This document shows positions 1 to 59,135 of a DNA stretch of 59,135 bases, piece by piece. The position numbers were made by a program, and so were the translations under genes. A model generated the notes under the pieces. It was not told where the DNA came from, searched no databases, and worked only from the letters and a program-made list of their open reading frames with translations. How positions within the stretch are numbered: the stretch's first letter is position 1; each line of letters opens with the position of its first letter. Origin of the DNA: a virus; IMG/VR virus record IMGVR_UViG_3300020055_000021, positions 1-59,135 of that record; one strand, written 5' to 3'.

Positions 1-160
1 AGTCCATCGAGTTGATGGTTTCGTTAATAGTTTGTGTGGTCTCTGTCCTGGTTGTCATTGTTCCCTGTGTGAAGTTAGGGACTACAGGGACAGCTTGTGC
101 TGCCCCGTGTGCCATACCAAGAATCAATCCGAGACCGATTGCTTCTTGTAGTCTAGTCAT
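1..160 (-). CDS. Secreted/structural protein, N-terminal part (runs off window)
   Basis: The first 53 residues of a leftward gene are visible; the rest lies outside the window. The start MTRLQEAIGLGLILGMAHGA has a hydrophobic stretch ending in AQA, which reads as a signal peptide. A Thr-rich segment (TMTTRTETTQT) follows. The start codon overlaps the stop of the upstream gene as TGATG, so the two are probably translationally coupled. I do not recognise a function. The pairing with another signal-peptide protein suggests an envelope or virion-associated role, which is inference. Confidence 0.7.
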   Translation of the reverse strand, partial: MTRLQEAIGLGLILGMAHGAAQAVPVVPNFTQGTMTTRTETTQTINETINSMD

Positions 161-660
161 CAGTCGAAGATGGAGATTTCAGAAACAAACTGTCCTACAG
201 CACTCGAACCTGCTCCACCAGCAGTCACGCTAATGGCACCAGCAGTGTCGATAGTACCTGCTAGAGAACCAGCAGTACCAGCTGTGGTGGATGTTAGGTC
301 GCTGTAGTTAGCAACAGCACCCACAGTAGGAGCGGAACCACTGAGAGCATCGCCTTCTAAGTACGACTGATTGAAGGAGAAGGAGTTGCCGCTGGTTGCC
401 TGTGTAGCGGTGATGTTGGCAGGGGAACCTATACCAGAAGAAATGGCACCCAGACCACCAACAGCACCAGCATTGGTTCCATCAGTGGTTGATACTCCAT
501 TTCCCGATACAGAATATGAAGAACCAACTCTTAATGCTCTAGTGGCAGCAGCATCAACAGTCAGTTGAACACTAGATGATAGTTTATGTGTAAGGGCACC
601 AGCATTAGCGGCAGGTGCTGTCATCAGTAACATTCCAAAAGCTAAGATTGCTTTTTTCAT
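160..660 (-). CDS. Small exported protein, low-complexity Ala/Gly/Ser/Thr-rich
   Basis: A 166-residue protein. It starts with a clear signal peptide (MKKAILAFGMLLMTAPAANA, cleavage expected after ANA). The rest is almost entirely Gly, Ala, Ser and Thr with regular short beta-prone segments and ends in VSEISIFD. No catalytic motif is visible. It is followed, with a TGATG overlap, by another exported protein, and preceded by an A/T-rich AAATAAATAA element that may be a late promoter. Late expression of an exported or virion protein is the simplest reading; the exact function is unknown. Confidence 0.75.
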   Translation of the reverse strand: MKKAILAFGMLLMTAPAANAGALTHKLSSSVQLTVDAAATRALRVGSSYSVSGNGVSTTDGTNAGAVGGLGAISSGIGSPANITATQATSGNSFSFNQSYLEGDALSGSAPTVGAVANYSDLTSTTAGTAGSLAGTIDTAGAISVTAGGAGSSAVGQFVSEISIFD

Positions 661-680
661 TTGATGCAGGACGTAGTTGC

Positions 681-691
681 TTATTTATTTA
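681..691 (-). promoter_or_regulatory. Possible T4-type late promoter
   Basis: On the minus strand the sequence reads TAAATAAATAA, about 20-30 bases before the ATG at 660. It resembles the T4 late -10 element TATAAATA but is not a perfect match, and it overlaps the stop codon of the upstream gene. Confidence 0.35.
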
Positions 692-884
692 GTTCCAAAT
701 ATTTTTGAAACTCTTCTTCTATATTGTCAAGAGTTTTATTGCCCTGACTTACCCAGTGATGGCAGAACTCATACAAATGTCTGCCCTCTTTGAGAGTAAA
801 ATGTTTCTTAAGTTTTACGAAAGCGTCAGCTCTTAACGCCATCCTGTCATCACTATATCTCCAATCATTCTGTGAGTGTTCCAT
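681..884 (-). CDS. Hypothetical protein, 67 aa
   Basis: Charged small protein beginning MEHSQNDWRYSDDRMALRAD and ending in a helical, acidic tail (EEEFQKYLELNK). I chose the ATG at 884 because AGAAGAG sits about 4 bases upstream and the overlap with the preceding nuclease gene is then only 20 bases. An in-frame ATG at 941 would add 19 residues and overlap 77 bases. No recognisable domain. Its position directly after the nuclease suggests the same leftward operon. Confidence 0.6.
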   Translation of the reverse strand: MEHSQNDWRYSDDRMALRADAFVKLKKHFTLKEGRHLYEFCHHWVSQGNKTLDNIEEEFQKYLELNK

Positions 885-1326
885 GTGCTCTTCTAATTTC
901 ACGAAGTTCTTCAAAGTTCTTTTGTTTAGTACCTCCATCATACGCCCAAGCGTATCCTTCAGTAATCATTTGTTCGTTGAGTGAGAGTTCTGCGTCTCCA
1001 ATGTATAACCACCCGAGGAGTCTGCCATATTTACCCATACCCCCAACAAGCTCAGTCCTAATAATGAGATCATCATCACCAGCAATCGCACCGTTGAGTT
1101 TCTCTTCGAGCCAATGGGTTGCGTCATATCCGAGTGCTTTTTCTTCAAGGTCTCTTGTTCTTTTTTCTGGGGTGTCAACACCAGCAACTCTAACTCTTTC
1201 TTTTTTATAAAGGTCAAAACCGAGATCAATCGTGACATCTATCGTGTCTCCATCGACTACTCTATCTATGCTGATGACCCTAAAGTTGTAACAACTCTTA
1301 CGGGATGGTGGTGTCATTGCGCCCAT
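865..1326 (-). CDS. Thermonuclease-like (staphylococcal nuclease fold) protein
   Basis: A 153-residue protein with the SNase signature: VVDGDTIDV (calcium and fold motif) near residue 25, RVRVAGVDTPEK (catalytic Arg and Asp/Glu of the SNase active site) near residues 45-56, and KYGRLLGWLY (second active-site Arg). No signal peptide is seen, unlike the secreted bacterial enzymes, so it probably acts inside the cell. Degradation of host DNA or RNA, or nucleotide recycling, is the likely role. The start at 1326 has a GGAGT about 9 bases upstream; an ATG at 1317 is the alternative. It overlaps its upstream neighbour by 29 bases. Confidence 0.85.
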   Translation of the reverse strand: MGAMTPPSRKSCYNFRVISIDRVVDGDTIDVTIDLGFDLYKKERVRVAGVDTPEKRTRDLEEKALGYDATHWLEEKLNGAIAGDDDLIIRTELVGGMGKYGRLLGWLYIGDAELSLNEQMITEGYAWAYDGGTKQKNFEELREIRRAHGTLTE

Positions 1327-1483
1327 GGATTTCGCACTCCAATAAATTTTGTTCTGAATAGTTATTTAATTTTCCAATCAAGGTATCATATTGTTCCCAC
1401 ATCCATTCGCTACCTGTATGCTCTTGATAGAGTTTGCAGGCATTCACAAGTCTGTTGATGTCCGTACAAGAAAGGTGATACAT
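1298..1483 (-). CDS. Hypothetical protein, 61 aa
   Basis: Small protein starting MYHLSCTDINRLVNACKLYQ and containing an aromatic segment (EWMWEQYDTLIGKLNNYSEQN). Probably helical. It is first in the leftward group with the nuclease and its end overlaps the nuclease start. The region between it and the rightward lysozyme gene holds the divergent promoter area. Function not recognised. Confidence 0.65.
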   Translation of the reverse strand: MYHLSCTDINRLVNACKLYQEHTGSEWMWEQYDTLIGKLNNYSEQNLLECEIHGRNDTTIP

Positions 1484-1514
1484 AATGAGAGTTCAAGTAA
1501 TTTTATTTAGGGGC

Positions 1515-1543
1515 TTGACAGGGGTCCCGTGGTGTGCTACTAT
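1515..1543 (+). promoter_or_regulatory. Sigma70-like promoter of the lysozyme gene
   Basis: TTGACA at 1515-1520, 17-base spacer, TACTAT at 1538-1543. The -35 sits in GGGGCTTGACAGGGGTCCC, the partial inverted repeat seen at several other promoters of this window. The start codon of the lysozyme gene is 12 bases downstream of the -10. Confidence 0.75.
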
Positions 1544-1554
1544 AAGGACGACCT

Positions 1555-2148
1555 ATGAAACGAAACCATATGTTTAAAGCACTCGCTGCTGCCGGTGTCA
1601 TCGCCGGGTCATTTATGCTCCCGGAACCACCACCGCCTGTAACGGTTGCTCCTACTCCGGTTCAGATTCCTGTGGAACCATATAGGACATCTTGGAAGTG
1701 TCCTGACTGCTCTCCTAATGAACAATATGTCCTTGCCCAACTCCAAGAACACACTCGTATCACAGATCGTAATGCTCTTGCGACAATCATGGGTAACATT
1801 AAACAGGAAAGCAAGTTCATTCCCAACATATGCGAGGGAGGGGCTAGAGTTTCTTACAGCAATTGTTATAGCGGGGGTTATGGTCTTATTCAGTGGACCA
1901 GCATAAATCGTTATAATAATCTTGGAAAGTTCTGTACTAAATATGAGTGTGACCCGAGCAGTCTCGAAGGACAGACTCGTTATATGATTAACGAAAATAT
2001 CTTCCAACGCTATTTGCCTGAGTTTGAGGGACCTGGACGAACAGTATCTCAATACATGGTCCCAGCATACTATTGGTTGGGATGGGGCATCAAAGGTAAT
2101 CGTGAAATTTACGCATGGGACTACACAAAGAAAATGATTCTGGTGTGA
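1555..2148 (+). CDS. Phage lysozyme-like muralytic protein
   Basis: A 197-residue protein. Residues 5-22 are hydrophobic (FKALAAAGVIAGSFM), followed by a Pro-rich linker (PEPPPPVTVAPTP) and then a globular domain. That domain carries IMGNIKQESKF (candidate catalytic Glu), GGYGLIQWTSINRYNNL and a C-terminal aromatic region. This order matches the phage tail lysozyme/lysozyme-like family (GNxxxES...GLxQWT.xR..L). The N-terminal hydrophobic segment suggests export or membrane anchoring, so an endolysin-type role is possible; a virion role is the alternative. RBS AAGGA precedes the ATG. It has its own promoter. Confidence 0.75.
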   Translation: MKRNHMFKALAAAGVIAGSFMLPEPPPPVTVAPTPVQIPVEPYRTSWKCPDCSPNEQYVLAQLQEHTRITDRNALATIMGNIKQESKFIPNICEGGARVSYSNCYSGGYGLIQWTSINRYNNLGKFCTKYECDPSSLEGQTRYMINENIFQRYLPEFEGPGRTVSQYMVPAYYWLGWGIKGNREIYAWDYTKKMILV

Positions 2149-2169
2149 GCAAGTATTCATTTGGGGGAC

Positions 2170-2199
2170 TTGACAAGTCCCCGGTCAACGTGTTAAGAT
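2170..2199 (+). promoter_or_regulatory. Sigma70-like promoter with palindromic -35
   Basis: TTGACA at 2170-2175, 18-base spacer, TAAGAT at 2194-2199. The -35 is centred in a perfect inverted repeat, GGGGACTTG-A-CAAGTCCCC (2164-2182). It lies just after the lysozyme gene and would drive the small gene and the tRNAs that follow. Confidence 0.6.
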
Positions 2200-2240
2200 T
2201 GCTAAGTGAACTTGAGGGGTCATACCAACTCCTCAAGTAC

Positions 2241-2336
2241 ATGGGGTTCCAAGAAGACATGGAAACCCTTGACAAAATGAAGAAGAAGTACTATACTATA
2301 TACTTCAAACTCAAGAAAGAAAGCAAGTCTCAATAG
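2241..2336 (+). CDS. Small hypothetical protein upstream of tRNA-Arg
   Basis: An open frame whose ATG-initiated part is 31 residues (MGFQEDMETLDKMKKKYYTI..., ending KKESKSQ). The frame stays open upstream, where SELEGSYQLLKY also looks protein-like, so a non-ATG start near 2199 (TTG) is possible. Its 3' end overlaps the first bases of tRNA-Arg. No recognised domain; the helical charged composition is the only coding argument. Confidence 0.4.
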   Translation: MGFQEDMETLDKMKKKYYTIYFKLKKESKSQ

Positions 2337-2400
2337 CTCAGCTGGATAGAGCAACTGCCTTCTAAGCAGTCGGTCGTAGGTTCGAATCCTACTTGAGACG
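2327..2400 (+). tRNA. tRNA-Arg (UCU)
   Basis: Cloverleaf: acceptor GTCTCAA/TTGAGAC, D-arm GCTC..GAGC, anticodon loop CTTCTAA (anticodon TCT), T-arm GTAGG-TTCGAAT-CCTAC, discriminator G. A CCA follows directly at 2401-2403, so the tail is encoded. Confidence 0.95.
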
Positions 2401-2403
2401 CCA

Positions 2404-2475
2404 GGGTGATTGGCGCAGCGGTAGCGCAGCTGCTTTACACGCAGTTGGTCACTGGTTCGAATCCAGTATTACCCA
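2404..2475 (+). tRNA. tRNA-Val (UAC)
   Basis: Acceptor GGGTGAT/ATTACCC (one G-T pair), D-arm GCGC..GCGC, anticodon loop TTTACAC (anticodon TAC), T-arm ACTGG-TTCGAAT-CCAGT. It begins immediately after the CCA of tRNA-Arg, so both must be cut from one transcript. Confidence 0.95.
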
Positions 2476-2491
2476 TTGTCTAATACATATT

Positions 2492-2746
2492 ATGAAGACA
2501 GAAAAAATTAAAGAACATCTAAAAGAAATCGAAAAAGAGTTGGCATACATCAGAGGCATGTTGCAAAATGTTAGTAATCAGATGCAAGAACTGCGGGATG
2601 ACATTAGAGGAACACCCCACCAAACTGAAGAGTTGCGGGTGCGAGAACTATACGAGCATCCGTGGTACAAATATAAGCGGCAAGAACTTGTCACTAGTGG
2701 AAATTATTACGGGAATTCAAAAAGAAACCAAGACGTATCTATCTAA
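2492..2746 (+). CDS. Uncertain open frame overlapping the zinc-finger-like gene
   Basis: An 84-codon frame starting MKTEKIKEHLKEIEKELAYI, which looks like a real coiled-coil start (heptads with Glu/Lys/Leu). From 2568 on it overlaps, in another frame, a gene with a cysteine motif that is more convincing. The later part of this frame (RGTPHQTEELRVRELYEHPW) is less clearly protein. Either two genes overlap by about 180 bases, or a frameshift joins the helical start to the cysteine-rich end. I cannot decide between them. Confidence 0.35.
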   Translation: MKTEKIKEHLKEIEKELAYIRGMLQNVSNQMQELRDDIRGTPHQTEELRVRELYEHPWYKYKRQELVTSGNYYGNSKRNQDVSI

Positions 2747-2816
2747 TAGTGATCTTGCTTACCAGGAAGAACGTAAGAAACGCAAGGTAAAAAAACTTGA
2801 CTTTGAAGTCAAGTAA
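2568..2816 (+). CDS. Small cysteine-motif protein (putative zinc-binding)
   Basis: An 82-residue protein with CKNC at residues 6-9 and CGC about 14 residues later, a spacing that fits a zinc ribbon. The C-terminus is helical and basic (YQEERKKRKVKKLDFEVK). From memory, cyanophages carry a conserved small protein with this layout near tRNA genes; that is recollection, not a search. It lies between tRNA-Val and tRNA-Pro and overlaps the frame starting at 2492. Role unknown, possibly nucleic-acid binding. Confidence 0.65.
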   Translation: MLVIRCKNCGMTLEEHPTKLKSCGCENYTSIRGTNISGKNLSLVEIITGIQKETKTYLSNSDLAYQEERKKRKVKKLDFEVK

Positions 2817-2819
2817 CAT

Positions 2820-2893
2820 CGGGATGTAGCTCAGTTTGGTAGAGCACTCGCTTTGGGAGCGAGTGGCCGTAGGTTCGAATCCTATCATCCCGA
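2820..2893 (+). tRNA. tRNA-Pro (UGG)
   Basis: Acceptor CGGGATG/CATCCCG, D-arm GCTC..GAGC, anticodon stem CTCGC/GCGAG with loop TTTGGGA (anticodon TGG), T-arm GTAGG-TTCGAAT-CCTAT, discriminator A. Confidence 0.94.
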
Positions 2894-2906
2894 CTTCTTA
2901 CTTATC

Positions 2907-3380
2907 ATGACATTTATAAATTATCTAAAAATTAATAGTAGTGCTATTATAGAGTGGTCTAAGTGCTTGCACGAAGAAGAGACAGATATGTTTCAGACAG
3001 GTGCTACAATAAAACCACTACTAAATCCCATATTCAAAAGAGAAGATCTATTGAATAAAGAACTATTATGTCTTGATAACGTAAGACAAATAACATACAT
3101 CAATTTGTTTCCTGGTTGTGAAGTATGTGAGCATACACATGAGTATGCATCTTATTTTGTAATGGAAAATAAACAACCAATTTATTTTCCCGCAGAAACC
3201 AATTATAAAACAACACACTTTGTGTTGGAATCAAATCCAAATGCATACTTTGTTTTTGATGATAAAATATATACCTGGGAACGGGGAAAGTTTGATGAGT
3301 TGGAAGTAATTTATACTCCCCACTATGCTGTGAATCCCGGTCCTACAAACGTCCGTTTACTATACTTTGACTACTACTAA
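2907..3380 (+). CDS. Hypothetical protein, possible dioxygenase-type fold
   Basis: A 157-residue protein starting at the ATG 14 bases after tRNA-Pro. The central part (GCEVCEHTHEYASYFVMEN) and the end (VNPGPTNVRLLYFDYY) have His, Arg and beta-strand patterns like small beta-barrel hydroxylases, but no complete HxD...H triad can be assigned. The base composition is more AT-rich than that of its neighbours, with many ATA and AAA codons. It stops two bases before the talC start. Function unassigned. Confidence 0.65.
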   Translation: MTFINYLKINSSAIIEWSKCLHEEETDMFQTGATIKPLLNPIFKREDLLNKELLCLDNVRQITYINLFPGCEVCEHTHEYASYFVMENKQPIYFPAETNYKTTHFVLESNPNAYFVFDDKIYTWERGKFDELEVIYTPHYAVNPGPTNVRLLYFDYY

Positions 3381-3381
3381 A

Positions 3382-4116
3382 ATGGCAACATTTACTATTG
3401 ACTTTGAATGTTCAAAATTTAATATATTTTTGGACACAGCAGATGTAGAAGAAATTGCATCACGCTATGAAACTGGTATGATTGATGGTGTTACAACTAA
3501 CCCAAGTCTTATTCTTAAGTCTGGCAAAGCACCTCATGCTGTAATTTCGGAACTTTCTAATTTATATCCCGAAATGCTTTCTATTTCTGCAGAACCAGTC
3601 CAGGATAATTTTGAAGATATAGTGCGAGAAGGATTAGATTATTATACTTATGGTAATAACGTAACTATCAAAGTACCTTGCACTGTGGAAGGACTGAAAG
3701 CATGTAAATATTTGTCACAACTTAGTAAAGAAGATGGCAGAACAATTCAAACCAATGTTACACTTGTATTCTCTGTAGCGCAGGCAATCATGGCGGCAAA
3801 AGCAGGTGCCACTTATGTGTCTCCCTTTGTTGGTCGTTGTAACGACAATTCGTTTAGTGGCGTAGAACTTATTCGTGCCATCTCTAATACATATAGGGTA
3901 CATGGAGTTGAAACAAAAATTCTGGCAGCATCATTGAGAGATGTCCATCACGTTTCTAGATGCTTTGCTGCTGGTGCTGATGTTGTAACTCTACCACCAA
4001 AAGTGTTTGATAAGATGTATGATCATGTCCTTACCCGTGAGGGTCTAGACATTTTCCAACGTGATTATGATGCAGCACTTCACCAACAACGACTAGCACA
4101 ACAACAGGACCTATGA
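3382..4116 (+). CDS. talC: Transaldolase-like protein (TalC)
   Basis: A 244-residue protein of the small TalC/fructose-6-phosphate-aldolase family. Seen: NIFLDTADVEEI near residue 14, DGVTTNPSLI near 35-44, the Schiff-base lysine in NVTIKVPC (Lys97), QTNVTLVFS, and ATYVSPFVGR. Cyanophages widely carry this gene; it is thought to push host carbon through the pentose phosphate pathway to make NADPH and ribose for dNTPs. The likely start is the ATG at 3382, after the upstream stop; an ATG at 3367 overlaps the previous gene. It overlaps glutaredoxin by ATGA. Confidence 0.95.
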   Translation: MATFTIDFECSKFNIFLDTADVEEIASRYETGMIDGVTTNPSLILKSGKAPHAVISELSNLYPEMLSISAEPVQDNFEDIVREGLDYYTYGNNVTIKVPCTVEGLKACKYLSQLSKEDGRTIQTNVTLVFSVAQAIMAAKAGATYVSPFVGRCNDNSFSGVELIRAISNTYRVHGVETKILAASLRDVHHVSRCFAAGADVVTLPPKVFDKMYDHVLTREGLDIFQRDYDAALHQQRLAQQQDL

Positions 4117-4358
4117 CCCTAACTGTTTATACCAAAAAAGGATGTAAGCATTGCCAGACATTTATTAGTGTGGCGCAATTTTCAGAACTACAACATGTGG
4201 TATATGAATTAGGTAGAGATTTTTCGGAAGAAGAATTCTACGCAGAATTTGGGGAGGGTGCTACCTTCCCACAGATAGTACAAGATGCAACTCCCCTTGG
4301 TGGTTGTGTTGAATCTATTAAAGCTCTCAAAGAACAAGAACTTTGTTGTATGATGTAA
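4113..4358 (+). CDS. grx: Glutaredoxin (first copy)
   Basis: An 81-residue glutaredoxin-fold protein with the dithiol site CKHC at residues 11-14 (MTLTVYTKKGCKHC), the cis-Pro segment TFPQIV, and a GG near VQDATPLGGCV. It would reduce disulfides, for example in ribonucleotide reductase. The start overlaps the talC stop (ATGA) and its stop shares a base with the next start (TAATG). The C-terminal CCMM is unusual: two adjacent cysteines add thiols not needed for the active site. Confidence 0.93.
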   Translation: MTLTVYTKKGCKHCQTFISVAQFSELQHVVYELGRDFSEEEFYAEFGEGATFPQIVQDATPLGGCVESIKALKEQELCCMM

Positions 4359-4528
4359 TGACTGAAGTAACGACCCAAGAATTTGAAACTAACTTCGATG
4401 AATACCTAGACCGCATCGAAGCGGGTGAGGTGTTTAAGATTATCCAACCTGATGGTACTGCTGTAATGGCAGTGCCCGCTGACCCCTCACTTATGGACCT
4501 TTATACTGATCACGACGAAGCATCATGA
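4358..4528 (+). CDS. Phd/YefM-like antitoxin protein
   Basis: A 56-residue protein. Residues 4-40 follow the Phd/YefM N-terminal DNA-binding domain: TTQEFETNFDEYLDRIEAGE, then VFKIIQPDGTAVMAVPAD, equivalent to the family's 'EAR..L..lldrV.aGe.v.I.r.G.p.av.vp'. In toxin-antitoxin modules the C-terminus binds the toxin. Here it is very short and no toxin (Doc, YoeB) is adjacent. Possible roles: neutralising a host toxin, or a transcription repressor. It overlaps both neighbours by 1-4 bases. Confidence 0.7.
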   Translation: MTEVTTQEFETNFDEYLDRIEAGEVFKIIQPDGTAVMAVPADPSLMDLYTDHDEAS

Positions 4529-4758
4529 ATATTCTTTTGACTCGTTTCCCTTATCGTTATGTTGAAAAGGGTGTCCTAGAAAATGGGAAACCCGATTGTA
4601 GAATCCAGAAGGTTGATTCTTACACAGGTAAATACAAAGATATGTATCTGTGTGACAATCAAATGCAACTCATGACTGCGATGGAAGACCACGATTATAC
4701 TTGTTGGTTAGATCCAGACGGAGTTCCTGCCTATCGTAAAGATATGGTGAAAGCATAG
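4525..4758 (+). CDS. Hypothetical protein, 77 aa
   Basis: Starts MNILLTRFPYRYVEKGVLEN, coupled to the Phd-like gene by ATGA. Beta-rich look with alternating charged and aromatic residues (YTGKYKDMYLCDNQMQL, DYTCWLDPDGVPAYRKD). No known domain recognised. Because it follows the antitoxin-like gene directly it deserves comparison with small toxins, but no ribonuclease motif is evident. Confidence 0.65.
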   Translation: MNILLTRFPYRYVEKGVLENGKPDCRIQKVDSYTGKYKDMYLCDNQMQLMTAMEDHDYTCWLDPDGVPAYRKDMVKA

Positions 4759-4773
4759 GTCTTCGGACCTTTT
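4757..4773 (+). terminator. UUCG-loop hairpin after the talC-grx gene group
   Basis: AGGTC-TTCG-GACCT followed by TTTT, overlapping the stop codon at 4756-4758. It is short (5 bp) but has the stable UUCG loop and a U run. It ends only a few bases before tRNA-Gly. Confidence 0.55.
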
Positions 4774-4775
4774 CT

Positions 4776-4847
4776 GCGGGTGTAGTTCAGTGGTAGAACG
4801 CTATCCTTCCAAGTTAGATGTCGTCGGTTCGAATCCGATCTCCCGCT
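4776..4847 (+). tRNA. tRNA-Gly (UCC)
   Basis: Acceptor GCGGGTG/CTCCCGC (one T-T mismatch), D-arm GTTC..GAAC, anticodon loop CTTCCAA (anticodon TCC), T-arm GTCGG-TTCGAAT-CCGAT. One mismatch also lies in the anticodon stem. Confidence 0.92.
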
Positions 4848-4858
4848 TATATTACTTT

Positions 4859-4866
4859 AATAAATA
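4859..4866 (+). promoter_or_regulatory. Late promoter of the first fibre gene
   Basis: AATAAATA, 33 bases before the ATG at 4900; one base from the T4 late consensus TATAAATA. Confidence 0.5.
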
Positions 4867-4899
4867 ACTAGAAGGAACTCTAGTACATGTGGGAAAGTT

Positions 4900-7800
4900 A
4901 TGTCCCTGATTAAAGTAAATCAATTATCGACTCTCGATGCTGCTGCTGAAAGAGAAGTATCTGCAAATACTGGACTCAAAATTCCAGCAACGGAAGAACT
5001 AAAAGTAGAAGGTCCCCTCCGTGATAGATTAGGATTAGTTGGAAACACGGGACAGTACCTAGTCTCATACAATAACGGTGATGGTGTTGAATGGAAATCG
5101 TTACCACAAAATATCAATACCACTTCTGATGTAGAATTTGCTAGTATTACAGTAGGAAACCTTACCGTATCTGGAGATTTTAGTTTTGAACTTAGTAATT
5201 TTACTACCTCTGACCTGATTGAAGGTGGTAATTTATACTACACAGATGCTAGAGCAAGACAAGCATTTAGTGCTACCATCTCTGGTTCTGGTGATGGTTC
5301 CATTTCATACAATAGTGGAACTGGAGTATTTACATACAGTGGACCTAACTCAGTAGATTATCGTGCAGCTTTTTCTGCAGAGAAATTCGAAGATGGAGTA
5401 GAAACGTATCTTGGTGACCTTTCTTATGATATTATTCAGGGAAAATTTAATTATTTTGGTCCTAAAGTAAGCGAAATTAGAACAGAGTTCTCAGCAGAAT
5501 CTAATGATGGTGCTCCCACAGCATTAGGTAGTCTTGGATACGATCCTTCTTTAGGTCAGTATAGTTATGTTGGTCCTACAATAGAACAAATTCGTCAGTT
5601 GTTTAGCACAACTGGTGATATAACATATGAACCAACTACGGGTGAATTTGAAGTTAACTTAGGTGCAGTTCCTGCTTCGCAAGTATTTGGTCAGATTAAT
5701 ACTTCTTCTACCACGGACATATCTGCATACGATAGTAGTATTCAAAATCTACATGTAAACAATGCTGCTTATCAACTTGCATCAGTTACGCAAATTGCCG
5801 TTGCTAGTAATGTTGCAACAATTGATGCATCACATACATTTCTTGCTGGCGATAGAATAAAGTTATCAAACACAGGTGATGCACATCTAGATGGTATCTA
5901 TGTAGTTGCATCTTCGGATGCATTAGGTATTACACAAACCCCAGGTACTCAATTTACTATTGCCACCGCCAATGTTGCTGACCAAACAATAACTCCTGTA
6001 GGTTGTGAGGTAAGAAGAGTATCTGTATTTACTGGAGACCTAGTTGTCGATGGTTCAATCAATGTTAATGGTTCCAAGATTGGATTGTCTGACTTGTTCG
6101 TTGGAACAAGTTTAATTAGACTAAACTCTGACTTACCTGACGATCAGAACCCAGCATTTGATGGTACTGATGATGCAATTATTGAAGTTAATCGTGGTGC
6201 TCAACCGGATACAGCACTGAGATGGAATGAACTTGCTAGAAGATGGCAGTTCTCTAATGATGGTATTAACTATAATAATATTCTACTCCCATCCGAAACA
6301 GACTTTGGTGGAGCAGAGGAATTTGGTGCTTCAGGAGACCCTAATAGATATGACGTATTAAGCGTAACTGATAATTCTGTTGGTGCTAACACATTTAAAG
6401 TGTTGGAAGTTCCTGATATTACAAAGTTCAAACAAAACCACAGAGTAAAAGTATTTGGTTTAAGTAAGACCCAGTTCTTAAATTCTGATAATCCACAACC
6501 AGTTAGTGGTGATATTGTAGTTCAACCTCCCGCTGTTGAAACTGCAGGATTTTCAACAGCGGATAAAAATTTCTATGCTTATGCTATAGCGCAGATTGAT
6601 TTAAATACTGGAGATATTAGTGCCGCTACAGTTCAAGCAGCTTCTCCAGTTTTAAATAGAAATGTGGATGATTTGAATGAAGCAAATTATAACATTATTC
6701 AGGTTACTAGAGATGGTGGTGGGGATAAAGGTATATTAATTTATAGAGGAATCTTTGCTGATGATGTAACTGGTAATATAGCACAAAACGCGGTAGATAA
6801 TTTTGCAGCTAACAGCACATCATTTAAATTAATTGCTGCTGTTGGACCAAAGTATTTTGAGAACGATACAACGTATGTATACAATGACTATGGTTCATAC
6901 GATGTAACTGTTAACAGCGATAGAGATGGCGATGGTTCTTTTGGACCTAATGAAATTCATGTTCCACATACAGCACCATTACTACCAAAGCAGGGATGGA
7001 TTACTGCTGGCATCAGACCCAATGGTATTGATGAAACGACTAGTACAATCGAGATTGATGTACCGAACCTGTATGAAGATGGAAATCTAAACAATATTTA
7101 TCTTTATCATGATGATACAATTCCTCTACAAAATGCCATTAATGATGCAAAGAATGCTGGTAGAAATTTCCTAGTTATTCCTGGCGGCACATATCTAGTC
7201 ACTCAATTAGAAATGCCCGATAAGTTTACTCTTAGAGGTCTTGCTGATGCTACTGTATTACATAGACAATACTGGTCCACTGAATACATTACAGGAAACG
7301 ATTATCTAAATGGTAATAATCCAGTTCCTGAACGTAATGGTATTCGTTCTAGTATGATTGTGTCAGAAAAATATGATGGAACTTTATCATCTCCTGCGGG
7401 TATGATTGATGTATTCCTAGGTGATATTATTCTTGATGGATCTGTCAAATATCAAATTTTAAATGCCGCTAGTTCATTCAATCTTGACGCAAATGACACT
7501 GTAGTGAATGGTGTGAATAGTAAGTTCTTCCGTCTATCTAATGTGAAAATTAGGAAGTCTGCTGGTCCTGCTTTGTTTGCTGCTGGTGCTGAAAACTTAA
7601 CGATTGACAGCTGCACATTCTTTGATGGTGCTGATGTTGAAAGATTCCAGACACCAGTTCTTATTGCTGATGAGGGAGATACAACCATCGTAACTGGTTG
7701 TGTATTCAGAGATTTCCCTGGAGCACTTGACTTTACAACTACTAATGTTCTTGCTGTTAATGCTTGTACTATTAGAAATTGTGGTAGTGGTTTGAGAATT

Positions 7801-8655
7801 TATGGTTCATCTAAAACTGATGTCCTGAACAACCTAATCCTAGGACCTGCTGATGAATATATTCCAGTTCCTGATTTCTATGATAGTGATTTCAATAGTG
7901 TCAACTTCCCAATCACTATTGGAACTGATAACAAAATGCCAGTTCTTCAGTATGTACTTTCGGGTGTTAAGTATGACTTCAGAGCAAACAATACTACTAG
8001 AAGAGTAGAGGTGTTCCGTGCATCCCGTGCTCCTGGAACTGGAGAAGAGGTAGTTGATCTATCAGCACCTATTACTAATGGTGGTTTAGATTGGTTCCAA
8101 GTTGTTGATGATGTTCCCGAAGGTCAGCAACCAACTGGTACTCAAGTTGACCCAGCATTGGGACAAACTAAGTTTGCTATTAGTGCTGCTGCATCTAGCA
8201 CACTTAATAATACATACCCAACAAGTTTTGATAACTATAACATTTATAGAGCAGTTGGTATTGATTATGTTAACATTGGCGATGACTTAAATCCTAACTT
8301 AGGCACTGGAACTCTTGATGGTTCTACTTATGTTGTTAATTGTAATGAATTTGCATATAACTCTGTAATTGTTGATTACTATATCAAATTAGTCGCGCAT
8401 AGTTATGCACCAGAACCAGCACCATCTTTTGGTACTAGAATTTGGAGAGTAGTTGGTAAGACAGACCTTGGAGCTGGTAACTATCAACTAAGATTAGAGT
8501 CCTGGGAAGAGAATGGTAGTGGAGATATTAAATCTTCTGTTGAGGCTGGTAGTGCTCTTTCTGGAGTTGGAACAGAACCAACTGCGGGTGGTGGATACTT
8601 CCAAATCAGGAACAAGTTTGTCATTGCTAGAGGCATCCTAACGGTCAGCGCATAA
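4900..8655 (+). CDS. Large tail fibre/tailspike-like protein with beta-helix
   Basis: A 1251-residue protein. The N-terminus (MSLIKVNQLSTLDAAAEREV) and the first 260 residues carry fibre motifs: TSDVEFASITVGNLTVSG, LYYTDARARQAF, and repeats of the 'GxxxYxPxxGxFxYxGP' kind. From about residue 735, IPLQNAINDAKNAG then IPGGTYLVTQLEM is the entry of a right-handed beta-helix of the pectate-lyase/tailspike type, followed by Asn- and Ser-rich rungs. This suggests host-surface recognition, perhaps with polysaccharide binding or cleavage. Expressed late, first of a run of giant virion genes. It could be a virion decoration protein instead. Confidence 0.75.
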   Translation: MSLIKVNQLSTLDAAAEREVSANTGLKIPATEELKVEGPLRDRLGLVGNTGQYLVSYNNGDGVEWKSLPQNINTTSDVEFASITVGNLTVSGDFSFELSNFTTSDLIEGGNLYYTDARARQAFSATISGSGDGSISYNSGTGVFTYSGPNSVDYRAAFSAEKFEDGVETYLGDLSYDIIQGKFNYFGPKVSEIRTEFSAESNDGAPTALGSLGYDPSLGQYSYVGPTIEQIRQLFSTTGDITYEPTTGEFEVNLGAVPASQVFGQINTSSTTDISAYDSSIQNLHVNNAAYQLASVTQIAVASNVATIDASHTFLAGDRIKLSNTGDAHLDGIYVVASSDALGITQTPGTQFTIATANVADQTITPVGCEVRRVSVFTGDLVVDGSINVNGSKIGLSDLFVGTSLIRLNSDLPDDQNPAFDGTDDAIIEVNRGAQPDTALRWNELARRWQFSNDGINYNNILLPSETDFGGAEEFGASGDPNRYDVLSVTDNSVGANTFKVLEVPDITKFKQNHRVKVFGLSKTQFLNSDNPQPVSGDIVVQPPAVETAGFSTADKNFYAYAIAQIDLNTGDISAATVQAASPVLNRNVDDLNEANYNIIQVTRDGGGDKGILIYRGIFADDVTGNIAQNAVDNFAANSTSFKLIAAVGPKYFENDTTYVYNDYGSYDVTVNSDRDGDGSFGPNEIHVPHTAPLLPKQGWITAGIRPNGIDETTSTIEIDVPNLYEDGNLNNIYLYHDDTIPLQNAINDAKNAGRNFLVIPGGTYLVTQLEMPDKFTLRGLADATVLHRQYWSTEYITGNDYLNGNNPVPERNGIRSSMIVSEKYDGTLSSPAGMIDVFLGDIILDGSVKYQILNAASSFNLDANDTVVNGVNSKFFRLSNVKIRKSAGPALFAAGAENLTIDSCTFFDGADVERFQTPVLIADEGDTTIVTGCVFRDFPGALDFTTTNVLAVNACTIRNCGSGLRIYGSSKTDVLNNLILGPADEYIPVPDFYDSDFNSVNFPITIGTDNKMPVLQYVLSGVKYDFRANNTTRRVEVFRASRAPGTGEEVVDLSAPITNGGLDWFQVVDDVPEGQQPTGTQVDPALGQTKFAISAAASSTLNNTYPTSFDNYNIYRAVGIDYVNIGDDLNPNLGTGTLDGSTYVVNCNEFAYNSVIVDYYIKLVAHSYAPEPAPSFGTRIWRVVGKTDLGAGNYQLRLESWEENGSGDIKSSVEAGSALSGVGTEPTAGGGYFQIRNKFVIARGILTVSA

Positions 8656-8656
8656 T

Positions 8657-8664
8657 TATAAATA
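8657..8664 (+). promoter_or_regulatory. T4-type late promoter
   Basis: Exact TATAAATA, starting just after the fibre stop codon and 37 bases before the next ATG (8702). An AGAGGAGTAAAC ribosome-binding site follows at about 8690. Confidence 0.8.
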
Positions 8665-8701
8665 ACAACAGAGAAGTAGTAATTACCATAGAGGAGTAAA
8701 C

Positions 8702-11700
8702 ATGGCTACAGGTGTAAATAATAGTACCGCTGTGGTTGTAGTCGGAAGGACTGCGCCAGTCCCTCCTGGTCAACAGACATCCGCAAATTCTGTACCAGTT
8801 GTTATCGCTTCAGACCAGTCTGCTATCCCTGTTGAAGAACAGAATAAGCAGCAATCTGAGGTCGCCCTTTCACTTCTAGGTATTCCTAGATCTGAAGTTG
8901 CTCTTGGTATCTTTGCTGACGTTAACACATACGATGTTAACCCAACAGAATGGTCTCAGTTTCCTGAGCAGTTTACTACTGCTGACATCTACAATGACAA
9001 TGGAGATCTAACAGAACAATACACCGGACTACTTAACAAACTTGACTGGGGTCTCACTCATATCCCTGAAGAAGCAGGTGCTATGATTGAAGCACCATTC
9101 AATGAAGTATCTATTCTCACCTCTAAGCGTTTCTTCCGTTATCAACCTGGTCGTGTCTCTGCTGCTACTTTTGGTGTCAAATTAAATAGAGCACCTTATA
9201 CAGTTCAAGATAATGCTACAAGTGGTGATTCTGTAAGAAACCCAGCACTTAAGAAGTATGGTATTTTTGATAAGTTTGATGGGTACTACTTCGAATCTAA
9301 GAACGATGGTTATGGTGATAACTTTACCTGCGTAAGAAGAACACAATCTATTATTCGTGATAACCCAATTTACTTTTCTGATCTTCAACCACAAGACTAT
9401 GCTTGGGTTGGTGTTCCTTTAGTTGAATCTAGTCGTCCTCGTTATCTAAATGCTTACGACCTCCTGAAAGCAAACAAGAGATTTCTACAGGAAGTTGCTG
9501 CACAATCACTAGATGATGCTGGTGAAGCAGATAAGTGTCGTAGAGATGCTGGTCTAGTTATTGAGGGTGTCTTGGATGACCTGAGATATGGTGGTAATGC
9601 TTCTACAGTTTACAACACACTAAGATTTTTCAATAAAAACAATCTTCCATCCGGTGTATATCTAGACAATGTTCAGACGGAAATTGCTAGATACGCCGTT
9701 ATTTCTCAAGTATGTCAGAACCTATGTAATGGTCAGGTTCCTAGTGCTAATGGCAGTGGTTCTAATGATTCATATACTTTTGAAGGTAATACATATAACT
9801 ATGTTCCTGCTAGCGCCCTACCATCAGTAACTGTTGAGGGAGGTGCTGCTTCTGCTGTCAATGGTCTCTTTGATATTCTAGAGGTTGCTTTAGGTAGAGA
9901 TACACTTAACGTACCTAATTATAATTCAATTCCTGAACCAGTTGGTGCTGCTGCTGGTGAGATGGCAATCCTTAGAGATGGATTGGTGATGATTCATGCT
10001 GCTGCTAATGACCCATCACTTCTTAAGCGTAGAGTTAACTATTCAATTACAGATTTAATTGCTGACCCAGGTGGTGCAGCATACCAGTGGATTGAGATCA
10101 CTATTCCTGATAGAGAAGCAACACTTCAACTAGGACAAAGTGTTAGCTTCCAGAAGAATGAGGGTACTGGAAGATTTCTTAATGCTGCACAAGAAGAAAT
10201 ACCTGATGGTAAAATTCTATTTGTTGAGGAAGTTCTTGATGTTGTGGAAGATGGTGGGGTTATTAAGCAATATGTAAGACTATGTGCAAACCCATCTAAT
10301 GAGGAAATTTACACGGGTGTTGGTGGAACAAACGCAACCAATCCATTTGGTGCTGATGGCGACCTAGCATATCCAGATAAGCAATCTTTTAATATCATTT
10401 CTTCTAACCAATCTGTATCTGCTGGTGGTGGTACTGTTGCTGCTTCTGCTCAGGGATTCACACTAAGAACACCAACACCATTCCTACTACCAAATGATTC
10501 CAGAGCATACAGAGGCACACAATATACTGATGAGTCTCGCCCCGGTCAAGAGGGTGTTCCTGCTGGTACTGTAGACGGATGCTTCCCATATATCTATCCT
10601 CCTGCTGGTGGCGCTTCTGCCGGAACTCAGGGATATATTGATTCTGTATTTTCAAACACTGGTGACTTAAGAGCACAGATGAATTATGTGAACAAGAGAT
10701 TGTTCAAAAACTGGGTGTGGTTCAATGTGGATCCAAAATACTACAAGGTGTATGAGTATAGAGTTCCTCGTTCCAGAATGAGTGGGGAAAAACTCAATGG
10801 TATTATAACTGATGTTATTTACAGTGATAATGTACTAACAAATAAAGCTGGTGCTCCAGTTATAGAGCCAACCACAGGAGAACAACTTACATTCACCAGT
10901 CTTTGGGACCTTGACCCAACTAAGGTTACCATGTATAAGATTGAGTTCTCATGGTATGGTGCTGTTGGTGCTACCTTCCTTGCTTATGTTCCTATCGAAA
11001 ATAATGAAGCAAGATGGGTGAGAGTACATCACCTCAGAGCATCTAACCAATTGAAGGTTGCTTCTCTTGGTAATGCTACACTACCTATTACTTACCTAAC
11101 ATATGGTGGTGGTAGTGAAAATGCTTACGGATATCTTAATGCTGACAGACCTCTCAACACTGAGTCTGGATATGGTTCATGCTCAGAGCAATTAACTAAG
11201 TATGGTGCTTCATACTACATTGATGGTGGAGACAGAGGAACTGTTAGACTATTCTCCTACGCTTCTGACTCACTTAAAGAGATTGGTGGTTCCAGATATA
11301 CATTTACTGAAGCTGAACATACAGGTTTATATACTAGTTCAGCTATTGCTGAAGAATCAGCTGACAATGCTGGATATGTGAATGCACCTAGATTACAATT
11401 CACGGGTACTGCAAGTTCATTTATATCGCAGGGTGGTGATATACCAGACATTTCTGATTACTATATGAATGCAAAGGTTCAAACATCGAATAGTTCAGAT
11501 CAAGATATAAGAGTGGTATATGTCGATGAGGCAAATCGTTATCTATATCTTTCTAGAGTTCTTTCTGCTACTAGCGGTGACATTAGATTGATTGTTGATA
11601 GACCACAACCTCTAGTAGGTATTAAGTGTAGAACTGAAATCAATGGTGTAAGAAATAGAGTTCAGATTTATCCAACACGTCTTGCGACAGGTGTTACTTC

Positions 11701-12421
11701 TCAGTCTGAATCAATGGTGGTTGAACTTAGAAAGACACCAGTGTTCCAAACATTAACACAAACATCAGGTACACTTTCTGTTAACTTTGGTGGTATTGAT
11801 ATTGGTAGAAGAGGTAAGAGAACTTTACTACCTATTGGTGCTGGTTCTGGAGAAATTTCTGTTTCTGATGTTGGCGGTAATTACATACAACCAGGTGAAG
11901 AAATCTGGGGATACTTTAGATATACTATTAAAGGAGATACCTCAGGACTTGCCTTTACTTCCCTAGGAAAACTCGATAGAGATTTTGATAGCGGTAAGTA
12001 TTACTTCTCTGCTTACGAGGTAACTCTAGAGGATATTCTAATCAGAGGAACATTTAATCCTTGTGGTCAGTGGAGTGGTCCTGGTCCTCTAAACCCAGAC
12101 TTAGACAATCCAACTCCTTTACTTAACCCATATCCAACCTCAACTCTTGCAAGACTATCTGCCGTAGAGACAGATTCAGAGCAACGTTCACCTATACCTG
12201 GAACAGGAACAACTATTACTACACTCTTCTCACCAAACTCTGGTGAAGAATATGAACTATCTCCATACTTTGATTACAACAAGGACTATCTATCCTTCCC
12301 ACTTACAGATATTCAAGAGACACTATACATTTGTGCTTCTTCTAAGTCTGATTATCTTGAGTCTGGAAACTATGTAAATAGAGGTGAGATACTAGCGAGC
12401 ATTACCTGGGAGGAGCAGTGA
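8702..12421 (+). CDS. Virion structural protein, paralog A
   Basis: A 1239-residue protein beginning MATGVNNSTAVVVVGRTAPV, with strong RBS GAGGAG. Recognisable segments are LLGIPRSEVALGIFADV (about residue 58), KRFFRYQPGRVSAATFGV (about 143), MYKIEFSWYGAVGATF and YVPIENNEARWVRVHHL (about 745-780), and YGASYYIDGGDRGTVR (about 833). The same blocks recur in the next gene. Large proteins of this kind are virion components in cyanomyoviruses (known from the family, not seen here). Likely a baseplate-peripheral or fibre protein; no enzyme motif. Confidence 0.75.
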   Translation: MATGVNNSTAVVVVGRTAPVPPGQQTSANSVPVVIASDQSAIPVEEQNKQQSEVALSLLGIPRSEVALGIFADVNTYDVNPTEWSQFPEQFTTADIYNDNGDLTEQYTGLLNKLDWGLTHIPEEAGAMIEAPFNEVSILTSKRFFRYQPGRVSAATFGVKLNRAPYTVQDNATSGDSVRNPALKKYGIFDKFDGYYFESKNDGYGDNFTCVRRTQSIIRDNPIYFSDLQPQDYAWVGVPLVESSRPRYLNAYDLLKANKRFLQEVAAQSLDDAGEADKCRRDAGLVIEGVLDDLRYGGNASTVYNTLRFFNKNNLPSGVYLDNVQTEIARYAVISQVCQNLCNGQVPSANGSGSNDSYTFEGNTYNYVPASALPSVTVEGGAASAVNGLFDILEVALGRDTLNVPNYNSIPEPVGAAAGEMAILRDGLVMIHAAANDPSLLKRRVNYSITDLIADPGGAAYQWIEITIPDREATLQLGQSVSFQKNEGTGRFLNAAQEEIPDGKILFVEEVLDVVEDGGVIKQYVRLCANPSNEEIYTGVGGTNATNPFGADGDLAYPDKQSFNIISSNQSVSAGGGTVAASAQGFTLRTPTPFLLPNDSRAYRGTQYTDESRPGQEGVPAGTVDGCFPYIYPPAGGASAGTQGYIDSVFSNTGDLRAQMNYVNKRLFKNWVWFNVDPKYYKVYEYRVPRSRMSGEKLNGIITDVIYSDNVLTNKAGAPVIEPTTGEQLTFTSLWDLDPTKVTMYKIEFSWYGAVGATFLAYVPIENNEARWVRVHHLRASNQLKVASLGNATLPITYLTYGGGSENAYGYLNADRPLNTESGYGSCSEQLTKYGASYYIDGGDRGTVRLFSYASDSLKEIGGSRYTFTEAEHTGLYTSSAIAEESADNAGYVNAPRLQFTGTASSFISQGGDIPDISDYYMNAKVQTSNSSDQDIRVVYVDEANRYLYLSRVLSATSGDIRLIVDRPQPLVGIKCRTEINGVRNRVQIYPTRLATGVTSQSESMVVELRKTPVFQTLTQTSGTLSVNFGGIDIGRRGKRTLLPIGAGSGEISVSDVGGNYIQPGEEIWGYFRYTIKGDTSGLAFTSLGKLDRDFDSGKYYFSAYEVTLEDILIRGTFNPCGQWSGPGPLNPDLDNPTPLLNPYPTSTLARLSAVETDSEQRSPIPGTGTTITTLFSPNSGEEYELSPYFDYNKDYLSFPLTDIQETLYICASSKSDYLESGNYVNRGEILASITWEEQ

Positions 12422-12424
12422 TAA

Positions 12425-15400
12425 ATGAGTGGACTAGACATACGAATCGGGCATGATAAGCAACCAGCGCCTATCATTCCTACGAACGCACCGCTTTATA
12501 ATTTATTAACTGGTGAAGTATTAACTGACGAAGGAGGTACTCCACTAGTTTCTGAGCAAGACATAGCTTTAACGTCTTTTAATTCCGCATCCAAGTCCAC
12601 TTCTATTTGTTTTACTGAAGAAGGAAAGACTACAGTAAATGAAGATGCTAATATTAGAGGAACTAATTTTGAAGCTAGAAATGATGCTATATTTGAAATT
12701 CAATTATTACTAACGGGTGGCGGATACACTACACCATTAAATTTTTCCGTTGGTAATGCTACTCTTTCATTTACAATTGATGAGGTAACTGGTTCAGTTA
12801 ACTCTATCTCGGTTGTAGACCCCGGAAGTGGATTTGCTGAAGGATTTGAATTTGATATACCTGGTGGAGATACTAGTACACCAAACCTTGCGAGAGCAAG
12901 AATTAGTCGCGTATCTACATTATTAACTGGTGACCAAACTAGATTCAGAGATGATCTTGTCGATGGAGATAGAGTAATTCTACCAACAGGTCGTGATGCA
13001 TTAAATGCTAGAGTTTATGAGGAGAGAAAAGTATTTGAAGTTAGGAATCAATCTCAAGCATGGTTGACACTAGCAGTAACTGACCAGCAACTAAAAGATT
13101 CTAATGGTACTGGATTTGGTACAGTAACAAGAAAGGGATTTATTTTAGTTAATCCTATTCTTCCCATTGCTGAAGAGTTTCCGCTGTTTAGTGAAGTTAG
13201 CTCTACAATTCTTGGTATTCCTAAGGCAGAAACTCAGTTGGGATTGTTCTCTAATGTTTCTAGTTATGGATTAGATGAAGATGCATTCTTATTCTATCAA
13301 AATAATAGTGCCACTAATGACCCAAGTCAATGGGCTCGTAGAAAGAATCCAATTTACGGGAGACATCAAAATAGTACCTCATACATCGAACAAAAAGATG
13401 AGTCTGCTATTGTTCTGAGTGCATTTAGAGTACCTTATGGATATCCATATGGTCCTAACCCAAATGGTACTGCTTATCCTTTTGATTCGCATGTAATCTT
13501 CTGTAACTTCCTGAAGATGGGTTGTTTGTTATATGACTGGTTTAAACCTGGTGGTCCCGGTTTTGATTCAGAAAATGATAACGGAGCATTTGCCTCAAAG
13601 TTTGTTCCATATGTTAGGAACCATGTCACCGCACCTAACTTTGTATTAGATCCTACTGTTGCTGCTACACAACCCGCTCCATACTATGATAATAATGGCG
13701 TTTTGATTACACCATACATTACCGGAGAAGAAATCTATAAACTTACTGACTGGGATATTAATACTAATACTCCACAACCAGGAGCAACTCCTCTGGGAAC
13801 TGTAAGGGCATATCAATTCTTAGCGGGAGTCTTACATTTCAATGAAGAAGTTGGACTACCTTTCAAAGATAATGATAGTCCGGAGAATGGACTTCCAATT
13901 ATTGCCGCCCAGAGTTTAACTACATCTGCAATTACTGGTGACATGACATTCATCACTCCAGAAAATTTCCTCTGGGGTATGCAGAGTCCATTAAATCCTC
14001 AGTATCCCAATCGTCAATCTTTCTATGACCAGTTGGCGGTATGGACAGAGACATGGAGAGATATTAGGGCTGGAACTTTTACATTACCCAATGGAGCTCC
14101 ATATGGAGCACAAGAGGTGGATGGTAACCCATACATTCAGGAGTTTATTGTTGATGCCCTAGCATTAGTAGGTGCTGATAGAAATATCTTCAATCGTTCT
14201 AAACCTGGATACGGTTCAAATAGACCTGTTCGTTCTTATCTAGTGTCGAAAAAAGCATTTAGATATCAACCGGGCAGAATTAGTGGATATACATTTGGTG
14301 TTCGTGCTTCAGGTGACGCTGTAACTAACGAGGTTAATATTGAATGGGGTATTGGTAATGAAACTGACCAGTTGTTATTCAGAAATAGAGGCGGCAATAT
14401 TTCTATCGTAAGAAGAAGTGTTGTTCCTTTACCTGATGAATTACTTGAAAAACAGAGTATTGATCCTAGTGACCAATTTTTAACACAACTGAATTCCAAT
14501 CCTCAGGACACTGAAGCTTTTACTGGTATTCCTAGACGAGATGTTTATGAATTAGAGATTCCTAGAGACTCTTGGAATGGCGATCCTCTAAATGGTAATG
14601 GTCCTTCGGGATGGAACTGGAGAGCAGAAGATGTGACCATGTATAAGATTGAGTTTGGATGGTATGGTGCTATTGGAATTCAGTTTTATGCTTATGTTCC
14701 AATCCTTAATAATGAAGCAAGGTGGGTTAAACTACACAGAATTATTATTGAGAACCAACTTGGGCAACCATGTATGGGAGACCCATACTACAAGTTCCAA
14801 TATACATTAGAAGTAAACGACCATGACCAAGTGAGGTCTCCTCAGTTTATCTATAAGTATGGTACTTCCTGCTACATTGATGGTGGTGACGAAGGAACTA
14901 TTAGAGTTGGTTCTGCTACCAGTGATTTCAAAACTGCACCTGTTGAGTTAGTAGGTGGAGTACCACAATCAACCACTGTTGTTGGGTTGATTCCAAAGAC
15001 TGTCATTTATAATCGTTCTGGTCAGGCAGTTAAAAATAAGCAACAAATTTTCCCAAGAGAATTGTCATTAATAGCTGATGGATTAACTGAAATTTCATTG
15101 GTTAAATGTAAAGCATGTCCTGGATTTGGGCACACATATCAGACAAATGTTAATTCATTTGTAAGTGGAGACCTTAGATATATTATCCATCCTCAGACTG
15201 GTATTGTAAATAATACTCCTGTTTTTGATAGAGGAACACTTGAGCTTCCTCTGTTACTTAGAAGAGGTAATGCTACTACCGGTAGTGACATCATTACACT
15301 TACTGCTGTTGATCCTGCGGACCCATCACAAGAAGCATCTCCATCTATCACGCAGTTCCTTAGGGTGGGTGACATAGTAAATCCACAGGAAGGAAATTCT

Positions 15401-17131
15401 CCTCTATTTGATGGTGGCGATCCTCCATATATTACTGCTATCAATGGTAATGATATTACTGTGAGTAAAGTTTTAGGAACTCAAGGTGGTAATCCAATTG
15501 CTCTTAATGATTTTACTTTTGAAATCCAACCATTATTCATTGGTAGGAAAGATGAGTACGCAAAAATAATTGCTAGTAGAGTTTGGTTGAGATATATTGG
15601 ATCTAGATTACAATTTAGTGGTTCTATCTTCAATACTGTTGTCGATGGATTTAATGTTCAGGGATATACTTCAGCACCCATAGTTGGAATTGATACGGCC
15701 GCTGCGGGAGTGTTCCCACAACAAGCAGAGGCGTTTAGATATTTTGAAGACCAACCATTACAGGCATTCAGGAGAATTAATGCAGGAACCAACGTTGAGC
15801 AAATTATTCCTACTGATACTAGATTCCCAATTAGATTAGCACAATATGATGCTGTTGCTGGGTCTGCTTTACCTGTTGTTGGTAAGAAAAACCAACTTTT
15901 GATGTTATTACCTAACAATGGTAGTCGAGCTGACAACGGAATATATTCAAATGGACAATTCTCTGATTGGAGAGTTGGTATTACTACACTTAGACCAACT
16001 CAACCAGGTGGACCAGGAACAGATTTAGTATGGGAACGACCTAATGGTGCCGGTCCAGTAGCAGAGTTTACTAACAATTATAAATTATTTGCTGAGAGAT
16101 TTAATATTGGTGTCTTTACTGATACAGAAGGATTTGAGTTAAGTGAAACATATAATGGACGTATCCCTCCATTTACTGTGGACTATAGAATTCCTGAACC
16201 ACCAGGAACTAATACTGGTAGATGTGCATACATTGAAATCACTGTAGGTGATCCAATTTTTGCATCATGTTCTCAAGTTGCTGGAAGTGCATTGCCTAAT
16301 CTAACTCAAGCGTTTATAGATGCTGGATATACTTTTGGTAATACATCGAACGATTGGTACTTAAGATTTTCTGGTGCTCCTCCATTTACCTATGACCCAT
16401 CTGGTGCTGAGGTTGGATTTAATCCAGCAGATCCTAATCCAATAGACCCACTAGATGAAGACTCTATTCCCATTAATGGTTCGGGAGTTAGATTTGCTAG
16501 TGGTTTTGTAACCTATGAGGAAAATGATGTTACCTATAATATTGCCCGAATTGACGGCAAACTACTTCAAAGTGCTAGCACAGCACCAGCACAGGTAACT
16601 ATCTATCTGATTCCTGTCAGTCTGGAAACATATAGAAAGTTTTCTACTAAGTCTTTTGATTACAATCCATTCCCACTCTACTTCTTTATTGAGATGAGAG
16701 ATGCTGGAAGAATTAATGGCGCTGTAATCAAAGAAGAGACGGCAGTAACTAATGTATATAATCCAAGGTGGTTGGGTTCATCTTCTATTACTTTATCAAA
16801 TGAAAATAATGAAATTGGTCCTATAGGAGACACAGCATTTACAACTGGAGACCAGGTTAGTTTCCCACCAAACTTTACTTCACCCGATAGACTATCATCA
16901 GCCTTCATCGACACTCAGAGTACATCTCAGTTGAGACCATATGAGGTGATAGATAAAGTATATGTTGGTAATGAAACTAAGACCATAGATTTAAGGGCTG
17001 TATTTGATTTCCAGAAGGAGACGATTACACCAGACCTCCTAAATACTACAGCATACTTCTTTATCGCCACTTCTAAAGAGGCAACGTCTACGGAGATTGC
17101 GGGAACATTAAATTACATCGAGCAGCAGTAA
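12425..17131 (+). CDS. Virion structural protein, paralog B
   Basis: A 1568-residue protein starting MSGLDIRIGHDKQPAPIIPT, three bases after paralog A. Shared blocks with A: TILGIPKAETQLGLFSNVSS (about residue 260), KKAFRYQPGRISGYTFGVR (about 609), MYKIEFGWYGAIGIQF with YVPILNNEARWVKLHRI (about 738-775), and YGTSCYIDGGDEGTIR (about 812). It has extra N- and C-terminal domains. A GxGY-type module (VVDPGSGFAEGFEFDIPGG) lies near residue 135. Probably assembled with A in the same structure. No RNA signal between A and B, so they share the late transcript. Confidence 0.75.
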   Translation: MSGLDIRIGHDKQPAPIIPTNAPLYNLLTGEVLTDEGGTPLVSEQDIALTSFNSASKSTSICFTEEGKTTVNEDANIRGTNFEARNDAIFEIQLLLTGGGYTTPLNFSVGNATLSFTIDEVTGSVNSISVVDPGSGFAEGFEFDIPGGDTSTPNLARARISRVSTLLTGDQTRFRDDLVDGDRVILPTGRDALNARVYEERKVFEVRNQSQAWLTLAVTDQQLKDSNGTGFGTVTRKGFILVNPILPIAEEFPLFSEVSSTILGIPKAETQLGLFSNVSSYGLDEDAFLFYQNNSATNDPSQWARRKNPIYGRHQNSTSYIEQKDESAIVLSAFRVPYGYPYGPNPNGTAYPFDSHVIFCNFLKMGCLLYDWFKPGGPGFDSENDNGAFASKFVPYVRNHVTAPNFVLDPTVAATQPAPYYDNNGVLITPYITGEEIYKLTDWDINTNTPQPGATPLGTVRAYQFLAGVLHFNEEVGLPFKDNDSPENGLPIIAAQSLTTSAITGDMTFITPENFLWGMQSPLNPQYPNRQSFYDQLAVWTETWRDIRAGTFTLPNGAPYGAQEVDGNPYIQEFIVDALALVGADRNIFNRSKPGYGSNRPVRSYLVSKKAFRYQPGRISGYTFGVRASGDAVTNEVNIEWGIGNETDQLLFRNRGGNISIVRRSVVPLPDELLEKQSIDPSDQFLTQLNSNPQDTEAFTGIPRRDVYELEIPRDSWNGDPLNGNGPSGWNWRAEDVTMYKIEFGWYGAIGIQFYAYVPILNNEARWVKLHRIIIENQLGQPCMGDPYYKFQYTLEVNDHDQVRSPQFIYKYGTSCYIDGGDEGTIRVGSATSDFKTAPVELVGGVPQSTTVVGLIPKTVIYNRSGQAVKNKQQIFPRELSLIADGLTEISLVKCKACPGFGHTYQTNVNSFVSGDLRYIIHPQTGIVNNTPVFDRGTLELPLLLRRGNATTGSDIITLTAVDPADPSQEASPSITQFLRVGDIVNPQEGNSPLFDGGDPPYITAINGNDITVSKVLGTQGGNPIALNDFTFEIQPLFIGRKDEYAKIIASRVWLRYIGSRLQFSGSIFNTVVDGFNVQGYTSAPIVGIDTAAAGVFPQQAEAFRYFEDQPLQAFRRINAGTNVEQIIPTDTRFPIRLAQYDAVAGSALPVVGKKNQLLMLLPNNGSRADNGIYSNGQFSDWRVGITTLRPTQPGGPGTDLVWERPNGAGPVAEFTNNYKLFAERFNIGVFTDTEGFELSETYNGRIPPFTVDYRIPEPPGTNTGRCAYIEITVGDPIFASCSQVAGSALPNLTQAFIDAGYTFGNTSNDWYLRFSGAPPFTYDPSGAEVGFNPADPNPIDPLDEDSIPINGSGVRFASGFVTYEENDVTYNIARIDGKLLQSASTAPAQVTIYLIPVSLETYRKFSTKSFDYNPFPLYFFIEMRDAGRINGAVIKEETAVTNVYNPRWLGSSSITLSNENNEIGPIGDTAFTTGDQVSFPPNFTSPDRLSSAFIDTQSTSQLRPYEVIDKVYVGNETKTIDLRAVFDFQKETITPDLLNTTAYFFIATSKEATSTEIAGTLNYIEQQ

Positions 17132-17137
17132 GAGAGA

Positions 17138-20100
17138 ATGGCAATTACAAATCCTAGAATCTTTGGACTAGCAGTTCCAAGAAACCTTACTGATGTAAGG
17201 GATAGGGATGAAACTCTGTTAAATCTGGGTTTAGATATCAGAGACTTAGAAGTTATTCGTGGTATTGCTGCTGCTGGTTTTGATTCTAATAATTTACAAA
17301 CTATATCTGGATTAAATGTTCCAATTTGGAAAACATTTGATAGATATAGAACAGATGTCAGTACATACAATGGTCAGTTGAATGACTCTGCTGGTACTGA
17401 TATTAGAACTAAAGGTAATTTAGAGGTTCATGGACCAGTTTCCTCTAATGCTTTTAGATATACTTTATTTGATAATACAATTGGTACTCCTTCTCTTAGG
17501 TGGGGAGACATCTCTACTTCTCGTGTAAGTTCTTGGAGTTCTTTTACTGCCTCTATTGCTTATGGTTCTGATGTAAAAATTAGTGGGACACTTTTTGCAG
17601 GTTCATTAAAAACACAACAGGTTCCCACAGAAAGAACGTTTGATTCTGAAGTACCAACACACAAAATTAAGTTAAGACTTAATGGTACTGACCAGTACTT
17701 CTATGTAATGAAAGGAATTCCTATTAGATTTAAGGGATTCTTTAGAGATTTTGATTTTACATTAGATTTCCAAACACAAACGGTTAGGAACAGTTGGAGA
17801 GTTTATAGAACTAATGGATTAGAATTACAGGACTTTGAAAACATTGGTTCGTTTTCTTCATCCACATTAAATTATAGATCTCCTTTCTCTGCTGAAAGAT
17901 TTATTGAGGCATACATTAATCCTGAAGTGGTTGATAGAATTGTATTATCTAACTGCAACATTCAAGAACTACCAAAGTCTAGACTTCCCAATTTAGAAAC
18001 GTTAATCTTTGCTAATAATGGACTAACGACATTTCCAAACTTAAATTTCTTTTCTCCAAACTTGGAATCTCTTGTTATAGATAACAACCCGTTTTATAAT
18101 GGACCTACAATAGATGAGCAGAAATTTACTAAGCCAATTATGGCGAGAATACCAACCACATTAACTAACTTAGATGCATCTGGATGTTTTAAGGGAGGAA
18201 TCGAACAAAATATCTTTAATAGATTGCGTTTATTATCTAGGATTGATATTGATAGAGTTGGTGATATATTTTTCTTCCCTGATTCCGTTAATCCTACAGG
18301 TGCGCTCCCTAATTTTTATGGGATTATTGGACAACCACTTACTCATACAATGGGAGGGGTTAGTTTAGTTGACCACGACTTTAGAACTATTGAACCTGGT
18401 GTTCAGGGTGGTGTAGATCAAGTTACTTTATCTGGTTCTGGTTCTGGTGGTAGTGGTTATAATGGTGGCGCTAGTGGCGTATTTAATGATGTACCATTGA
18501 TAAACGGAAATGGTAGTAATGCTACTGCAGATATTACAATAGATAGTGGAATTGTAGTTGGTGTTGTGATTAAAAATGTTGGTTCTGGATACAACGTTGG
18601 TGATTTATTATCCGCTAATAATGCTAATCTAGGTGGTTCCGGATCAGGTCTTGCTATTGAGATAACAAGTCTGATTAATGTCCTTAGTATTAAGCAACTA
18701 GAGAATTTAACCAGCATAAATGTAAATGACAATAACGGATTAAATGATCCAAACTTTTCTTTAAATTGTCCATCAACACTAACTAATTTAAGTATTCAAA
18801 GAACTCAAATTGCACTTCCAAATGTAAGTAACTTTACTGAGCTTACTGATGTCACTATCTATGGTGGTTCTGGTAGGGGTTCATTTCATACCGGGTGGGA
18901 TGGTACATTTGGTGGAGTAGGTTATCCAAGAACAGACCAGGATAATTTTAAGTTCAATAACTGCCCCGTATTAACTGGCATCACAACAAGTTATTCTGAT
19001 ATCAGTGGATACTTACCAAAGTTTTCTCTTTGCCCAGCATTGACATCATATGGATTTTTTAGCACAAATAGTATAATTGCAGGTCGTCCTGGTAAGAGAA
19101 AAGTATTAAAACTATTACAGGGTGGTGGTATCACACAACTAGGTGCTTTCAATGAACCGGCCGGTAGACCTTACACAGGAAATAGTACTACTGAAGTAAC
19201 GGACACATTAGAAAATGCTGGTGCAACAGAAGGTGCGATTGTTAGTATTACAACTGATGCTAATGGTGATGTCACACAAGTCAATATTGTTCAAGCTGGT
19301 TCTGGATACACCACATCAGATTTGATAACTATTCCAGCGGGTGCTTTAGGTTCAAACAAAGGAGGAACCATTGCAATTGCGGCGGTTGCAACTGGAACTA
19401 TTGGTAGTAATGATTATAATGATGGCACATATAATTTTGAGTCAGATGATAGTACTAATACTGCTGTCGGTATCAATGCTGCAGTATCATTTACTATCAG
19501 TGGAGGAGTGGTATCTCAGTATGCTCTAGTTCAACCTGGACAAGACTATCAAACTGGTGAGTCTATTACTATTCCAACCTCTGTTGTTGGTGGAACTCAA
19601 CCATTACAATTTATTATTGAAGAGGCAGAAGCACCTAAGATTTTATACAACGATCAATTTGAATTCAATCCTAATATTACTAATGTTGATATCAGTATTA
19701 ATAATCCATTATTTGCTGGTGAGGTAGAGTCTGGTGCATTTACTCCATTAAGAACTAAGTTACGTTTCTTAAGATTACAAGCTAATGGAAGAATTACTGG
19801 TAACTTCCCCAACCTAGAAGACCAGGCAGCATTAAGAGAAGTAAGATCCCAAAGTCAAGGATGGACAGGTGCTCTTCCATTGTTCTCTTCTGCTCTAGGA
19901 TTAGAAGAACTATATCTTAGTGGTAATAATTTTACAGGAAAATTTGAATACCAAGCAAAAAATAATTTAAGAATTATAAGTTTATCAAATAATAATATTG
20001 ATGAGATTAGTAACCTCAGTCTATTACCAGCTTGTGAATCCTTCCAGTTATCTAATAATAATTTGTCGGGAACTATTCCTGCTTTAGGTGCTATCATGCC

Positions 20101-21385
20101 CAACATTGAAAGTATAGGACTGGCAGACAATGATTACAATGGGTATGTAGATGGTACAGTTAATCAATTACTTTTGTTAAGAACGTTTGATATTTCTAAT
20201 AACAGACTTGGCGTATCTGAAATAGATAATATTCTATTTGATTTTGTTGATAATTATCGAGCAGCAAATAGAGGTAATGTGACAGTTAATCTTACTGGTC
20301 CTAATATGGCACCACCAACACCATATCCTGTGACTGGTGGTATCATTGAGACAATAACTTTTACTGACCAACCAACAATAGGTAATGGTATTTTAACTGA
20401 TATTGGTAGTGCATTAAATGCTCCAGTTGGATCAGTTCCTGTTGCTGGCACCTATGAATCTGCATTGAACTATGATGGAGCAGGTTCTGGTGCTAGAGTA
20501 ACTATTGAAGTTGTTAATGATTTCTTAGAGGATGTTCCCATTGCTATTAATACTACACCTACATTCACAGGAACAGTTGGAGAAATTACGGGTGCGTTAA
20601 CACTAATACCTAATGGTGAAAGTGGTGTTGTAGTGGGTCCTACTGATGTAACTTCTTTCACAGTGACTGATGGTGGAACATCAGCACAGAATAGTGGAGA
20701 CTCAGAATTTACTGCTGCTACTGTACAACTTGATTATGATGGTACTGTAAGTCAAACTTTCCCAGTAAGTGCTACCCTAGTAACTGGTGGTTCTGGATAT
20801 AGTTTACAAGGCACACCAGATAAAATTGTTATACCATCTAGTTCAGTAAATGTTAATCAGTTATTACCTATTGAACTCACCATTAGTAGTGTTCAAGAGT
20901 TTACAAATGGCACTGCAGCATATACAGATACTGGTGCTAACACTGCTGCTGGTAGTGGTGCCGCTGTTAGTGTCACAGTTGCTAGAGGTGGTCTGGATAT
21001 TACATCCGCTTTAGTTGACCCAGATGCCACACCAGGAACCGGATACTTAGATACAGAACAAATTACTATCAACTTACCTGGTAGTATGCCTAATAGTGGT
21101 GAACTAACATATGATATTACCACCGTACAGAATGAATACTATACAGATACAAGCTATAGTGTCCTCCTCCTAAATAGTGGTGGGGAAGAATATTCTGCAC
21201 TTGATGTTTTAAGTACAAATGATGTAATTCCATTCAGGGATCCAGTTACAGACGTGGTACAGAATGGTGGATTAGAATTACAAGTTCAGTCAATTAGATC
21301 GCAGATAAACAAAGCAGTCTTCACTGGATTTGGTGCTGTTGAATTCCTCAGAGGAAAAGGTTGGACCATTAGAGTAGAGAGTTAA
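17138..21385 (+). CDS. Giant virion protein with leucine-rich repeats
   Basis: A 1415-residue protein starting MAITNPRIFGLAVPRNLTDV. Two leucine-rich-repeat areas are visible: residues about 265-330 (IVLSNCNIQELPKSRLPNLE, LIFANNGLTTFPNL, LESLVIDNNPF) and about 870-1030 (LEELYLSGNNFTGKF, LRIISLSNNNIDEI, SFQLSNNNLSGTIPALG, LRTFDISNNRLG). The second follows the plant-type consensus LxxLxLxxNxLxGxIP. Between and after them are several GxGY modules (for example NIVQAGSGYTTSDLITIPAG). LRRs bind proteins or glycans, so a host-receptor or adhesin role is likely. It sits in the fibre block; function is inferred from the domains. Confidence 0.8.
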   Translation: MAITNPRIFGLAVPRNLTDVRDRDETLLNLGLDIRDLEVIRGIAAAGFDSNNLQTISGLNVPIWKTFDRYRTDVSTYNGQLNDSAGTDIRTKGNLEVHGPVSSNAFRYTLFDNTIGTPSLRWGDISTSRVSSWSSFTASIAYGSDVKISGTLFAGSLKTQQVPTERTFDSEVPTHKIKLRLNGTDQYFYVMKGIPIRFKGFFRDFDFTLDFQTQTVRNSWRVYRTNGLELQDFENIGSFSSSTLNYRSPFSAERFIEAYINPEVVDRIVLSNCNIQELPKSRLPNLETLIFANNGLTTFPNLNFFSPNLESLVIDNNPFYNGPTIDEQKFTKPIMARIPTTLTNLDASGCFKGGIEQNIFNRLRLLSRIDIDRVGDIFFFPDSVNPTGALPNFYGIIGQPLTHTMGGVSLVDHDFRTIEPGVQGGVDQVTLSGSGSGGSGYNGGASGVFNDVPLINGNGSNATADITIDSGIVVGVVIKNVGSGYNVGDLLSANNANLGGSGSGLAIEITSLINVLSIKQLENLTSINVNDNNGLNDPNFSLNCPSTLTNLSIQRTQIALPNVSNFTELTDVTIYGGSGRGSFHTGWDGTFGGVGYPRTDQDNFKFNNCPVLTGITTSYSDISGYLPKFSLCPALTSYGFFSTNSIIAGRPGKRKVLKLLQGGGITQLGAFNEPAGRPYTGNSTTEVTDTLENAGATEGAIVSITTDANGDVTQVNIVQAGSGYTTSDLITIPAGALGSNKGGTIAIAAVATGTIGSNDYNDGTYNFESDDSTNTAVGINAAVSFTISGGVVSQYALVQPGQDYQTGESITIPTSVVGGTQPLQFIIEEAEAPKILYNDQFEFNPNITNVDISINNPLFAGEVESGAFTPLRTKLRFLRLQANGRITGNFPNLEDQAALREVRSQSQGWTGALPLFSSALGLEELYLSGNNFTGKFEYQAKNNLRIISLSNNNIDEISNLSLLPACESFQLSNNNLSGTIPALGAIMPNIESIGLADNDYNGYVDGTVNQLLLLRTFDISNNRLGVSEIDNILFDFVDNYRAANRGNVTVNLTGPNMAPPTPYPVTGGIIETITFTDQPTIGNGILTDIGSALNAPVGSVPVAGTYESALNYDGAGSGARVTIEVVNDFLEDVPIAINTTPTFTGTVGEITGALTLIPNGESGVVVGPTDVTSFTVTDGGTSAQNSGDSEFTAATVQLDYDGTVSQTFPVSATLVTGGSGYSLQGTPDKIVIPSSSVNVNQLLPIELTISSVQEFTNGTAAYTDTGANTAAGSGAAVSVTVARGGLDITSALVDPDATPGTGYLDTEQITINLPGSMPNSGELTYDITTVQNEYYTDTSYSVLLLNSGGEEYSALDVLSTNDVIPFRDPVTDVVQNGGLELQVQSIRSQINKAVFTGFGAVEFLRGKGWTIRVES

Positions 21386-22951
21386 ATGGCATTACTTAAT
21401 CAAGGATTTGTAAGATCACTAAACTTAGATGATGTTGAAGATTCCATACTCAGCATCAATAACTTAGCTGGTGGTACTATCACTAACGATCTTATTGTTT
21501 TCGCTAATAATGAAAACAATGTGACCAAACTTTTATTTAAACGACCTGGTATAGACACAAATAATAGTGTTGTAACTGAAGGTGACGGCAGTGTCTTCAG
21601 GCAGGTGGATAAGATTGGAACCTTTGGTAATGGAGACCAAGTTCGTATCAGGTCAATCATTAACATCACCAATATTGAGAGGGATGGACTACCTATTGCG
21701 GCTAATGACCAACTCCGTGTGACTCTAGAGAAACCTTTGCCTGCTGATTTCTTTGACCCTGCAAATGGTGTCATTAAAGTAATATTAAATGAAACTAGAT
21801 TTGAGATTGCTACAGACCAGTTAAATGGTAAGGAATATGTAGCAACTGGTATTTTTGGTAGTCCACAGATTCAATTCTTTTTAAATGATGTTGGATACCC
21901 TGAAGATTTAGATGATGAAGGTGTTGACCAAAATGCTATTGGTGCTTTCGATCCTGATGGTCCCAATAATAATCTGGATAACTATCCATACATCACATCC
22001 TCTTCTTTAGCGGGCCCAGCGGTGGTTTCTGGAGACGCTATTGATTACAATAGAATATACTTTATAGCAAATTCTAATGCTGTTAATCAATTTAGAATTG
22101 GTAGAAACTATAGTAGAAGAGAACTGATTGACCAAATTGATTTTGGAACATCTTTTGCTGGTGATGTACCAGTTGCAGGTTATAATGGTACATCAGGTGC
22201 CAGCGTAATATTTGAAAGGGTAAATAAATGCGTCAAAGAAAACTTAATCAACCTTTCACTCCCTGTTTTTGAAGATAGAAATGACTTTACTTATACTAGT
22301 GACGCTTTGAGTTTTGGAATTAATGGAAACTTTTCTAGACTAGAATCATCTCTAGACTCAGCAACATTCTACACACTTCAAAAGTATTTGTCCAGAGAGT
22401 ATAATTACTATGATGTAGATGAATTAGAATTTGCTGGAAATTTATATAGTTCTGATCCTGATGGATTTAATCAAATACAATCAGACTTAGTAGAAACTGA
22501 TAGAAGTCCTGGTGTTTATATTATTAATAAGGATGCATCCCCAGCGTTTGATAATATTGTTTTAACTAGGGCGTATTCTGATAACACTCAACCATGGGAA
22601 CTCAATGTAAATACGCTAGAGTTCCAAGCACTAAGAGATTTCGATGGTAATTCTACTACATTTAATGATAATAATCAGGAGATGACAATTGGTAATTTAA
22701 TTTTACAAGATAAAACTGATGCTATTGAAATTGGTAGTGCCTCAGAACCATTACAAAATGTTGATGTACTTACACTAGGGGAAGCTAGTGTTATTGATAG
22801 CGGTCAACCAGTGCTTGCCGCTGATCCAAATCAATTTAGATTTACACATAAATTAAACGTACTAATAGATACTACTGGTGAAGGACCAGAGTTCTATAGT
22901 ATTTGTTTATCTACAGTAGCAGATGCAGGAACTGCACCTGGTTCTTCTTAA
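21386..22951 (+). CDS. Virion structural protein, 521 aa
   Basis: Starts MALLNQGFVRSLNLDDVEDS directly after the LRR gene stop, with no gap. Beta-rich composition with many Asn, Asp and Thr. The central motif SRREL-IDQIDFGTSFAGDV and a C-terminus FYSICLSTVADAGTAPGSS are not diagnostic. It is last in the rightward late operon from 8702 and its 3' end overlaps by 4 bases the convergent gene on the other strand. Probably a fibre or baseplate accessory protein translated from the same late transcript. Confidence 0.7.
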   Translation: MALLNQGFVRSLNLDDVEDSILSINNLAGGTITNDLIVFANNENNVTKLLFKRPGIDTNNSVVTEGDGSVFRQVDKIGTFGNGDQVRIRSIINITNIERDGLPIAANDQLRVTLEKPLPADFFDPANGVIKVILNETRFEIATDQLNGKEYVATGIFGSPQIQFFLNDVGYPEDLDDEGVDQNAIGAFDPDGPNNNLDNYPYITSSSLAGPAVVSGDAIDYNRIYFIANSNAVNQFRIGRNYSRRELIDQIDFGTSFAGDVPVAGYNGTSGASVIFERVNKCVKENLINLSLPVFEDRNDFTYTSDALSFGINGNFSRLESSLDSATFYTLQKYLSREYNYYDVDELEFAGNLYSSDPDGFNQIQSDLVETDRSPGVYIINKDASPAFDNIVLTRAYSDNTQPWELNVNTLEFQALRDFDGNSTTFNDNNQEMTIGNLILQDKTDAIEIGSASEPLQNVDVLTLGEASVIDSGQPVLAADPNQFRFTHKLNVLIDTTGEGPEFYSICLSTVADAGTAPGSS

Positions 22952-25900
22952 ACGTTATCTCTCCAGAGTAACAGATAGTAAGTGTCTCCGTTTCCATCTG
23001 TAATGGGAACGTAACCACCCATAATATCATTTGCGTCTGTTGCTACTTCATTAGACCCATCAGTAACCATCTCTAACTTGTCGTAGGAGACTTTACTATT
23101 CGTATTGAATACTCCTGCTCTACCACCACCCGTGCTGGTAAAGTCTAGTACCATTTTCACATCATTGATTGTTGCTAGTCCTCTAGAGGTAGCAGCAAAT
23201 GGTGGTGAAGTATCAGTAGGTCTGAAACATACTTCTTTATTAACTGTATCCCCAACAGGTGTGAATGTAATTCTAGTTACTACACTATCAACAAAACTGA
23301 TTGGATTATTTTGTACTGCTCCAGAACCAACTGTTAGTGTAACTAAAGCTGCTGTATCCTGAGCACCGCCACCAGCATTTGATGCTGATTGTGTGATATC
23401 AGATACGATATTTGAAATTGTAGCAACACCACCTAAGTTATTAACATCTGGTCCTGTGAATTGAAGTGATGGGAATAGGTGTGCTACCATTCCATTAGTT
23501 AAATCTTTAGCATCTGGAACTCTAAATGTTACACTGCTACTAGCAACATCAGGATAGTCTAATCTAAATGTAGCATTAGCACCACCAGTATTGATAGTTA
23601 TTATATTGCCGGGTTCGTATCCTTCACCCGCATTGTCTGGGTCTACCCAAGCATATGTAACGGCACCAGCACCATCAGTTACATAATATACTTGCAGATT
23701 GCTCCCTGTTCCACCAGTGGTGCCTACAGAACTACCAGATGGTAATGCTTCACTTACATATCCACTACCACTACTATCGAGTTCTAGTTTGGGTAGAATT
23801 CTCTTATCAAATACTCCCTGACAATAGGAGGCAAGACCATCGTTGTTAAGTCCAAAGGTTTGATAAACAAACCATCTCTTACCAAATCCAAATATACTTT
23901 GTGATTGATCTGCAAATACAAAAGAGTTTTCTGCTTGATTAAATCCAGATTCAACTCCTGTTTGGAATCTATCAATCAATGCGGTTTCACTACTTTGCTT
24001 TAGCACACCAACTTCTTCTTGTCCGGGTATAGTTTTGTCATTGTAGAAGAATTGACCTGTCCAGTCTTCTTGCTTGAAGATTTGATTCTTTTGGAAAATT
24101 AGTCTAGGTTTTCCTGTTAAAAATGTGTCAGTAAGTGTAGCGCAATCAAATACTAAATTGATACCTGGTTGGTCTAATAAATTACCATCAATTTCAAATA
24201 GTTCAAAGTTAGAATACCCTGTACCTGGTGTCAATGTAGTGATTACGAATGAACCACTGTTATTTCTACTAATGTTAAAGGTAGCTCCAGTTCCATCTGT
24301 ATTAGAAGTAATATTTACTCCTTGTTCGAATGTTCCGTAGTCTTTGTTGGTGAAGTCAAGGTCTACAGTATCTCCGGAAATAATTCTTGAGACATCGAAT
24401 CCTCTTTCTCCTAAAGCAAACCCATTTTCTGATAGTCCTGTTGCCGGTACGATGTCTGTACTGTATTCTCCGTTTGTACCAAAGGCAACTAACCCTTTAT
24501 GATCTATAATTTCTATATCTGATGTGCCGCTTGAAGTACACGTTCTGTCGAGAATAATTGATTGATTATTATTAATACTAGAAATTCTGGAACCAACTGG
24601 AATGCCAGCACCTATTACATAATTTCCTACTTCAACAAATTCAGTTCTATTAGGCAGTCCTACATTTATACCTGTGTCAGGTAGTACAACAATTCTAGAA
24701 TTGTTAGTTGTTGTTGCTTCTCTAGACTGAATTATATCTGTTACTGGACCTAAGTTACCAACGTAATAAGATACAATTGGATTGAAGTTTGATAGTCCAA
24801 CGTAGTTATCACCAGCAGCACCTCCTTCTAGTGGTGTAGTTTGTACACCAACTGGCAATCTGTCATTAATTCTGGTTCCAGCAAAACTAATTGATTCATC
24901 AATAAATTTTTTGAAGTTACCTATCTGATAGAAATCAAAGTAGTCTTCTGGATACAAATATTTGTAGTCAAAGTCATCATCTTGTCCACCAAGAGGTGGA
25001 TTTCTTTCAAAGATAATTCTTCTGTCAAGTGACCCAGTAATTTGCGACTCAGATTTATCTATTGCGTCATCATCATAGAAGAAACTAATTCTAATTTTGT
25101 ATGGATCGTATGCTTTTAACTCACCTAAGTTTACTTGGAAAGTTCTACTGGTTCCTAATGCTATTCCTGTATTACTAGCAGCAAGTTCATCATAGAAGTA
25201 CCATCCTCTTGTGCTATCGATAGTAATTGTGATGTCTGCACCACCAACAGATGCTCCTGGAATAGTAATAGTCTCACTAGAAAGATATCCATCACCAGGA
25301 TTGTTGATAAGAACAATAGGATTACCACCCAAATCTCTACTGACATTAAAAGATGCTCCAACACCAGCACCTGTATATGTAAATGCTGATATAGTACCAT
25401 AGTTTTGATTAAATTCTGCTGGCACAGCAGCTCCAGCAGTACTAATTTCATCAATAATACCAGCAGTAACTAATCTAGTTTGATCTAAAATAGTTTGTAA
25501 ACCACTGCCATTATTAAAATCTAAATCATTTAGTCTAAAAGTTCCTGTGCTTGGGTCGAAGGTAAAATCTTTACTTGGTGCTTCCTTTGTATCAAATTCA
25601 ACTCTTATGAATCCAGTTGTGGTAATTCTGATACTCCATGTCCCATTTTGTGTGGGTTTAAAGAATCCTGTCCACTCAACACCACCATAAAAATTTGCTA
25701 GGTTAGGTGATAGTTTCTGATTGTAAACAAACTCACCTTCCTCCCAAAAATTATTCTTATCGTCAGCTCTTTCTGTACCTTTTGCTGGGTCTATTGTTGC
25801 TCTACCTGTAGGGTCTGTGGGGTCAACATAGTTATCGAACCCTAGGAATGGTGTTGAAGCATCTTCTGGTGTGCTTCTCAAGATGCCATCAGAATTAAAG

Positions 25901-26238
25901 TATCTTGCTGTCAGTCCATCTCCACCAAAGAAGAAGGGTTCTGATGTAGTAAAGTATGCTCTATCAAATCTATTTGATAGTGTAATTAGGGGTTCATAGG
26001 TTATGTTTGTACCAGTTGGTCCAGTAAATTGTACTGTAGTGTTAGCAGCACGAGAAAATACATTAGAATCAACATCACTGGAAAATATTCCTTTGATTAA
26101 TTGTAGGTCTTCACCAGTAAATGATTCTGCACTACCCTTAATCCTATCCAGCAAAGTGTTTAATGCAGTAACTGTGCTAGACAAATCACGAAGATTTTCT
26201 GACCTCTTAGCACCAAATTTCGAAAAAATCTTTGCCAT
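22948..26238 (-). CDS. Giant virion protein with PA14-like domain and GxGY modules
   Basis: A 1096-residue protein starting MAKIFSKFGAKRSENLRDLS. Residues about 105-215 look like a PA14-type carbohydrate-binding domain: GDGLTARYFN, then YGGVEWTGFFKPTQNGTWS followed by IRITTTGFIRVEFD, matching the family's 'v.w.G.l.p...G.y.f....dd.vr..idg'. Four GxGY modules follow (NNPGDGYLSSETITIPG, LTPGTGYSNFELFEIDG, DSSGSGYVSEAL, GEGYEPGNIITINTGG). A glycan-binding fibre or baseplate protein is likely. Encoded opposite to its neighbours and convergent with the gene ending at 22951. Confidence 0.75.
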   Translation of the reverse strand: MAKIFSKFGAKRSENLRDLSSTVTALNTLLDRIKGSAESFTGEDLQLIKGIFSSDVDSNVFSRAANTTVQFTGPTGTNITYEPLITLSNRFDRAYFTTSEPFFFGGDGLTARYFNSDGILRSTPEDASTPFLGFDNYVDPTDPTGRATIDPAKGTERADDKNNFWEEGEFVYNQKLSPNLANFYGGVEWTGFFKPTQNGTWSIRITTTGFIRVEFDTKEAPSKDFTFDPSTGTFRLNDLDFNNGSGLQTILDQTRLVTAGIIDEISTAGAAVPAEFNQNYGTISAFTYTGAGVGASFNVSRDLGGNPIVLINNPGDGYLSSETITIPGASVGGADITITIDSTRGWYFYDELAASNTGIALGTSRTFQVNLGELKAYDPYKIRISFFYDDDAIDKSESQITGSLDRRIIFERNPPLGGQDDDFDYKYLYPEDYFDFYQIGNFKKFIDESISFAGTRINDRLPVGVQTTPLEGGAAGDNYVGLSNFNPIVSYYVGNLGPVTDIIQSREATTTNNSRIVVLPDTGINVGLPNRTEFVEVGNYVIGAGIPVGSRISSINNNQSIILDRTCTSSGTSDIEIIDHKGLVAFGTNGEYSTDIVPATGLSENGFALGERGFDVSRIISGDTVDLDFTNKDYGTFEQGVNITSNTDGTGATFNISRNNSGSFVITTLTPGTGYSNFELFEIDGNLLDQPGINLVFDCATLTDTFLTGKPRLIFQKNQIFKQEDWTGQFFYNDKTIPGQEEVGVLKQSSETALIDRFQTGVESGFNQAENSFVFADQSQSIFGFGKRWFVYQTFGLNNDGLASYCQGVFDKRILPKLELDSSGSGYVSEALPSGSSVGTTGGTGSNLQVYYVTDGAGAVTYAWVDPDNAGEGYEPGNIITINTGGANATFRLDYPDVASSSVTFRVPDAKDLTNGMVAHLFPSLQFTGPDVNNLGGVATISNIVSDITQSASNAGGGAQDTAALVTLTVGSGAVQNNPISFVDSVVTRITFTPVGDTVNKEVCFRPTDTSPPFAATSRGLATINDVKMVLDFTSTGGGRAGVFNTNSKVSYDKLEMVTDGSNEVATDANDIMGGYVPITDGNGDTYYLLLWRDNV

Positions 26239-26307
26239 CTTTTACTAACACTATTTCCCTAGTTGTATTTAGGTTCTTGTGCCAGCAACAAACTGGCACA
26301 ACCCCCC

Positions 26308-26336
26308 TTGCTTTTCTAGGTAAACTAGCCTATATT
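26308..26336 (+). promoter_or_regulatory. Sigma70-like promoter of the porin-like gene (CTGGCACA class)
   Basis: TTGCTT at 26308-26313, 17-base spacer, TATATT at 26331-26336. Preceded by CTGGCACAACCCCCC, the block also seen at the gp32 and 55.4-kb promoters. An inverted repeat GTGCCAG/CTGGCAC (26279-26285 and 26293-26299) lies just upstream. Confidence 0.7.
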
Positions 26337-26412
26337 ATATTCAGCGGTGGTTAATCGGACCACCCATCATCTGCGGGTATTCACTCCGCAAGTAAACTAA
26401 GAGGTAAAACAA

Positions 26413-26784
26413 ATGCTTAAATCTACTTTCGCAGCCCTTGCTGCTGCTCCCCTGTTCGCTGGCGCTGCTGTCGCTGGTCCCTATGTTAATGTCGAAACCA
26501 ATGCTGGTTGGACCGGTTCGGACTACAATGGTGCCGCGACTGATCTCCACATCGGTTACGAAGGTGCTCTTGGTGAGCGTACTTCCTACTACGTCCAAGG
26601 TGGTGCTACTGTCGTGACTCCTGATGGTGGTGACACTGACACCGTTCCTTCCGGTAAGGCAGGTGTTGGTTTCGCTGCGACTGATGCACTCGGTTTCTAT
26701 GGTGAAGTCTCGTTCGTTGGTTCCGGCGATAGCGACATCGACCGTGGTTATGGTGCTAAGGCAGGTGTGAAGTACAGCTTCTGA
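26413..26784 (+). CDS. Small outer-membrane beta-barrel (porin-like) protein
   Basis: A 123-residue protein with a signal peptide (MLKSTFAALAAAPLFAGAAV then AGPY) and a mature part of alternating residues (NVETNAGWTGSDYNG, LHIGYEGALGERTSYYVQGG, GKAGVGFAATDALGFYGEV) ending KAGVKYSF. The terminal Phe and beta-strand pattern are typical of outer-membrane barrels. Codons are noticeably more GC-rich than in the flanking fibre genes, which suggests later acquisition or selection for high expression. It has its own promoter and terminator. It may alter host surface permeability or block superinfection; both are inference. Confidence 0.7.
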   Translation: MLKSTFAALAAAPLFAGAAVAGPYVNVETNAGWTGSDYNGAATDLHIGYEGALGERTSYYVQGGATVVTPDGGDTDTVPSGKAGVGFAATDALGFYGEVSFVGSGDSDIDRGYGAKAGVKYSF

Positions 26785-26792
26785 TCCTTCCT

Positions 26793-26810
26793 AGGGGACT
26801 TCGGTCCCCT
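26793..26810 (+). terminator. UUCG hairpin after the porin-like gene
   Basis: AGGGGAC-TTCG-GTCCCCT, a 7-bp stem with the UUCG loop, 8 bases after the stop. The downstream U run is poor (TTAAA), so it may be an mRNA 3'-stabiliser as much as a terminator. Confidence 0.6.
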
Positions 26811-26816
26811 TAAACC

Positions 26817-27005
26817 ATGAAATACTTAAAGGTATTCTTCCATCCAGTAACACAGATTAACTTGTTACTGGTTGGATTTTTTATTATAGTAGGGTTGGTA
26901 CATAACCACGCCCATCATACTATGGAGCGAGACACTGACTCCTATGTCCGTAACTTCTGTAAGAAGAACAAAGATATATGTGCCAGTTATGTAAGTGATT
27001 ACTGA
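26817..27005 (+). CDS. Small membrane protein, 62 aa
   Basis: Starts MKYLKVFFHPVTQINLLLVG; one hydrophobic helix (INLLLVGFFIIVGLV) at residues 14-28, followed by a His/charged segment (HNHAHHTMERDTDSYVRNF) and three cysteines or lysine-rich turns near the end. No known family. It begins 7 bases after the UUCG hairpin of the porin-like gene, so it may be read through from that promoter. Confidence 0.6.
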   Translation: MKYLKVFFHPVTQINLLLVGFFIIVGLVHNHAHHTMERDTDSYVRNFCKKNKDICASYVSDY

Positions 27006-27024
27006 TAATAATGAGACAGGGGGC

Positions 27025-27054
27025 TTGACAAGGGTCCCCTTCTTGCTATATAAT
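27025..27054 (+). promoter_or_regulatory. Sigma70-like promoter of the hli-petF operon
   Basis: TTGACA at 27025-27030, 18-base spacer, perfect TATAAT at 27049-27054. The -35 lies in GGGGGCTTGACAAGGGTCCCC-type near-palindrome (27020-27040). The hli start codon is 28 bases downstream of the -10. One of the best consensus promoters in the window. Confidence 0.85.
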
Positions 27055-27081
27055 ATGTAAAGATTCATTACAAAACGTATC

Positions 27082-27285
27082 ATGACTGTTACAACTAACG
27101 AGCACGGTCAACAAAACATGTGGGCTGTCGAACCCCAAATGGTAGTTGAGGACTACAATAAGAAGGGTCTTTTCTCTCCCTGGCAACAAAAGGAGATGTA
27201 TAATGGTCGCTGGGCTATGATGGGTCTCATCATGGGCTTCGTTACCTACGCCGTCAATGGCAAATTTTTCTTTGGAATTTTCTGA
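27082..27285 (+). CDS. hli: High-light-inducible protein
   Basis: A 67-residue protein with the chlorophyll-binding helix signature EMYNGRWAMMGLIMGFVTYA (ExxNxRxAMxG) at residues about 38-57. Hli proteins sit in the thylakoid membrane, bind chlorophyll and carotenoid and protect photosystem II; cyanophages use them to keep the host photosynthesising. It is the first gene after a strong promoter and is followed 7 bases later by petF. Confidence 0.93.
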   Translation: MTVTTNEHGQQNMWAVEPQMVVEDYNKKGLFSPWQQKEMYNGRWAMMGLIMGFVTYAVNGKFFFGIF

Positions 27286-27291
27286 TAATAA

Positions 27292-27588
27292 ATGACTGAA
27301 TTTAACATTACTCTCAAGTCTCCTACGGGAGAAGAAACTACTATCACATGTCCTGATGATACCTACATCCTCGATGCTGCTGATGAAGCAGGGATTGACC
27401 TTAACTACTCTTGCCGTGCTGGCGCTTGCTCTAGCTGTGCTGGGCGTCTGGAGTCGGGTTCTGTAGACCAGAGCGACCAATCGTTCCTTGATGATGACCA
27501 GATTGAATCTGGATTTGTTCTCACATGTGTGAGTTACCCCACAAGTGACTGTGTAATTTTGACAGAACAAGAAGATGCGTTATACTGA
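27292..27588 (+). CDS. petF: Plant-type [2Fe-2S] ferredoxin
   Basis: A 98-residue ferredoxin. The four cluster cysteines are Cys41, Cys46, Cys49 and Cys79 in [14 protein letters not shown] and [10 protein letters not shown]. Acidic surface as in photosynthetic ferredoxins. It would accept electrons from photosystem I and pass them to reductases, bilin enzymes or nucleotide reduction. It lies in an operon with two hli genes and a peroxiredoxin, giving a light/redox unit. Confidence 0.96.
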
Positions 27589-27814
27589 AGATGTCCTTGT
27601 TGAAGCAGTTGCTGCTCTTGGATGGGATGTCAGAAATGATGACATTCATGTAGAGATTGGCGGCACTTCTGTCTATGGCATTGATGGTGCTGGTACTAAG
27701 TGGGCACCCACACTTGGTACTCGTAAGTATAATAAAGATGCCTTCATCGTAATTAAAAATAGATCCCGTACACCTTTTGAACCAAGTAAATCTAACAATG
27801 ACCAGAGTTCCTGA
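27575..27814 (+). CDS. Hypothetical protein between ferredoxin and peroxiredoxin
   Basis: A 79-residue protein starting [20 protein letters not shown], overlapping petF by 14 bases and the peroxiredoxin by 17. Looks compact alpha/beta with a conserved-type [16 protein letters not shown] loop and ends in a polar tail. No known motif. The tight overlaps imply co-translation with its two redox neighbours. Confidence 0.65.
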
Positions 27815-28322
27815 AGTTACTTTCCATACTAGAGTTCGTGATGAATCTATTGATGGACCCAACCCATATCGCTGGCAAGATGTAACCACTGCTGACTTGT
27901 TCGCAGGTAAGCGTGTAGTTGTATTCTCTTTGCCTGGTGCCTTCACTCCTACCTGCTCCACATACCAGCTTCCTGGTTATGATGAAGCATACTTTGAGTT
28001 TAAAAAGAATGGTATCGATGAGGTCTATTGTCTCTCTGTGAATGACTCTTTCGTTATGAATGCTTGGTTCAAGCAACAAGGAGTTGAGAATGTTAAACCT
28101 ATTCCTGATGGTAGTGGTGAGTTCACCTACGCTATGGGAATGTCAGTTAACAAAGCAAACCTAGGATTTGGTTTCCGTTCCTGGCGTTATGCTATGGTCG
28201 TGAATGATGGTGAGATTGAGATTATGTTTGAGGAACCTGGCAAGGTAGGTAACTGCCCTGTTGATCCTTATGAAGTAAGCGATCAGGATACTGTACTTAC
28301 TTGGTTAAAAGAACATGCCTAA
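27798..28322 (+). CDS. Peroxiredoxin (Prx5/AhpC-TSA type)
   Basis: A 174-residue protein with the Prx5 active site FSLPGAFTPTCS, peroxidatic Cys53 in PxxxTxxC, followed by the LPGYDEAYFEFKKNG helix, CLSVNDSFVMNAWFKQQ and a second Arg region (NLGFGFRSWRYAMVV) that completes the catalytic site. It reduces hydrogen or alkyl peroxides using thiols such as glutaredoxin. The start at 27798 matches the family's N-terminus. Its placement next to ferredoxin and hli suggests protection from photosynthetic oxidative stress during infection. Confidence 0.92.
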   Translation: MTRVPEVTFHTRVRDESIDGPNPYRWQDVTTADLFAGKRVVVFSLPGAFTPTCSTYQLPGYDEAYFEFKKNGIDEVYCLSVNDSFVMNAWFKQQGVENVKPIPDGSGEFTYAMGMSVNKANLGFGFRSWRYAMVVNDGEIEIMFEEPGKVGNCPVDPYEVSDQDTVLTWLKEHA

Positions 28323-28464
28323 TCCCAATCAACTTTATCAGGATATGCAGAAACTCGATGATTTGTATAACGAGTTACTATGGCATCCTGACGACGTGCT
28401 ACAATTTACCCACGATGGTGAGAAAATCATCATCACTAACAAAACTTTGGAGGAAAACAAATGA
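28315..28464 (+). CDS. Small hypothetical protein, 49 aa
   Basis: Reads MPNPNQLYQDMQKLDDLYNE then LLWHPDDVLQFTHDGEKIII. It overlaps the peroxiredoxin stop by 8 bases and its own stop overlaps the next start (ATGA). An amphipathic helix followed by a beta hairpin is plausible. Included because spacing and overlaps fit the operon and composition is protein-like; no function recognised. Confidence 0.6.
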   Translation: MPNPNQLYQDMQKLDDLYNELLWHPDDVLQFTHDGEKIIITNKTLEENK

Positions 28465-28580
28465 AATTCGGATTCACCCCTGAGGCAGAGATTCTCAACG
28501 CTCGCCTGGCAATGCTTGGTTTCGTCATCGCAGTCGGAACTTACATGACTACAGGACAAATCATCCCAGGAGTCTGGTGA
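28461..28580 (+). CDS. hli: Short high-light-inducible protein
   Basis: A 39-residue Hli: PEAEILNARLAMLGFVIAVG contains the ExxNxRxAMxG chlorophyll-binding signature, followed by TYMTTGQIIPGVW. RBS GGAGG at about 28450. Typical minimal cyanophage Hli, one thylakoid helix. It is a second Hli in the same operon, coupled to the next gene by TGATG. Confidence 0.9.
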   Translation: MKFGFTPEAEILNARLAMLGFVIAVGTYMTTGQIIPGVW

Positions 28581-28702
28581 TGTTATTGTTAGCAAGTATT
28601 CTAGTTGGAGCGTTCATATTTGGATCACTCCTTACTGATGATGCTGATGATGACGATGACCACCAGGGAGGTATGATGGTTCCTGTATCTATTCCCACAT
28701 AA
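28580..28702 (+). CDS. Small membrane protein with acidic tail, 40 aa
   Basis: Starts MLLLASILVGAFIFGSLLTD, a single hydrophobic helix, then an acidic run (DDADDDDD) and GGMMVPVSIPT. Start overlaps the Hli stop by one base. Possibly a thylakoid accessory to the Hli; this is inferred from neighbour and topology only. Confidence 0.6.
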   Translation: MLLLASILVGAFIFGSLLTDDADDDDDHQGGMMVPVSIPT

Positions 28703-28728
28703 ATAAAACTGAATATCGTCGGCCGCTT

Positions 28729-28767
28729 AAAGACTCCCCTGCCAAATAACAGGGGGGTCTTTTTTAT
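28729..28767. terminator. Bidirectional terminator between hli operon and convergent fibre gene
   Basis: Stem AAAGAC-CCCCTG / CAGGGG-GTCTTT (28729-28741 with 28750-28762, one bulge) followed by TTTTTTATT on the plus strand and preceded by AT-rich sequence on the other. It separates the rightward operon from the leftward gene ending at 28767. Confidence 0.85.
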
Positions 28768-29888
28768 TAGAATGTCGTAGTTACTGTTGCAAATACCCAA
28801 GTATTTTCAGAGACGCAAAGGTATAGGTTAGTACCATCAAGAATAATTTCTCCTGGTCTTCCTGTATCTGAAGAAGATGCGGGAGCAGTACCAACTCTAA
28901 TGTATCCTACAGCACCAGTTACTCCGTCTTCATCAGTAATATTCCAAGAGCTATTATTACCAGCACCAGTAGAAGAATCATAGAATAAATCTGATACTGT
29001 ACCAGGATCTTGGACGAACGCTCTGATTGTAGAGTTCTGTCTTGTGATACCAACTCCATCTCTTAACTGTAGAATTGCAGCGGAAGACCCACCAATTGTA
29101 CTGTTACCTGTTGATCTAAGAGTTGGTGCGGTAAAGTTTAATGTTGTTTGTAAATCTGTAGCACTCTCAGTTAGTGATGTATTTACTAATTGATTGTTAG
29201 TATTGTCCCACTTGAGAATAGTTTCGTCAGTAAAAGTTGCTGAATTTTTTAGTAGGAATGATGTACCTGATGTACTCAGACCACCATCTCCAGAGACTGA
29301 GTAAGTTGTATTTGTATCTACAAATGTGGAGGTGATAGTAATAGTTTTTGATGGACTATCATATCCAAGAGTTAAATCTCCTGCTACTTGTAGTCTTACA
29401 GATGTATCTCCATTAGGTGTTGGGTTTGATACGGGATTGTTCTGTAGATTATAAACATCCAGTTGTAAATCTACAGCGTTTCCACCAGCACCAGCACCAG
29501 TAATTTCATATCTTGAGTCGGTATCAATAGCAGGAACAGTGTCACCTAAGAATACCGTTTGAGTTCCAAACACAATAAAATCATTTACTAGTGATGTGTT
29601 TGGTATGTCTACGAGTGTGTTTAGTGACCCACTGATAGTTTTATTTGTTAGTGTTTGAGTCTCAGTTTCTCTTACAACACCAGCAAATCCACCTAGACTA
29701 CCAACAAAACTGTCTCCAGAAATCCATTCTAATTCTGTGCCATTATATTGAATGATATCATTTAGTGAAGACGGTAATCCATTGGATAATTCTAGATTAC
29801 TCTGTGATAAATTGAGATCATCTACACCTTTCAACTCTTCAATCCTAGGGATTGCTGTGTTAACAACTAATGGATAGCGACTTGCCAT
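28767..29888 (-). CDS. Tail fibre-like virion protein, 373 aa
   Basis: Starts MASRYPLVVNTAIPRIEELK. Contains RETETQTLTNKTISGSLN, the 'TLTNKTI' motif common in phage fibres, a beta-rich middle (TTYSVSGDGGLSTSGTSF) and a C-terminal piece RPGEIILDGTNLYLCVSENT that is often seen at the tips of fibres. Likely a trimeric fibre or adhesin. Oriented against the flanking photosynthesis genes, with its own late-like promoter. Confidence 0.75.
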   Translation of the reverse strand: MASRYPLVVNTAIPRIEELKGVDDLNLSQSNLELSNGLPSSLNDIIQYNGTELEWISGDSFVGSLGGFAGVVRETETQTLTNKTISGSLNTLVDIPNTSLVNDFIVFGTQTVFLGDTVPAIDTDSRYEITGAGAGGNAVDLQLDVYNLQNNPVSNPTPNGDTSVRLQVAGDLTLGYDSPSKTITITSTFVDTNTTYSVSGDGGLSTSGTSFLLKNSATFTDETILKWDNTNNQLVNTSLTESATDLQTTLNFTAPTLRSTGNSTIGGSSAAILQLRDGVGITRQNSTIRAFVQDPGTVSDLFYDSSTGAGNNSSWNITDEDGVTGAVGYIRVGTAPASSSDTGRPGEIILDGTNLYLCVSENTWVFATVTTTF

Positions 29889-29914
29889 TATGATACCTAT
29901 TGTTCCTGATAAAA

Positions 29915-29926
29915 CTATTTATTTAT
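29915..29926 (-). promoter_or_regulatory. Possible late promoter of the 373-aa fibre gene
   Basis: On the minus strand the sequence reads ATAAATAAATAG, about 27-38 bases before the ATG at 29888, close to the T4 late consensus. Confidence 0.5.
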
Positions 29927-29960
29927 CTGGTGTGCCGGTCAGACAGGTGTCCCTGACCCC

Positions 29961-29989
29961 TTGCGCTGCCCTGCGAAATCGTGTATCTT
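29961..29989 (+). promoter_or_regulatory. Upstream promoter in the psbA leader
   Basis: TTGCGC at 29961-29966, 17-base spacer, TATCTT at 29984-29989, with CTGACCCC just before the -35, similar to the CACCCCCTTGCGG promoter at 55.4 kb. The 355-base gap between the fibre gene and psbA holds this, a second promoter and two hairpins; I see no convincing gene in it. Confidence 0.45.
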
Positions 29990-30046
29990 ATATGAGTGGT
30001 CGGGAGTCCACCCCAAAGATGAGTACAAATACTCAAATATTGGGGC

Positions 30047-30075
30047 TTGACAGGAAACCCGTACCATGTTATGCT
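30047..30075 (+). promoter_or_regulatory. psbA promoter
   Basis: TTGACA at 30047-30052 in GGGGCTTGACA context, 17-base spacer, TATGCT at 30070-30075. Expected leader is about 160 bases. GGGGCTTGACA is the same block as the lysozyme and hli promoters. Confidence 0.65.
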
Positions 30076-30090
30076 AAATACATCAAACGG

Positions 30091-30194
30091 TTAAGAAACG
30101 TAAAGTTTCTTAATGCTTTTGTTACAACCTGCCGCTTGACCGGGACTAGGCAGTTCAATCCGTCCCTCATATCCCAAGGCGAGGGGTCTTGGGA
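30091..30194 (+). promoter_or_regulatory. Two hairpins in the psbA 5' leader
   Basis: Perfect 9-bp stem TTAAGAAAC (30091-30099) / GTTTCTTAA (30105-30113) with a 5-base loop, and a 7-bp stem TCCCAAG (30172-30178) / CTTGGGA (30188-30194) ending about 50 bases before the psbA ATG. They could control mRNA stability or translation of psbA. Confidence 0.5.
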
Positions 30195-30244
30195 AATAGT
30201 AACTCCACCATGTCCCTGATGGTCTTACTTTTTTGCTTAATAAA

Positions 30245-31324
30245 ATGACTACTCTTTCACGTCAAAAATCACAATCGAATACTTGGGAACAGTTTTGTAG
30301 TTGGGTCACTAGCACCAACAACCGTCTTTATGTTGGTTGGTTTGGGGTCTTGATGATTCCTTGCTTGCTCGCCGCTACAACCTGCTTCATCGTTGCTTTC
30401 ATCGCTGCTCCCCCTGTGGACATCGATGGTATCCGTGAACCAGTCGCTGGTTCTCTACTCTATGGAAACAACATCATCTCAGGCGCAGTCGTACCATCGT
30501 CTAACGCCATCGGTCTACACTTCTATCCCATCTGGGAAGCAGCATCACTGGATGAATGGCTCTACAACGGAGGTCCTTTCCAGTTGGTCATCTTCCACTT
30601 CCTCATCGGTATCTATGCTTACATGGGACGCGAATGGGAACTTTCTTATCGTCTAGGTATGCGTCCTTGGATCATGGTTGCTTACTCTGCACCTGTTGCA
30701 GCAGCATCCGCTGTGTTCCTGGTCTATCCTTTCGGTCAAGGTTCTTTCTCTGACGCAATGCCTCTTGGCATCTCCGGTACGTTCAACTACATGCTTGTCT
30801 TCCAAGCAGAGCACAACATTCTGATGCACCCCTTCCACATGCTTGGAGTTGCTGGTGTCTTTGGTGGTTCACTTTTCTCTGCTATGCATGGTTCACTGGT
30901 TACTTCCTCCTTGGTTCGTGAAACCACTGAGTCTGAGTCCCAAAACTATGGTTACAAGTTTGGTCAAGAAGAAGAGACCTACAACATCGTTGCTGCTCAT
31001 GGATATTTTGGTCGTCTGATCTTCCAATACGCATCCTTCAACAACTCTCGTTCACTTCACTTCTTCCTGGCAGCATGGCCTGTCGTTGGTATCTGGTTCA
31101 CTGCACTTGGTGTTAGCACCATGGCATTCAACCTCAACGGTTTCAACTTCAACCAGTCCATCATGGATGGTCAAGGTAAAGTCCTGAACACCTGGGCAGA
31201 TGTCCTCAACCGCGCTGGTCTTGGCATGGAAGTAATGCACGAGCGTAATGCTCACAACTTCCCTCTCGACCTTGCTGCTGCTGAGTCCACTCCTGTGGCA
31301 CTCACCGCTCCTAGCATCGGTTGA
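30245..31324 (+). CDS. psbA: Photosystem II reaction-centre protein D1
   Basis: A 359-residue D1, uninterrupted by intron. All functional residues are in place: Tyr161 (TyrZ), Asp170, Glu189, His190, His198, His215, and the manganese-cluster ligands His332, Glu333, His337, Asp342 and Ala344. A 15-residue C-terminal extension ([14 protein letters not shown]) would be removed by CtpA. Residue 130 is Glu, as in the high-light D1:2 form. Phage D1 replaces the rapidly damaged host D1 in the thylakoid during infection. The ATG at 30245 matches the family N-terminus. Five transmembrane helices as usual. Confidence 0.99.
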
Positions 31325-31350
31325 TTCAAAATTGAATAGTTAAATTAAAG

Positions 31351-31381
31351 ATCCTGGAAAAAATTTTTCCAGGATTTTTTT
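31351..31381 (+). terminator. psbA terminator (palindrome family)
   Basis: Perfect inverted repeat ATCCTGGAAAA/TTTTCCAGGAT (31351-31375) followed by a T run. CAAAATTGAATA at 31327-31338 precedes it, as before the gp32 terminator, and CAAAAAGTCGA follows. Confidence 0.92.
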
Positions 31382-31397
31382 ATCCAAAAAGTCGATG

Positions 31398-31535
31398 ATG
31401 GATAAAGATACCCCAGATAAATTGAGAGAGATTATCATGGACACATGGCCTCAATTATACTGGTTAAAAAATTCAAAGGATAATAAAAATGGTCGCAAGC
31501 ACACTAACACAAACAAAGACAAGGGGGTGGTTTGA
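31398..31535 (+). CDS. Possible small ORF overlapping the psbD start
   Basis: A 45-codon frame, [20 protein letters not shown] then [12 protein letters not shown], overlapping the first 47 bases of psbD in another frame. The first 25 residues look like an amphipathic helix; the rest is dictated by psbD. No RBS is obvious. It could be a leader peptide affecting psbD translation, or chance. Confidence 0.3.
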
Positions 31536-32547
31536 TGTACTCGATGACTGGCTTAAGCGTGATAGGTTCGTTTTTGTTGGTTGGTCAGGTCTTCTTCTGT
31601 TCCCTACTGCTTACATGGCACTGGGCGGTTGGCTCACAGGTACAACGTTCGTTACCTCCTGGTACACACATGGGTTGGCCTCGTCGTATCTGGAGGGGGC
31701 TAATTTCCTTACTGCTGCTGTATCAACTCCTGCTGACGCTCTCGGACATTCCCTACTTCTACTCTGGGGTCCTGAAGCTCAGGGAGACATCATCCGTTGG
31801 TTCCAACTTGGGGGACTCTGGAATTTTGTGGCGCTCCACGGTGCCTTCGCTCTCATAGGATTTATGCTTCGGCAGTTTGAAATTGCTCGTCTCGTAGGGA
31901 TTAGACCGTACAATGCTATCGCCTTTTCTGGTCCGATTGCTGTCTTTGTGTCTGTTTTTCTCATGTATCCTCTCGGACAGTCCAGTTGGTTCTTTGCGCC
32001 GTCGTTTGGCGTTGCAGCGATTTTCCGCTTCCTATTATTCCTACAGGGCTTCCACAACTGGACGCTCAACCCGTTCCATATGATGGGTGTAGCAGGTATC
32101 CTGGGTGGTGCTCTTCTCTGTGCTATTCATGGTGCTACTGTAGAAAATACTTTGTTCGAAGATGGTGAACAATCAAATACTTTCAAGGCATTCGAGCCTA
32201 CTCAAGAAGAAGAAACTTATTCAATGGTTACGGCTAATCGTTTTTGGTCACAAATTTTCGGTATTGCGTTTAGCAATAAGCGTTGGTTGCATTTTTTCAT
32301 GCTGTTTGTTCCTGTTATGGGTCTCTGGACATCTTCAATCGGGATCATCGGTCTTGCACTCAACCTTCGTGCATATGATTTTGTGAGTCAGGAGATTCGT
32401 GCTGCTGAAGACCCGGAATTTGAGACCTTCTATACAAAAAATATCTTGCTCAACGAAGGACTTCGTGCTTGGATGGCACCAGTTGACCAACCACATGAGA
32501 ACTTCGTGTTCCCAGAAGAAGTTCTTCCTAGAGGCAACGCACTCTAA
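31489..32547 (+). CDS. psbD: Photosystem II reaction-centre protein D2
   Basis: A 352-residue D2, full length. Tyr160 (TyrD), His189 near it and His197 (chlorophyll ligand) are present in [12 protein letters not shown] and [14 protein letters not shown]; the non-haem iron region ([26 protein letters not shown]) and C-terminus [12 protein letters not shown] are normal. D2 pairs with D1 in the reaction centre. Supplying both subunits lets the phage maintain complete centres. It follows psbA after a terminator, so it is probably transcribed separately or by read-through. Confidence 0.99.
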
Positions 32548-32567
32548 ACCACTTCCACAACCGTCAC

Positions 32568-32596
32568 ACCACTCCTTTACAGGGGTGGTTTTTTAT
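32568..32596 (+). terminator. psbD terminator
   Basis: ACCACTCC (32568-32575), loop TTTACA, GGGGTGGT (32582-32589, one G-T pair), then TTTTTTATT. The loop also forms the -35 of the next promoter. Confidence 0.9.
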
Positions 32597-32604
32597 TGTA
32601 TAAT
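32576..32604 (+). promoter_or_regulatory. Promoter of the second glutaredoxin, overlapping the psbD terminator
   Basis: TTTACA at 32576-32581, 17-base spacer, perfect TATAAT at 32599-32604. The -35 is the loop of the preceding terminator and the spacer is its 3' arm and T run. Confidence 0.7.
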
Positions 32605-32628
32605 ACATATTATAGTCATTAAACTACT

Positions 32629-32877
32629 ATGGAAATAGAACTCTATTCGACACCGGGATGTAAATGGTGTGAAAAATCACATAAACTTTTTGATTTAGCT
32701 GAGGTAGAATACAAAGAGTATGTGGTAGGAACAGATATTTCTGCAGAAGATGTCAAGATTAAGTATCCTTTTTCTTCCGGTTATCCAATCATTGTTATCG
32801 ATGGTAAAAATGTTGGTGGATTGGTTGGAGCAGCAAAAGAATTTGTCAAACGTGGTATTATTTCGTCACCAAAATGA
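32629..32877 (+). CDS. grx: Glutaredoxin (second copy)
   Basis: An 82-residue glutaredoxin with CKWC at residues 11-14 (MEIELYSTPGCKWC), the cis-Pro loop GYPIIVIDG and GGLVGAAKEF. Unlike the copy at 4.1 kb it has a canonical C-terminus. Likely reduces ribonucleotide reductase or peroxiredoxin disulfides. It follows psbD with its own promoter and is coupled by ATGA to a small basic gene. Confidence 0.94.
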   Translation: MEIELYSTPGCKWCEKSHKLFDLAEVEYKEYVVGTDISAEDVKIKYPFSSGYPIIVIDGKNVGGLVGAAKEFVKRGIISSPK

Positions 32878-33032
32878 GTGAGAATTTACAGATAAATAAA
32901 GGCGTGGAGCTGATGCTCAGGAGAGGACAGAAGAGACCAAAAACAAGTGGTCTAAAGGTTAAAAACACATTCACCCTCCTGAGAAAAATCTTTTCGTTTC
33001 GACTAGAGTTTACTTGGGAGGACAACAAGTAA
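32874..33032 (+). CDS. Small basic protein, 52 aa
   Basis: MSENLQINKGVELMLRRGQK then RPKTSGLKVKNTFTLLRKIF and ending FRLEFTWEDNK. The start overlaps the glutaredoxin stop (ATGA), so it is probably co-translated. Strongly basic in the middle; could bind nucleic acid or RNA polymerase, but nothing proves it. A GATAAATA lies within its 5' part. Confidence 0.65.
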   Translation: MSENLQINKGVELMLRRGQKRPKTSGLKVKNTFTLLRKIFSFRLEFTWEDNK

Positions 33033-33046
33033 TCTAGGAGTAAGAA

Positions 33047-33286
33047 ATGGACGCATCTTTAACGGTAGTATTGACATCGTTTATGATCCTTGGATCACTC
33101 GCACTCGGCACAACTATTGGTTGGATTGCCAACGATGTTTTCGGAATCTATCTACAAGCGCAGCAGCCACAGGTCCAGATGCATCCTGAGATGTATGATG
33201 ATGACGGCATAGTCATCAACGAAGAGTTGTATTCAGTTCGTTTCGTTGCTGATGATGGTTACGATGACGATGACTACGACGACTAA
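33047..33286 (+). CDS. Small membrane protein with acidic tail, 79 aa
   Basis: RBS AGGAG at about 33034. Starts MDASLTVVLTSFMILGSLAL: one transmembrane helix (residues 5-30, continuing GTTIGWIANDVF), then a Gln/His linker (QAQQPQVQMHPEMYDDDG) and a very acidic C-terminus (DDGYDDDDYDD). Resembles in layout the acidic-tailed membrane protein at 28.6 kb. Follows the psbD-grx group; function unknown. Confidence 0.7.
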   Translation: MDASLTVVLTSFMILGSLALGTTIGWIANDVFGIYLQAQQPQVQMHPEMYDDDGIVINEELYSVRFVADDGYDDDDYDD

Positions 33287-33310
33287 ATATCAATATTCAT
33301 ATTTACTGAC

Positions 33311-33745
33311 ATGAAATTATTAATGCATGAGGTGTTACAAAAAGTTAGTAACGCCAAAACAAAAGCGCAAAAGATTAAACTTCTACAAGAGTATAATACT
33401 CCAGCACTTAGACAAATTCTAATTGCAAATTTTGATGAAAGTATTATATCAGAACTTCCAGAAGGTGATGTTCCGTTTAATAAAAACGATGCGCCTGAAG
33501 ACACTGAACATACAAAGTTAGTTCATGAATATAAAAAACTATATCTATTCTTTAAGGGAGGAGCTCCACAACTAAAACAATCTCGTCGTGAAACCCTCTT
33601 CATTCAACTGCTAGAGGGTCTTCATGCTGGTGAAGCAGAGGTTCTGTGCTTAATGAAAGACAAACAAATTGGTAAACGGTGGAAGATTACTCAGCAATGT
33701 GTTGCTGAAGCATTTCCACAAATCAAATGGGGGACTCGTTCTTGA
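33311..33745 (+). CDS. Conserved cyanophage protein (DUF6433-like)
   Basis: A 144-residue protein starting MKLLMHEVLQKVSNAKTKAQ. Motifs: LQEYNTPALRQILIANFDES, then LPEGDVPF, RRETLFIQLLEGLHAGEAEV and QQCVAEAFPQIKWG. From memory this matches a family found across cyanomyoviruses and annotated only as a domain of unknown function. All-alpha and soluble. It overlaps the next gene by up to 19 bases. Likely core early or middle gene. Confidence 0.75.
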   Translation: MKLLMHEVLQKVSNAKTKAQKIKLLQEYNTPALRQILIANFDESIISELPEGDVPFNKNDAPEDTEHTKLVHEYKKLYLFFKGGAPQLKQSRRETLFIQLLEGLHAGEAEVLCLMKDKQIGKRWKITQQCVAEAFPQIKWGTRS

Positions 33746-34050
33746 CATTTAATTCTGAACAAATCAAACGACTTGAGAACTATATGATTAAGATTATAGT
33801 TCAGAACACAACGCCAGAGGCAGCAAAGGACACGTCTCTACCCCGTGACAGTTACCTATTGAGGCTTGACACCGGGGAGGAGCAGTGGTATGATATAGTT
33901 CGTGGGTTGAAAGGAAACATCTTTGATGCCTACTACGATACCTTCGGGCATTGTATTCAATCAATGGAGTGGACTGAAGGCAAGATACCCGCTAAATTGT
34001 GGAGTAACATGCAAGATGCCCCACCGGAGGCCAAGAAAAAAACTAAATAA
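33727..34050 (+). CDS. Hypothetical protein, about 107 aa
   Basis: Starts MGDSFLTFNSEQIKRLENYM at 33727 or, alternatively, with TTG at 33742 (LTFNSEQ) overlapping the previous stop. Contains WYDIVRGLKGNIFDAYYDTF and a Lys-rich end. The reading frame includes a complete promoter-like sequence at 33866-33894. No domain recognised. Confidence 0.6.
   Translation: MGDSFLTFNSEQIKRLENYMIKIIVQNTTPEAAKDTSLPRDSYLLRLDTGEEQWYDIVRGLKGNIFDAYYDTFGHCIQSMEWTEGKIPAKLWSNMQDAPPEAKKKTK
33866..33894 (+). promoter_or_regulatory. Promoter-like sequence inside a coding region
   Basis: TTGACA at 33866-33871, 17-base spacer, TATGAT at 33889-33894, with GAGGC before the -35. It would serve the small genes from 34123 on. 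Confidence 0.5.
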
Positions 34051-34122
34051 TTATATCGTTCATCCAAAGGGACTTTATATCCCTGTGGACGCAAGTAAGT
34101 CGCGGAACGGAGCGTTCATCCC

Positions 34123-34284
34123 ATGTTAGAATTACTTCTATCAACTACACTCACTTGTCAACAATCTGATGCTATCATGCTGAAGATTAAGTTGAATGAG
34201 ACTCTACCTGAATACATTCGGATAGAGTTAGTAGAAACTGTAAAGGATTATACTAAAGAGTGTGAGTGGGACGCAAACGACTGA
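34123..34284 (+). CDS. Small exported-type protein, 53 aa
   Basis: MLELLLSTTLTCQQSDAIML, then KIKLNETLPEYIRIELVETV and an end CEWDAND. The hydrophobic start followed by two distant cysteines (12 and 47) suggests a short signal-like segment and a possible disulfide. The layout and C-W-D-A-N-D end resemble a conserved cyanophage family (recollection). No enzymatic motif. Confidence 0.6.
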   Translation: MLELLLSTTLTCQQSDAIMLKIKLNETLPEYIRIELVETVKDYTKECEWDAND

Positions 34285-34327
34285 AGGAACGGGGAATAAA
34301 CCACCCTAGTATTTCAGGAGACTAACA

Positions 34328-34492
34328 ATGAACACACTTAACATGATCCGTAATCAGATTCAAAAAGCATCTGCATTACATGACGCACAGATTGCTATGA
34401 CATCCTATCGTGGTGTCAAGTACGAGTGCAAGCAAGGTGCAGAAGAAATTCACGGCACCTTCTGCTATCGCGGTCATACTTACAACAAATGA
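34328..34492 (+). CDS. DUF4278-like small protein, 54 aa
   Basis: MNTLNMIRNQIQKASALHDA then MTSYRGVKYECKQG and HGTFCYRGHTYNK. The repeated YRGxxY motif (residues 27-32 and 47-52) is characteristic of the DUF4278 family found in cyanobacteria and their phages. RBS AGGAG at about 34315. Function of the family is unknown. Confidence 0.7.
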   Translation: MNTLNMIRNQIQKASALHDAQIAMTSYRGVKYECKQGAEEIHGTFCYRGHTYNK

Positions 34493-34507
34493 TATATTTG
34501 TTATAAT
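34479..34507 (+). promoter_or_regulatory. Promoter reading directly into a terminator
   Basis: CTTACA at 34479-34484, 17-base spacer, perfect TATAAT at 34502-34507. The predicted start is at about 34514, just in front of the hairpin at 34516. Confidence 0.45.
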
Positions 34508-34515
34508 ATAGAACT

Positions 34516-34540
34516 AGAGGGGATACTCCCCTCTTTTTTT
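34516..34540 (+). terminator. Strong intrinsic terminator
   Basis: AGAGGGGA-TAC-TCCCCTCT with a 3-base loop (34516-34534) followed by TTTTTTT. Confidence 0.92.
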
Positions 34541-34572
34541 GTATAGATATAGTATTGTTGCGATAGATAATA

Positions 34573-34716
34573 GTGGATAGAAGAAACTTAAAAGAGATAT
34601 TACATAGACTTAAAGAAGTCATTGAAGAACTAGAGGTAGAGATTTATTCTGACACGGATGCTTATCAACCATCTGGTTCCTATATTGGGGATGATGACGA
34701 CGGATACCCTGATTGA
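34573..34716 (+). CDS. Small helical protein with GTG start, 47 aa
   Basis: GTG at 34573: VDRRNLKEILHRLKEVIEEL then EVEIYSDTDAY and an acidic end (GDDDDGYPD). The leucine/lysine/glutamate heptads followed by 'EIYSDxxxY' match a small protein I recall from cyanomyoviruses. No ATG is present, so the GTG start is an inference from similarity and composition. Confidence 0.55.
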   Translation: MDRRNLKEILHRLKEVIEELEVEIYSDTDAYQPSGSYIGDDDDGYPD

Positions 34717-34741
34717 CAAACAGCACACATCGTGCTAAACT
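34713..34741 (+). promoter_or_regulatory. Promoter of the thyX gene group
   Basis: TTGACA at 34713-34718 (overlapping the previous stop codon), 17-base spacer, TAAACT at 34736-34741, 25 bases before the ATG at 34766. Confidence 0.65.
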
Positions 34742-34765
34742 ATGAACACATTGATTTGAAAACAC

Positions 34766-35047
34766 ATGACTCATGTAGTAGACTTCAAAGGATACATTAA
34801 ACAAATTAAAAAAGCATTGAAACAAGAACATCTTTATAATGATGAAGAGTTACGCAAATTGAAGTCCGACCTTCGCAATCTCGAAAAAACAAATAAACTA
34901 ATACGAGACAGGCAGAACAATGGTTTCGGTCAGTATCTCAACCTGCCTGATCCAGTTAAGATAGAGTCCACTATCGCTTCCCAACCTGAGGAAGATGTGG
35001 TAGAATCTGTTGATGTTGAAGTTGTGGAGGATACCAATGAAGTGTGA
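34766..35047 (+). CDS. Hypothetical coiled-coil protein, 93 aa
   Basis: MTHVVDFKGYIKQIKKALKQ, then EELRKLKSDLRNLEKTNKLI (coiled coil), a short NNGFGQYLNLPDPVKIEST segment, and an acidic Val-rich tail (EEDVVESVDVEVVEDTNEV). Overlaps the thyX start by 11 bases, so the two are probably coupled. No function known. Confidence 0.65.
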   Translation: MTHVVDFKGYIKQIKKALKQEHLYNDEELRKLKSDLRNLEKTNKLIRDRQNNGFGQYLNLPDPVKIESTIASQPEEDVVESVDVEVVEDTNEV

Positions 35048-35702
35048 AGTGATTGCTGTTAGTCAAGGTTATGGCAAACTAGAAGGTAAGAGTGGGCAGG
35101 AGATTATCTCTTACACTGCCAGGGTATCTAACCCAGGCAACCAGATGAACTTTGATACTGCTGCTGGTCTGCTCCGGTATTGTATTCGAGAGAAGCACTG
35201 GAGCATCTTCGAGCAAGCAGACATGACGATTGAGATTAACACTACCCGTGCTATTGCTCAGCAAATCCTGCGTCATCGTTCGTTCTGCTATCAAGAATTT
35301 TCACAACGGTATGCTACCACTGATGTTCTTGGTGAGATTAAACTGCCTGAACTTCGTAGGCAGGACACAAAGAATAGACAGAACTCTACTGATGATCTAG
35401 ATGAGTTTGAGAAGCAGTCTTTGGAACTACAGATGCAAACTCTGTTTGATTCTTCTCAGGCATTGTATGAGCAGATGATTGGACGAGGTGTGGCAAAGGA
35501 GTGTGCCCGCAATGTGCTCCCCCTTTGTGTACCAACCCGTATGTATATGAAAGGTAACTGTCGTTCGTGGGTGCATTACATTGACCTTCGTGGTGGCAAT
35601 GGCACACAGAAAGAACACGCTTTGATTGCTCAAGAAGCAAAGAAACTATTCATTGAAGTGTTCCCTGACGTAGCAGAAGCAATGGAATGGAACAATGACT
35701 AG
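35037..35702 (+). CDS. thyX: Flavin-dependent thymidylate synthase ThyX
   Basis: A 221-residue ThyX. The signature RHRSFCYQEFSQRY (RHRx7S) is present near residues 80-93; the FAD/dUMP-binding end NVLPLCVPTRMYMKGNCR and WVHYIDLRGG are also conserved. It makes dTMP from dUMP using methylene-tetrahydrofolate, FADH2 and NADPH, supplying phage DNA synthesis. Start at 35037 (MKCEVIAVSQGYG). Overlaps both neighbours; its stop overlaps the oxygenase start. Confidence 0.96.
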   Translation: MKCEVIAVSQGYGKLEGKSGQEIISYTARVSNPGNQMNFDTAAGLLRYCIREKHWSIFEQADMTIEINTTRAIAQQILRHRSFCYQEFSQRYATTDVLGEIKLPELRRQDTKNRQNSTDDLDEFEKQSLELQMQTLFDSSQALYEQMIGRGVAKECARNVLPLCVPTRMYMKGNCRSWVHYIDLRGGNGTQKEHALIAQEAKKLFIEVFPDVAEAMEWNND

Positions 35703-36306
35703 TACATCCTATATTTTTCCATGTGATTTTGTATATTGTCATACAGTTGACAACCATGAAGAGATAAAAGAAAAGTATTTACATCATTTCAAATGGGATG
35801 CTGAGTCTTATGGTTCTTTGTATAGAAAAAAATCTAAATGGAATTGTGAAGTAACTAGTAGTTACTTCAGAGATGGTGCAAATCCACTTCCATTTTTGGA
35901 TTCATACTTTTATGACTCTGTTGTATGGGCTCCGGTCGATTCTATGTTAAAAGAGATGGGTGAAAAAATTAACTTGCCAACTCCAAAACAATCCACAATT
36001 AATCAACTGTGGTATAATGAATACTATCCAGGAAATTGGCAAGAGATACATAATCATATCAATACTAATGCACGACAACAATTTTCCGGGATATATATTC
36101 TAGATTTAAATGAAGACAAAAATAAAACCGGGTTCTATTCAACATCAAACAGGGCTGCCTGGGGAGAAAATCCATTCGTTATGCATTTTCCAGATGTAAA
36201 AGAAGGGACGGTATTAATATTTCCAGTAGAACTAAATCATTTCGTTAATCCATGTGATAATAGACGAACTACAATTTCATTTAATATATCATCTGAATAT
36301 GAATAA
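35695..36306 (+). CDS. 2OG-Fe(II) oxygenase-like protein
   Basis: A 203-residue protein with the phage-type oxygenase core: WQEIHNHINTNARQQFSGIY (HxH iron motif and SG strand), then GTVLIFPVELNHFVNPC (distal His) and NRRTTISFNI (2-oxoglutarate-binding Arg). This order matches the small 2OG-Fe(II) oxygenase group in which the first His pair replaces HxD. The substrate is unknown; candidates are nucleic acid, protein or a host metabolite. More AT-rich than thyX. The start overlaps thyX by 8 bases. Confidence 0.8.
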   Translation: MTSTSYIFPCDFVYCHTVDNHEEIKEKYLHHFKWDAESYGSLYRKKSKWNCEVTSSYFRDGANPLPFLDSYFYDSVVWAPVDSMLKEMGEKINLPTPKQSTINQLWYNEYYPGNWQEIHNHINTNARQQFSGIYILDLNEDKNKTGFYSTSNRAAWGENPFVMHFPDVKEGTVLIFPVELNHFVNPCDNRRTTISFNISSEYE

Positions 36307-36323
36307 CAAAAAGGAGCAAGAAG

Positions 36324-36599
36324 ATGGCGACGTACCCAGTAGTTAATAAAGTTACGGGCGAACAAAAAGAAGTAAGCATGAGCGTTCATGATTGGGATCA
36401 GTGGAAAACTGACAATCCAGACTGGGATCGTGATTGGTCTGACCCATCCACTGCACCAATGTCATCAGAAATGGTGGGTGATTGGAGGGATAGAATGTCT
36501 AAGTCTCATCCAGGTTGGACTGACCTCATGAAACACAAAGTTAATCCTCAAGCAAAAGCAATCGGGAACGTTTCTATAACCAACAAATACAACTACTAA
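36324..36599 (+). CDS. Conserved cyanophage hypothetical protein, 91 aa
   Basis: RBS AAGGAG. MATYPVVNKVTGEQKEVSMS then WDQWKTDNPDWDRDWSDPST, a tryptophan-rich segment typical of this small family in cyanomyoviruses (recollection), and a basic tail ending NKYNY. It lies 1 base before phoH. Function unknown; close linkage with phoH and gp33 suggests middle expression. Confidence 0.7.
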   Translation: MATYPVVNKVTGEQKEVSMSVHDWDQWKTDNPDWDRDWSDPSTAPMSSEMVGDWRDRMSKSHPGWTDLMKHKVNPQAKAIGNVSITNKYNY

Positions 36600-36600
36600 T

Positions 36601-37359
36601 ATGCCAAGATCTAGAAAGTCGCGCAGCGCACAACAACCAACGAAACCCAGTCGCAAGATGGTGAAGCGTAATAAAGGACGCAATACAGAACATCTTGAGG
36701 CAATCATGCCAATGACACCAGCACAGGAGAGATTCTTTGGTGCATATGAAAGTGGCAAATGCATCTTTGCTTATGGTTGTGCTGGTACAGGTAAATCATT
36801 CCTCGCTCTCTATCTAGCACTCAAAGAAGTGTTTGATGAATACTCTGCTTACGAGAAAGTTTATATCGTTCGCTCACTTGTTCCTAGTAGAGAGATTGGT
36901 TTCCTACCTGGCACCCACGATGATAAGGCAGAGCTCTATGAAATCCCTTACAAAAATATGGTGAGGAATATGTTTGATCTCTCAACTGACAGAGAGTATC
37001 AGACATTGTATGATGACCTCAAAGCACAGGAAACTATTTCATTCTGGAGCACCAGTTTCATTCGCGGCACGACACTAGACAATGCTATAGTTATTGTGGA
37101 TGAATCACAGAACTTGAACTTCCACGAACTTGATAGTATTATCACTCGCGTGGGTCAAGACACAAAGATTATCTTTGCTGGTGATGTTATGCAGTCTGAC
37201 CTCATTAAAGACAAGGAAAAGAATGGTATCCTCAGGTTCCAACAAATCCTTGACAACATGGAAGAGTTTGAACTGGTTGAGTTTGGTGTCGAAGACATCG
37301 TTCGTTCTGATCTAGTGAAGTCTTACATCCTTAATAAAATGTCCCTTGGAATTACCTAA
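36601..37359 (+). CDS. phoH: PhoH-like P-loop ATPase
   Basis: A 252-residue PhoH domain: Walker A GCAGTGKS (residues 59-66), VRSLVPS.EIGFLPG, Walker B VIVDESQN (164-171) and IIFAGDVMQSDL. A basic N-terminal extension (PRSRKSRSAQ) may bind RNA or DNA. The family is ATP-dependent, with helicase-like features; the role in phages is unresolved, although the gene is widespread in marine phages. Coupled to the nuclease gene downstream by TAATG. Confidence 0.95.
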   Translation: MPRSRKSRSAQQPTKPSRKMVKRNKGRNTEHLEAIMPMTPAQERFFGAYESGKCIFAYGCAGTGKSFLALYLALKEVFDEYSAYEKVYIVRSLVPSREIGFLPGTHDDKAELYEIPYKNMVRNMFDLSTDREYQTLYDDLKAQETISFWSTSFIRGTTLDNAIVIVDESQNLNFHELDSIITRVGQDTKIIFAGDVMQSDLIKDKEKNGILRFQQILDNMEEFELVEFGVEDIVRSDLVKSYILNKMSLGIT

Positions 37360-38030
37360 TGTTTAATCATGTAGAACTGGCGGAAGTATTTGAAGTCGAA
37401 GCAGTCACGGAGGATGGTACTCGAACCTATCCCACACCCAAAGGTAACTATCCGTCAGTTACTACTGTGATTGGTAAGAACCCAGAGAAAATGGCAGGTA
37501 TTATGCGCTGGCGTAAGCGTGTAGGTGAAGTGAAAGCAAACAAAGTATCTAAGAGAGCAACCTCTAGGGGCAATGACTTCCACCTGTTTGCAGAGCATTA
37601 TCTGAAGAACAATCATCCCACTGATGAGGACTTGACTGCAGCACCATTACCTGCTATGATGTTCTCAGCGGCGGTGCCTATTCTTAACAACATAAATAAT
37701 ATTTACTTACAAGAGGCAGTTCTTTATTCTGACTTGCTAAAGATTGCAGGTCGTGTTGATTGTATCGCTGAATACAATGGAGTGCTGTCAATCATAGATT
37801 TCAAAACCTCTGCGGAGAGAAAGAGACGCAAGTACATTTACGATTACTTTGTCCAGGAACAAGCATACGCATGTATGTTTTATGAGATGTATGGACTAGC
37901 ACCTAAGCAGCTAGTCACTATTATTGCTTGCGAAGATCTTGACATCCAAGTAGAGATTGAGAAACCTTGTAAAGAATATTATATTAAGTTACAAGAGTAC
38001 ATCGCACACTACTACAAAAACTATGCCTGA
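37359..38030 (+). CDS. RecB-like PD-(D/E)xK exonuclease
   Basis: A 223-residue protein. Nuclease core: RGNDFHLFAEHY (residues 70-81), LQEAVLY (Glu120), GRVDCIAEY (Asp134) and LSIIDFKTS (Asp148 and Lys150), then FVQEQAYACMFYEMYG (Gln motif of the RecB-type family). It would degrade single- or double-stranded DNA ends, for recombination or host DNA breakdown. It sits between phoH and the late-transcription factor gp33, with overlaps on both sides. Confidence 0.88.
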   Translation: MFNHVELAEVFEVEAVTEDGTRTYPTPKGNYPSVTTVIGKNPEKMAGIMRWRKRVGEVKANKVSKRATSRGNDFHLFAEHYLKNNHPTDEDLTAAPLPAMMFSAAVPILNNINNIYLQEAVLYSDLLKIAGRVDCIAEYNGVLSIIDFKTSAERKRRKYIYDYFVQEQAYACMFYEMYGLAPKQLVTIIACEDLDIQVEIEKPCKEYYIKLQEYIAHYYKNYA

Positions 38031-38049
38031 ACAACTGGAGGATAAATTT

Positions 38050-38274
38050 ATGAGCACTGCGAAATTTTCGCAGGATGTTGAGCACATCGTCCTACATAAT
38101 GAGGACATGAATTATATTGATGCTGTTATTCATTACTGTGATATCAATGAGATTGAATTTGAAAGTGTATCTAAGTTACTCTCCAAACCATTGAAGGAGA
38201 AATTAAAACTAGATGCACAACGCCTAAATTATATGAAGAGAACCAGTCGTAGCGCAAAATTAGTACTAACATGA
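38050..38274 (+). CDS. 33: Late transcription coactivator gp33
   Basis: A 74-residue protein MSTAKFSQDVEHIVLHNEDM then YIDAVIHYCDINEIEFESVS, KPLKEKLKLDAQRLNYMKRT. Small, acidic-then-basic, matching cyanophage gp33 (T4 gp33 bridges RNA polymerase and the sliding clamp for late transcription). I chose ATG 38050, which has GGAGG 8 bases upstream; an ATG at 38023 would overlap the nuclease. Coupled to the next gene by ATGA. The family match is by memory of similar sequences. Confidence 0.75.
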   Translation: MSTAKFSQDVEHIVLHNEDMNYIDAVIHYCDINEIEFESVSKLLSKPLKEKLKLDAQRLNYMKRTSRSAKLVLT

Positions 38275-38666
38275 GTGATTTTTTCCAATCAGAAATGGTG
38301 AGGGGCGACATCCAGGAGATGACCGACCTCCAGATGTATTGTGTGCGGGCATCAACTATGCTGCCTGCACTTTCTCCTATCAAACTGAATGAATATTATG
38401 ATGTTCTCATCCAACTCATTGAGAAGCAGAAGACATTCTATTTCAGAATGAAACTGAGTGAAGATGAAGAAGCAAAGATGATGGTGAAAGTGATGAAAGA
38501 TTTCACCTATCAATTTGCTGGTGTTGATGATGAAGGTAATCCTACAGTTCCTGAAGGCACACCACTCGAAGAAGTGTTTGACACTCTAGTTGAAAGAGTG
38601 AAAGCACAAAAAGAATCCATTGCTCCCTATGTTGAGGAGCAACTACGTCTCCAAGAGGACGACTAA
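38271..38666 (+). CDS. DUF1825-like protein
   Basis: A 131-residue all-helical protein: MSDFFQSEMVRGDIQEMTDL, then IQLIEKQKTFYFRMKLSEDE and LEEVFDTLVERVKAQKESIA. The pattern of a short N-terminus followed by 'lle.qk.f..Rl.Lsed..A' is that of DUF1825, known in cyanobacteria and their phages. Function unknown. Overlaps gp33 by ATGA and ends 99 bases before gp32. Confidence 0.7.
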   Translation: MSDFFQSEMVRGDIQEMTDLQMYCVRASTMLPALSPIKLNEYYDVLIQLIEKQKTFYFRMKLSEDEEAKMMVKVMKDFTYQFAGVDDEGNPTVPEGTPLEEVFDTLVERVKAQKESIAPYVEEQLRLQEDD

Positions 38667-38685
38667 TCAACTGGCACAGACCCCC

Positions 38686-38714
38686 TTGTCCCAGGACTGT
38701 GCCTGTATTATCAT
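38686..38714 (+). promoter_or_regulatory. gp32 promoter (CTGGCACA class)
   Basis: TTGTCC at 38686-38691, 17-base spacer, TATCAT at 38709-38714. Preceded by CTGGCACAGACCCCC. An inverted repeat GGCACAG (38673-38679) / CTGTGCC (38697-38703) spans the -35. Confidence 0.65.
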
Positions 38715-38765
38715 GTGTAAGTGCGGGACAAACAACGTACAACTAAGTAAAACAACCAAGTAACT

Positions 38766-39701
38766 ATGTCATTTTCAGACCTTAAGCGTAGCTCCACTGC
38801 CACTGACTTCGACTTCCTTCAGAAGGAACTTGAGTCTAAAGATGGTGGAGGTAGCGGTTATCCTGAGTTCAAACCAGCATTGAACAAGGAGAAGACTGGT
38901 GGTGGTGCTATCCTGCGCTTCCTACCTGCTCCCGCTGGAGAGTCAGCACCTGTTGTGAAACTCTTCCAGCATGTTTATCAGAATCAGGAGACTGGACAAT
39001 GGTTCATTGAGAACTGCCCTACCACACTCCAAGGTGTTGGTCCTGGCATCTGTCCCGTCTGTGATTCCAACCGAGACATCTACAAGAACAATCCTAAAGA
39101 AGTAGCACAGAAACTTGCTGCTGGTAAGTCTCGTAAGAAGAAGTACATTGCTAATGTACTGGTGATTAAAGACCCTGCTAATCCTCAGAACGAGGGTCAA
39201 GTTATGCAGTGGCGTTTCGGTCAGCAGATCTTTGATATTATCTCTCGCGCTATGAAACCTGAAGAAGGTATGGGTGATGAACCTATTCCCGTCTTCAACT
39301 TCTGGAAGGGTGCTAACTTCCGCCTTCGTATTACACTGAAGGGTTCTTACTGGAACTATGAGTCTTCTAGTTTCGAAGCACCTACAGCATTGTCTAACGA
39401 TGATGATGAACTGGAGAAGATTTACAACCAACTGTATCCTCTCGCTTCTATCGTTGATGAAGACCAGTTCAAGTCATACGATGACCTTGAACGTCGCTTT
39501 AATGATGTAGAGGGTAAGGGTCGTCCTGCTCCTCGTATTCAAGAGGAAGAGGATGAATTGTTTGGTGGCGGTGGGTTCAATGACCCTGACATCACTCTGT
39601 CAGCACCTGCACCTGAACCTGTCTCTGCTTTCCGTAGTCAGGTAGAGTCCAGCGAACCAACCAAGGATGCAGACTTTTTTGAATCTCTCCTTGCTGATTG
39701 A
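38766..39701 (+). CDS. 32: Single-stranded DNA-binding protein gp32
   Basis: A 311-residue gp32. N-terminal oligomerisation region (MSFSDLKRSSTATDFDFLQK), an OB-fold with zinc-binding residues (NCPTTLQGVGPGICPVCDSN), and an acidic C-terminal tail (EEEDELFGGGGFN, then FFESLLAD) that recruits replication proteins. It coats single-stranded DNA in replication, recombination and repair. Own promoter upstream and a bidirectional terminator downstream, as expected for an abundant protein. Confidence 0.95.
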   Translation: MSFSDLKRSSTATDFDFLQKELESKDGGGSGYPEFKPALNKEKTGGGAILRFLPAPAGESAPVVKLFQHVYQNQETGQWFIENCPTTLQGVGPGICPVCDSNRDIYKNNPKEVAQKLAAGKSRKKKYIANVLVIKDPANPQNEGQVMQWRFGQQIFDIISRAMKPEEGMGDEPIPVFNFWKGANFRLRITLKGSYWNYESSSFEAPTALSNDDDELEKIYNQLYPLASIVDEDQFKSYDDLERRFNDVEGKGRPAPRIQEEEDELFGGGGFNDPDITLSAPAPEPVSAFRSQVESSEPTKDADFFESLLAD

Positions 39702-39730
39702 TGAACCAAAATTGAATAACTGATTTCATA

Positions 39731-39762
39731 ATACCGGAAAAATTTTTTCCGGTATTTTTTTG
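39731..39762. terminator. gp32/gp53 bidirectional terminator (palindrome family)
   Basis: ATACCGGAAAA / TTTTCCGGTAT (39731-39754) with T runs, preceded by CAAAATTGAATA (39707-39718) and followed by CAAAAGTTGA. It separates gp32 from the convergent gp53. Confidence 0.92.
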
Positions 39763-39775
39763 TGTCAAAAGTTGA

Positions 39776-40441
39776 TCAAATTACAGTAGATTTGAGTCTG
39801 GTGTTTACGAAGTCAGATGAGTTAGTATACTGTGAGTTTCTCCTGAATGCATCAAGGAATGATTGTAGGTATTTCTTTTTCAGAATAAAGATTTGTCTCT
39901 TCTCTTCATTCTTTCTAACTTCCTCTTCCCACACAGTGATAGGTGTTGACACTGTGTTACCAGGCAAAGTAAATTGTGTTGAACCATTGTAGTAGGTAAA
40001 GTTACCATCGTAAAACTCTTTACCTACAATGATACCTTTTTTCTGTGCAAGAACATCAATATCATCTATTTTATATCCTGCCTTAACTTCTAATGTTTCG
40101 TAGTGATGGATGGTCTCGTATGGAGACTCGTATCTACTTTCTACATCTTTTTGTAATGTCTCCTCATCTAAAGGCCATTCATATACACCACGAATCATGT
40201 TGTTCGTCAATAAAATCACCCAATCGTAGAATGCATCTCCGTAGTATCTTTCAGCGAGTATGTCTACTCTATCTGTATCTTTGATAGTGTATTTGTTAAA
40301 AAATACTACGTTAGAAAATACTTTATCGTCTAGATTATATCTCTTAAAGAAATTTTTTGCAATAACAAAATCTCCCTCAGCAAATGGAAACTTGCTTGGT
40401 TTGCTGGCATAATCAATGTTTGGACTTAGATTAAAATACAT
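39776..40441 (-). CDS. 53: Baseplate wedge protein gp53
   Basis: A 221-residue protein MYFNLSPNIDYASKPSKFPF with KNFFKRYNLDDKVFSNVVFF and the LysM-like segment DILAERYYGDAFYDWVILLT, typical of T4 gp53. It joins wedges into the six-fold baseplate. The start overlaps the gp48 stop (TAATG). Leftward late operon with gp48 and gp4. Confidence 0.9.
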   Translation of the reverse strand: MYFNLSPNIDYASKPSKFPFAEGDFVIAKNFFKRYNLDDKVFSNVVFFNKYTIKDTDRVDILAERYYGDAFYDWVILLTNNMIRGVYEWPLDEETLQKDVESRYESPYETIHHYETLEVKAGYKIDDIDVLAQKKGIIVGKEFYDGNFTYYNGSTQFTLPGNTVSTPITVWEEEVRKNEEKRQIFILKKKYLQSFLDAFRRNSQYTNSSDFVNTRLKSTVI

Positions 40442-41532
40442 TAGAAACTTACTCCTTTGCCCGTGTTAATTTCGTCTCTATAAACAAGTTTTGTTTCTGC
40501 AAATGATAAAGAAAGTAGTATGGAAACAGGAGCTCCATCTTTGTAAGTCATAAAGTTACCTTCACCTGTAAAGTTAACATTCATCGATGTGATAGCACAC
40601 TGTTTAAATTGTGATACATATTCATTTGGATTTCCACCAAGCATAAACGCTGGTTGCACTAAGAATGGAACCTTGATAAATCCACTCGCAACGTCAAATG
40701 TTCCATCATATGCTATGGATGGAAGCATAGCATATTTAAATATACTAATAATTTTTTTTATATCCTTTGCCTCATCTTCACTATGTGCAACTAATTTAAA
40801 ATTCAAATCAAATGATCTAAGATTAAATCCGGTGAATAACAATTCAGTATTAGGATTAATTACAATGCCTCTTGTGGAACCAAGAATGTCATTAATATTT
40901 AATCCATCACCCTGTCCCACTGCAGACAATGCCTGGAGTGCAGCTTTGGTTGCGCCAGTTATTGCTGCATCTTTTACACCTTGAGGAGAAGTTCTAACAT
41001 TATTTGATATTTTGTTTAGAAAATCTGTCAGATTATTACCCCCACTAGATGCAGTTGATAGAGCTCCGGCAGTTACATTTTGAATTGACTTTCCTCCCCA
41101 TTCAACACCATATTGCGATTGGATATCTTGAGGCATGTATAGGAGGACACGTTCTAGTTCTCCACCTCCAGCATCTTGACTATACTTAGCAGGTCTTGTA
41201 AACCCGGTTGTTAAATTACTGTTGTATCCAGCTGTACTGGTTCTACCAGATTTAGCTGCATTTTTTGTCTGAAATGGAGGAACATATTCATAAAATCTGA
41301 AAGACACATACGACTCTTTATCAGATCCTAATGCTAAATTTCTAGGATAAGTATAATATAATTTTTGATTATCTTTTCTTTCTTCGGTATTAACATTTAA
41401 ATTAGTTAAATATGTTTTTCTAACATTCACACCTCTTTCATCAAACTCTGCCGCCGGTAGAGTTTCTGTGTCAGCTGCTGCTGGTTGTGTAAGAGTATTG
41501 TGGCTTCGTCTTTCTGCTGAGGGATATGTCAT
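40441..41532 (-). CDS. 48: Baseplate tail-tube cap protein gp48
   Basis: A 363-residue protein starting MTYPSAERRSHNTLTQPAAA. C-terminal half has the tube-like fold signature NTELLFTGFNLRSFDLNFKL, DEAKDIKKIISIFKYAMLPS, then FMTYKDGAPVSILLSLSFAE, typical of gp48/gp54. It caps the tail tube at the baseplate. Follows gp53 in T4-like order; start overlaps the neighbour stop (TAATG). Confidence 0.88.
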   Translation of the reverse strand: MTYPSAERRSHNTLTQPAAADTETLPAAEFDERGVNVRKTYLTNLNVNTEERKDNQKLYYTYPRNLALGSDKESYVSFRFYEYVPPFQTKNAAKSGRTSTAGYNSNLTTGFTRPAKYSQDAGGGELERVLLYMPQDIQSQYGVEWGGKSIQNVTAGALSTASSGGNNLTDFLNKISNNVRTSPQGVKDAAITGATKAALQALSAVGQGDGLNINDILGSTRGIVINPNTELLFTGFNLRSFDLNFKLVAHSEDEAKDIKKIISIFKYAMLPSIAYDGTFDVASGFIKVPFLVQPAFMLGGNPNEYVSQFKQCAITSMNVNFTGEGNFMTYKDGAPVSILLSLSFAETKLVYRDEINTGKGVSF

Positions 41533-42212
41533 TACTTCACCATCTCCTTACTCTTCCTGTTGCCGTATCCGTCAATCATTCGTGTGCCTTTGATCTTGTC
41601 GTAGAATTTTTCATTAGTTTCCTGCCAAACATCTTCTTTTTTGTACGGAAACTTGAAACCTCTCACTCTGGTCACGAAATTCTCAACGGGTAAGAGGATG
41701 GCGGTGTCCCACTCATCAATGTGAAGGTCTAACATATAACCTTCGACATGCTTATCTAGATATTTATGGAAGCATATCTTAGGCATGTCTACTTTGCCTT
41801 TCATTAAATTTTGTACTGCCTTGATTCTTTTCTTTGGGTTCATGTAGTGTAAGTTAGCACCCACAAATTCTTTTCCTGGTAGTACCTTTACGACATAAAC
41901 AAGAGGGAATGTGTCATAGTATGGGAGGTACTTTGAGATTGCTTCGTACTCAAACATATACAGGTGACCCTCCACAGGATAGCGCCTAAGGACGTTGCCG
42001 TCCCCGCCTGGTTCTGGGTCACCTGCCTGCTCCCTAAGCACCTTAGAGGGGTCTTTGCGGTACTCTGAGGCGATGCTAGCGACCTTGCCCCTGTACCAGT
42101 CGTATGACTTGCTCTCTCCTTCTGTTGCCTCTGTTATTCGCTCGAATATGGTTCGTGTTCCCTTATTCTTTTTTATATTATTTCTCTGTACTTCTGCGAA
42201 TCCTGTTGCCAT
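41532..42212 (-). CDS. Conserved T4-like protein, possible DNA end protector gp2
   Basis: A 226-residue protein MATGFAEVQRNNIKKNKGTR with LYMFEYEAISKYLPYYDTFP, then ANLHYMNPKKRIKAV. The 'LPYYDxFPLVYVV...G.NLHYxxPxxR' pattern is shared by phage proteins encoded between gp4 and gp48/gp53. In T4, gene 2 (DNA end protector) precedes gene 4, so gp2 is a candidate, but I could not confirm it. Four bases separate it from gp4. Structural or packaging role likely. Confidence 0.65.
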   Translation of the reverse strand: MATGFAEVQRNNIKKNKGTRTIFERITEATEGESKSYDWYRGKVASIASEYRKDPSKVLREQAGDPEPGGDGNVLRRYPVEGHLYMFEYEAISKYLPYYDTFPLVYVVKVLPGKEFVGANLHYMNPKKRIKAVQNLMKGKVDMPKICFHKYLDKHVEGYMLDLHIDEWDTAILLPVENFVTRVRGFKFPYKKEDVWQETNEKFYDKIKGTRMIDGYGNRKSKEMVK

Positions 42213-42216
42213 TGTT

Positions 42217-42654
42217 CTATACCTTTAAGTGATCTTCGGTGAGTATTTTGAATTTCATCTGCCTATCCTCACAGAAGTCCTCAGCGGCGTCCCACTTAGC
42301 GCGGTTCTTAATATAGGTTAGAACTTCTCTTTTCCAAGCAGCAGTTTTACGTTTTGGTTTCTCATTCGGTTTTTGAGTTTGTCTTTTGGGTTTAACTTCG
42401 ATGACATACTTCTCATACTTACCAGATTTTGTCAGTATCTTGATGTAGAAATCTGGGTAGTAACGATGAACTCTACCATCGATAGGTGATCTGTATGGAA
42501 TAATAATTTCTTCTGAACCCCACTCCACGATGCTTGAGGTATGGTCACAGAATATCATAAATTTCTTCTCCCACATAGACCTATAAATGATCCTTGTAGG
42601 GTTGCCACGATACTTCTTGGGATTAACTGGTTTGTATAACCCTGAGTATGCCAT
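42217..42654 (-). CDS. 4: Head completion protein gp4 (nuclease-fold)
   Basis: A 145-residue protein: MAYSGLYKPVNPKKYRGNPT, IIYRSMWEKKFMIFCD, then YPDFYIKILTKSGKYEKYVI and EVKPKRQTQKP. This has the TnsA-like endonuclease core (D..., ExK in VIEVKPK), as in T4 gp4 (gp50/65), which completes heads before tail joining. First gene of the leftward late operon, with a late promoter upstream. Confidence 0.88.
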   Translation of the reverse strand: MAYSGLYKPVNPKKYRGNPTRIIYRSMWEKKFMIFCDHTSSIVEWGSEEIIIPYRSPIDGRVHRYYPDFYIKILTKSGKYEKYVIEVKPKRQTQKPNEKPKRKTAAWKREVLTYIKNRAKWDAAEDFCEDRQMKFKILTEDHLKV

Positions 42655-42657
42655 AAA

Positions 42658-42665
42658 TATAAATA
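42658..42665 (+). promoter_or_regulatory. T4-type late promoter (rightward tail operon)
   Basis: Exact TATAAATA, 21 bases before the GTG start at 42687, in the 32-base gap between divergent genes. Confidence 0.85.
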
Positions 42666-42677
42666 TAGTTCACGCTT

Positions 42678-42685
42678 TTATTTAT
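42678..42685 (-). promoter_or_regulatory. Late promoter of the gp4-gp53 operon
   Basis: On the minus strand ATAAATAA, 24-31 bases before the gp4 ATG. Back-to-back with the rightward late promoter, both inside a 32-base gap and overlapping the GTG of the rightward gene. Confidence 0.6.
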
Positions 42686-42686
42686 C

Positions 42687-43328
42687 GTGTCCAGAAGACT
42701 TAGCGAAGTTATAGAATCTATCGGGAAGCAGGGTGGTATTGCCTTGTCAACTGGATATAAGGTAGAGTTCGACTTCTCAAAAAGATCCACATCCGGTTTA
42801 CAAGCAAATCTTAAAAAATGTTTGCCAGGTAATGCTAAATTTGATGAAGATGGATTTATATCACTGGCATGTAGTGAGGCACAACTACCAAGTATTTCAT
42901 CTCAAACAGGAACTACTCAGGGATACTGGACTGGCGAAGGACAGGTAAACTTTGCCAATGGTAGAATTTTTACAGATACATCTCTAGGTTGGTATTGTGA
43001 CAAAAATATGTCACCTATGAGATTTCTACAAACATGGCACGATTACATTTATATTGATTATGGTAATGATTTTGTTGGACCTTCCGGGACAGTGAATCCT
43101 ACGCGAAGAAATAATACACAGGTACGATATCCAGAGCAATATCAGGCAACAATAAAAGTTACAAAACTAGATTTAGGTGATGAACCATCATTAGTAGTCA
43201 CTATGGTTGATGCCTTCCCATATTCTATTGATGCCACACCTCTTTCATATGGGACAAGTCAACTTGTAAATGTAAGTGCAAACTTTTATTTCTCCAAATA
43301 TTTTGTCGAATATGCTCCCAAAATTTAA
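42687..43328 (+). CDS. Tail-tube-fold protein (gp54/gp19-like)
   Basis: A 213-residue protein with a GTG start: SRRLSEVIESIGKQGGIALS. Contains SISSQTGTTQGYWTGEGQVN, PMRFLQTWHDYIYIDYG and a C-terminal strand set (NVSANFYFSKYFVEYAPK) consistent with the gp19/gp54 tube fold. Its place opposite gp48 favours the baseplate tube initiator gp54, but gp19-like tube is possible. Own late promoter and terminator. Confidence 0.7.
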   Translation: MSRRLSEVIESIGKQGGIALSTGYKVEFDFSKRSTSGLQANLKKCLPGNAKFDEDGFISLACSEAQLPSISSQTGTTQGYWTGEGQVNFANGRIFTDTSLGWYCDKNMSPMRFLQTWHDYIYIDYGNDFVGPSGTVNPTRRNNTQVRYPEQYQATIKVTKLDLGDEPSLVVTMVDAFPYSIDATPLSYGTSQLVNVSANFYFSKYFVEYAPKI

Positions 43329-43343
43329 ACTTCAATTCCATAA

Positions 43344-43373
43344 AACCGGAAAAAAATTTTCCGGTATTTTTTT
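43344..43373 (+). terminator. Terminator of the tube-fold gene (palindrome family)
   Basis: ACCGGAAAA (43345-43353) / TTTTCCGGT (43357-43365) followed by ATTTTTTT, then CTAAAAAGTCGA, the same downstream block as after psbA. Confidence 0.9.
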
Positions 43374-43390
43374 GTCTAAAAAGTCGAATA

Positions 43391-43398
43391 CATAAATA
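43391..43398 (+). promoter_or_regulatory. Late promoter of the gp26-spike operon
   Basis: CATAAATA, followed by TAGG, 19 bases before the ATG at 43417; one base from TATAAATA. Confidence 0.6.
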
Positions 43399-43416
43399 TA
43401 GGACTTGAGCAATATT

Positions 43417-44136
43417 ATGGCATTACCAAAACCAGCAACACCTACTTACGAATTGACTTTACCGTCAACAGGAAAAATTATCAAATTTAGACCATTCCTA
43501 GTAAAAGAAGAGAAATTGCTTCTATTAGCAGATCAATCGGAAGACTTTAAACAAAAAAGACAAGCAATTAAAGATGTCATCAAAGCTTGTATTTTGAGTC
43601 GCATAAAAGTAGAAGAGTTGCCATATTTTGACCTAGAGTATATATTTTTACAACTTCGTGCTAGATCAGCGGAAGAATTTTTAGATTTGGAAATTACTTG
43701 TCGTGATGATGGCGAAACTAAGGTATCTCATCGCATTAACCTTTTAGAGGTTGAAGTTCAAGGAACGGAAGAAGAAAATCCCAACAAAATTATGTTATCT
43801 GAAAGTATGGGGGTTGTGTTAAATTATCCTAGTTTGGATGATTTTATCAATTTTGCTATGCTTGGAGAAACTCTAGATGAGACAAATGTTTACGATTATG
43901 TTGCATCTCGTATAGACCAAATTTTTGATGATGAAGAAGTTGTAGATGGTAATGAAGCCACAAAAAAAGATCTTCTTGAATGGGTAGATAATTTAACTTC
44001 GAAGCAACTTGCGAAAATTTCTTCGTTTTTCGAAAATTTACCAAAATTGCGTTATGAGTTTACAGTCACAAATCCTAGCACTGGTGTAGAATTAAAATAC
44101 GCTTTGGAGGGTTTGAAAGATTTTTTCGTCCTTTGA
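43417..44136 (+). CDS. 26: Baseplate hub assembly protein gp26
   Basis: A 239-residue protein MALPKPATPTYELTLPSTGK, IIKFRPFLVKEEKLLLLADQ, YFDLEYIFLQLRARSAEEFL, ending NLPKLRYEFTVTNP and ALEGLKDFFVL: the T4 gp26 pattern. It helps build the baseplate hub and is not in the final virion in T4. ATG at 43417 chosen over a TTG 12 bases upstream. Coupled to gp51 by TGATG. Confidence 0.9.
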   Translation: MALPKPATPTYELTLPSTGKIIKFRPFLVKEEKLLLLADQSEDFKQKRQAIKDVIKACILSRIKVEELPYFDLEYIFLQLRARSAEEFLDLEITCRDDGETKVSHRINLLEVEVQGTEEENPNKIMLSESMGVVLNYPSLDDFINFAMLGETLDETNVYDYVASRIDQIFDDEEVVDGNEATKKDLLEWVDNLTSKQLAKISSFFENLPKLRYEFTVTNPSTGVELKYALEGLKDFFVL

Positions 44137-44321
44137 TGTCCTATAATAATCTAGAAAATTATTTTAGGACAAATTTTATGTTAATGGAGGAACATAAATA
44201 TTCATTGACTGAAATTGAAAATATGATGCCGTTTGAGAGACAAATCTATGTTCTCTTGGTAAACGAATATATTAAGAAAAAAGAAGAAGAAATCAAAGCA
44301 CGGGAACAGCAGCGGAGATGA
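44136..44321 (+). CDS. 51: Baseplate hub assembly catalyst gp51
   Basis: A 61-residue protein MSYNNLENYFRTNFMLMEEH then KYSLTEIENMMPFERQIYVL, matching the small cyanophage gp51 ('LE.yFrTNF.Lm.hh.ysLTEIEnM.pwER..Y'). Acts in hub assembly. Start overlaps the gp26 stop by one base and the end overlaps the next gene (ATGA). Gene order 26-51 is as in T4. Confidence 0.85.
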   Translation: MSYNNLENYFRTNFMLMEEHKYSLTEIENMMPFERQIYVLLVNEYIKKKEEEIKAREQQRR

Positions 44322-46807
44322 CACTAAAACGCTCGGGTATAAAATTAGTAACCTATAATGGTCGTATTCCGGGCGTCATTTACCTAGGAAAACCACGAAC
44401 TGCTGCCAGCAGAATGGCTGCAGCATTTGATAAAATGCAACAAGAGGCACTTGCCTCTACTGCAGGAGATATATTAAAAGATTTACTGAAAACTGATAAA
44501 ACGGCAAAAGAACTGGTTGCCAAAAATCCAGAATTGCCTCAAGCAATTGACCCAACCAAAATTAAGGTTATTAATAAGTCAACTGCTAGTGGTGATGGGT
44601 TAAAGTCAGTATTATCTAAAATAAACGTCGCATTTGGTGCAGCTGCATCAGCAAGAAGAAACTTTAAAGAGGCAGGTGGAGACCCTAAAAAATTAAGACG
44701 TGCTTATTTTTTCACCAAAACTCTGAAGTCTGAATTTGGTGGAGATTTAATACAACGCACAAAAGGTGCTTTTACTAATGTAAGAGATCCATTAACTGAT
44801 GCCGGTAGTAGTTCAGCAGAACGTTTGACTGCAGCAATCAACAAAAACATTGCTGAACGACCACAAATGGTCAAACAACCTGAAATGTTTAGCACTGGTG
44901 AATATAGCAATGACGGATTTGCAAAAATTAGTGAATTTGCTGATAAGGCAAAAAATGCAATTTTAGGGTTAGAACCCGGATTTGTGGAAATTGGCAAAAA
45001 TCAAGATTCTACAAAAAATTATATCACAAATTTAAACAAGTCATTATCACAAACAGTCAATAATATTGGCAGTTTTATTAAAAATAAAGATGCAACTAAT
45101 GATGTTCAGTTAGATTTATTTAACGAACAAAGAAAAGAAGCTGCAAATGCAAAAAGAGATGCAGAAGAAGCAGCATCCGACTCACAGCAAGATGTAGCAG
45201 ACACTTCAAGAGTTAGAGGAACAGGATTAGAGGTGAGTCCTTTAGGACTACCAAATATATTTGAAACTGCTCTAGATTTCGTGAGTGGTGATGATTTTAT
45301 GCGAGATGGCAATAGACGTGCTGGTAGGGTAGGAAGACGTGGTGCTAGTAGATTTGCGAGGAGAACAGCACTTAAATTAGGTGGTAAAAAAGCAGCAAAT
45401 TTGATAACTGGTAAAACAATAGTCAAATTTTTACGTCCTATCTTTAAGCGTATTCCTATTGTTGGTGGATTGATTGATTTTGTTGTGTCTCTCGCTTTAG
45501 GAGAACCAGTAGGTAGAGCAGCCGCAAAAGCAGTTGGTGCAACACTTGGTGGTGCTCTAGGAACTTTGGTTCCGATTCCTGGAGTTGGTACTGTTTTGGG
45601 TGGTATTGTTGGTGATTTAATTGGCGGTGCAGTTTATGATGCTGTTGCCGGAAAACCAGAAGAAGGAGAAGAAAAACTGTCTCAAGGTGGAGTTGTTGCT
45701 GGAGAGGCAGGTAACGAACTCATAGTACCACTGACATCAAAAAGAGGAAGATCTATAACATCCGGTCTAAAAGATGGTTCACCATTACCATTTGTGGGAC
45801 CATTCCTATCTGCAGCTGCAGGTATTATTCGTAATCCAATGTATTCTGGGTTGATGGGTCCGCTAATCAACCCAATATTACAACCTTTATTATCAGAATA
45901 TAATATTTCACCCAATCCTTCTGCTGGTAAGGAAATACAAGGAAATATGTTCCAAAAAGCTCAGGTAAAGGGCAAGCAGCAGGGTGGTGATATAACAACC
46001 AAGAAAAAGAAAAAGAATGCCTGGGAAAGATTTACTGATTGGTTAGGTGGTGCATGGAGAGGAATTACTAATTTCTTTACTGGTGGTGGAAATGATGATA
46101 GTATGAATACTGATGATACTGATGTAAGAATTACTGACCTGGGACCAAACAATCCGTTTTCTGGGTATAGTCCATTCGCAGCACCGGAACATGGCGAGTT
46201 AGTATTGTACAATATTCGTGAAATGGTAGAGATTTTGAAGAGAAATGGTGCTACTGATGAAGAAGCGATAAAGCTTGCTGCTGTAGGAATACATGAATCT
46301 GGTGGTGATCCAGATAATGATACTGACAAAAGTGGACTAGGTGCCAGGACAGGTGAATATTCAATCGGTTTATTCCAAATTAATTGGAACGTTCACAAAA
46401 CTTGGTTAAAAACTGTAGGTATAGAAGACCCAGATCAACTAAGAGACCCAGACAATAATGCAAGAGCAGCAATTAAAATATTAAGAGACGCTGGTAGTAT
46501 GATACCATGGGGAGCATGGCCAAAAGTTCAAGAGAAGGATTTAGAAGAAGCTAGAAGTGGACTTTCTGGTGGTGGTAACGATGTTATTACGCCACAATCA
46601 TTACCAGTTGAACGTTCTGTTGCTCCAACTGTTCAAACAATGAGTATGGACTTGGACCAGGAGTTAGGTGTTAGTGGAATGACACCATCAATTGTGTTTG
46701 TACCATATGTTGTCCAAGTTCCAGTCCCAGTGGAGAATGATGAACCTACAGTTATAGTAGAAGAAGGATTTACATTAAAAGATTTATATTCCATGAAGTT
46801 GTCATAA
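44318..46807 (+). CDS. Tape-measure-type tail protein with C-terminal lysozyme-like domain
   Basis: An 829-residue protein. Middle: hydrophobic Gly-rich stretch near residues 375-440 (GALGTLVPIPGVGTVLGGIV), and LSQGGVVAGEAGNELIVPL at about 455-472, a motif of tape-measure proteins ('GGvvaGEaGpElivPL'). Residues about 625-735: AAVGIHESGGDPD, then GEYSIGLFQINWNVHKTWLK and NNARAAIKILRDAG, a goose-type/transglycosylase-like fold with catalytic Glu in HESGG. The T4 counterpart region codes gp29. It likely sets tail length and cuts the cell wall at injection. Starts by ATGA overlap with gp51. Confidence 0.78.
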   Translation: MTLKRSGIKLVTYNGRIPGVIYLGKPRTAASRMAAAFDKMQQEALASTAGDILKDLLKTDKTAKELVAKNPELPQAIDPTKIKVINKSTASGDGLKSVLSKINVAFGAAASARRNFKEAGGDPKKLRRAYFFTKTLKSEFGGDLIQRTKGAFTNVRDPLTDAGSSSAERLTAAINKNIAERPQMVKQPEMFSTGEYSNDGFAKISEFADKAKNAILGLEPGFVEIGKNQDSTKNYITNLNKSLSQTVNNIGSFIKNKDATNDVQLDLFNEQRKEAANAKRDAEEAASDSQQDVADTSRVRGTGLEVSPLGLPNIFETALDFVSGDDFMRDGNRRAGRVGRRGASRFARRTALKLGGKKAANLITGKTIVKFLRPIFKRIPIVGGLIDFVVSLALGEPVGRAAAKAVGATLGGALGTLVPIPGVGTVLGGIVGDLIGGAVYDAVAGKPEEGEEKLSQGGVVAGEAGNELIVPLTSKRGRSITSGLKDGSPLPFVGPFLSAAAGIIRNPMYSGLMGPLINPILQPLLSEYNISPNPSAGKEIQGNMFQKAQVKGKQQGGDITTKKKKKNAWERFTDWLGGAWRGITNFFTGGGNDDSMNTDDTDVRITDLGPNNPFSGYSPFAAPEHGELVLYNIREMVEILKRNGATDEEAIKLAAVGIHESGGDPDNDTDKSGLGARTGEYSIGLFQINWNVHKTWLKTVGIEDPDQLRDPDNNARAAIKILRDAGSMIPWGAWPKVQEKDLEEARSGLSGGGNDVITPQSLPVERSVAPTVQTMSMDLDQELGVSGMTPSIVFVPYVVQVPVPVENDEPTVIVEEGFTLKDLYSMKLS

Positions 46808-46810
46808 ATA
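46803..46810 (+). promoter_or_regulatory. Late promoter before the M15-domain tail gene
   Basis: CATAAATA, overlapping the stop region of the previous gene; RBS GGGAGG at 46816-46821 and ATG at 46830. Confidence 0.5.
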
Positions 46811-46829
46811 TCAAAGGGAGGTATTATCT

Positions 46830-49118
46830 ATGGCAGCATCTACAATTAGTGTAACTCCCGCAGGTATGGGCGGTGGTGGCGGTGGAGATCCATTTAAAAA
46901 AATTGGTGGTCTATTAAAATCGGCACAAAAAAGAGCAATTCAGGGTAGAGATGCTGCTGATAGCGAGATTGATAGACTTAACGCAAAAATTGAATCTGAT
47001 AAAGAATCTGGAGAAGGTGTAGACCAGGCAGATGTAGAGCAACTTAAGTATTTAAAGGGTCGTAGAGAACAAAAAGGATATTTTTTCAAGCAGGCGTTAG
47101 GTTTTTCTGCTACTGATAGGTTAAAAACTACATTAGGTAAGTTTCAACGAGATCCTGCTATAGAAAATGACCCAGCAGCATCTGAAAAGGAGAGATTTTT
47201 TGCAAAAACTGGAATAACTAGACCAGACATGCTACCCGACACTTCAAATAGGGAAGCGGGTGGAGATATGATGTCCTATATTGGTCAGGGATTCCAAGCA
47301 ATTACTGACGCTATTAACAGAGTAGGAAAAAAATTAAAATCTGTATCTGCATCAACTGCTTCTGTTGCTTCTACAGTTAATAAGACTGTAAATTCTACAG
47401 AAACTCTTGGAAAATCTACTGAAGATCTTGCTGATGTAAGTAAAGTAGAAACTGACTTAAAACAAAAAGAATTAGATAACTATAAAGACGCCCAGGAAGA
47501 TGCTCAAGTTGAAGCAGAAGCATCTTCTAGAAGAGGTATTCTTGACGTTGCAAGGAGTATCAATGTAAAGGAAGTAGGATTAGGTGCTGCTAAAGGAATA
47601 GGTGGTAGATTACTTGGTGGACTTGGTTCTATTGGAGGTAAATTCTTAAAGAGGAGGGGAAGAAGAGGAAGAACTGCTTATCCGGGTGAAATTGGTCCAC
47701 TGCCAATGAACTCACGCGAACCATGGGCAAAAGCTGGCCCTGGTGAGATGGGCAATTCTGCTGGATTTGTTCCTAGACTATCTCAAGGTGGCATTATACA
47801 ACCAAAAATGCTAACTAATCCCACAAAGATTAGTTCAAAATCATTTGCTGCAATTCCAACAGAAAGACCGGAAGGAAAAAAACTATTATCTGGTACAAAA
47901 AGAGACTCAGATAACATGGGTAAGATGTTTGCTTTGGGTCCAATTATATCTGGTGGTATGACATTTGCCACAATGGGTATGTTAGCAAATGCAAATCCGT
48001 TGATTGGTGCTGTATTGAACACAGCAAGACCTGTGTTGGAGCCAATTGCTGAGGCATTCGGTTTCCCACCAAGTATCTTGAATGTTTTGCTTGGTAGAAA
48101 ACCTTCTGGTGATGCTAAAGAAAATGAGAGACCACAGAGACCACCACGACCACGACCACCAGGTCCACCACCAGGTCCACCCAGAAATGACCCTACTTCT
48201 GAGGATTTACCTTTCTCGCCATCTCCTGATGCAACTCAAGTAGAAAAAATAAAAGAACAAAAATTAAGTTCTCAGGATATTAAGCAAAATTTTGGAATGA
48301 AAACCAATGATACGTTTAATTTTAGCATTCCTGGTGGTGGAAATTATAAAGCATATAAAACAACAAACGGATTTGAAATATTCAGGTATGGTGGATTGGG
48401 TTCTTTATTTGGAAGAGACCAAAGGATAGATACGAGTGGAGGAAAAAATGCCAGGGTAGTTCAAGCATTGATAGAAGAGGGTAATAGACGTGTTGGTAGA
48501 CAATCTTCCGCCAATCCATTAGTTCCTACTAATTCCGGTATTAAATTAAAACGTAGTCAAGGAAGTCAAGAAACAGGTAGTGGATTTTCACCAGTTGGTT
48601 TACAAGACAGAAATAGAAGACCTCTCGTGTTTAGTCAACCTGCAGGAAATGCATTTGTAAAAATGTATAATGACGCTAATGGTGCTATTAAAGGTAGTGA
48701 TATTACCAGTACAAAAAGATCACAGAGAAAAAATGATACTGTTGGTGGGGCTGCAGGTAGTTTGCATTTAAGAGGCATGGCAATGGATGTTCAGGGTGAT
48801 TCGCAAACTTGGATTAAGCAACATGGTTCTAAATATGGTTGGGTTTATGCTCCTTATCCAGGACAACAACATGAAGGGCACTTCATTTACGATCCTAAGT
48901 TGAGGTCATCCAGCGAAACACAAACTCAAACAAATGCTAGAATTGCTCCCACGCCAACTGGAAAATCACTTCCTGGTTCTATTTCTCCTAGTGAAACGAT
49001 AGCTATGGCACCTCCCATTGCCAAACCGGTAGGAACTCCTACCATAACAGGAGACTCTTCTTCATACCCAGTAAGTTCAAATAAATTAAATATTCTTTTC
49101 AACCCAGCATTTACCTAA
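46830..49118 (+). CDS. Tail protein with C-terminal M15 peptidase-like domain
   Basis: A 762-residue protein. N-terminal coiled coil (residues 25-110), a Gly-rich stretch (GLGAAKGIGGRLLGGLGSIG) and FVPRLSQGGIIQPKMLTNP near 310, a tape-measure-like block shared in style with the previous protein. A Pro-rich linker lies near 430. The C-terminal domain (about 590-690) has SLHLRGMAMDVQ (His and Asp zinc ligands) and QHEGHFIYD (His): the VanY/D-Ala-D-Ala carboxypeptidase signature SxHxxGxAxD...H. It would cleave peptidoglycan peptides during entry. Confidence 0.78.
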   Translation: MAASTISVTPAGMGGGGGGDPFKKIGGLLKSAQKRAIQGRDAADSEIDRLNAKIESDKESGEGVDQADVEQLKYLKGRREQKGYFFKQALGFSATDRLKTTLGKFQRDPAIENDPAASEKERFFAKTGITRPDMLPDTSNREAGGDMMSYIGQGFQAITDAINRVGKKLKSVSASTASVASTVNKTVNSTETLGKSTEDLADVSKVETDLKQKELDNYKDAQEDAQVEAEASSRRGILDVARSINVKEVGLGAAKGIGGRLLGGLGSIGGKFLKRRGRRGRTAYPGEIGPLPMNSREPWAKAGPGEMGNSAGFVPRLSQGGIIQPKMLTNPTKISSKSFAAIPTERPEGKKLLSGTKRDSDNMGKMFALGPIISGGMTFATMGMLANANPLIGAVLNTARPVLEPIAEAFGFPPSILNVLLGRKPSGDAKENERPQRPPRPRPPGPPPGPPRNDPTSEDLPFSPSPDATQVEKIKEQKLSSQDIKQNFGMKTNDTFNFSIPGGGNYKAYKTTNGFEIFRYGGLGSLFGRDQRIDTSGGKNARVVQALIEEGNRRVGRQSSANPLVPTNSGIKLKRSQGSQETGSGFSPVGLQDRNRRPLVFSQPAGNAFVKMYNDANGAIKGSDITSTKRSQRKNDTVGGAAGSLHLRGMAMDVQGDSQTWIKQHGSKYGWVYAPYPGQQHEGHFIYDPKLRSSSETQTQTNARIAPTPTGKSLPGSISPSETIAMAPPIAKPVGTPTITGDSSSYPVSSNKLNILFNPAFT

Positions 49119-49121
49119 ATT

Positions 49122-50546
49122 ATGTCAGTAAAGAATTTTACACCAAAATACGTTCAAATTCAACCTGCTAGTGGTGATATTAGAGATGTAACTTCTATTA
49201 CAACTCTTTTCCAATACTACGAAGATATTGATGAACCATTTGTAAAAGCATCATTACAGTTAGTTGATGGTGGCGAAAACGTTATTAGAACTTTACCAAT
49301 ACAAGGTGGTGAAGTTGTACGCATTGGAATGGAATGTAATAATAATAATGGTGACAAAACAGATGTTGAATATATTTTTCGCATATGGAAAATATACGAT
49401 AGATTATTTGATAGAAACACACAAATTTATAGAATTGCTCTCGTTACAGACTCTGCATTTGTTAATGAGTATCAACATGTAAATAAAAGATTATCTGGAA
49501 AGGGAAGTGAAATTGTTGAAGATTTACTTAAAAATTATTTAAAAGTTCCTAGCGGCAGGATATTTATTGAAACAACAGGTAATGGTCACGTTTTATTTCC
49601 AGCAAGGAGAAAACCAACAAACATTATAAAAGACTTACAAAGAAAATCTATTTCGATTAAGGGATATAATAACTCAAAAATTGCAAATAAACAGACAAAA
49701 AATACTACAAAGGCACAAACTGAGGATGATGATAATAGCACCATATTAAAGGGTAGTGCTGGGTATATGTTTTATCAAAATAGAAATGGATTTAATTTCA
49801 AATCGATAGATAATCTTTGTGATGATGGGGGAGCATTTGATGGTAATAAAGTTATTGCTGAATATGTCTCCAGACCCATGAGTGATATAAATGACCCAAA
49901 TAATTTTAATGTTATAGAAGGATATTCATTCAAAACTGAGATAGATCTTCTTGATAAAATGAGGAGAGGTGTATATACGAGTAAGGTTATATTATACAAT
50001 ATTTCTAATGGTAAAACTGAAGAATATATCTATAGATTAGACGAATCTTTTCCTACCATGGCGCAGTTAGGTAGTCAATCAAAACTACCAAAATATGCCA
50101 CATCAGATAATGATTCTGCTATTCTGCCTCCATCTAGAGTTATATCTTTAGTAGTTGACCATGAAACGTGGAATCCAAATCCATCTGTTGCGGATCCTGA
50201 GGAAGGAGGGACACCACAATTTCCAGATTCATCTAAATATACAATTGTTCAAAGCATAGCAAGAAGACATTCATTAGATTTTCAAAAATTAGAAATACGA
50301 ATACCTGGTAATTTTGAGCTTACCGTAGGAGAAAAAATTAAAATAAAATTACCAAACTTAGTCGCTGGAAAAAATAGAGAAAAAGAACCTTGGGATAATG
50401 AAGCCAGTGGTAATTATTTAATTGGCAAATTATCCCATAATTTTTTATATGCTAACGAACAAGGACAGAAATTTGAAACCGTTTTGGAACTTATTCGTGA
50501 TACATATGGTATGAAGGAAGACCCTAGCAGCATCGGCAATGATTGA
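49122..50546 (+). CDS. Baseplate hub protein (gp27-like)
   Basis: A 474-residue protein MSVKNFTPKYVQIQPASGDI with ITTLFQYYEDIDEPFVKASL, a tube-like barrel pattern, then VISLVVDHETWNPNP and LEIRIPGNFELTVGEKIKIK followed by NYLIGKLSHNFLYANEQGQK, the C-terminal gpD/gp27 fold. In T4, gp27 trimers hold gp5. Its stop overlaps the gp5-like start by 8 bases. AT-rich with many ATA codons. Confidence 0.82.
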   Translation: MSVKNFTPKYVQIQPASGDIRDVTSITTLFQYYEDIDEPFVKASLQLVDGGENVIRTLPIQGGEVVRIGMECNNNNGDKTDVEYIFRIWKIYDRLFDRNTQIYRIALVTDSAFVNEYQHVNKRLSGKGSEIVEDLLKNYLKVPSGRIFIETTGNGHVLFPARRKPTNIIKDLQRKSISIKGYNNSKIANKQTKNTTKAQTEDDDNSTILKGSAGYMFYQNRNGFNFKSIDNLCDDGGAFDGNKVIAEYVSRPMSDINDPNNFNVIEGYSFKTEIDLLDKMRRGVYTSKVILYNISNGKTEEYIYRLDESFPTMAQLGSQSKLPKYATSDNDSAILPPSRVISLVVDHETWNPNPSVADPEEGGTPQFPDSSKYTIVQSIARRHSLDFQKLEIRIPGNFELTVGEKIKIKLPNLVAGKNREKEPWDNEASGNYLIGKLSHNFLYANEQGQKFETVLELIRDTYGMKEDPSSIGND

Positions 50547-53500
50547 TCCAATCCTCTCTAATGTAATACCCACATTCAATATTGGTAACGACGGATTCAG
50601 TTGGTGGATAGGTCAAGTAGAAAATGTTACTGATGTAAAGTTAAATGGTGGTAGAGTAAAAGTAAGAATTGTAGGCGTACATAACAAAGAAGGTGATGTG
50701 ACATCTACAGATGACCTTCCATGGTGTCATGTGATGTTGCCGACAAATGTTCCTTACCAAAGTGGTGGTTCTAAAGGTGCTCACAATTTAGAGGTTGGGT
50801 GTTGGGTTGCTGGATTTTACTTAGATCCAGAGTGCCAAAAACCTATCATCATGGGTAGTATTGGTCATGTACCAGGAACTACTTTTATTGAGCCTAATAA
50901 TTTAAAACCTGGATTAACGAGTTTAGGATTTGAACAGGTAAGACCTATTGATATTAAACCAACTACTGATAGACTAAAAGAAACTATAGAGGGTAAAAAT
51001 CCAGATGGTTCTAATGCAGATGCTGGTGGTGCTGCCGCTAAACAACAAGGTGGCGTTTCAGCATTGACAGCTTTGAATGAAGAGAGAACTGAAACTAATC
51101 CAACTGGTTCAAAGCAATGTATTAAGAAAGCGGATGCAAAGTGCGATGCCAAGAGTTTTGGTAGAGAAGTTAGAAAAATTATTGGAGATTTATTAAAAGT
51201 AAATCAACAATCTGGAGGAAAAATCGGCACTTTTTATGTTGGTAAGGCAAATGGTTTATTATATAATGCACAGACACTGCCAAGAAAATACATTTCAAAA
51301 TTAACTCGATTAGTCTCAGCTTTGTCGTTAAGAGTCAAAAAAGAAATTGTATTTGGCATTAGGCAAGGTATTGAGGAACTAGTTAAATTAATTATGGGTG
51401 TTAAGAGTGCTAAGGATGTAAAAGAAAAGGCAACAGATAAAGCCAAAAATCCTAAAGAGTCTTATGTTCCAAATGCACCTCACGGTAATTTTTTAAAGGA
51501 GGTAATTAAAACTTTTAATGAGTTACTAGGAAATCTTGGTTGTTCTTTTACAAAAACACTAGATGACCTAATTAAATATATTATTGATTTAGTTATGGAG
51601 TATCTGCAAGATGCTTTCAGTGCTGCAACATGCTTGATTGATGATGTTACTTCTAAGATTGTTAGATTCCTTGAAAGTTCTTATGAATCTCTTATTAGTA
51701 CAGTTCTTGGTCCGATACAAGATTTATTAGGTGAAGCAGGTAGTTTCCTCGATTTAATTGGTGGAGTTGTTAACAGAGTGCTCACTTTCCTGAACATCAG
51801 TTGTACAGGTCTCGATAATGATTGCAACAAAGATAAAAATATTTGTAGTGATGGGTCGGATGGTGAAGATGATGAAGATGATGAAGAAGAGGAAGATGAT
51901 GAGGGATTTTTCACTAAATTAATTAATGCAATTGTGGAAGCAGAGCAAGCATCAGATGAGTTCCTAGACGATGCTATAGATGAAATTGAAACTGGTAGTT
52001 TAACTGGAAAAAAATTAAATGGAAATTTACCTCGTGGCGTTTGTAACGATGCAAGGAAAAGAAATAAAAGAAAATCTACCAAGGTTAAATTTATTGGTGG
52101 TGTAATTAATCAACCAATAAAAAATAATTTTAAGGCATCAACTACATTTATTCCAGATATTCCCCTAGAGACACCAAATTATCCTCAATTTTCTGACTTA
52201 CCCCAACCAACAATTTCTAATTTTGGACTTAATACAGATAATTACACTGAGTACACCGTTACTGCTCAAGAAGATCTTATTCTAGAGGGCGAAGTTGCAA
52301 GATTTGATGTTGTTGGACCTGTAAGAAATAGTGTTTTAGAAGTTCAAATTGATTCTTCAACTGATATTCCGCAAGAATCTGTTGTAACATTTGAAGAGTG
52401 TGTTATAAATTCAGCAGATGGAACTGCTGTAGGATTAACGGTACAGGTTTCTAGGGATATTGATGGTGTCCCCACTATCAATATTTTAAGTGGTGGAACT
52501 GGATATTTGAAAAATATGAGATTTTCTATTGATGGATCTAAAGCTGGTGGAACTAGTGGTCAAGATGATATTGCATTTACTGTTACTTTAGTTGGTAGAG
52601 AACTAGATTTTAAAATTTTTGGTGATGTTTTTGAAAAAGGTATTATCGATTCAGAAATATACTCTGAATTTGGTAAATTTACATACACAGAGCCAGTAAC
52701 TTTCACTTTCCAAACAATGGAAACAAATGCTTCACAACCATCAAGCATTGGATTTGAACTAGTTCAACAAAGAGCAGCAGATTCTATCATAATCTGGAGA
52801 GATGACCCAAGAAATTTATCAGACACTGATGCAAATGATCCTGTTAATACGGTAACAGTAACTACAGAAAAATCAATTTATACTGAAGGTTCGGTAATAT
52901 TCTTTGATGTTGAAACTAGTGGTTATGCAGATGGTACGAAATTCAGTTTCTCGATATTTGGTAGTGTCACGGAAAATGATTATGACATCTATTTGTTAGG
53001 AGAAGAAAAGAAATTTGAAATTAACGATTCTTCTGGGCAGGTTGTTGTTGTAACAAATATTGATTTTATCAGTGAAGGTCAGGAAAGCATGACATTTTTA
53101 GTTTATGAAGAGGATAATTTAGAGAGACCTTTGGCATCAACGACCGTTTTAATTGTGGACCGCAATGAATCAGAAATTAACGATGAGGAAGAGGAAGAAG
53201 TGTTTAGATTATCTCAAGACACAACAAATGCTCAACTTGAGGCATTTTTAAATTCTCAAAATACAACTGTGTCTAGAGATTTTGCTGATGAAATTATCTC
53301 ATTGCCTGCTGATTTAGGATCGTTACCTCCAGTACCTCTACCTGAAGACGAACCTTTAGAATTTTTACCCCCCGTTGCAGGAACACCAATAGTTGATGAA
53401 GACGGTTCAATCATTAGTATTCCTATTGATTTTCCTGGAAACAGGACTTATCAAGTTGCACCACAGGTTGCAATATCTGGTGATGGATATGGAGCAGCAG

Positions 53501-53901
53501 GTATTGTTTTACTGGATAATGATGGACTCCCAAGTGAAATTAGAGTGACTAGAATTGGAGTTGGATATGTTCCAAATTTACCAGACGATAATAATTTAAA
53601 TTGTATCATAGATTCCTTTACTATTATTAGACCAGGATTTGGATATAGTTCTCCACCTACAATTTTTGTGGATGGCGATCCTAATATTGCTGAGGCAATT
53701 GTTAATGATGACGGATATCTTAGTGGTGTCAGAGTGTTAAATAGGAGTAAGGCTTATAAAACAATACCTGACATTGTAGTTTCTGGTGGTGGAGGAACTT
53801 CTGGATTTGTATTACCAAATCTTGTATGTCTATCGCAACCTGAACTGGAAGAGAAAGGATATGTGAAGATAGGTACAGGTAAATATATTGATTGCCCATG
53901 A
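50539..53901 (+). CDS. 5: Baseplate hub protein with gp5 OB-fold, no lysozyme
   Basis: A 1120-residue protein. Residues about 15-115 form the gp5 N-terminal OB-fold (GFSWWIGQVENVTDVKLNGG, RVKVRIVGVHNKEG, GCWVAGFYLDPECQKPIIMG). A helical region follows, then an acidic run near 440-455 (DGEDDEDDEEEEDDEGFF). Further on is a Calx-beta-like repeat (SIYTEGSVIFFDVETSGYAD, FISEGQESMTFLVYEED) and GxGY modules. No lysozyme domain is visible, unlike T4 gp5. It ends just before, and overlaps by ATGA, the separate beta-helix spike gene. Confidence 0.82.
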   Translation: MIDPILSNVIPTFNIGNDGFSWWIGQVENVTDVKLNGGRVKVRIVGVHNKEGDVTSTDDLPWCHVMLPTNVPYQSGGSKGAHNLEVGCWVAGFYLDPECQKPIIMGSIGHVPGTTFIEPNNLKPGLTSLGFEQVRPIDIKPTTDRLKETIEGKNPDGSNADAGGAAAKQQGGVSALTALNEERTETNPTGSKQCIKKADAKCDAKSFGREVRKIIGDLLKVNQQSGGKIGTFYVGKANGLLYNAQTLPRKYISKLTRLVSALSLRVKKEIVFGIRQGIEELVKLIMGVKSAKDVKEKATDKAKNPKESYVPNAPHGNFLKEVIKTFNELLGNLGCSFTKTLDDLIKYIIDLVMEYLQDAFSAATCLIDDVTSKIVRFLESSYESLISTVLGPIQDLLGEAGSFLDLIGGVVNRVLTFLNISCTGLDNDCNKDKNICSDGSDGEDDEDDEEEEDDEGFFTKLINAIVEAEQASDEFLDDAIDEIETGSLTGKKLNGNLPRGVCNDARKRNKRKSTKVKFIGGVINQPIKNNFKASTTFIPDIPLETPNYPQFSDLPQPTISNFGLNTDNYTEYTVTAQEDLILEGEVARFDVVGPVRNSVLEVQIDSSTDIPQESVVTFEECVINSADGTAVGLTVQVSRDIDGVPTINILSGGTGYLKNMRFSIDGSKAGGTSGQDDIAFTVTLVGRELDFKIFGDVFEKGIIDSEIYSEFGKFTYTEPVTFTFQTMETNASQPSSIGFELVQQRAADSIIIWRDDPRNLSDTDANDPVNTVTVTTEKSIYTEGSVIFFDVETSGYADGTKFSFSIFGSVTENDYDIYLLGEEKKFEINDSSGQVVVVTNIDFISEGQESMTFLVYEEDNLERPLASTTVLIVDRNESEINDEEEEEVFRLSQDTTNAQLEAFLNSQNTTVSRDFADEIISLPADLGSLPPVPLPEDEPLEFLPPVAGTPIVDEDGSIISIPIDFPGNRTYQVAPQVAISGDGYGAAGIVLLDNDGLPSEIRVTRIGVGYVPNLPDDNNLNCIIDSFTIIRPGFGYSSPPTIFVDGDPNIAEAIVNDDGYLSGVRVLNRSKAYKTIPDIVVSGGGGTSGFVLPNLVCLSQPELEEKGYVKIGTGKYIDCP

Positions 53902-54974
53902 CATTTTATTCTCATCATAACAGAGCAACATCTGCTAAAGATACAGCACCTATATCAGAACCTACTGATGGTAGGATAGATATTGCCAAGAAATTTTGTA
54001 CCGGTAAAGTAGATATTATGGGTCAGCACCTTGGATATCTAATAGGTGCTTATTCGAATAAAGATGGGTCTGGAGGACTATTCATAACTGATGGTACATC
54101 TGCTTTTCATATCGACTCCTTAAATAATATACACATAAAAACTGGTGCTACCGATGCTGATGGACCTGGTGGTGGTAAATTACAACTTGGTGCTGAGAGA
54201 CTTCTAGCAGAGTTTAGTGAGTATGCTCTAGAAGTTGGACCTGTAGATGATAAAAGTTCTCCCGACAAAACAGGAACAAAGGAGGAAAAGGTATCTGCAT
54301 ACAGTATTCAGGTCTATGGTAATGCTGATATAAATTGCACTGATGGTGATCTCAAACTAGGTGGAAAGAACATTCTACTTGATGCGAAAGATGTTGTCAA
54401 GATAACTGCAGGAACTCAAGTACAAATCGAAGCAGGTGATGGCGGCGGTAGAATTGACATGATTGCTAATGAATTAAATTCTAATACCAGTAGCACTACA
54501 TTTAATCAAACAGGCGCATTTTATATTGAAGGTGCAGAAGAAATTATTTTTAATCAAAAAGTTAAAGTTGATCCAACTCAAGAAAAAATTTCTGTAGTAA
54601 CCCCAGGTTCATCTTTGGTTGCAAATAGTATAGGTGGATCTACTAGTATGTTCCTCGGTAATAATAAAGTAACTAGCGTCGGAAATACTCAAACAGAAGC
54701 ATATAAGTTCTTGACGACTTCAATTGGTGGTGATGCTCAGGTATCTGTTGGACCACTCTCCTCTTCTACTGTTGCACAACTAAGTATGGTTGCCGTTGGA
54801 TCTCCAACACCAACGTCAAGAGATACATTTGCGTTTGGAATTGTTTCTGGTGGTTCTGTCGGAACTTCTTTTGGTGTTACTGGTATGGATGTTAATTTAG
54901 CATCTGCTGGAACAATCACTTCGTATGCTACATCAATTGTCGATAATATTGGTTCAGTAATTCTCTTGAACTAG
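53898..54974 (+). CDS. Beta-helix tail spike (gp5 C-terminal-like)
   Basis: A 358-residue protein, ATG at 53898. Region SIQVYGNADINCTDGDLKLG, GKNILLDAKDVVKITAGTQV, QIEAGDGGGRIDMIA has the repeating 'I.v.gdadi.v.G' pattern of the gp5/VgrG triple-stranded beta-helix needle. N-terminal HHNRATSAKDTAPISEPTDG could attach it to the hub. It is therefore probably the gp5 spike as a separate gene. Last gene of the rightward late operon. Confidence 0.8.
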   Translation: MTFYSHHNRATSAKDTAPISEPTDGRIDIAKKFCTGKVDIMGQHLGYLIGAYSNKDGSGGLFITDGTSAFHIDSLNNIHIKTGATDADGPGGGKLQLGAERLLAEFSEYALEVGPVDDKSSPDKTGTKEEKVSAYSIQVYGNADINCTDGDLKLGGKNILLDAKDVVKITAGTQVQIEAGDGGGRIDMIANELNSNTSSTTFNQTGAFYIEGAEEIIFNQKVKVDPTQEKISVVTPGSSLVANSIGGSTSMFLGNNKVTSVGNTQTEAYKFLTTSIGGDAQVSVGPLSSSTVAQLSMVAVGSPTPTSRDTFAFGIVSGGSVGTSFGVTGMDVNLASAGTITSYATSIVDNIGSVILLN

Positions 54975-54978
54975 GGGC

Positions 54979-55007
54979 TTGACAGACCTCAGAAAAGGTG
55001 CTACCAT
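54979..55007 (+). promoter_or_regulatory. Promoter of the post-tail small-gene operon
   Basis: TTGACA at 54979-54984 in GGGGCTTGACA context, 17-base spacer, TACCAT at 55002-55007; overlaps the spike stop region. Confidence 0.65.
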
Positions 55008-55021
55008 AGCTATGTCCGAGA

Positions 55022-55159
55022 ATGAAACACATGAAGCTTAAAGAGACTAAGAGAACATTTGTTGTGAAGTCCGGTGATACTTGGGAATGGGTAGAGACAC
55101 CTGAGTTTGAAGCAGCAATCGCTAAATACTGGCAAACTGTGAAGGAGAATGCGGTATGA
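55022..55159 (+). CDS. Small hypothetical protein, 45 aa
   Basis: MKHMKLKETKRTFVVKSGDT then WEWVETPEFEAAIAKYW and an end KENAV. Beta hairpin then helix look; aromatic-rich centre. Just after a consensus promoter and coupled by ATGA to the next gene, which supports it. No function known. Confidence 0.6.
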   Translation: MKHMKLKETKRTFVVKSGDTWEWVETPEFEAAIAKYWQTVKENAV

Positions 55160-55353
55160 AAGATCAATATGTTATTGATGACGGCGAAAACAAACAAGAC
55201 AAATGGAATCGCGGTCTAGACCTATTCATTGAATCTGTACTTAAACCAGACCCAGCATTACGTCAATGCGCTCATAATCAAAAATGTTATCATGAATTGA
55301 TGGATGTTCGAACACAAGTTTTGGAACACCTAAACAGTATGAGGTGGCACTGA
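55156..55353 (+). CDS. Hypothetical protein, 65 aa
   Basis: MKDQYVIDDGENKQDKWNRG then LDLFIESVLKPDPALRQCAH and YHELMDVRTQVLEHLNSMRW. Mostly helical, two cysteines; start overlaps the previous stop. Conserved-looking but without a known domain. Expressed early from the promoter at 54979 by position. Confidence 0.65.
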   Translation: MKDQYVIDDGENKQDKWNRGLDLFIESVLKPDPALRQCAHNQKCYHELMDVRTQVLEHLNSMRWH

Positions 55354-55373
55354 ATAAACTGGCACACACCCCC

Positions 55374-55402
55374 TTGCGGTCCTGGTCTGGGGGTGTTATA
55401 GT
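55374..55402 (+). promoter_or_regulatory. Promoter (CTGGCACA class) with 8-bp palindrome
   Basis: TTGCGG at 55374-55379, 17-base spacer, TATAGT at 55397-55402. CTGGCACACACCCCC precedes it. Perfect inverted repeat ACACCCCC (55366-55373) / GGGGGTGT (55389-55396) flanks the -35 and abuts the -10. Confidence 0.7.
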
Positions 55403-55428
55403 ACCTAGGTAATCAACGCATAACACAT

Positions 55429-55677
55429 ATGACTTCTATTTTCGACGCTATGTGCGATATTCCCCTTGCTAAAGAAGGAGAGGAAGAACTTGAGTCTGTT
55501 GTTGTCAATCCGGATGATATGACTATTACCTTGACTAGCGACAAGGGAGATGTCAAGGTAATTCAATGTGATTCGCAAGACGAACTTAATGAGTTTGGTA
55601 TGGCGATGCGCCTTGAGTTGTATCATAAAGGATATGACACCCAGACCACTTCTGAAGCAGTTCGCGTACAAAACTGA
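55429..55677 (+). CDS. Hypothetical protein, 82 aa
   Basis: MTSIFDAMCDIPLAKEGEEE, then beta-rich VVVNPDDMTITLTSDKGDVK and a helix NEFGMAMRLELYHKG. Coupled to the next gene (TGATG at 55675-55679). No recognisable family. Follows the CTGGCACA-class promoter. Confidence 0.65.
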   Translation: MTSIFDAMCDIPLAKEGEEELESVVVNPDDMTITLTSDKGDVKVIQCDSQDELNEFGMAMRLELYHKGYDTQTTSEAVRVQN

Positions 55678-56090
55678 TGACTTACGAAGCAGAAGTACAA
55701 TTCAAATTCGATGCTACCTACACTCATGATTATAGTCGTGGGTTTGGTTCTACTATTGGTGATGATGACTTCATTCCCGAAGAGCATTACCTGATTACAG
55801 CGCCAGCAGCAGACCTTAACTGCAAACAGTATTTCAAACTATTTGAGAAGTTCATGCTCTGTGTTGGTATGGCACCCTGTTCTATTCGTTCTGGTGCTAT
55901 GTCATTGGTATTCAATGATATGGTGACTGAAGAAGAACAACGCAAAGTGTGTAAAGAGTATGAACTCACTATGGATGAGGACCTGGAGAAGAAATACCAG
56001 GACTTCAAAGAGCGTGATGCTCAATGGGAAAAATTGAATGCCCATTATGAGAATAACTTTGGTAGTGAACCCAAGATTAAAGATGACTGA
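55677..56090 (+). CDS. Hypothetical protein, 137 aa
   Basis: MTYEAEVQFKFDATYTHDYS, then DDDFIPEEHYLITAPAADLN, KLFEKFMLCVGMAPCSIRSG and MVTEEEQRKVCKEYELTMDE. Acidic; an alpha/beta core and a helical tail. No known domain. It is the third gene in an early-type operon and overlaps the next gene by 8 bases. Confidence 0.65.
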   Translation: MTYEAEVQFKFDATYTHDYSRGFGSTIGDDDFIPEEHYLITAPAADLNCKQYFKLFEKFMLCVGMAPCSIRSGAMSLVFNDMVTEEEQRKVCKEYELTMDEDLEKKYQDFKERDAQWEKLNAHYENNFGSEPKIKDD

Positions 56091-56235
56091 CGAACAAATC
56101 AAAATGCTCCGTTGTCTCATCCGAGATGAGATTAAACGTGACCAGATTGATGGATTTGAGCACGGACATTGGGGATGGGTAGAGAAGCACCTAAATGAAG
56201 GATGGAAAGAATTTCAGGAGAGTTTTAACAAATGA
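56083..56235 (+). CDS. Hypothetical protein, 50 aa
   Basis: MTDEQIKMLRCLIRDEIKRD then GFEHGHWGWVEKHLNEGW. Helical with a tryptophan-rich centre. The ATG at 56083 overlaps the previous gene by 8 bases. Coupled to the next by ATGA. Function unknown. Confidence 0.6.
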   Translation: MTDEQIKMLRCLIRDEIKRDQIDGFEHGHWGWVEKHLNEGWKEFQESFNK

Positions 56236-56627
56236 GTATTCCACATTTCAAATCCCAACATGACTGGGAAGCATTTACCCAAATCTTTGATAGTCAGTGG
56301 CATTGTAAGAAAGCATTGCTGGATCGTGTCAAGGATGATATGCTCCCTGGTTATAACTGGGATCAACTTCAACCACATACAGTGGAAATTATCAATGACA
56401 TCGTAACAAATCTCCTGTATGATGTAGATCGTAAGTTCAAAGAAACACACCAAGACTATAAGACTGAGGATGATGACATCTTCATTCCTTATCGTTCATT
56501 CAAAGAGAATGTAGCAGAAGCACTCAAAGAAGCAATGCCGTGTGCTCTCGAAAAACACAATCAGGAAGTTCTTGCTAAACTAGACAGAAAGAGTAGTGTC
56601 ACAACCCCCCTAGACGGGGACCACTAA
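56232..56627 (+). CDS. Hypothetical protein, 131 aa
   Basis: MSIPHFKSQHDWEAFTQIFD, SQWHCKKALLDRVKDDMLPG, then EIINDIVTNLLYDVDRKFKE and FKENVAEALKEAMPCALEKH. All-helical. Operon partner of the three genes before it. No family recognised; composition is typical of small phage early proteins. Confidence 0.65.
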   Translation: MSIPHFKSQHDWEAFTQIFDSQWHCKKALLDRVKDDMLPGYNWDQLQPHTVEIINDIVTNLLYDVDRKFKETHQDYKTEDDDIFIPYRSFKENVAEALKEAMPCALEKHNQEVLAKLDRKSSVTTPLDGDH

Positions 56628-56662
56628 ATACCTTATATTACTAAGGTAATCGAGACAGACCC

Positions 56663-56791
56663 ATGACGACGCCCAACTGGCAACACCACTCTAAAAAAGA
56701 CCAGAAGCGTCGTCTGAAACCTCAGGCGTTGCGTCAGGCAAAGGCACGACGCCAAGCACTTAAACGCAAGCTTCTGTCGCCTATTGGTTAA
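56663..56791 (+). CDS. Small very basic protein overlapping tRNA-Ile
   Basis: MTTPNWQHHSKKDQKRRLKP then QALRQAKARRQALKRKLLSP, 42 residues with about 16 Arg/Lys. The last 22 bases are also the 5' end of tRNA-Ile (UAU). Either a real nucleic-acid-binding peptide or a chance frame; the strongly biased composition favours a real gene. Confidence 0.5.
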   Translation: MTTPNWQHHSKKDQKRRLKPQALRQAKARRQALKRKLLSPIG

Positions 56792-56841
56792 GGCCCTCTG
56801 CTTATAACGGAGTGAAAAGGGTTCAATTCCCTTCAGAAGCA
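56770..56841 (+). tRNA. tRNA-Ile (UAU)
   Basis: Acceptor GCTTCTG/CAGAAGC, D-arm GCC..GGC, anticodon stem CTCTG/CGGAG with loop CTTATAA (anticodon TAT), T-arm AAGGG-TTCAATT-CCCTT, discriminator A. Reads AUA; an uncommon bacterial form of tRNA-Ile. Confidence 0.9.
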
Positions 56842-56844
56842 CTC

Positions 56845-56917
56845 GCTCCTTTAGCAATCTGGTGAATGCAGCGAACTCATAATTCGCCTGAGGCGTGTTC
56901 GATCCACGCAAGGAGCA
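56845..56917 (+). tRNA. tRNA with CAU anticodon (Met, or Ile after lysidine change)
   Basis: Acceptor GCTCCTT/AAGGAGC, anticodon stem GCGAA/TTCGC with loop CTCATAA (anticodon CAT), T-arm GCGTG-TTCGATC-CACGC. Not an initiator type. The neighbouring UAU tRNA already reads AUA, so an elongator Met reading is more likely. Confidence 0.85.
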
Positions 56918-56921
56918 CCTA

Positions 56922-57004
56922 GGAGGATTGGCAGAGCGGTTAATGCAGCGGTTTGCTAAACCGTGAGGGTAACACCTCCGTTGGTTCGAATCCAACATCC
57001 TCCG
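56922..57004 (+). tRNA. tRNA-Ser (GCU)
   Basis: Acceptor GGAGGAT/ATCCTCC, anticodon loop TTGCTAA (anticodon GCT), long variable arm (GAGGG..CCTC) as in serine tRNAs, T-arm TTGG-TTCGAAT-CCAA. Confidence 0.93.
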
Positions 57005-57008
57005 CCTC

Positions 57009-57080
57009 GGGTTTGTAACTCAATGGTAGAGTACCGGGCTTTTAACCTGTTAGTTGTGGGTTCGAGTCCCACCAGACCCA
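57009..57080 (+). tRNA. tRNA-Lys (UUU)
   Basis: Acceptor GGGTTTG/CAGACCC (one G-T pair), anticodon loop CTTTTAA (anticodon TTT), T-arm GTGGG-TTCGAGT-CCCAC. Confidence 0.92.
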
Positions 57081-57081
57081 C

Positions 57082-57119
57082 TAGACAATCCACTGCCTCT
57101 ATGGTATGATTGTCTCATC
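57082..57119 (+). repeat. tRNA-array spacer repeat, copy 1 (promoter-like)
   Basis: TAGACA (57082-57087), 17-base spacer, TATGAT (57105-57110). From GACAATC to CATC (57084-57119) it matches copy 2 at 57199-57234 base for base. Arms GACAATC/GATTGTC can form a hairpin. Confidence 0.8.
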
Positions 57120-57123
57120 AAGC

Positions 57124-57196
<73 letters not shown>

Positions 57197-57234
57197 TTGA
57201 CAATCCACTGCCTCTATGGTATGATTGTCTCATC
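57197..57234 (+). repeat. tRNA-array spacer repeat, copy 2 (promoter-like)
   Basis: TTGACA (57197-57202), 17-base spacer, TATGAT (57220-57225), a consensus-quality promoter directly between tRNA-Glu and tRNA-Ile (GAU). Same sequence as copy 1 over 36 bases. Confidence 0.8.
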
Positions 57235-57308
57235 GGGAGATTAGCTCAGTTGGTTAGAGCGCACGACTGATAATCGTGAGGTGCCTGGTTCGAGTCCAGG
57301 ATTTCCCA
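57235..57308 (+). tRNA. tRNA-Ile (GAU)
   Basis: Acceptor GGGAGAT/ATTTCCC, D-arm GCTC..GAGC, anticodon stem CACGA/TCGTG with loop CTGATAA (anticodon GAT), T-arm CCTGG-TTCGAGT-CCAGG. Confidence 0.94.
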
Positions 57309-57350
57309 TTCCTCAACAACGCTAGTTGGGGGAGATTGTTTAATATAACA

Positions 57351-57376
57351 GAAGTCAGTAGCGAGACTTCTTTTTT
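57351..57376 (+). terminator. Terminator inside the tRNA array
   Basis: GAAGTC (57351-57356), 8-base loop, GACTTC (57365-57370), then TTTTTT, directly in front of tRNA-Leu (UAA). Confidence 0.7.
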
Positions 57377-57461
57377 GGGAGTGTGGTGGAATCGGTAGAC
57401 ACACCAGACTTAAAATCTGTTGACCATTACGGTCGTGCGAGTTCAAGTCTCGCCACTCCTA
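57377..57461 (+). tRNA. tRNA-Leu (UAA)
   Basis: Acceptor GGGAGTG/CACTCCT (terminal G-T), anticodon loop CTTAAAA (anticodon TAA), long variable arm (TTGACC..GGTCGT), T-arm GCGAG-TTCAAGT-CTCGC. Confidence 0.92.
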
Positions 57462-57466
57462 TCCCA

Positions 57467-57474
57467 CATAAATA
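57467..57474 (+). promoter_or_regulatory. Possible late promoter
   Basis: CATAAATA, 23 bases before the ATG at 57497. Confidence 0.4.
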
Positions 57475-57496
57475 ATGATGTGTGGAAATCAAAACA

Positions 57497-57763
57497 ATGA
57501 CGTACCATTTAGAACAACGCTATGTATTTTACATGGGTAATGTTGTGAGGATGTACTTCATTCAGGGTATTCCTTATACATTCGATGAATTACCAACGAT
57601 TGTAGAGGATCACCCAGCAGTTCAAACAGAAGCGTTGGCAAACCGCGACTATGATGATGATGAACTTTACCATTGGTCCTCTTATCTTGTTATGGAAGAA
57701 TGCCATCCACTTATGTTTGATATTGCGGTAGATAACCCAGAACTCTTACCACAAGATGATTGA
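57497..57763 (+). CDS. Hypothetical protein, 88 aa
   Basis: MTYHLEQRYVFYMGNVVRMY, then PYTFDELPTIVEDHPAVQTE and YHWSSYLVMEECHPLMFDIA. Acidic alpha/beta. The ATG at 57497 is preferred over a GTG 15 bases upstream. It overlaps the cpeT start by 8 bases, hinting at a shared role or simple coupling. No known domain. Confidence 0.6.
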   Translation: MTYHLEQRYVFYMGNVVRMYFIQGIPYTFDELPTIVEDHPAVQTEALANRDYDDDELYHWSSYLVMEECHPLMFDIAVDNPELLPQDD

Positions 57764-58250
57764 TGAATTTCGTAATCGCTTAATTGGGACATTTGAGAAC
57801 AAGAGACAAGCATATCGTAACCCTTCTAGGTTTGCATATGTTCGTATTGTTCATAGTGATATTGACGGCAATCTAATTTATGGAGAGCAGGCATATAAAC
57901 ACTCACTCAATGCCCCCTATCGCAAGTTTGTTCTGGAACCTGTGATGGGTGATGGTCGTTTGGTCGTCAAGAATTATCGAATTACTGGTGAGGGACCAAT
58001 TTCCAAAGACAGCTTGACATACTGTGATGGTTGTGATATACTGTTTAACATGGTCGATGATGTTTTTGTTGGTTCATCTGAGGGTTGTGATTGTTTAGTC
58101 AATCGACGCGGCAGAGTGAGTTATTTCACTACAAAAGCAAAGGTTGGTATCAATTACTATCATGTAATTGATCGTGGTTTTGACCCTACCACTAAAAAAC
58201 AAATGTGGGGAACAGAATATGGTCCCTTTGAATTTATGAAACAACCCTAA
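57756..58250 (+). CDS. cpeT: CpeT-like chromophore lyase
   Basis: A 164-residue CpcT/CpeT-family protein: FRNRLIGTFENKRQAYRNPS (typical 'l.G.f.n..Qa...P' start), YVRIVHSDIDGNLIYGEQAY, APYRKFVLEPV and CDGCDILFN. In cyanobacteria these lyases attach phycoerythrobilin to phycobiliproteins. Phage copies may help keep the light-harvesting antenna working or alter bilin use. It contains a consensus promoter in its 3' half. Expected partner phycobilin genes are not in this window. Confidence 0.88.
   Translation: MIDEFRNRLIGTFENKRQAYRNPSRFAYVRIVHSDIDGNLIYGEQAYKHSLNAPYRKFVLEPVMGDGRLVVKNYRITGEGPISKDSLTYCDGCDILFNMVDDVFVGSSEGCDCLVNRRGRVSYFTTKAKVGINYYHVIDRGFDPTTKKQMWGTEYGPFEFMKQP
58014..58042 (+). promoter_or_regulatory. 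Promoter-like sequence inside cpeT
   Basis: TTGACA at 58014-58019, 17-base spacer, TATACT at 58037-58042. It would transcribe the HNH gene and the tRNAs behind it. Confidence 0.5.
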
Positions 58251-58273
58251 ATAATTGAGTGTGGTACAGAGTT

Positions 58274-58744
58274 ATGGACTACCCAGACCCGCATAAACCA
58301 GTCTTGGTATTGAATGGTTCATATGAACCTATTAACATCACGAATTGGAAACGAGCAACTGTTTTACTTCTCAAAGAGAAAGCAGTGATGTTATCTAAAC
58401 GAGTTATCAAACTTGTTAAATACATCAAACTACCATTCACTCGGATGAGAGTTACCCAACCCACTCGTAATATGATTTACCAGAGGGATGGAAACAAGTG
58501 TCAGTACTGCGGTTCGACCAAAAGATTAACAATCGACCATGTTATTCCTAGGTCTAAAGGTGGCGGGGACACATGGGATAATTTGGTAGTTGCCTGCTCT
58601 AGTTGTAATACCAAAAAGTCTGATAAATTACTTGAACATACGGGTATGAAACTAACTAGAGTTCCAAAGGCACCTATCCATCCTATGTTTATGCAACTTG
58701 AAAAATCACGCGATCCTGAATGGCGTGAATATATGTTTATCTAG
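58274..58744 (+). CDS. HNH endonuclease
   Basis: A 156-residue protein MDYPDPHKPVLVLNGSYEPI with the HNH zinc core: CQYCGSTKRLTIDHVIPRSK then GGGDTWDNLVVACSSCNTKK. The CxxC..CxxC pairs bind zinc, and DHVIPRSKGG..WDN is the ββα-metal active site. N-terminal 'NGSYEPINITNWKRAtVLLLKEKAv' is shared by free-standing cyanobacterial HNH proteins. Could be a homing nuclease or a host-DNA cutting enzyme. No intron is near it; psbA is 27 kb away. Confidence 0.9.
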   Translation: MDYPDPHKPVLVLNGSYEPINITNWKRATVLLLKEKAVMLSKRVIKLVKYIKLPFTRMRVTQPTRNMIYQRDGNKCQYCGSTKRLTIDHVIPRSKGGGDTWDNLVVACSSCNTKKSDKLLEHTGMKLTRVPKAPIHPMFMQLEKSRDPEWREYMFI

Positions 58745-58785
58745 AGGGAGTACAAAAGGTCTGTAGTAGAAACAGACGCCCTCTA
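58742..58785 (+). ncRNA. Structured spacer RNA before tRNA-Leu (UAG)
   Basis: Outer stem TAGAGGG (58742-58748) / CCCTCTA (58779-58785) and inner stem GTCTGT (58760-58765) / ACAGAC (58772-58777). The start of the structure is the HNH stop codon. May be a terminator-like or processing element; no T run follows. Confidence 0.45.
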
Positions 58786-58788
58786 CAT

Positions 58789-58870
58789 GTCGATGTGGCG
58801 GAATTGGTAGACGCGCTGGGTTTAGGTTCCAGTGGGGTATCCCGTGGAGGTTCAAGTCCTCTCATCGACA
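58789..58870 (+). tRNA. tRNA-Leu (UAG)
   Basis: Acceptor GTCGATG/CATCGAC, anticodon loop TTTAGGT (anticodon TAG), long variable arm (GGGGTATCCCG), T-arm GGAGG-TTCAAGT-CCTCT. Confidence 0.92.
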
Positions 58871-58874
58871 CTAT

Positions 58875-58948
58875 GGGGTTGTAGCTCAGTTGGTTAGAGC
58901 GCCTGCCTGTCACGCAGGAAGTCGTGGGTTCGAGTCCCATCAGTCCCG
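58875..58948 (+). tRNA. tRNA-Asp (GUC)
   Basis: Acceptor GGGGTTG/CAGTCCC (two G-T pairs), anticodon stem CCTGC/GCAGG with loop CTGTCAC (anticodon GTC), T-arm GTGGG-TTCGAGT-CCCAT. Confidence 0.92.
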
Positions 58949-58949
58949 T

Positions 58950-58998
58950 TGCTAATGTGGGCATCAGCAGACGCTGCCTAGTAAGTCCTACATTAGCA
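58950..58998 (+). ncRNA. Structured spacer RNA between tRNA-Asp and tRNA-Thr
   Basis: Outer stem TGCTAATGT (58950-58958) / ACATTAGCA (58990-58998), 9 perfect pairs, and an inner CAGC-AGAC-GCTG hairpin. The inner loop region contains CAGACGC, also present in the spacer before tRNA-Leu (UAG). Confidence 0.5.
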
Positions 58999-59001
58999 TT
59001 T

Positions 59002-59075
59002 GCCACTATAGCTCAGCTGGATAGAGCAACGGTTTTGTAAACCGTAGGTCGTCGGTTCAAGTCCGACTTGTGGCT
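59002..59075 (+). tRNA. tRNA-Thr (UGU)
   Basis: Acceptor GCCACTA/TTGTGGC (one mismatch), anticodon stem ACGGT/ACCGT with loop TTTGTAA (anticodon TGT), T-arm GTCGG-TTCAAGT-CCGAC. CCA follows at 59076-59078. Confidence 0.92.
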
Positions 59076-59078
59076 CCA

Positions 59079-59135
59079 GGGGAATTAGCTCAATTGGTAG
59101 AGCACCTGCTTTGCAAGCAGGGGGTTAGCGGTTCG
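59079..59135 (+). tRNA. tRNA-Ala (UGC), truncated by the window end
   Basis: GGGGAAT acceptor half, D-arm GCTC..GAGC, anticodon stem CCTGC/GCAGG with loop TTTGCAA (anticodon TGC), and the start of the T-arm are present; the 3' end is outside the window. Confidence 0.88.

Follow-up and report, generated by a model that had tools for sequence, protein, structure and literature searches.

The architectures usually described for phage adhesins are the beta-helix, the beta-prism, and C-type-lectin or Ig folds. Leucine-rich repeat (LRR) proteins have been reported from two Vibrio phage systems. In Vibrio mediterranei phages an LRR protein of the tail module, with a 10%-probability hhpred match, is highly diverse between genomes (PMC10945359), and the jumbo phage vB_VhaM_pir03 has a single BspA-like LRR ORF (PMC7765460). 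Both reports concern an LRR motif, as here, but neither describes a family that is conserved and syntenic and whose solenoid is supported. The closest described counterparts of the protein analysed here are gp118 of S-TIM5 (YP_007006107 / H6WFW9; host Synechococcus WH8102) and UYE97282 of S-TIM54, both Aurunvirus. The gp118 record is labelled 'virion structural protein and packaging', a label that may stem in part from category annotation, and makes no mention of LRRs; the structural module of this phage is non-T4, the T4-like structural module being absent from S-TIM5 (PMC4928673). In fold, the plant LRR ectodomains (BRL2, BRI1, HSL1 and MIK2) and PGIP are similar, with the same LxxLxLxxNxLxGxIP repeats and superhelical LRR architecture, whereas the phage protein has neither kinase nor transmembrane part and has its own N-terminal domain and caps. 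This likeness is one of fold, and descent is not demonstrated. Phage receptor-binding proteins as such are already known; none of the open-licence papers searched was seen to describe an LRR protein as a conserved part of the cyanophage virion.

The window, by which we mean the whole 59,135-nucleotide stretch of a viral record (59 kb) analysed here, is from a T4-like cyanophage. It carries psbA, a second D1/D2-type gene, and genes for transaldolase, PhoH, gp2, gp48, tail tube and baseplate, and its gp48 matches 842 phage records, the marine T4-like cyanophages best. The two photosystem II reaction-centre genes are adjacent (30233-31324 and 31489-32547) and both match the D1 PHROG; the latter is probably psbD (D2). 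The LRR gene is the fourth of six large genes in one block, here called the cassette (Table 1), and is encoded inside a tail-fibre gene block. An earlier note on this DNA had placed it among virion genes, and the beta-helix, short-tail-fibre/tail-fibre and 'virion structural' family matches of its neighbours agree with this, as does a relative in which a tail-fibre gene lies upstream of the LRR gene. The phrog_1645-type domain of the 12425-17131 product (aa ~605-906) is also found in the siphovirus S-CBS4 and in the T4-like S-RIM2 and S-CAM9, and therefore crosses tail types.

Table 1. Features of the six-gene cassette and of the LRR protein; the parts of the protein are listed below its gene.
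Feature	Coordinates	Strand	Residues	Description	Evidence
Cassette gene 1	4900..8655	+	1251 aa	Fibre-like, with right-handed beta-helix; matches S-TIM5 gp121 by position	Pfam Beta_helix 33.1 bits (above 25.9)
Cassette gene 2	8702..12421	+	1239 aa		phrog_1645 and short tail fibre/tail fibre family matches; synteny
Cassette gene 3	12425..17131	+	1568 aa	S-TIM5 gp119 homologue; anchor gene	phrog_1645 'virion structural protein'
Putative LRR virion protein gene	17138..21385	+	1415 aa	S-TIM5 gp118 homologue; ATG start	Pfam, PDB, homology, synteny
N-terminal domain	17138..17647	+	aa 1-170	DISTSR motif; well conserved in family; presumed attachment part	Alignment
N-cap	17648..17923	+	aa ~171-262	Beta-strand cap ahead of solenoid, 'MKGIP..F.GFFR' motif; limits approximate	L034 AF2 residues ~191-280, alignment
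LRR solenoid part 1	17924..18397	+	aa ~263-420		Pfam LRR_4 at 284-318; AF2
GSGY module block 1	18398..18730	+	aa ~421-531	Insert, missing in compact members	HMM, alignments
LRR solenoid part 2	18731..19123	+	aa ~532-662	Overlooked by the earlier note	AF2; weak LRR_4 match
GSGY module block 2	19124..19627	+	aa ~663-830	Insert, two modules	HMM; AF2 low confidence
LRR solenoid part 3	19628..20332	+	aa ~831-1065	LxxLxLxxNxLxGxIP repeats; ends where C-cap begins	LRR_4, LRR_1, PDB
GSGY module block 3	20333..21289	+	aa ~1066-1384	Insert dividing the C-terminal cap	Intact cap in compact relatives; HMM
C-terminal end of LRR cap	21290..21382	+	aa ~1385-1415	AVEFLRGKGWTIRVES; helix and strand	AF2
Cassette gene 5	21386..22951	+	521 aa	No family match; positional match of S-TIM5 gp117	Synteny
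Cassette gene 6	22948..26238	-	1096 aa	GSGY modules; matches S-TIM5 gp116 by position	HMM, synteny

The ORF is present where the earlier note had it, with the length claimed. The entire protein matches Pfam LRR_4 at 33.9 bits (cut-off 27, E 3.4e-8), so that the profile check which that note had proposed came out in its favour, and the C-terminal fragment (solenoid part 3) alone reaches 41.0 bits for LRR_4 and 30.7 bits for LRR_1 (cut-off 20.6), both above cut-off. This is well beyond chance. The label 'plant-type' for the repeat pattern is right, because ectodomains of plant LRR receptors give the best PDB sequence matches (BRI1-like 2, E 9e-19, residues 851-1024). With a profile score above the curated cut-off and a predicted solenoid fold, the product belongs to the plant-type LRR superfamily.

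Structure prediction, also proposed there as a check, returned an LRR solenoid. The AlphaFold2 (AF2) model of the window protein covers residues 216-1415 and has an LRR fold in three stretches mostly at pLDDT 90-97, with lower-confidence inserts between them; its structural PDB matches are the BRI1, MIK2 and BRL2 ectodomains. In part 2 the blocks near model residues 301-430 are mostly at pLDDT 88-96, and the cap end consists of a helix (1397-1406) and a strand (1410-1413), the last blocks having pLDDT 79-93. The model of a compact relative of 810 aa (L034), folded with 48 sequences, has a single LRR solenoid at residues ~280-810 (pLDDT ~96), with a beta-strand N-cap ahead of it and, behind it, a helix-helix-strand C-cap that ends in GWSI; its PDB matches are again plant LRR receptors. 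The first ~190 residues of this monomer model, which include the N-terminal domain, are mostly below pLDDT 70. The three LRR pieces of the window protein align to one uninterrupted ~20-rung solenoid in insert-free relatives. Together these results indicate that the three pieces are one solenoid of ~20 rungs cut by glycine-rich inserts. The two LRR areas of the earlier note are both real, but a third stretch exists at about residues 515-645 and all three are parts of the same solenoid.

The inserts are glycine-rich modules that share a GSGY signature, here called GSGY modules. A GSGY profile (HMM) matches the window protein at aa ~421-531, ~663-853 and ~1157-1377, a phrog_6005 match spans residues 436-821, and alignment demonstrates that the modules are inserted in solenoid loops and in the C-cap. 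In compact relatives the cap is unbroken ('..NLRGN..PSG...ILRSKGW[ST]I'), whereas ~320 residues of modules interrupt it in the window lineage, where its final piece, AVEFLRGKGWTI, stands at the very C-terminus. One relative (L002) carries one further module, and in another (L008) the LRR C-cap holds five or more copies nearly in tandem. GSGY modules matching phrog_6005 also occur in 12425-17131 (aa 79-169) and, as three modules, in 22948-26238; a short match is found in the P-HM1 gp7 baseplate protein. Recurring in several virion genes of the window phage, they look like mobile structural modules. The BRI1 ectodomain contains an inserted island domain, and the inserts of the phage protein can be likened to this domain.

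Six large genes of S-TIM5 agree with those of the window in order and strand (gp121, gp120, gp119, gp118, gp117 and, on the opposite strand, gp116), homology being tested for gp119 and gp118 and the other four being matched by position only. S-TIM54 has a similar cassette with one additional small gene. The window LRR protein is homologous to S-TIM5 gp118 in sequence as well as in position, N-terminal domain included: blastp between the two gives E 5e-6, a profile of 48 relatives matches gp118 at 99.3% in hhalign (E 1e-20, 764 columns) and at 1.9e-35 in hmmsearch, and when the predicted fold of the family is compared with viral proteins (BFVD), gp118 comes out first. LRR_1 also matches S-TIM5 gp118 above cut-off, which makes gp118 an LRR protein in its own right. 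It and UYE97282 share cassette place, strand, N-terminal domain and LRR matches with the window protein, but overall identity in the alignment is 19-20% and neither has detected GSGY inserts or the GW[ST]I end of the C-cap. Neither the window gp48 nor phrog_230 found a match when searched in S-TIM5 and S-TIM54. The fibre cassette appears to be common to two otherwise different lineages, because the window is T4-like while S-TIM5 is without the T4-like structural module; this reading is drawn from gene content.

The entire window protein gave no match at 1e-5 in a tblastn search of 50,697 phage records, nor did a first scan of viral contigs, and the family was recovered only with the C-terminal LRR fragment as query and the upstream gene (12425..17131) as anchor. 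Fetching by this anchor yielded 80 IMG/VR loci, of which 69 had the at least 3 kb downstream needed to be usable. An LRR gene is present in all 69, in most cases no more than 35 bases from the anchor, and the window LRR gene likewise lies after a gp119-like gene and before a gene pair whose second member is on the opposite strand. LRR_4 and LRR_8 each match 47 of 48 family members. An LRR profile matches the contigs of 22/22 relatives tested, and phrog_230 was found in 15 of these 22. Seven cyanophage isolates not belonging to the S-TIM5 group (S-RIM2, S-RSM4, ACG-2014e, S-H9-2, P-HM1, Sf-FR1 and the siphovirus S-CBS4) gave no LRR_4 match in the search that matched S-TIM5. Recent gain from a cyanobacterial host was considered and rejected: a genome scan gave 11 generic LRR proteins at 26-38% identity, from Bacteroidota, Bacillales and others, none of them cyanobacterial. 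Two Listeria phage matches, which cover only LRR residues 600-786, were also treated as generic LRR. On five contigs of 54-152 kb (L058, L060, L064, L032 and L051) neither phrog_230 nor psbA was found, and the concave face of the LRR is conserved; these contigs may represent another phage lineage or another host group.

The earlier note had suggested that both repeat number and residues could vary between phages. The repeat number is nearly constant: of the 20 reference rungs, 18-20 are aligned in almost all relatives and 16-17 in the lowest, in a count by alignment to the 20-rung reference in which extra rungs would go uncounted. It is the inserted modules and the concave residues that vary instead. 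The solenoid overall diverges like the neighbouring genes and no faster, and this, with the near-constant rung count, led us to reject a hypervariable repeat array. Within the family alignment, column entropy is ~2.1 at concave positions, 1.6 at convex and other positions and 0.7-1.4 at scaffold L/N positions, and concave positions are more variable than others in three overlapping sets (p 0.0016, 4e-5 and 3e-4). In seven close pairs 26.1% of concave residues differ, compared with 15.1% of other LRR residues, 7.7% of the scaffold and 8.4% of the N-terminal domain; the excess has a Fisher p of 2.5e-9, in a test that pools sites not fully independent and with a pair grouping chosen after the per-pair rates were known, so that the p-value should be read accordingly. 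Three pairs of the L051/L058 type are reversed (concave 5.0% vs 16.8%, p 4e-7). The suggestion of variable residues is supported between lineages but not by the conserved concave face of this group. Three further pairs (L034-L028, L034-L044 and L028-L044) were left out of the pool as sharing members with a pooled pair; L034-L028, one of two unpooled pairs computed, has low concave change. Because dN/dS at concave sites of the seven pairs is below 1 (0.16-0.82), relaxed or diversifying change is suggested there, short of proof of positive selection.

In a sister clade that includes L034 (12930-15362), Tyr or Trp occupies concave position x2 on about nine consecutive rungs, suggesting an aromatic ladder. 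Tyr makes up 33% of this position in the clade, compared with 5% overall and with 16% in a bacterial control that is biased to Tyr by its search pattern. The ladder is absent at x2 from the window protein, and we dropped it as a general binding principle for the window, regarding it as a feature of the sister clade.

We propose, with a probability of about 0.6, that the product is borne on the virion in association with the tail fibres and serves as an adhesin or receptor-binding protein, the concave face of its LRR solenoid binding a host-surface ligand. Its location in the virion of the window phage is inferred. The conserved N-terminal domain would dock the protein to adjoining cassette proteins and so hold it on the fibres; the N-cap, ~20-rung solenoid and C-terminal cap are predicted to form a rigid arc; and the concave beta-sheet may bind a ligand on the cyanobacterial surface at adsorption, because the concave residues are the ones that diverge. 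In the window lineage, glycine-rich GSGY beta-modules are carried in the solenoid loops and C-cap. The fold is one with which plants and animals recognise molecules, and a relative stands at the same place in every comparable environmental virus that we checked; the protein is therefore probably part of host recognition. A cassette common to a T4-like phage and S-TIM5 is also as expected of an exchangeable adsorption module. Of the host-recognition or self-defence surface put forward in the earlier note, the first half is supported indirectly, by comparison of sequences and annotations (the 69/69 cassette, the virion annotation of gp118 and the concave divergence), and for the second we found no evidence. 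A role in self-defence or against the host, such as blocking host surface defences or superinfection, is very improbable: LRRs in general do occur in defence receptors, but nothing from this analysis favours such a role, and the gene sits inside a conserved structural cassette, its product has a conserved N-terminal domain and no defence-type domains are among the matches obtained.

The main rival to the adhesin reading makes the protein a structural connector in the baseplate or fibre. Its concave face would then hold a second phage protein, such as the product of 21386-22951 or that of 22948-26238 on the reverse strand, and host specificity would reside in other fibre proteins. We consider this unlikely, though it is well served by the strict co-occurrence in the cassette, the constant rung number and an overall divergence equal to that of the neighbours, the last of which also counts against an adhesin. 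The conserved concave face of the L051/L058 group fits a conserved partner as well, but in the seven other pairs, pooled, change on the concave face outpaces that in both the remaining solenoid and the N-terminal domain, which would be odd for a connector unless its partner changes too; the concave divergence could indeed be co-evolution with another virion protein. Considerably less probable is a virion-surface decoration that attaches to some generic target (extracellular polysaccharide or particles) and retains the virion near cells, specificity being set elsewhere. The concave Tyr enrichment of the sister clade is compatible with glycan stacking, but the window protein is without the ladder, and Tyr at x2 is present in the Tyr-biased control too.

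More tentatively, and at somewhat less than even odds, the adhesin reading may extend to a widespread and unrecognised LRR-solenoid class of phage receptor-binding protein, in which the rungs are fixed, the concave face sets host-strain specificity, the cassette is exchanged between T4-like and S-TIM5-type phages, and GSGY modules have remodelled the protein in one lineage. If true, phage adhesins would gain, in a conserved LRR solenoid, a scaffold known elsewhere from immune receptors and from adhesins of bacteria. The protein is a candidate for host recognition in a widespread group of marine cyanophages, with about 80 concave positions open to testing, and the S-TIM5 lineage, isolated until now, appears linked through its structural block to the T4-like cyanophages.
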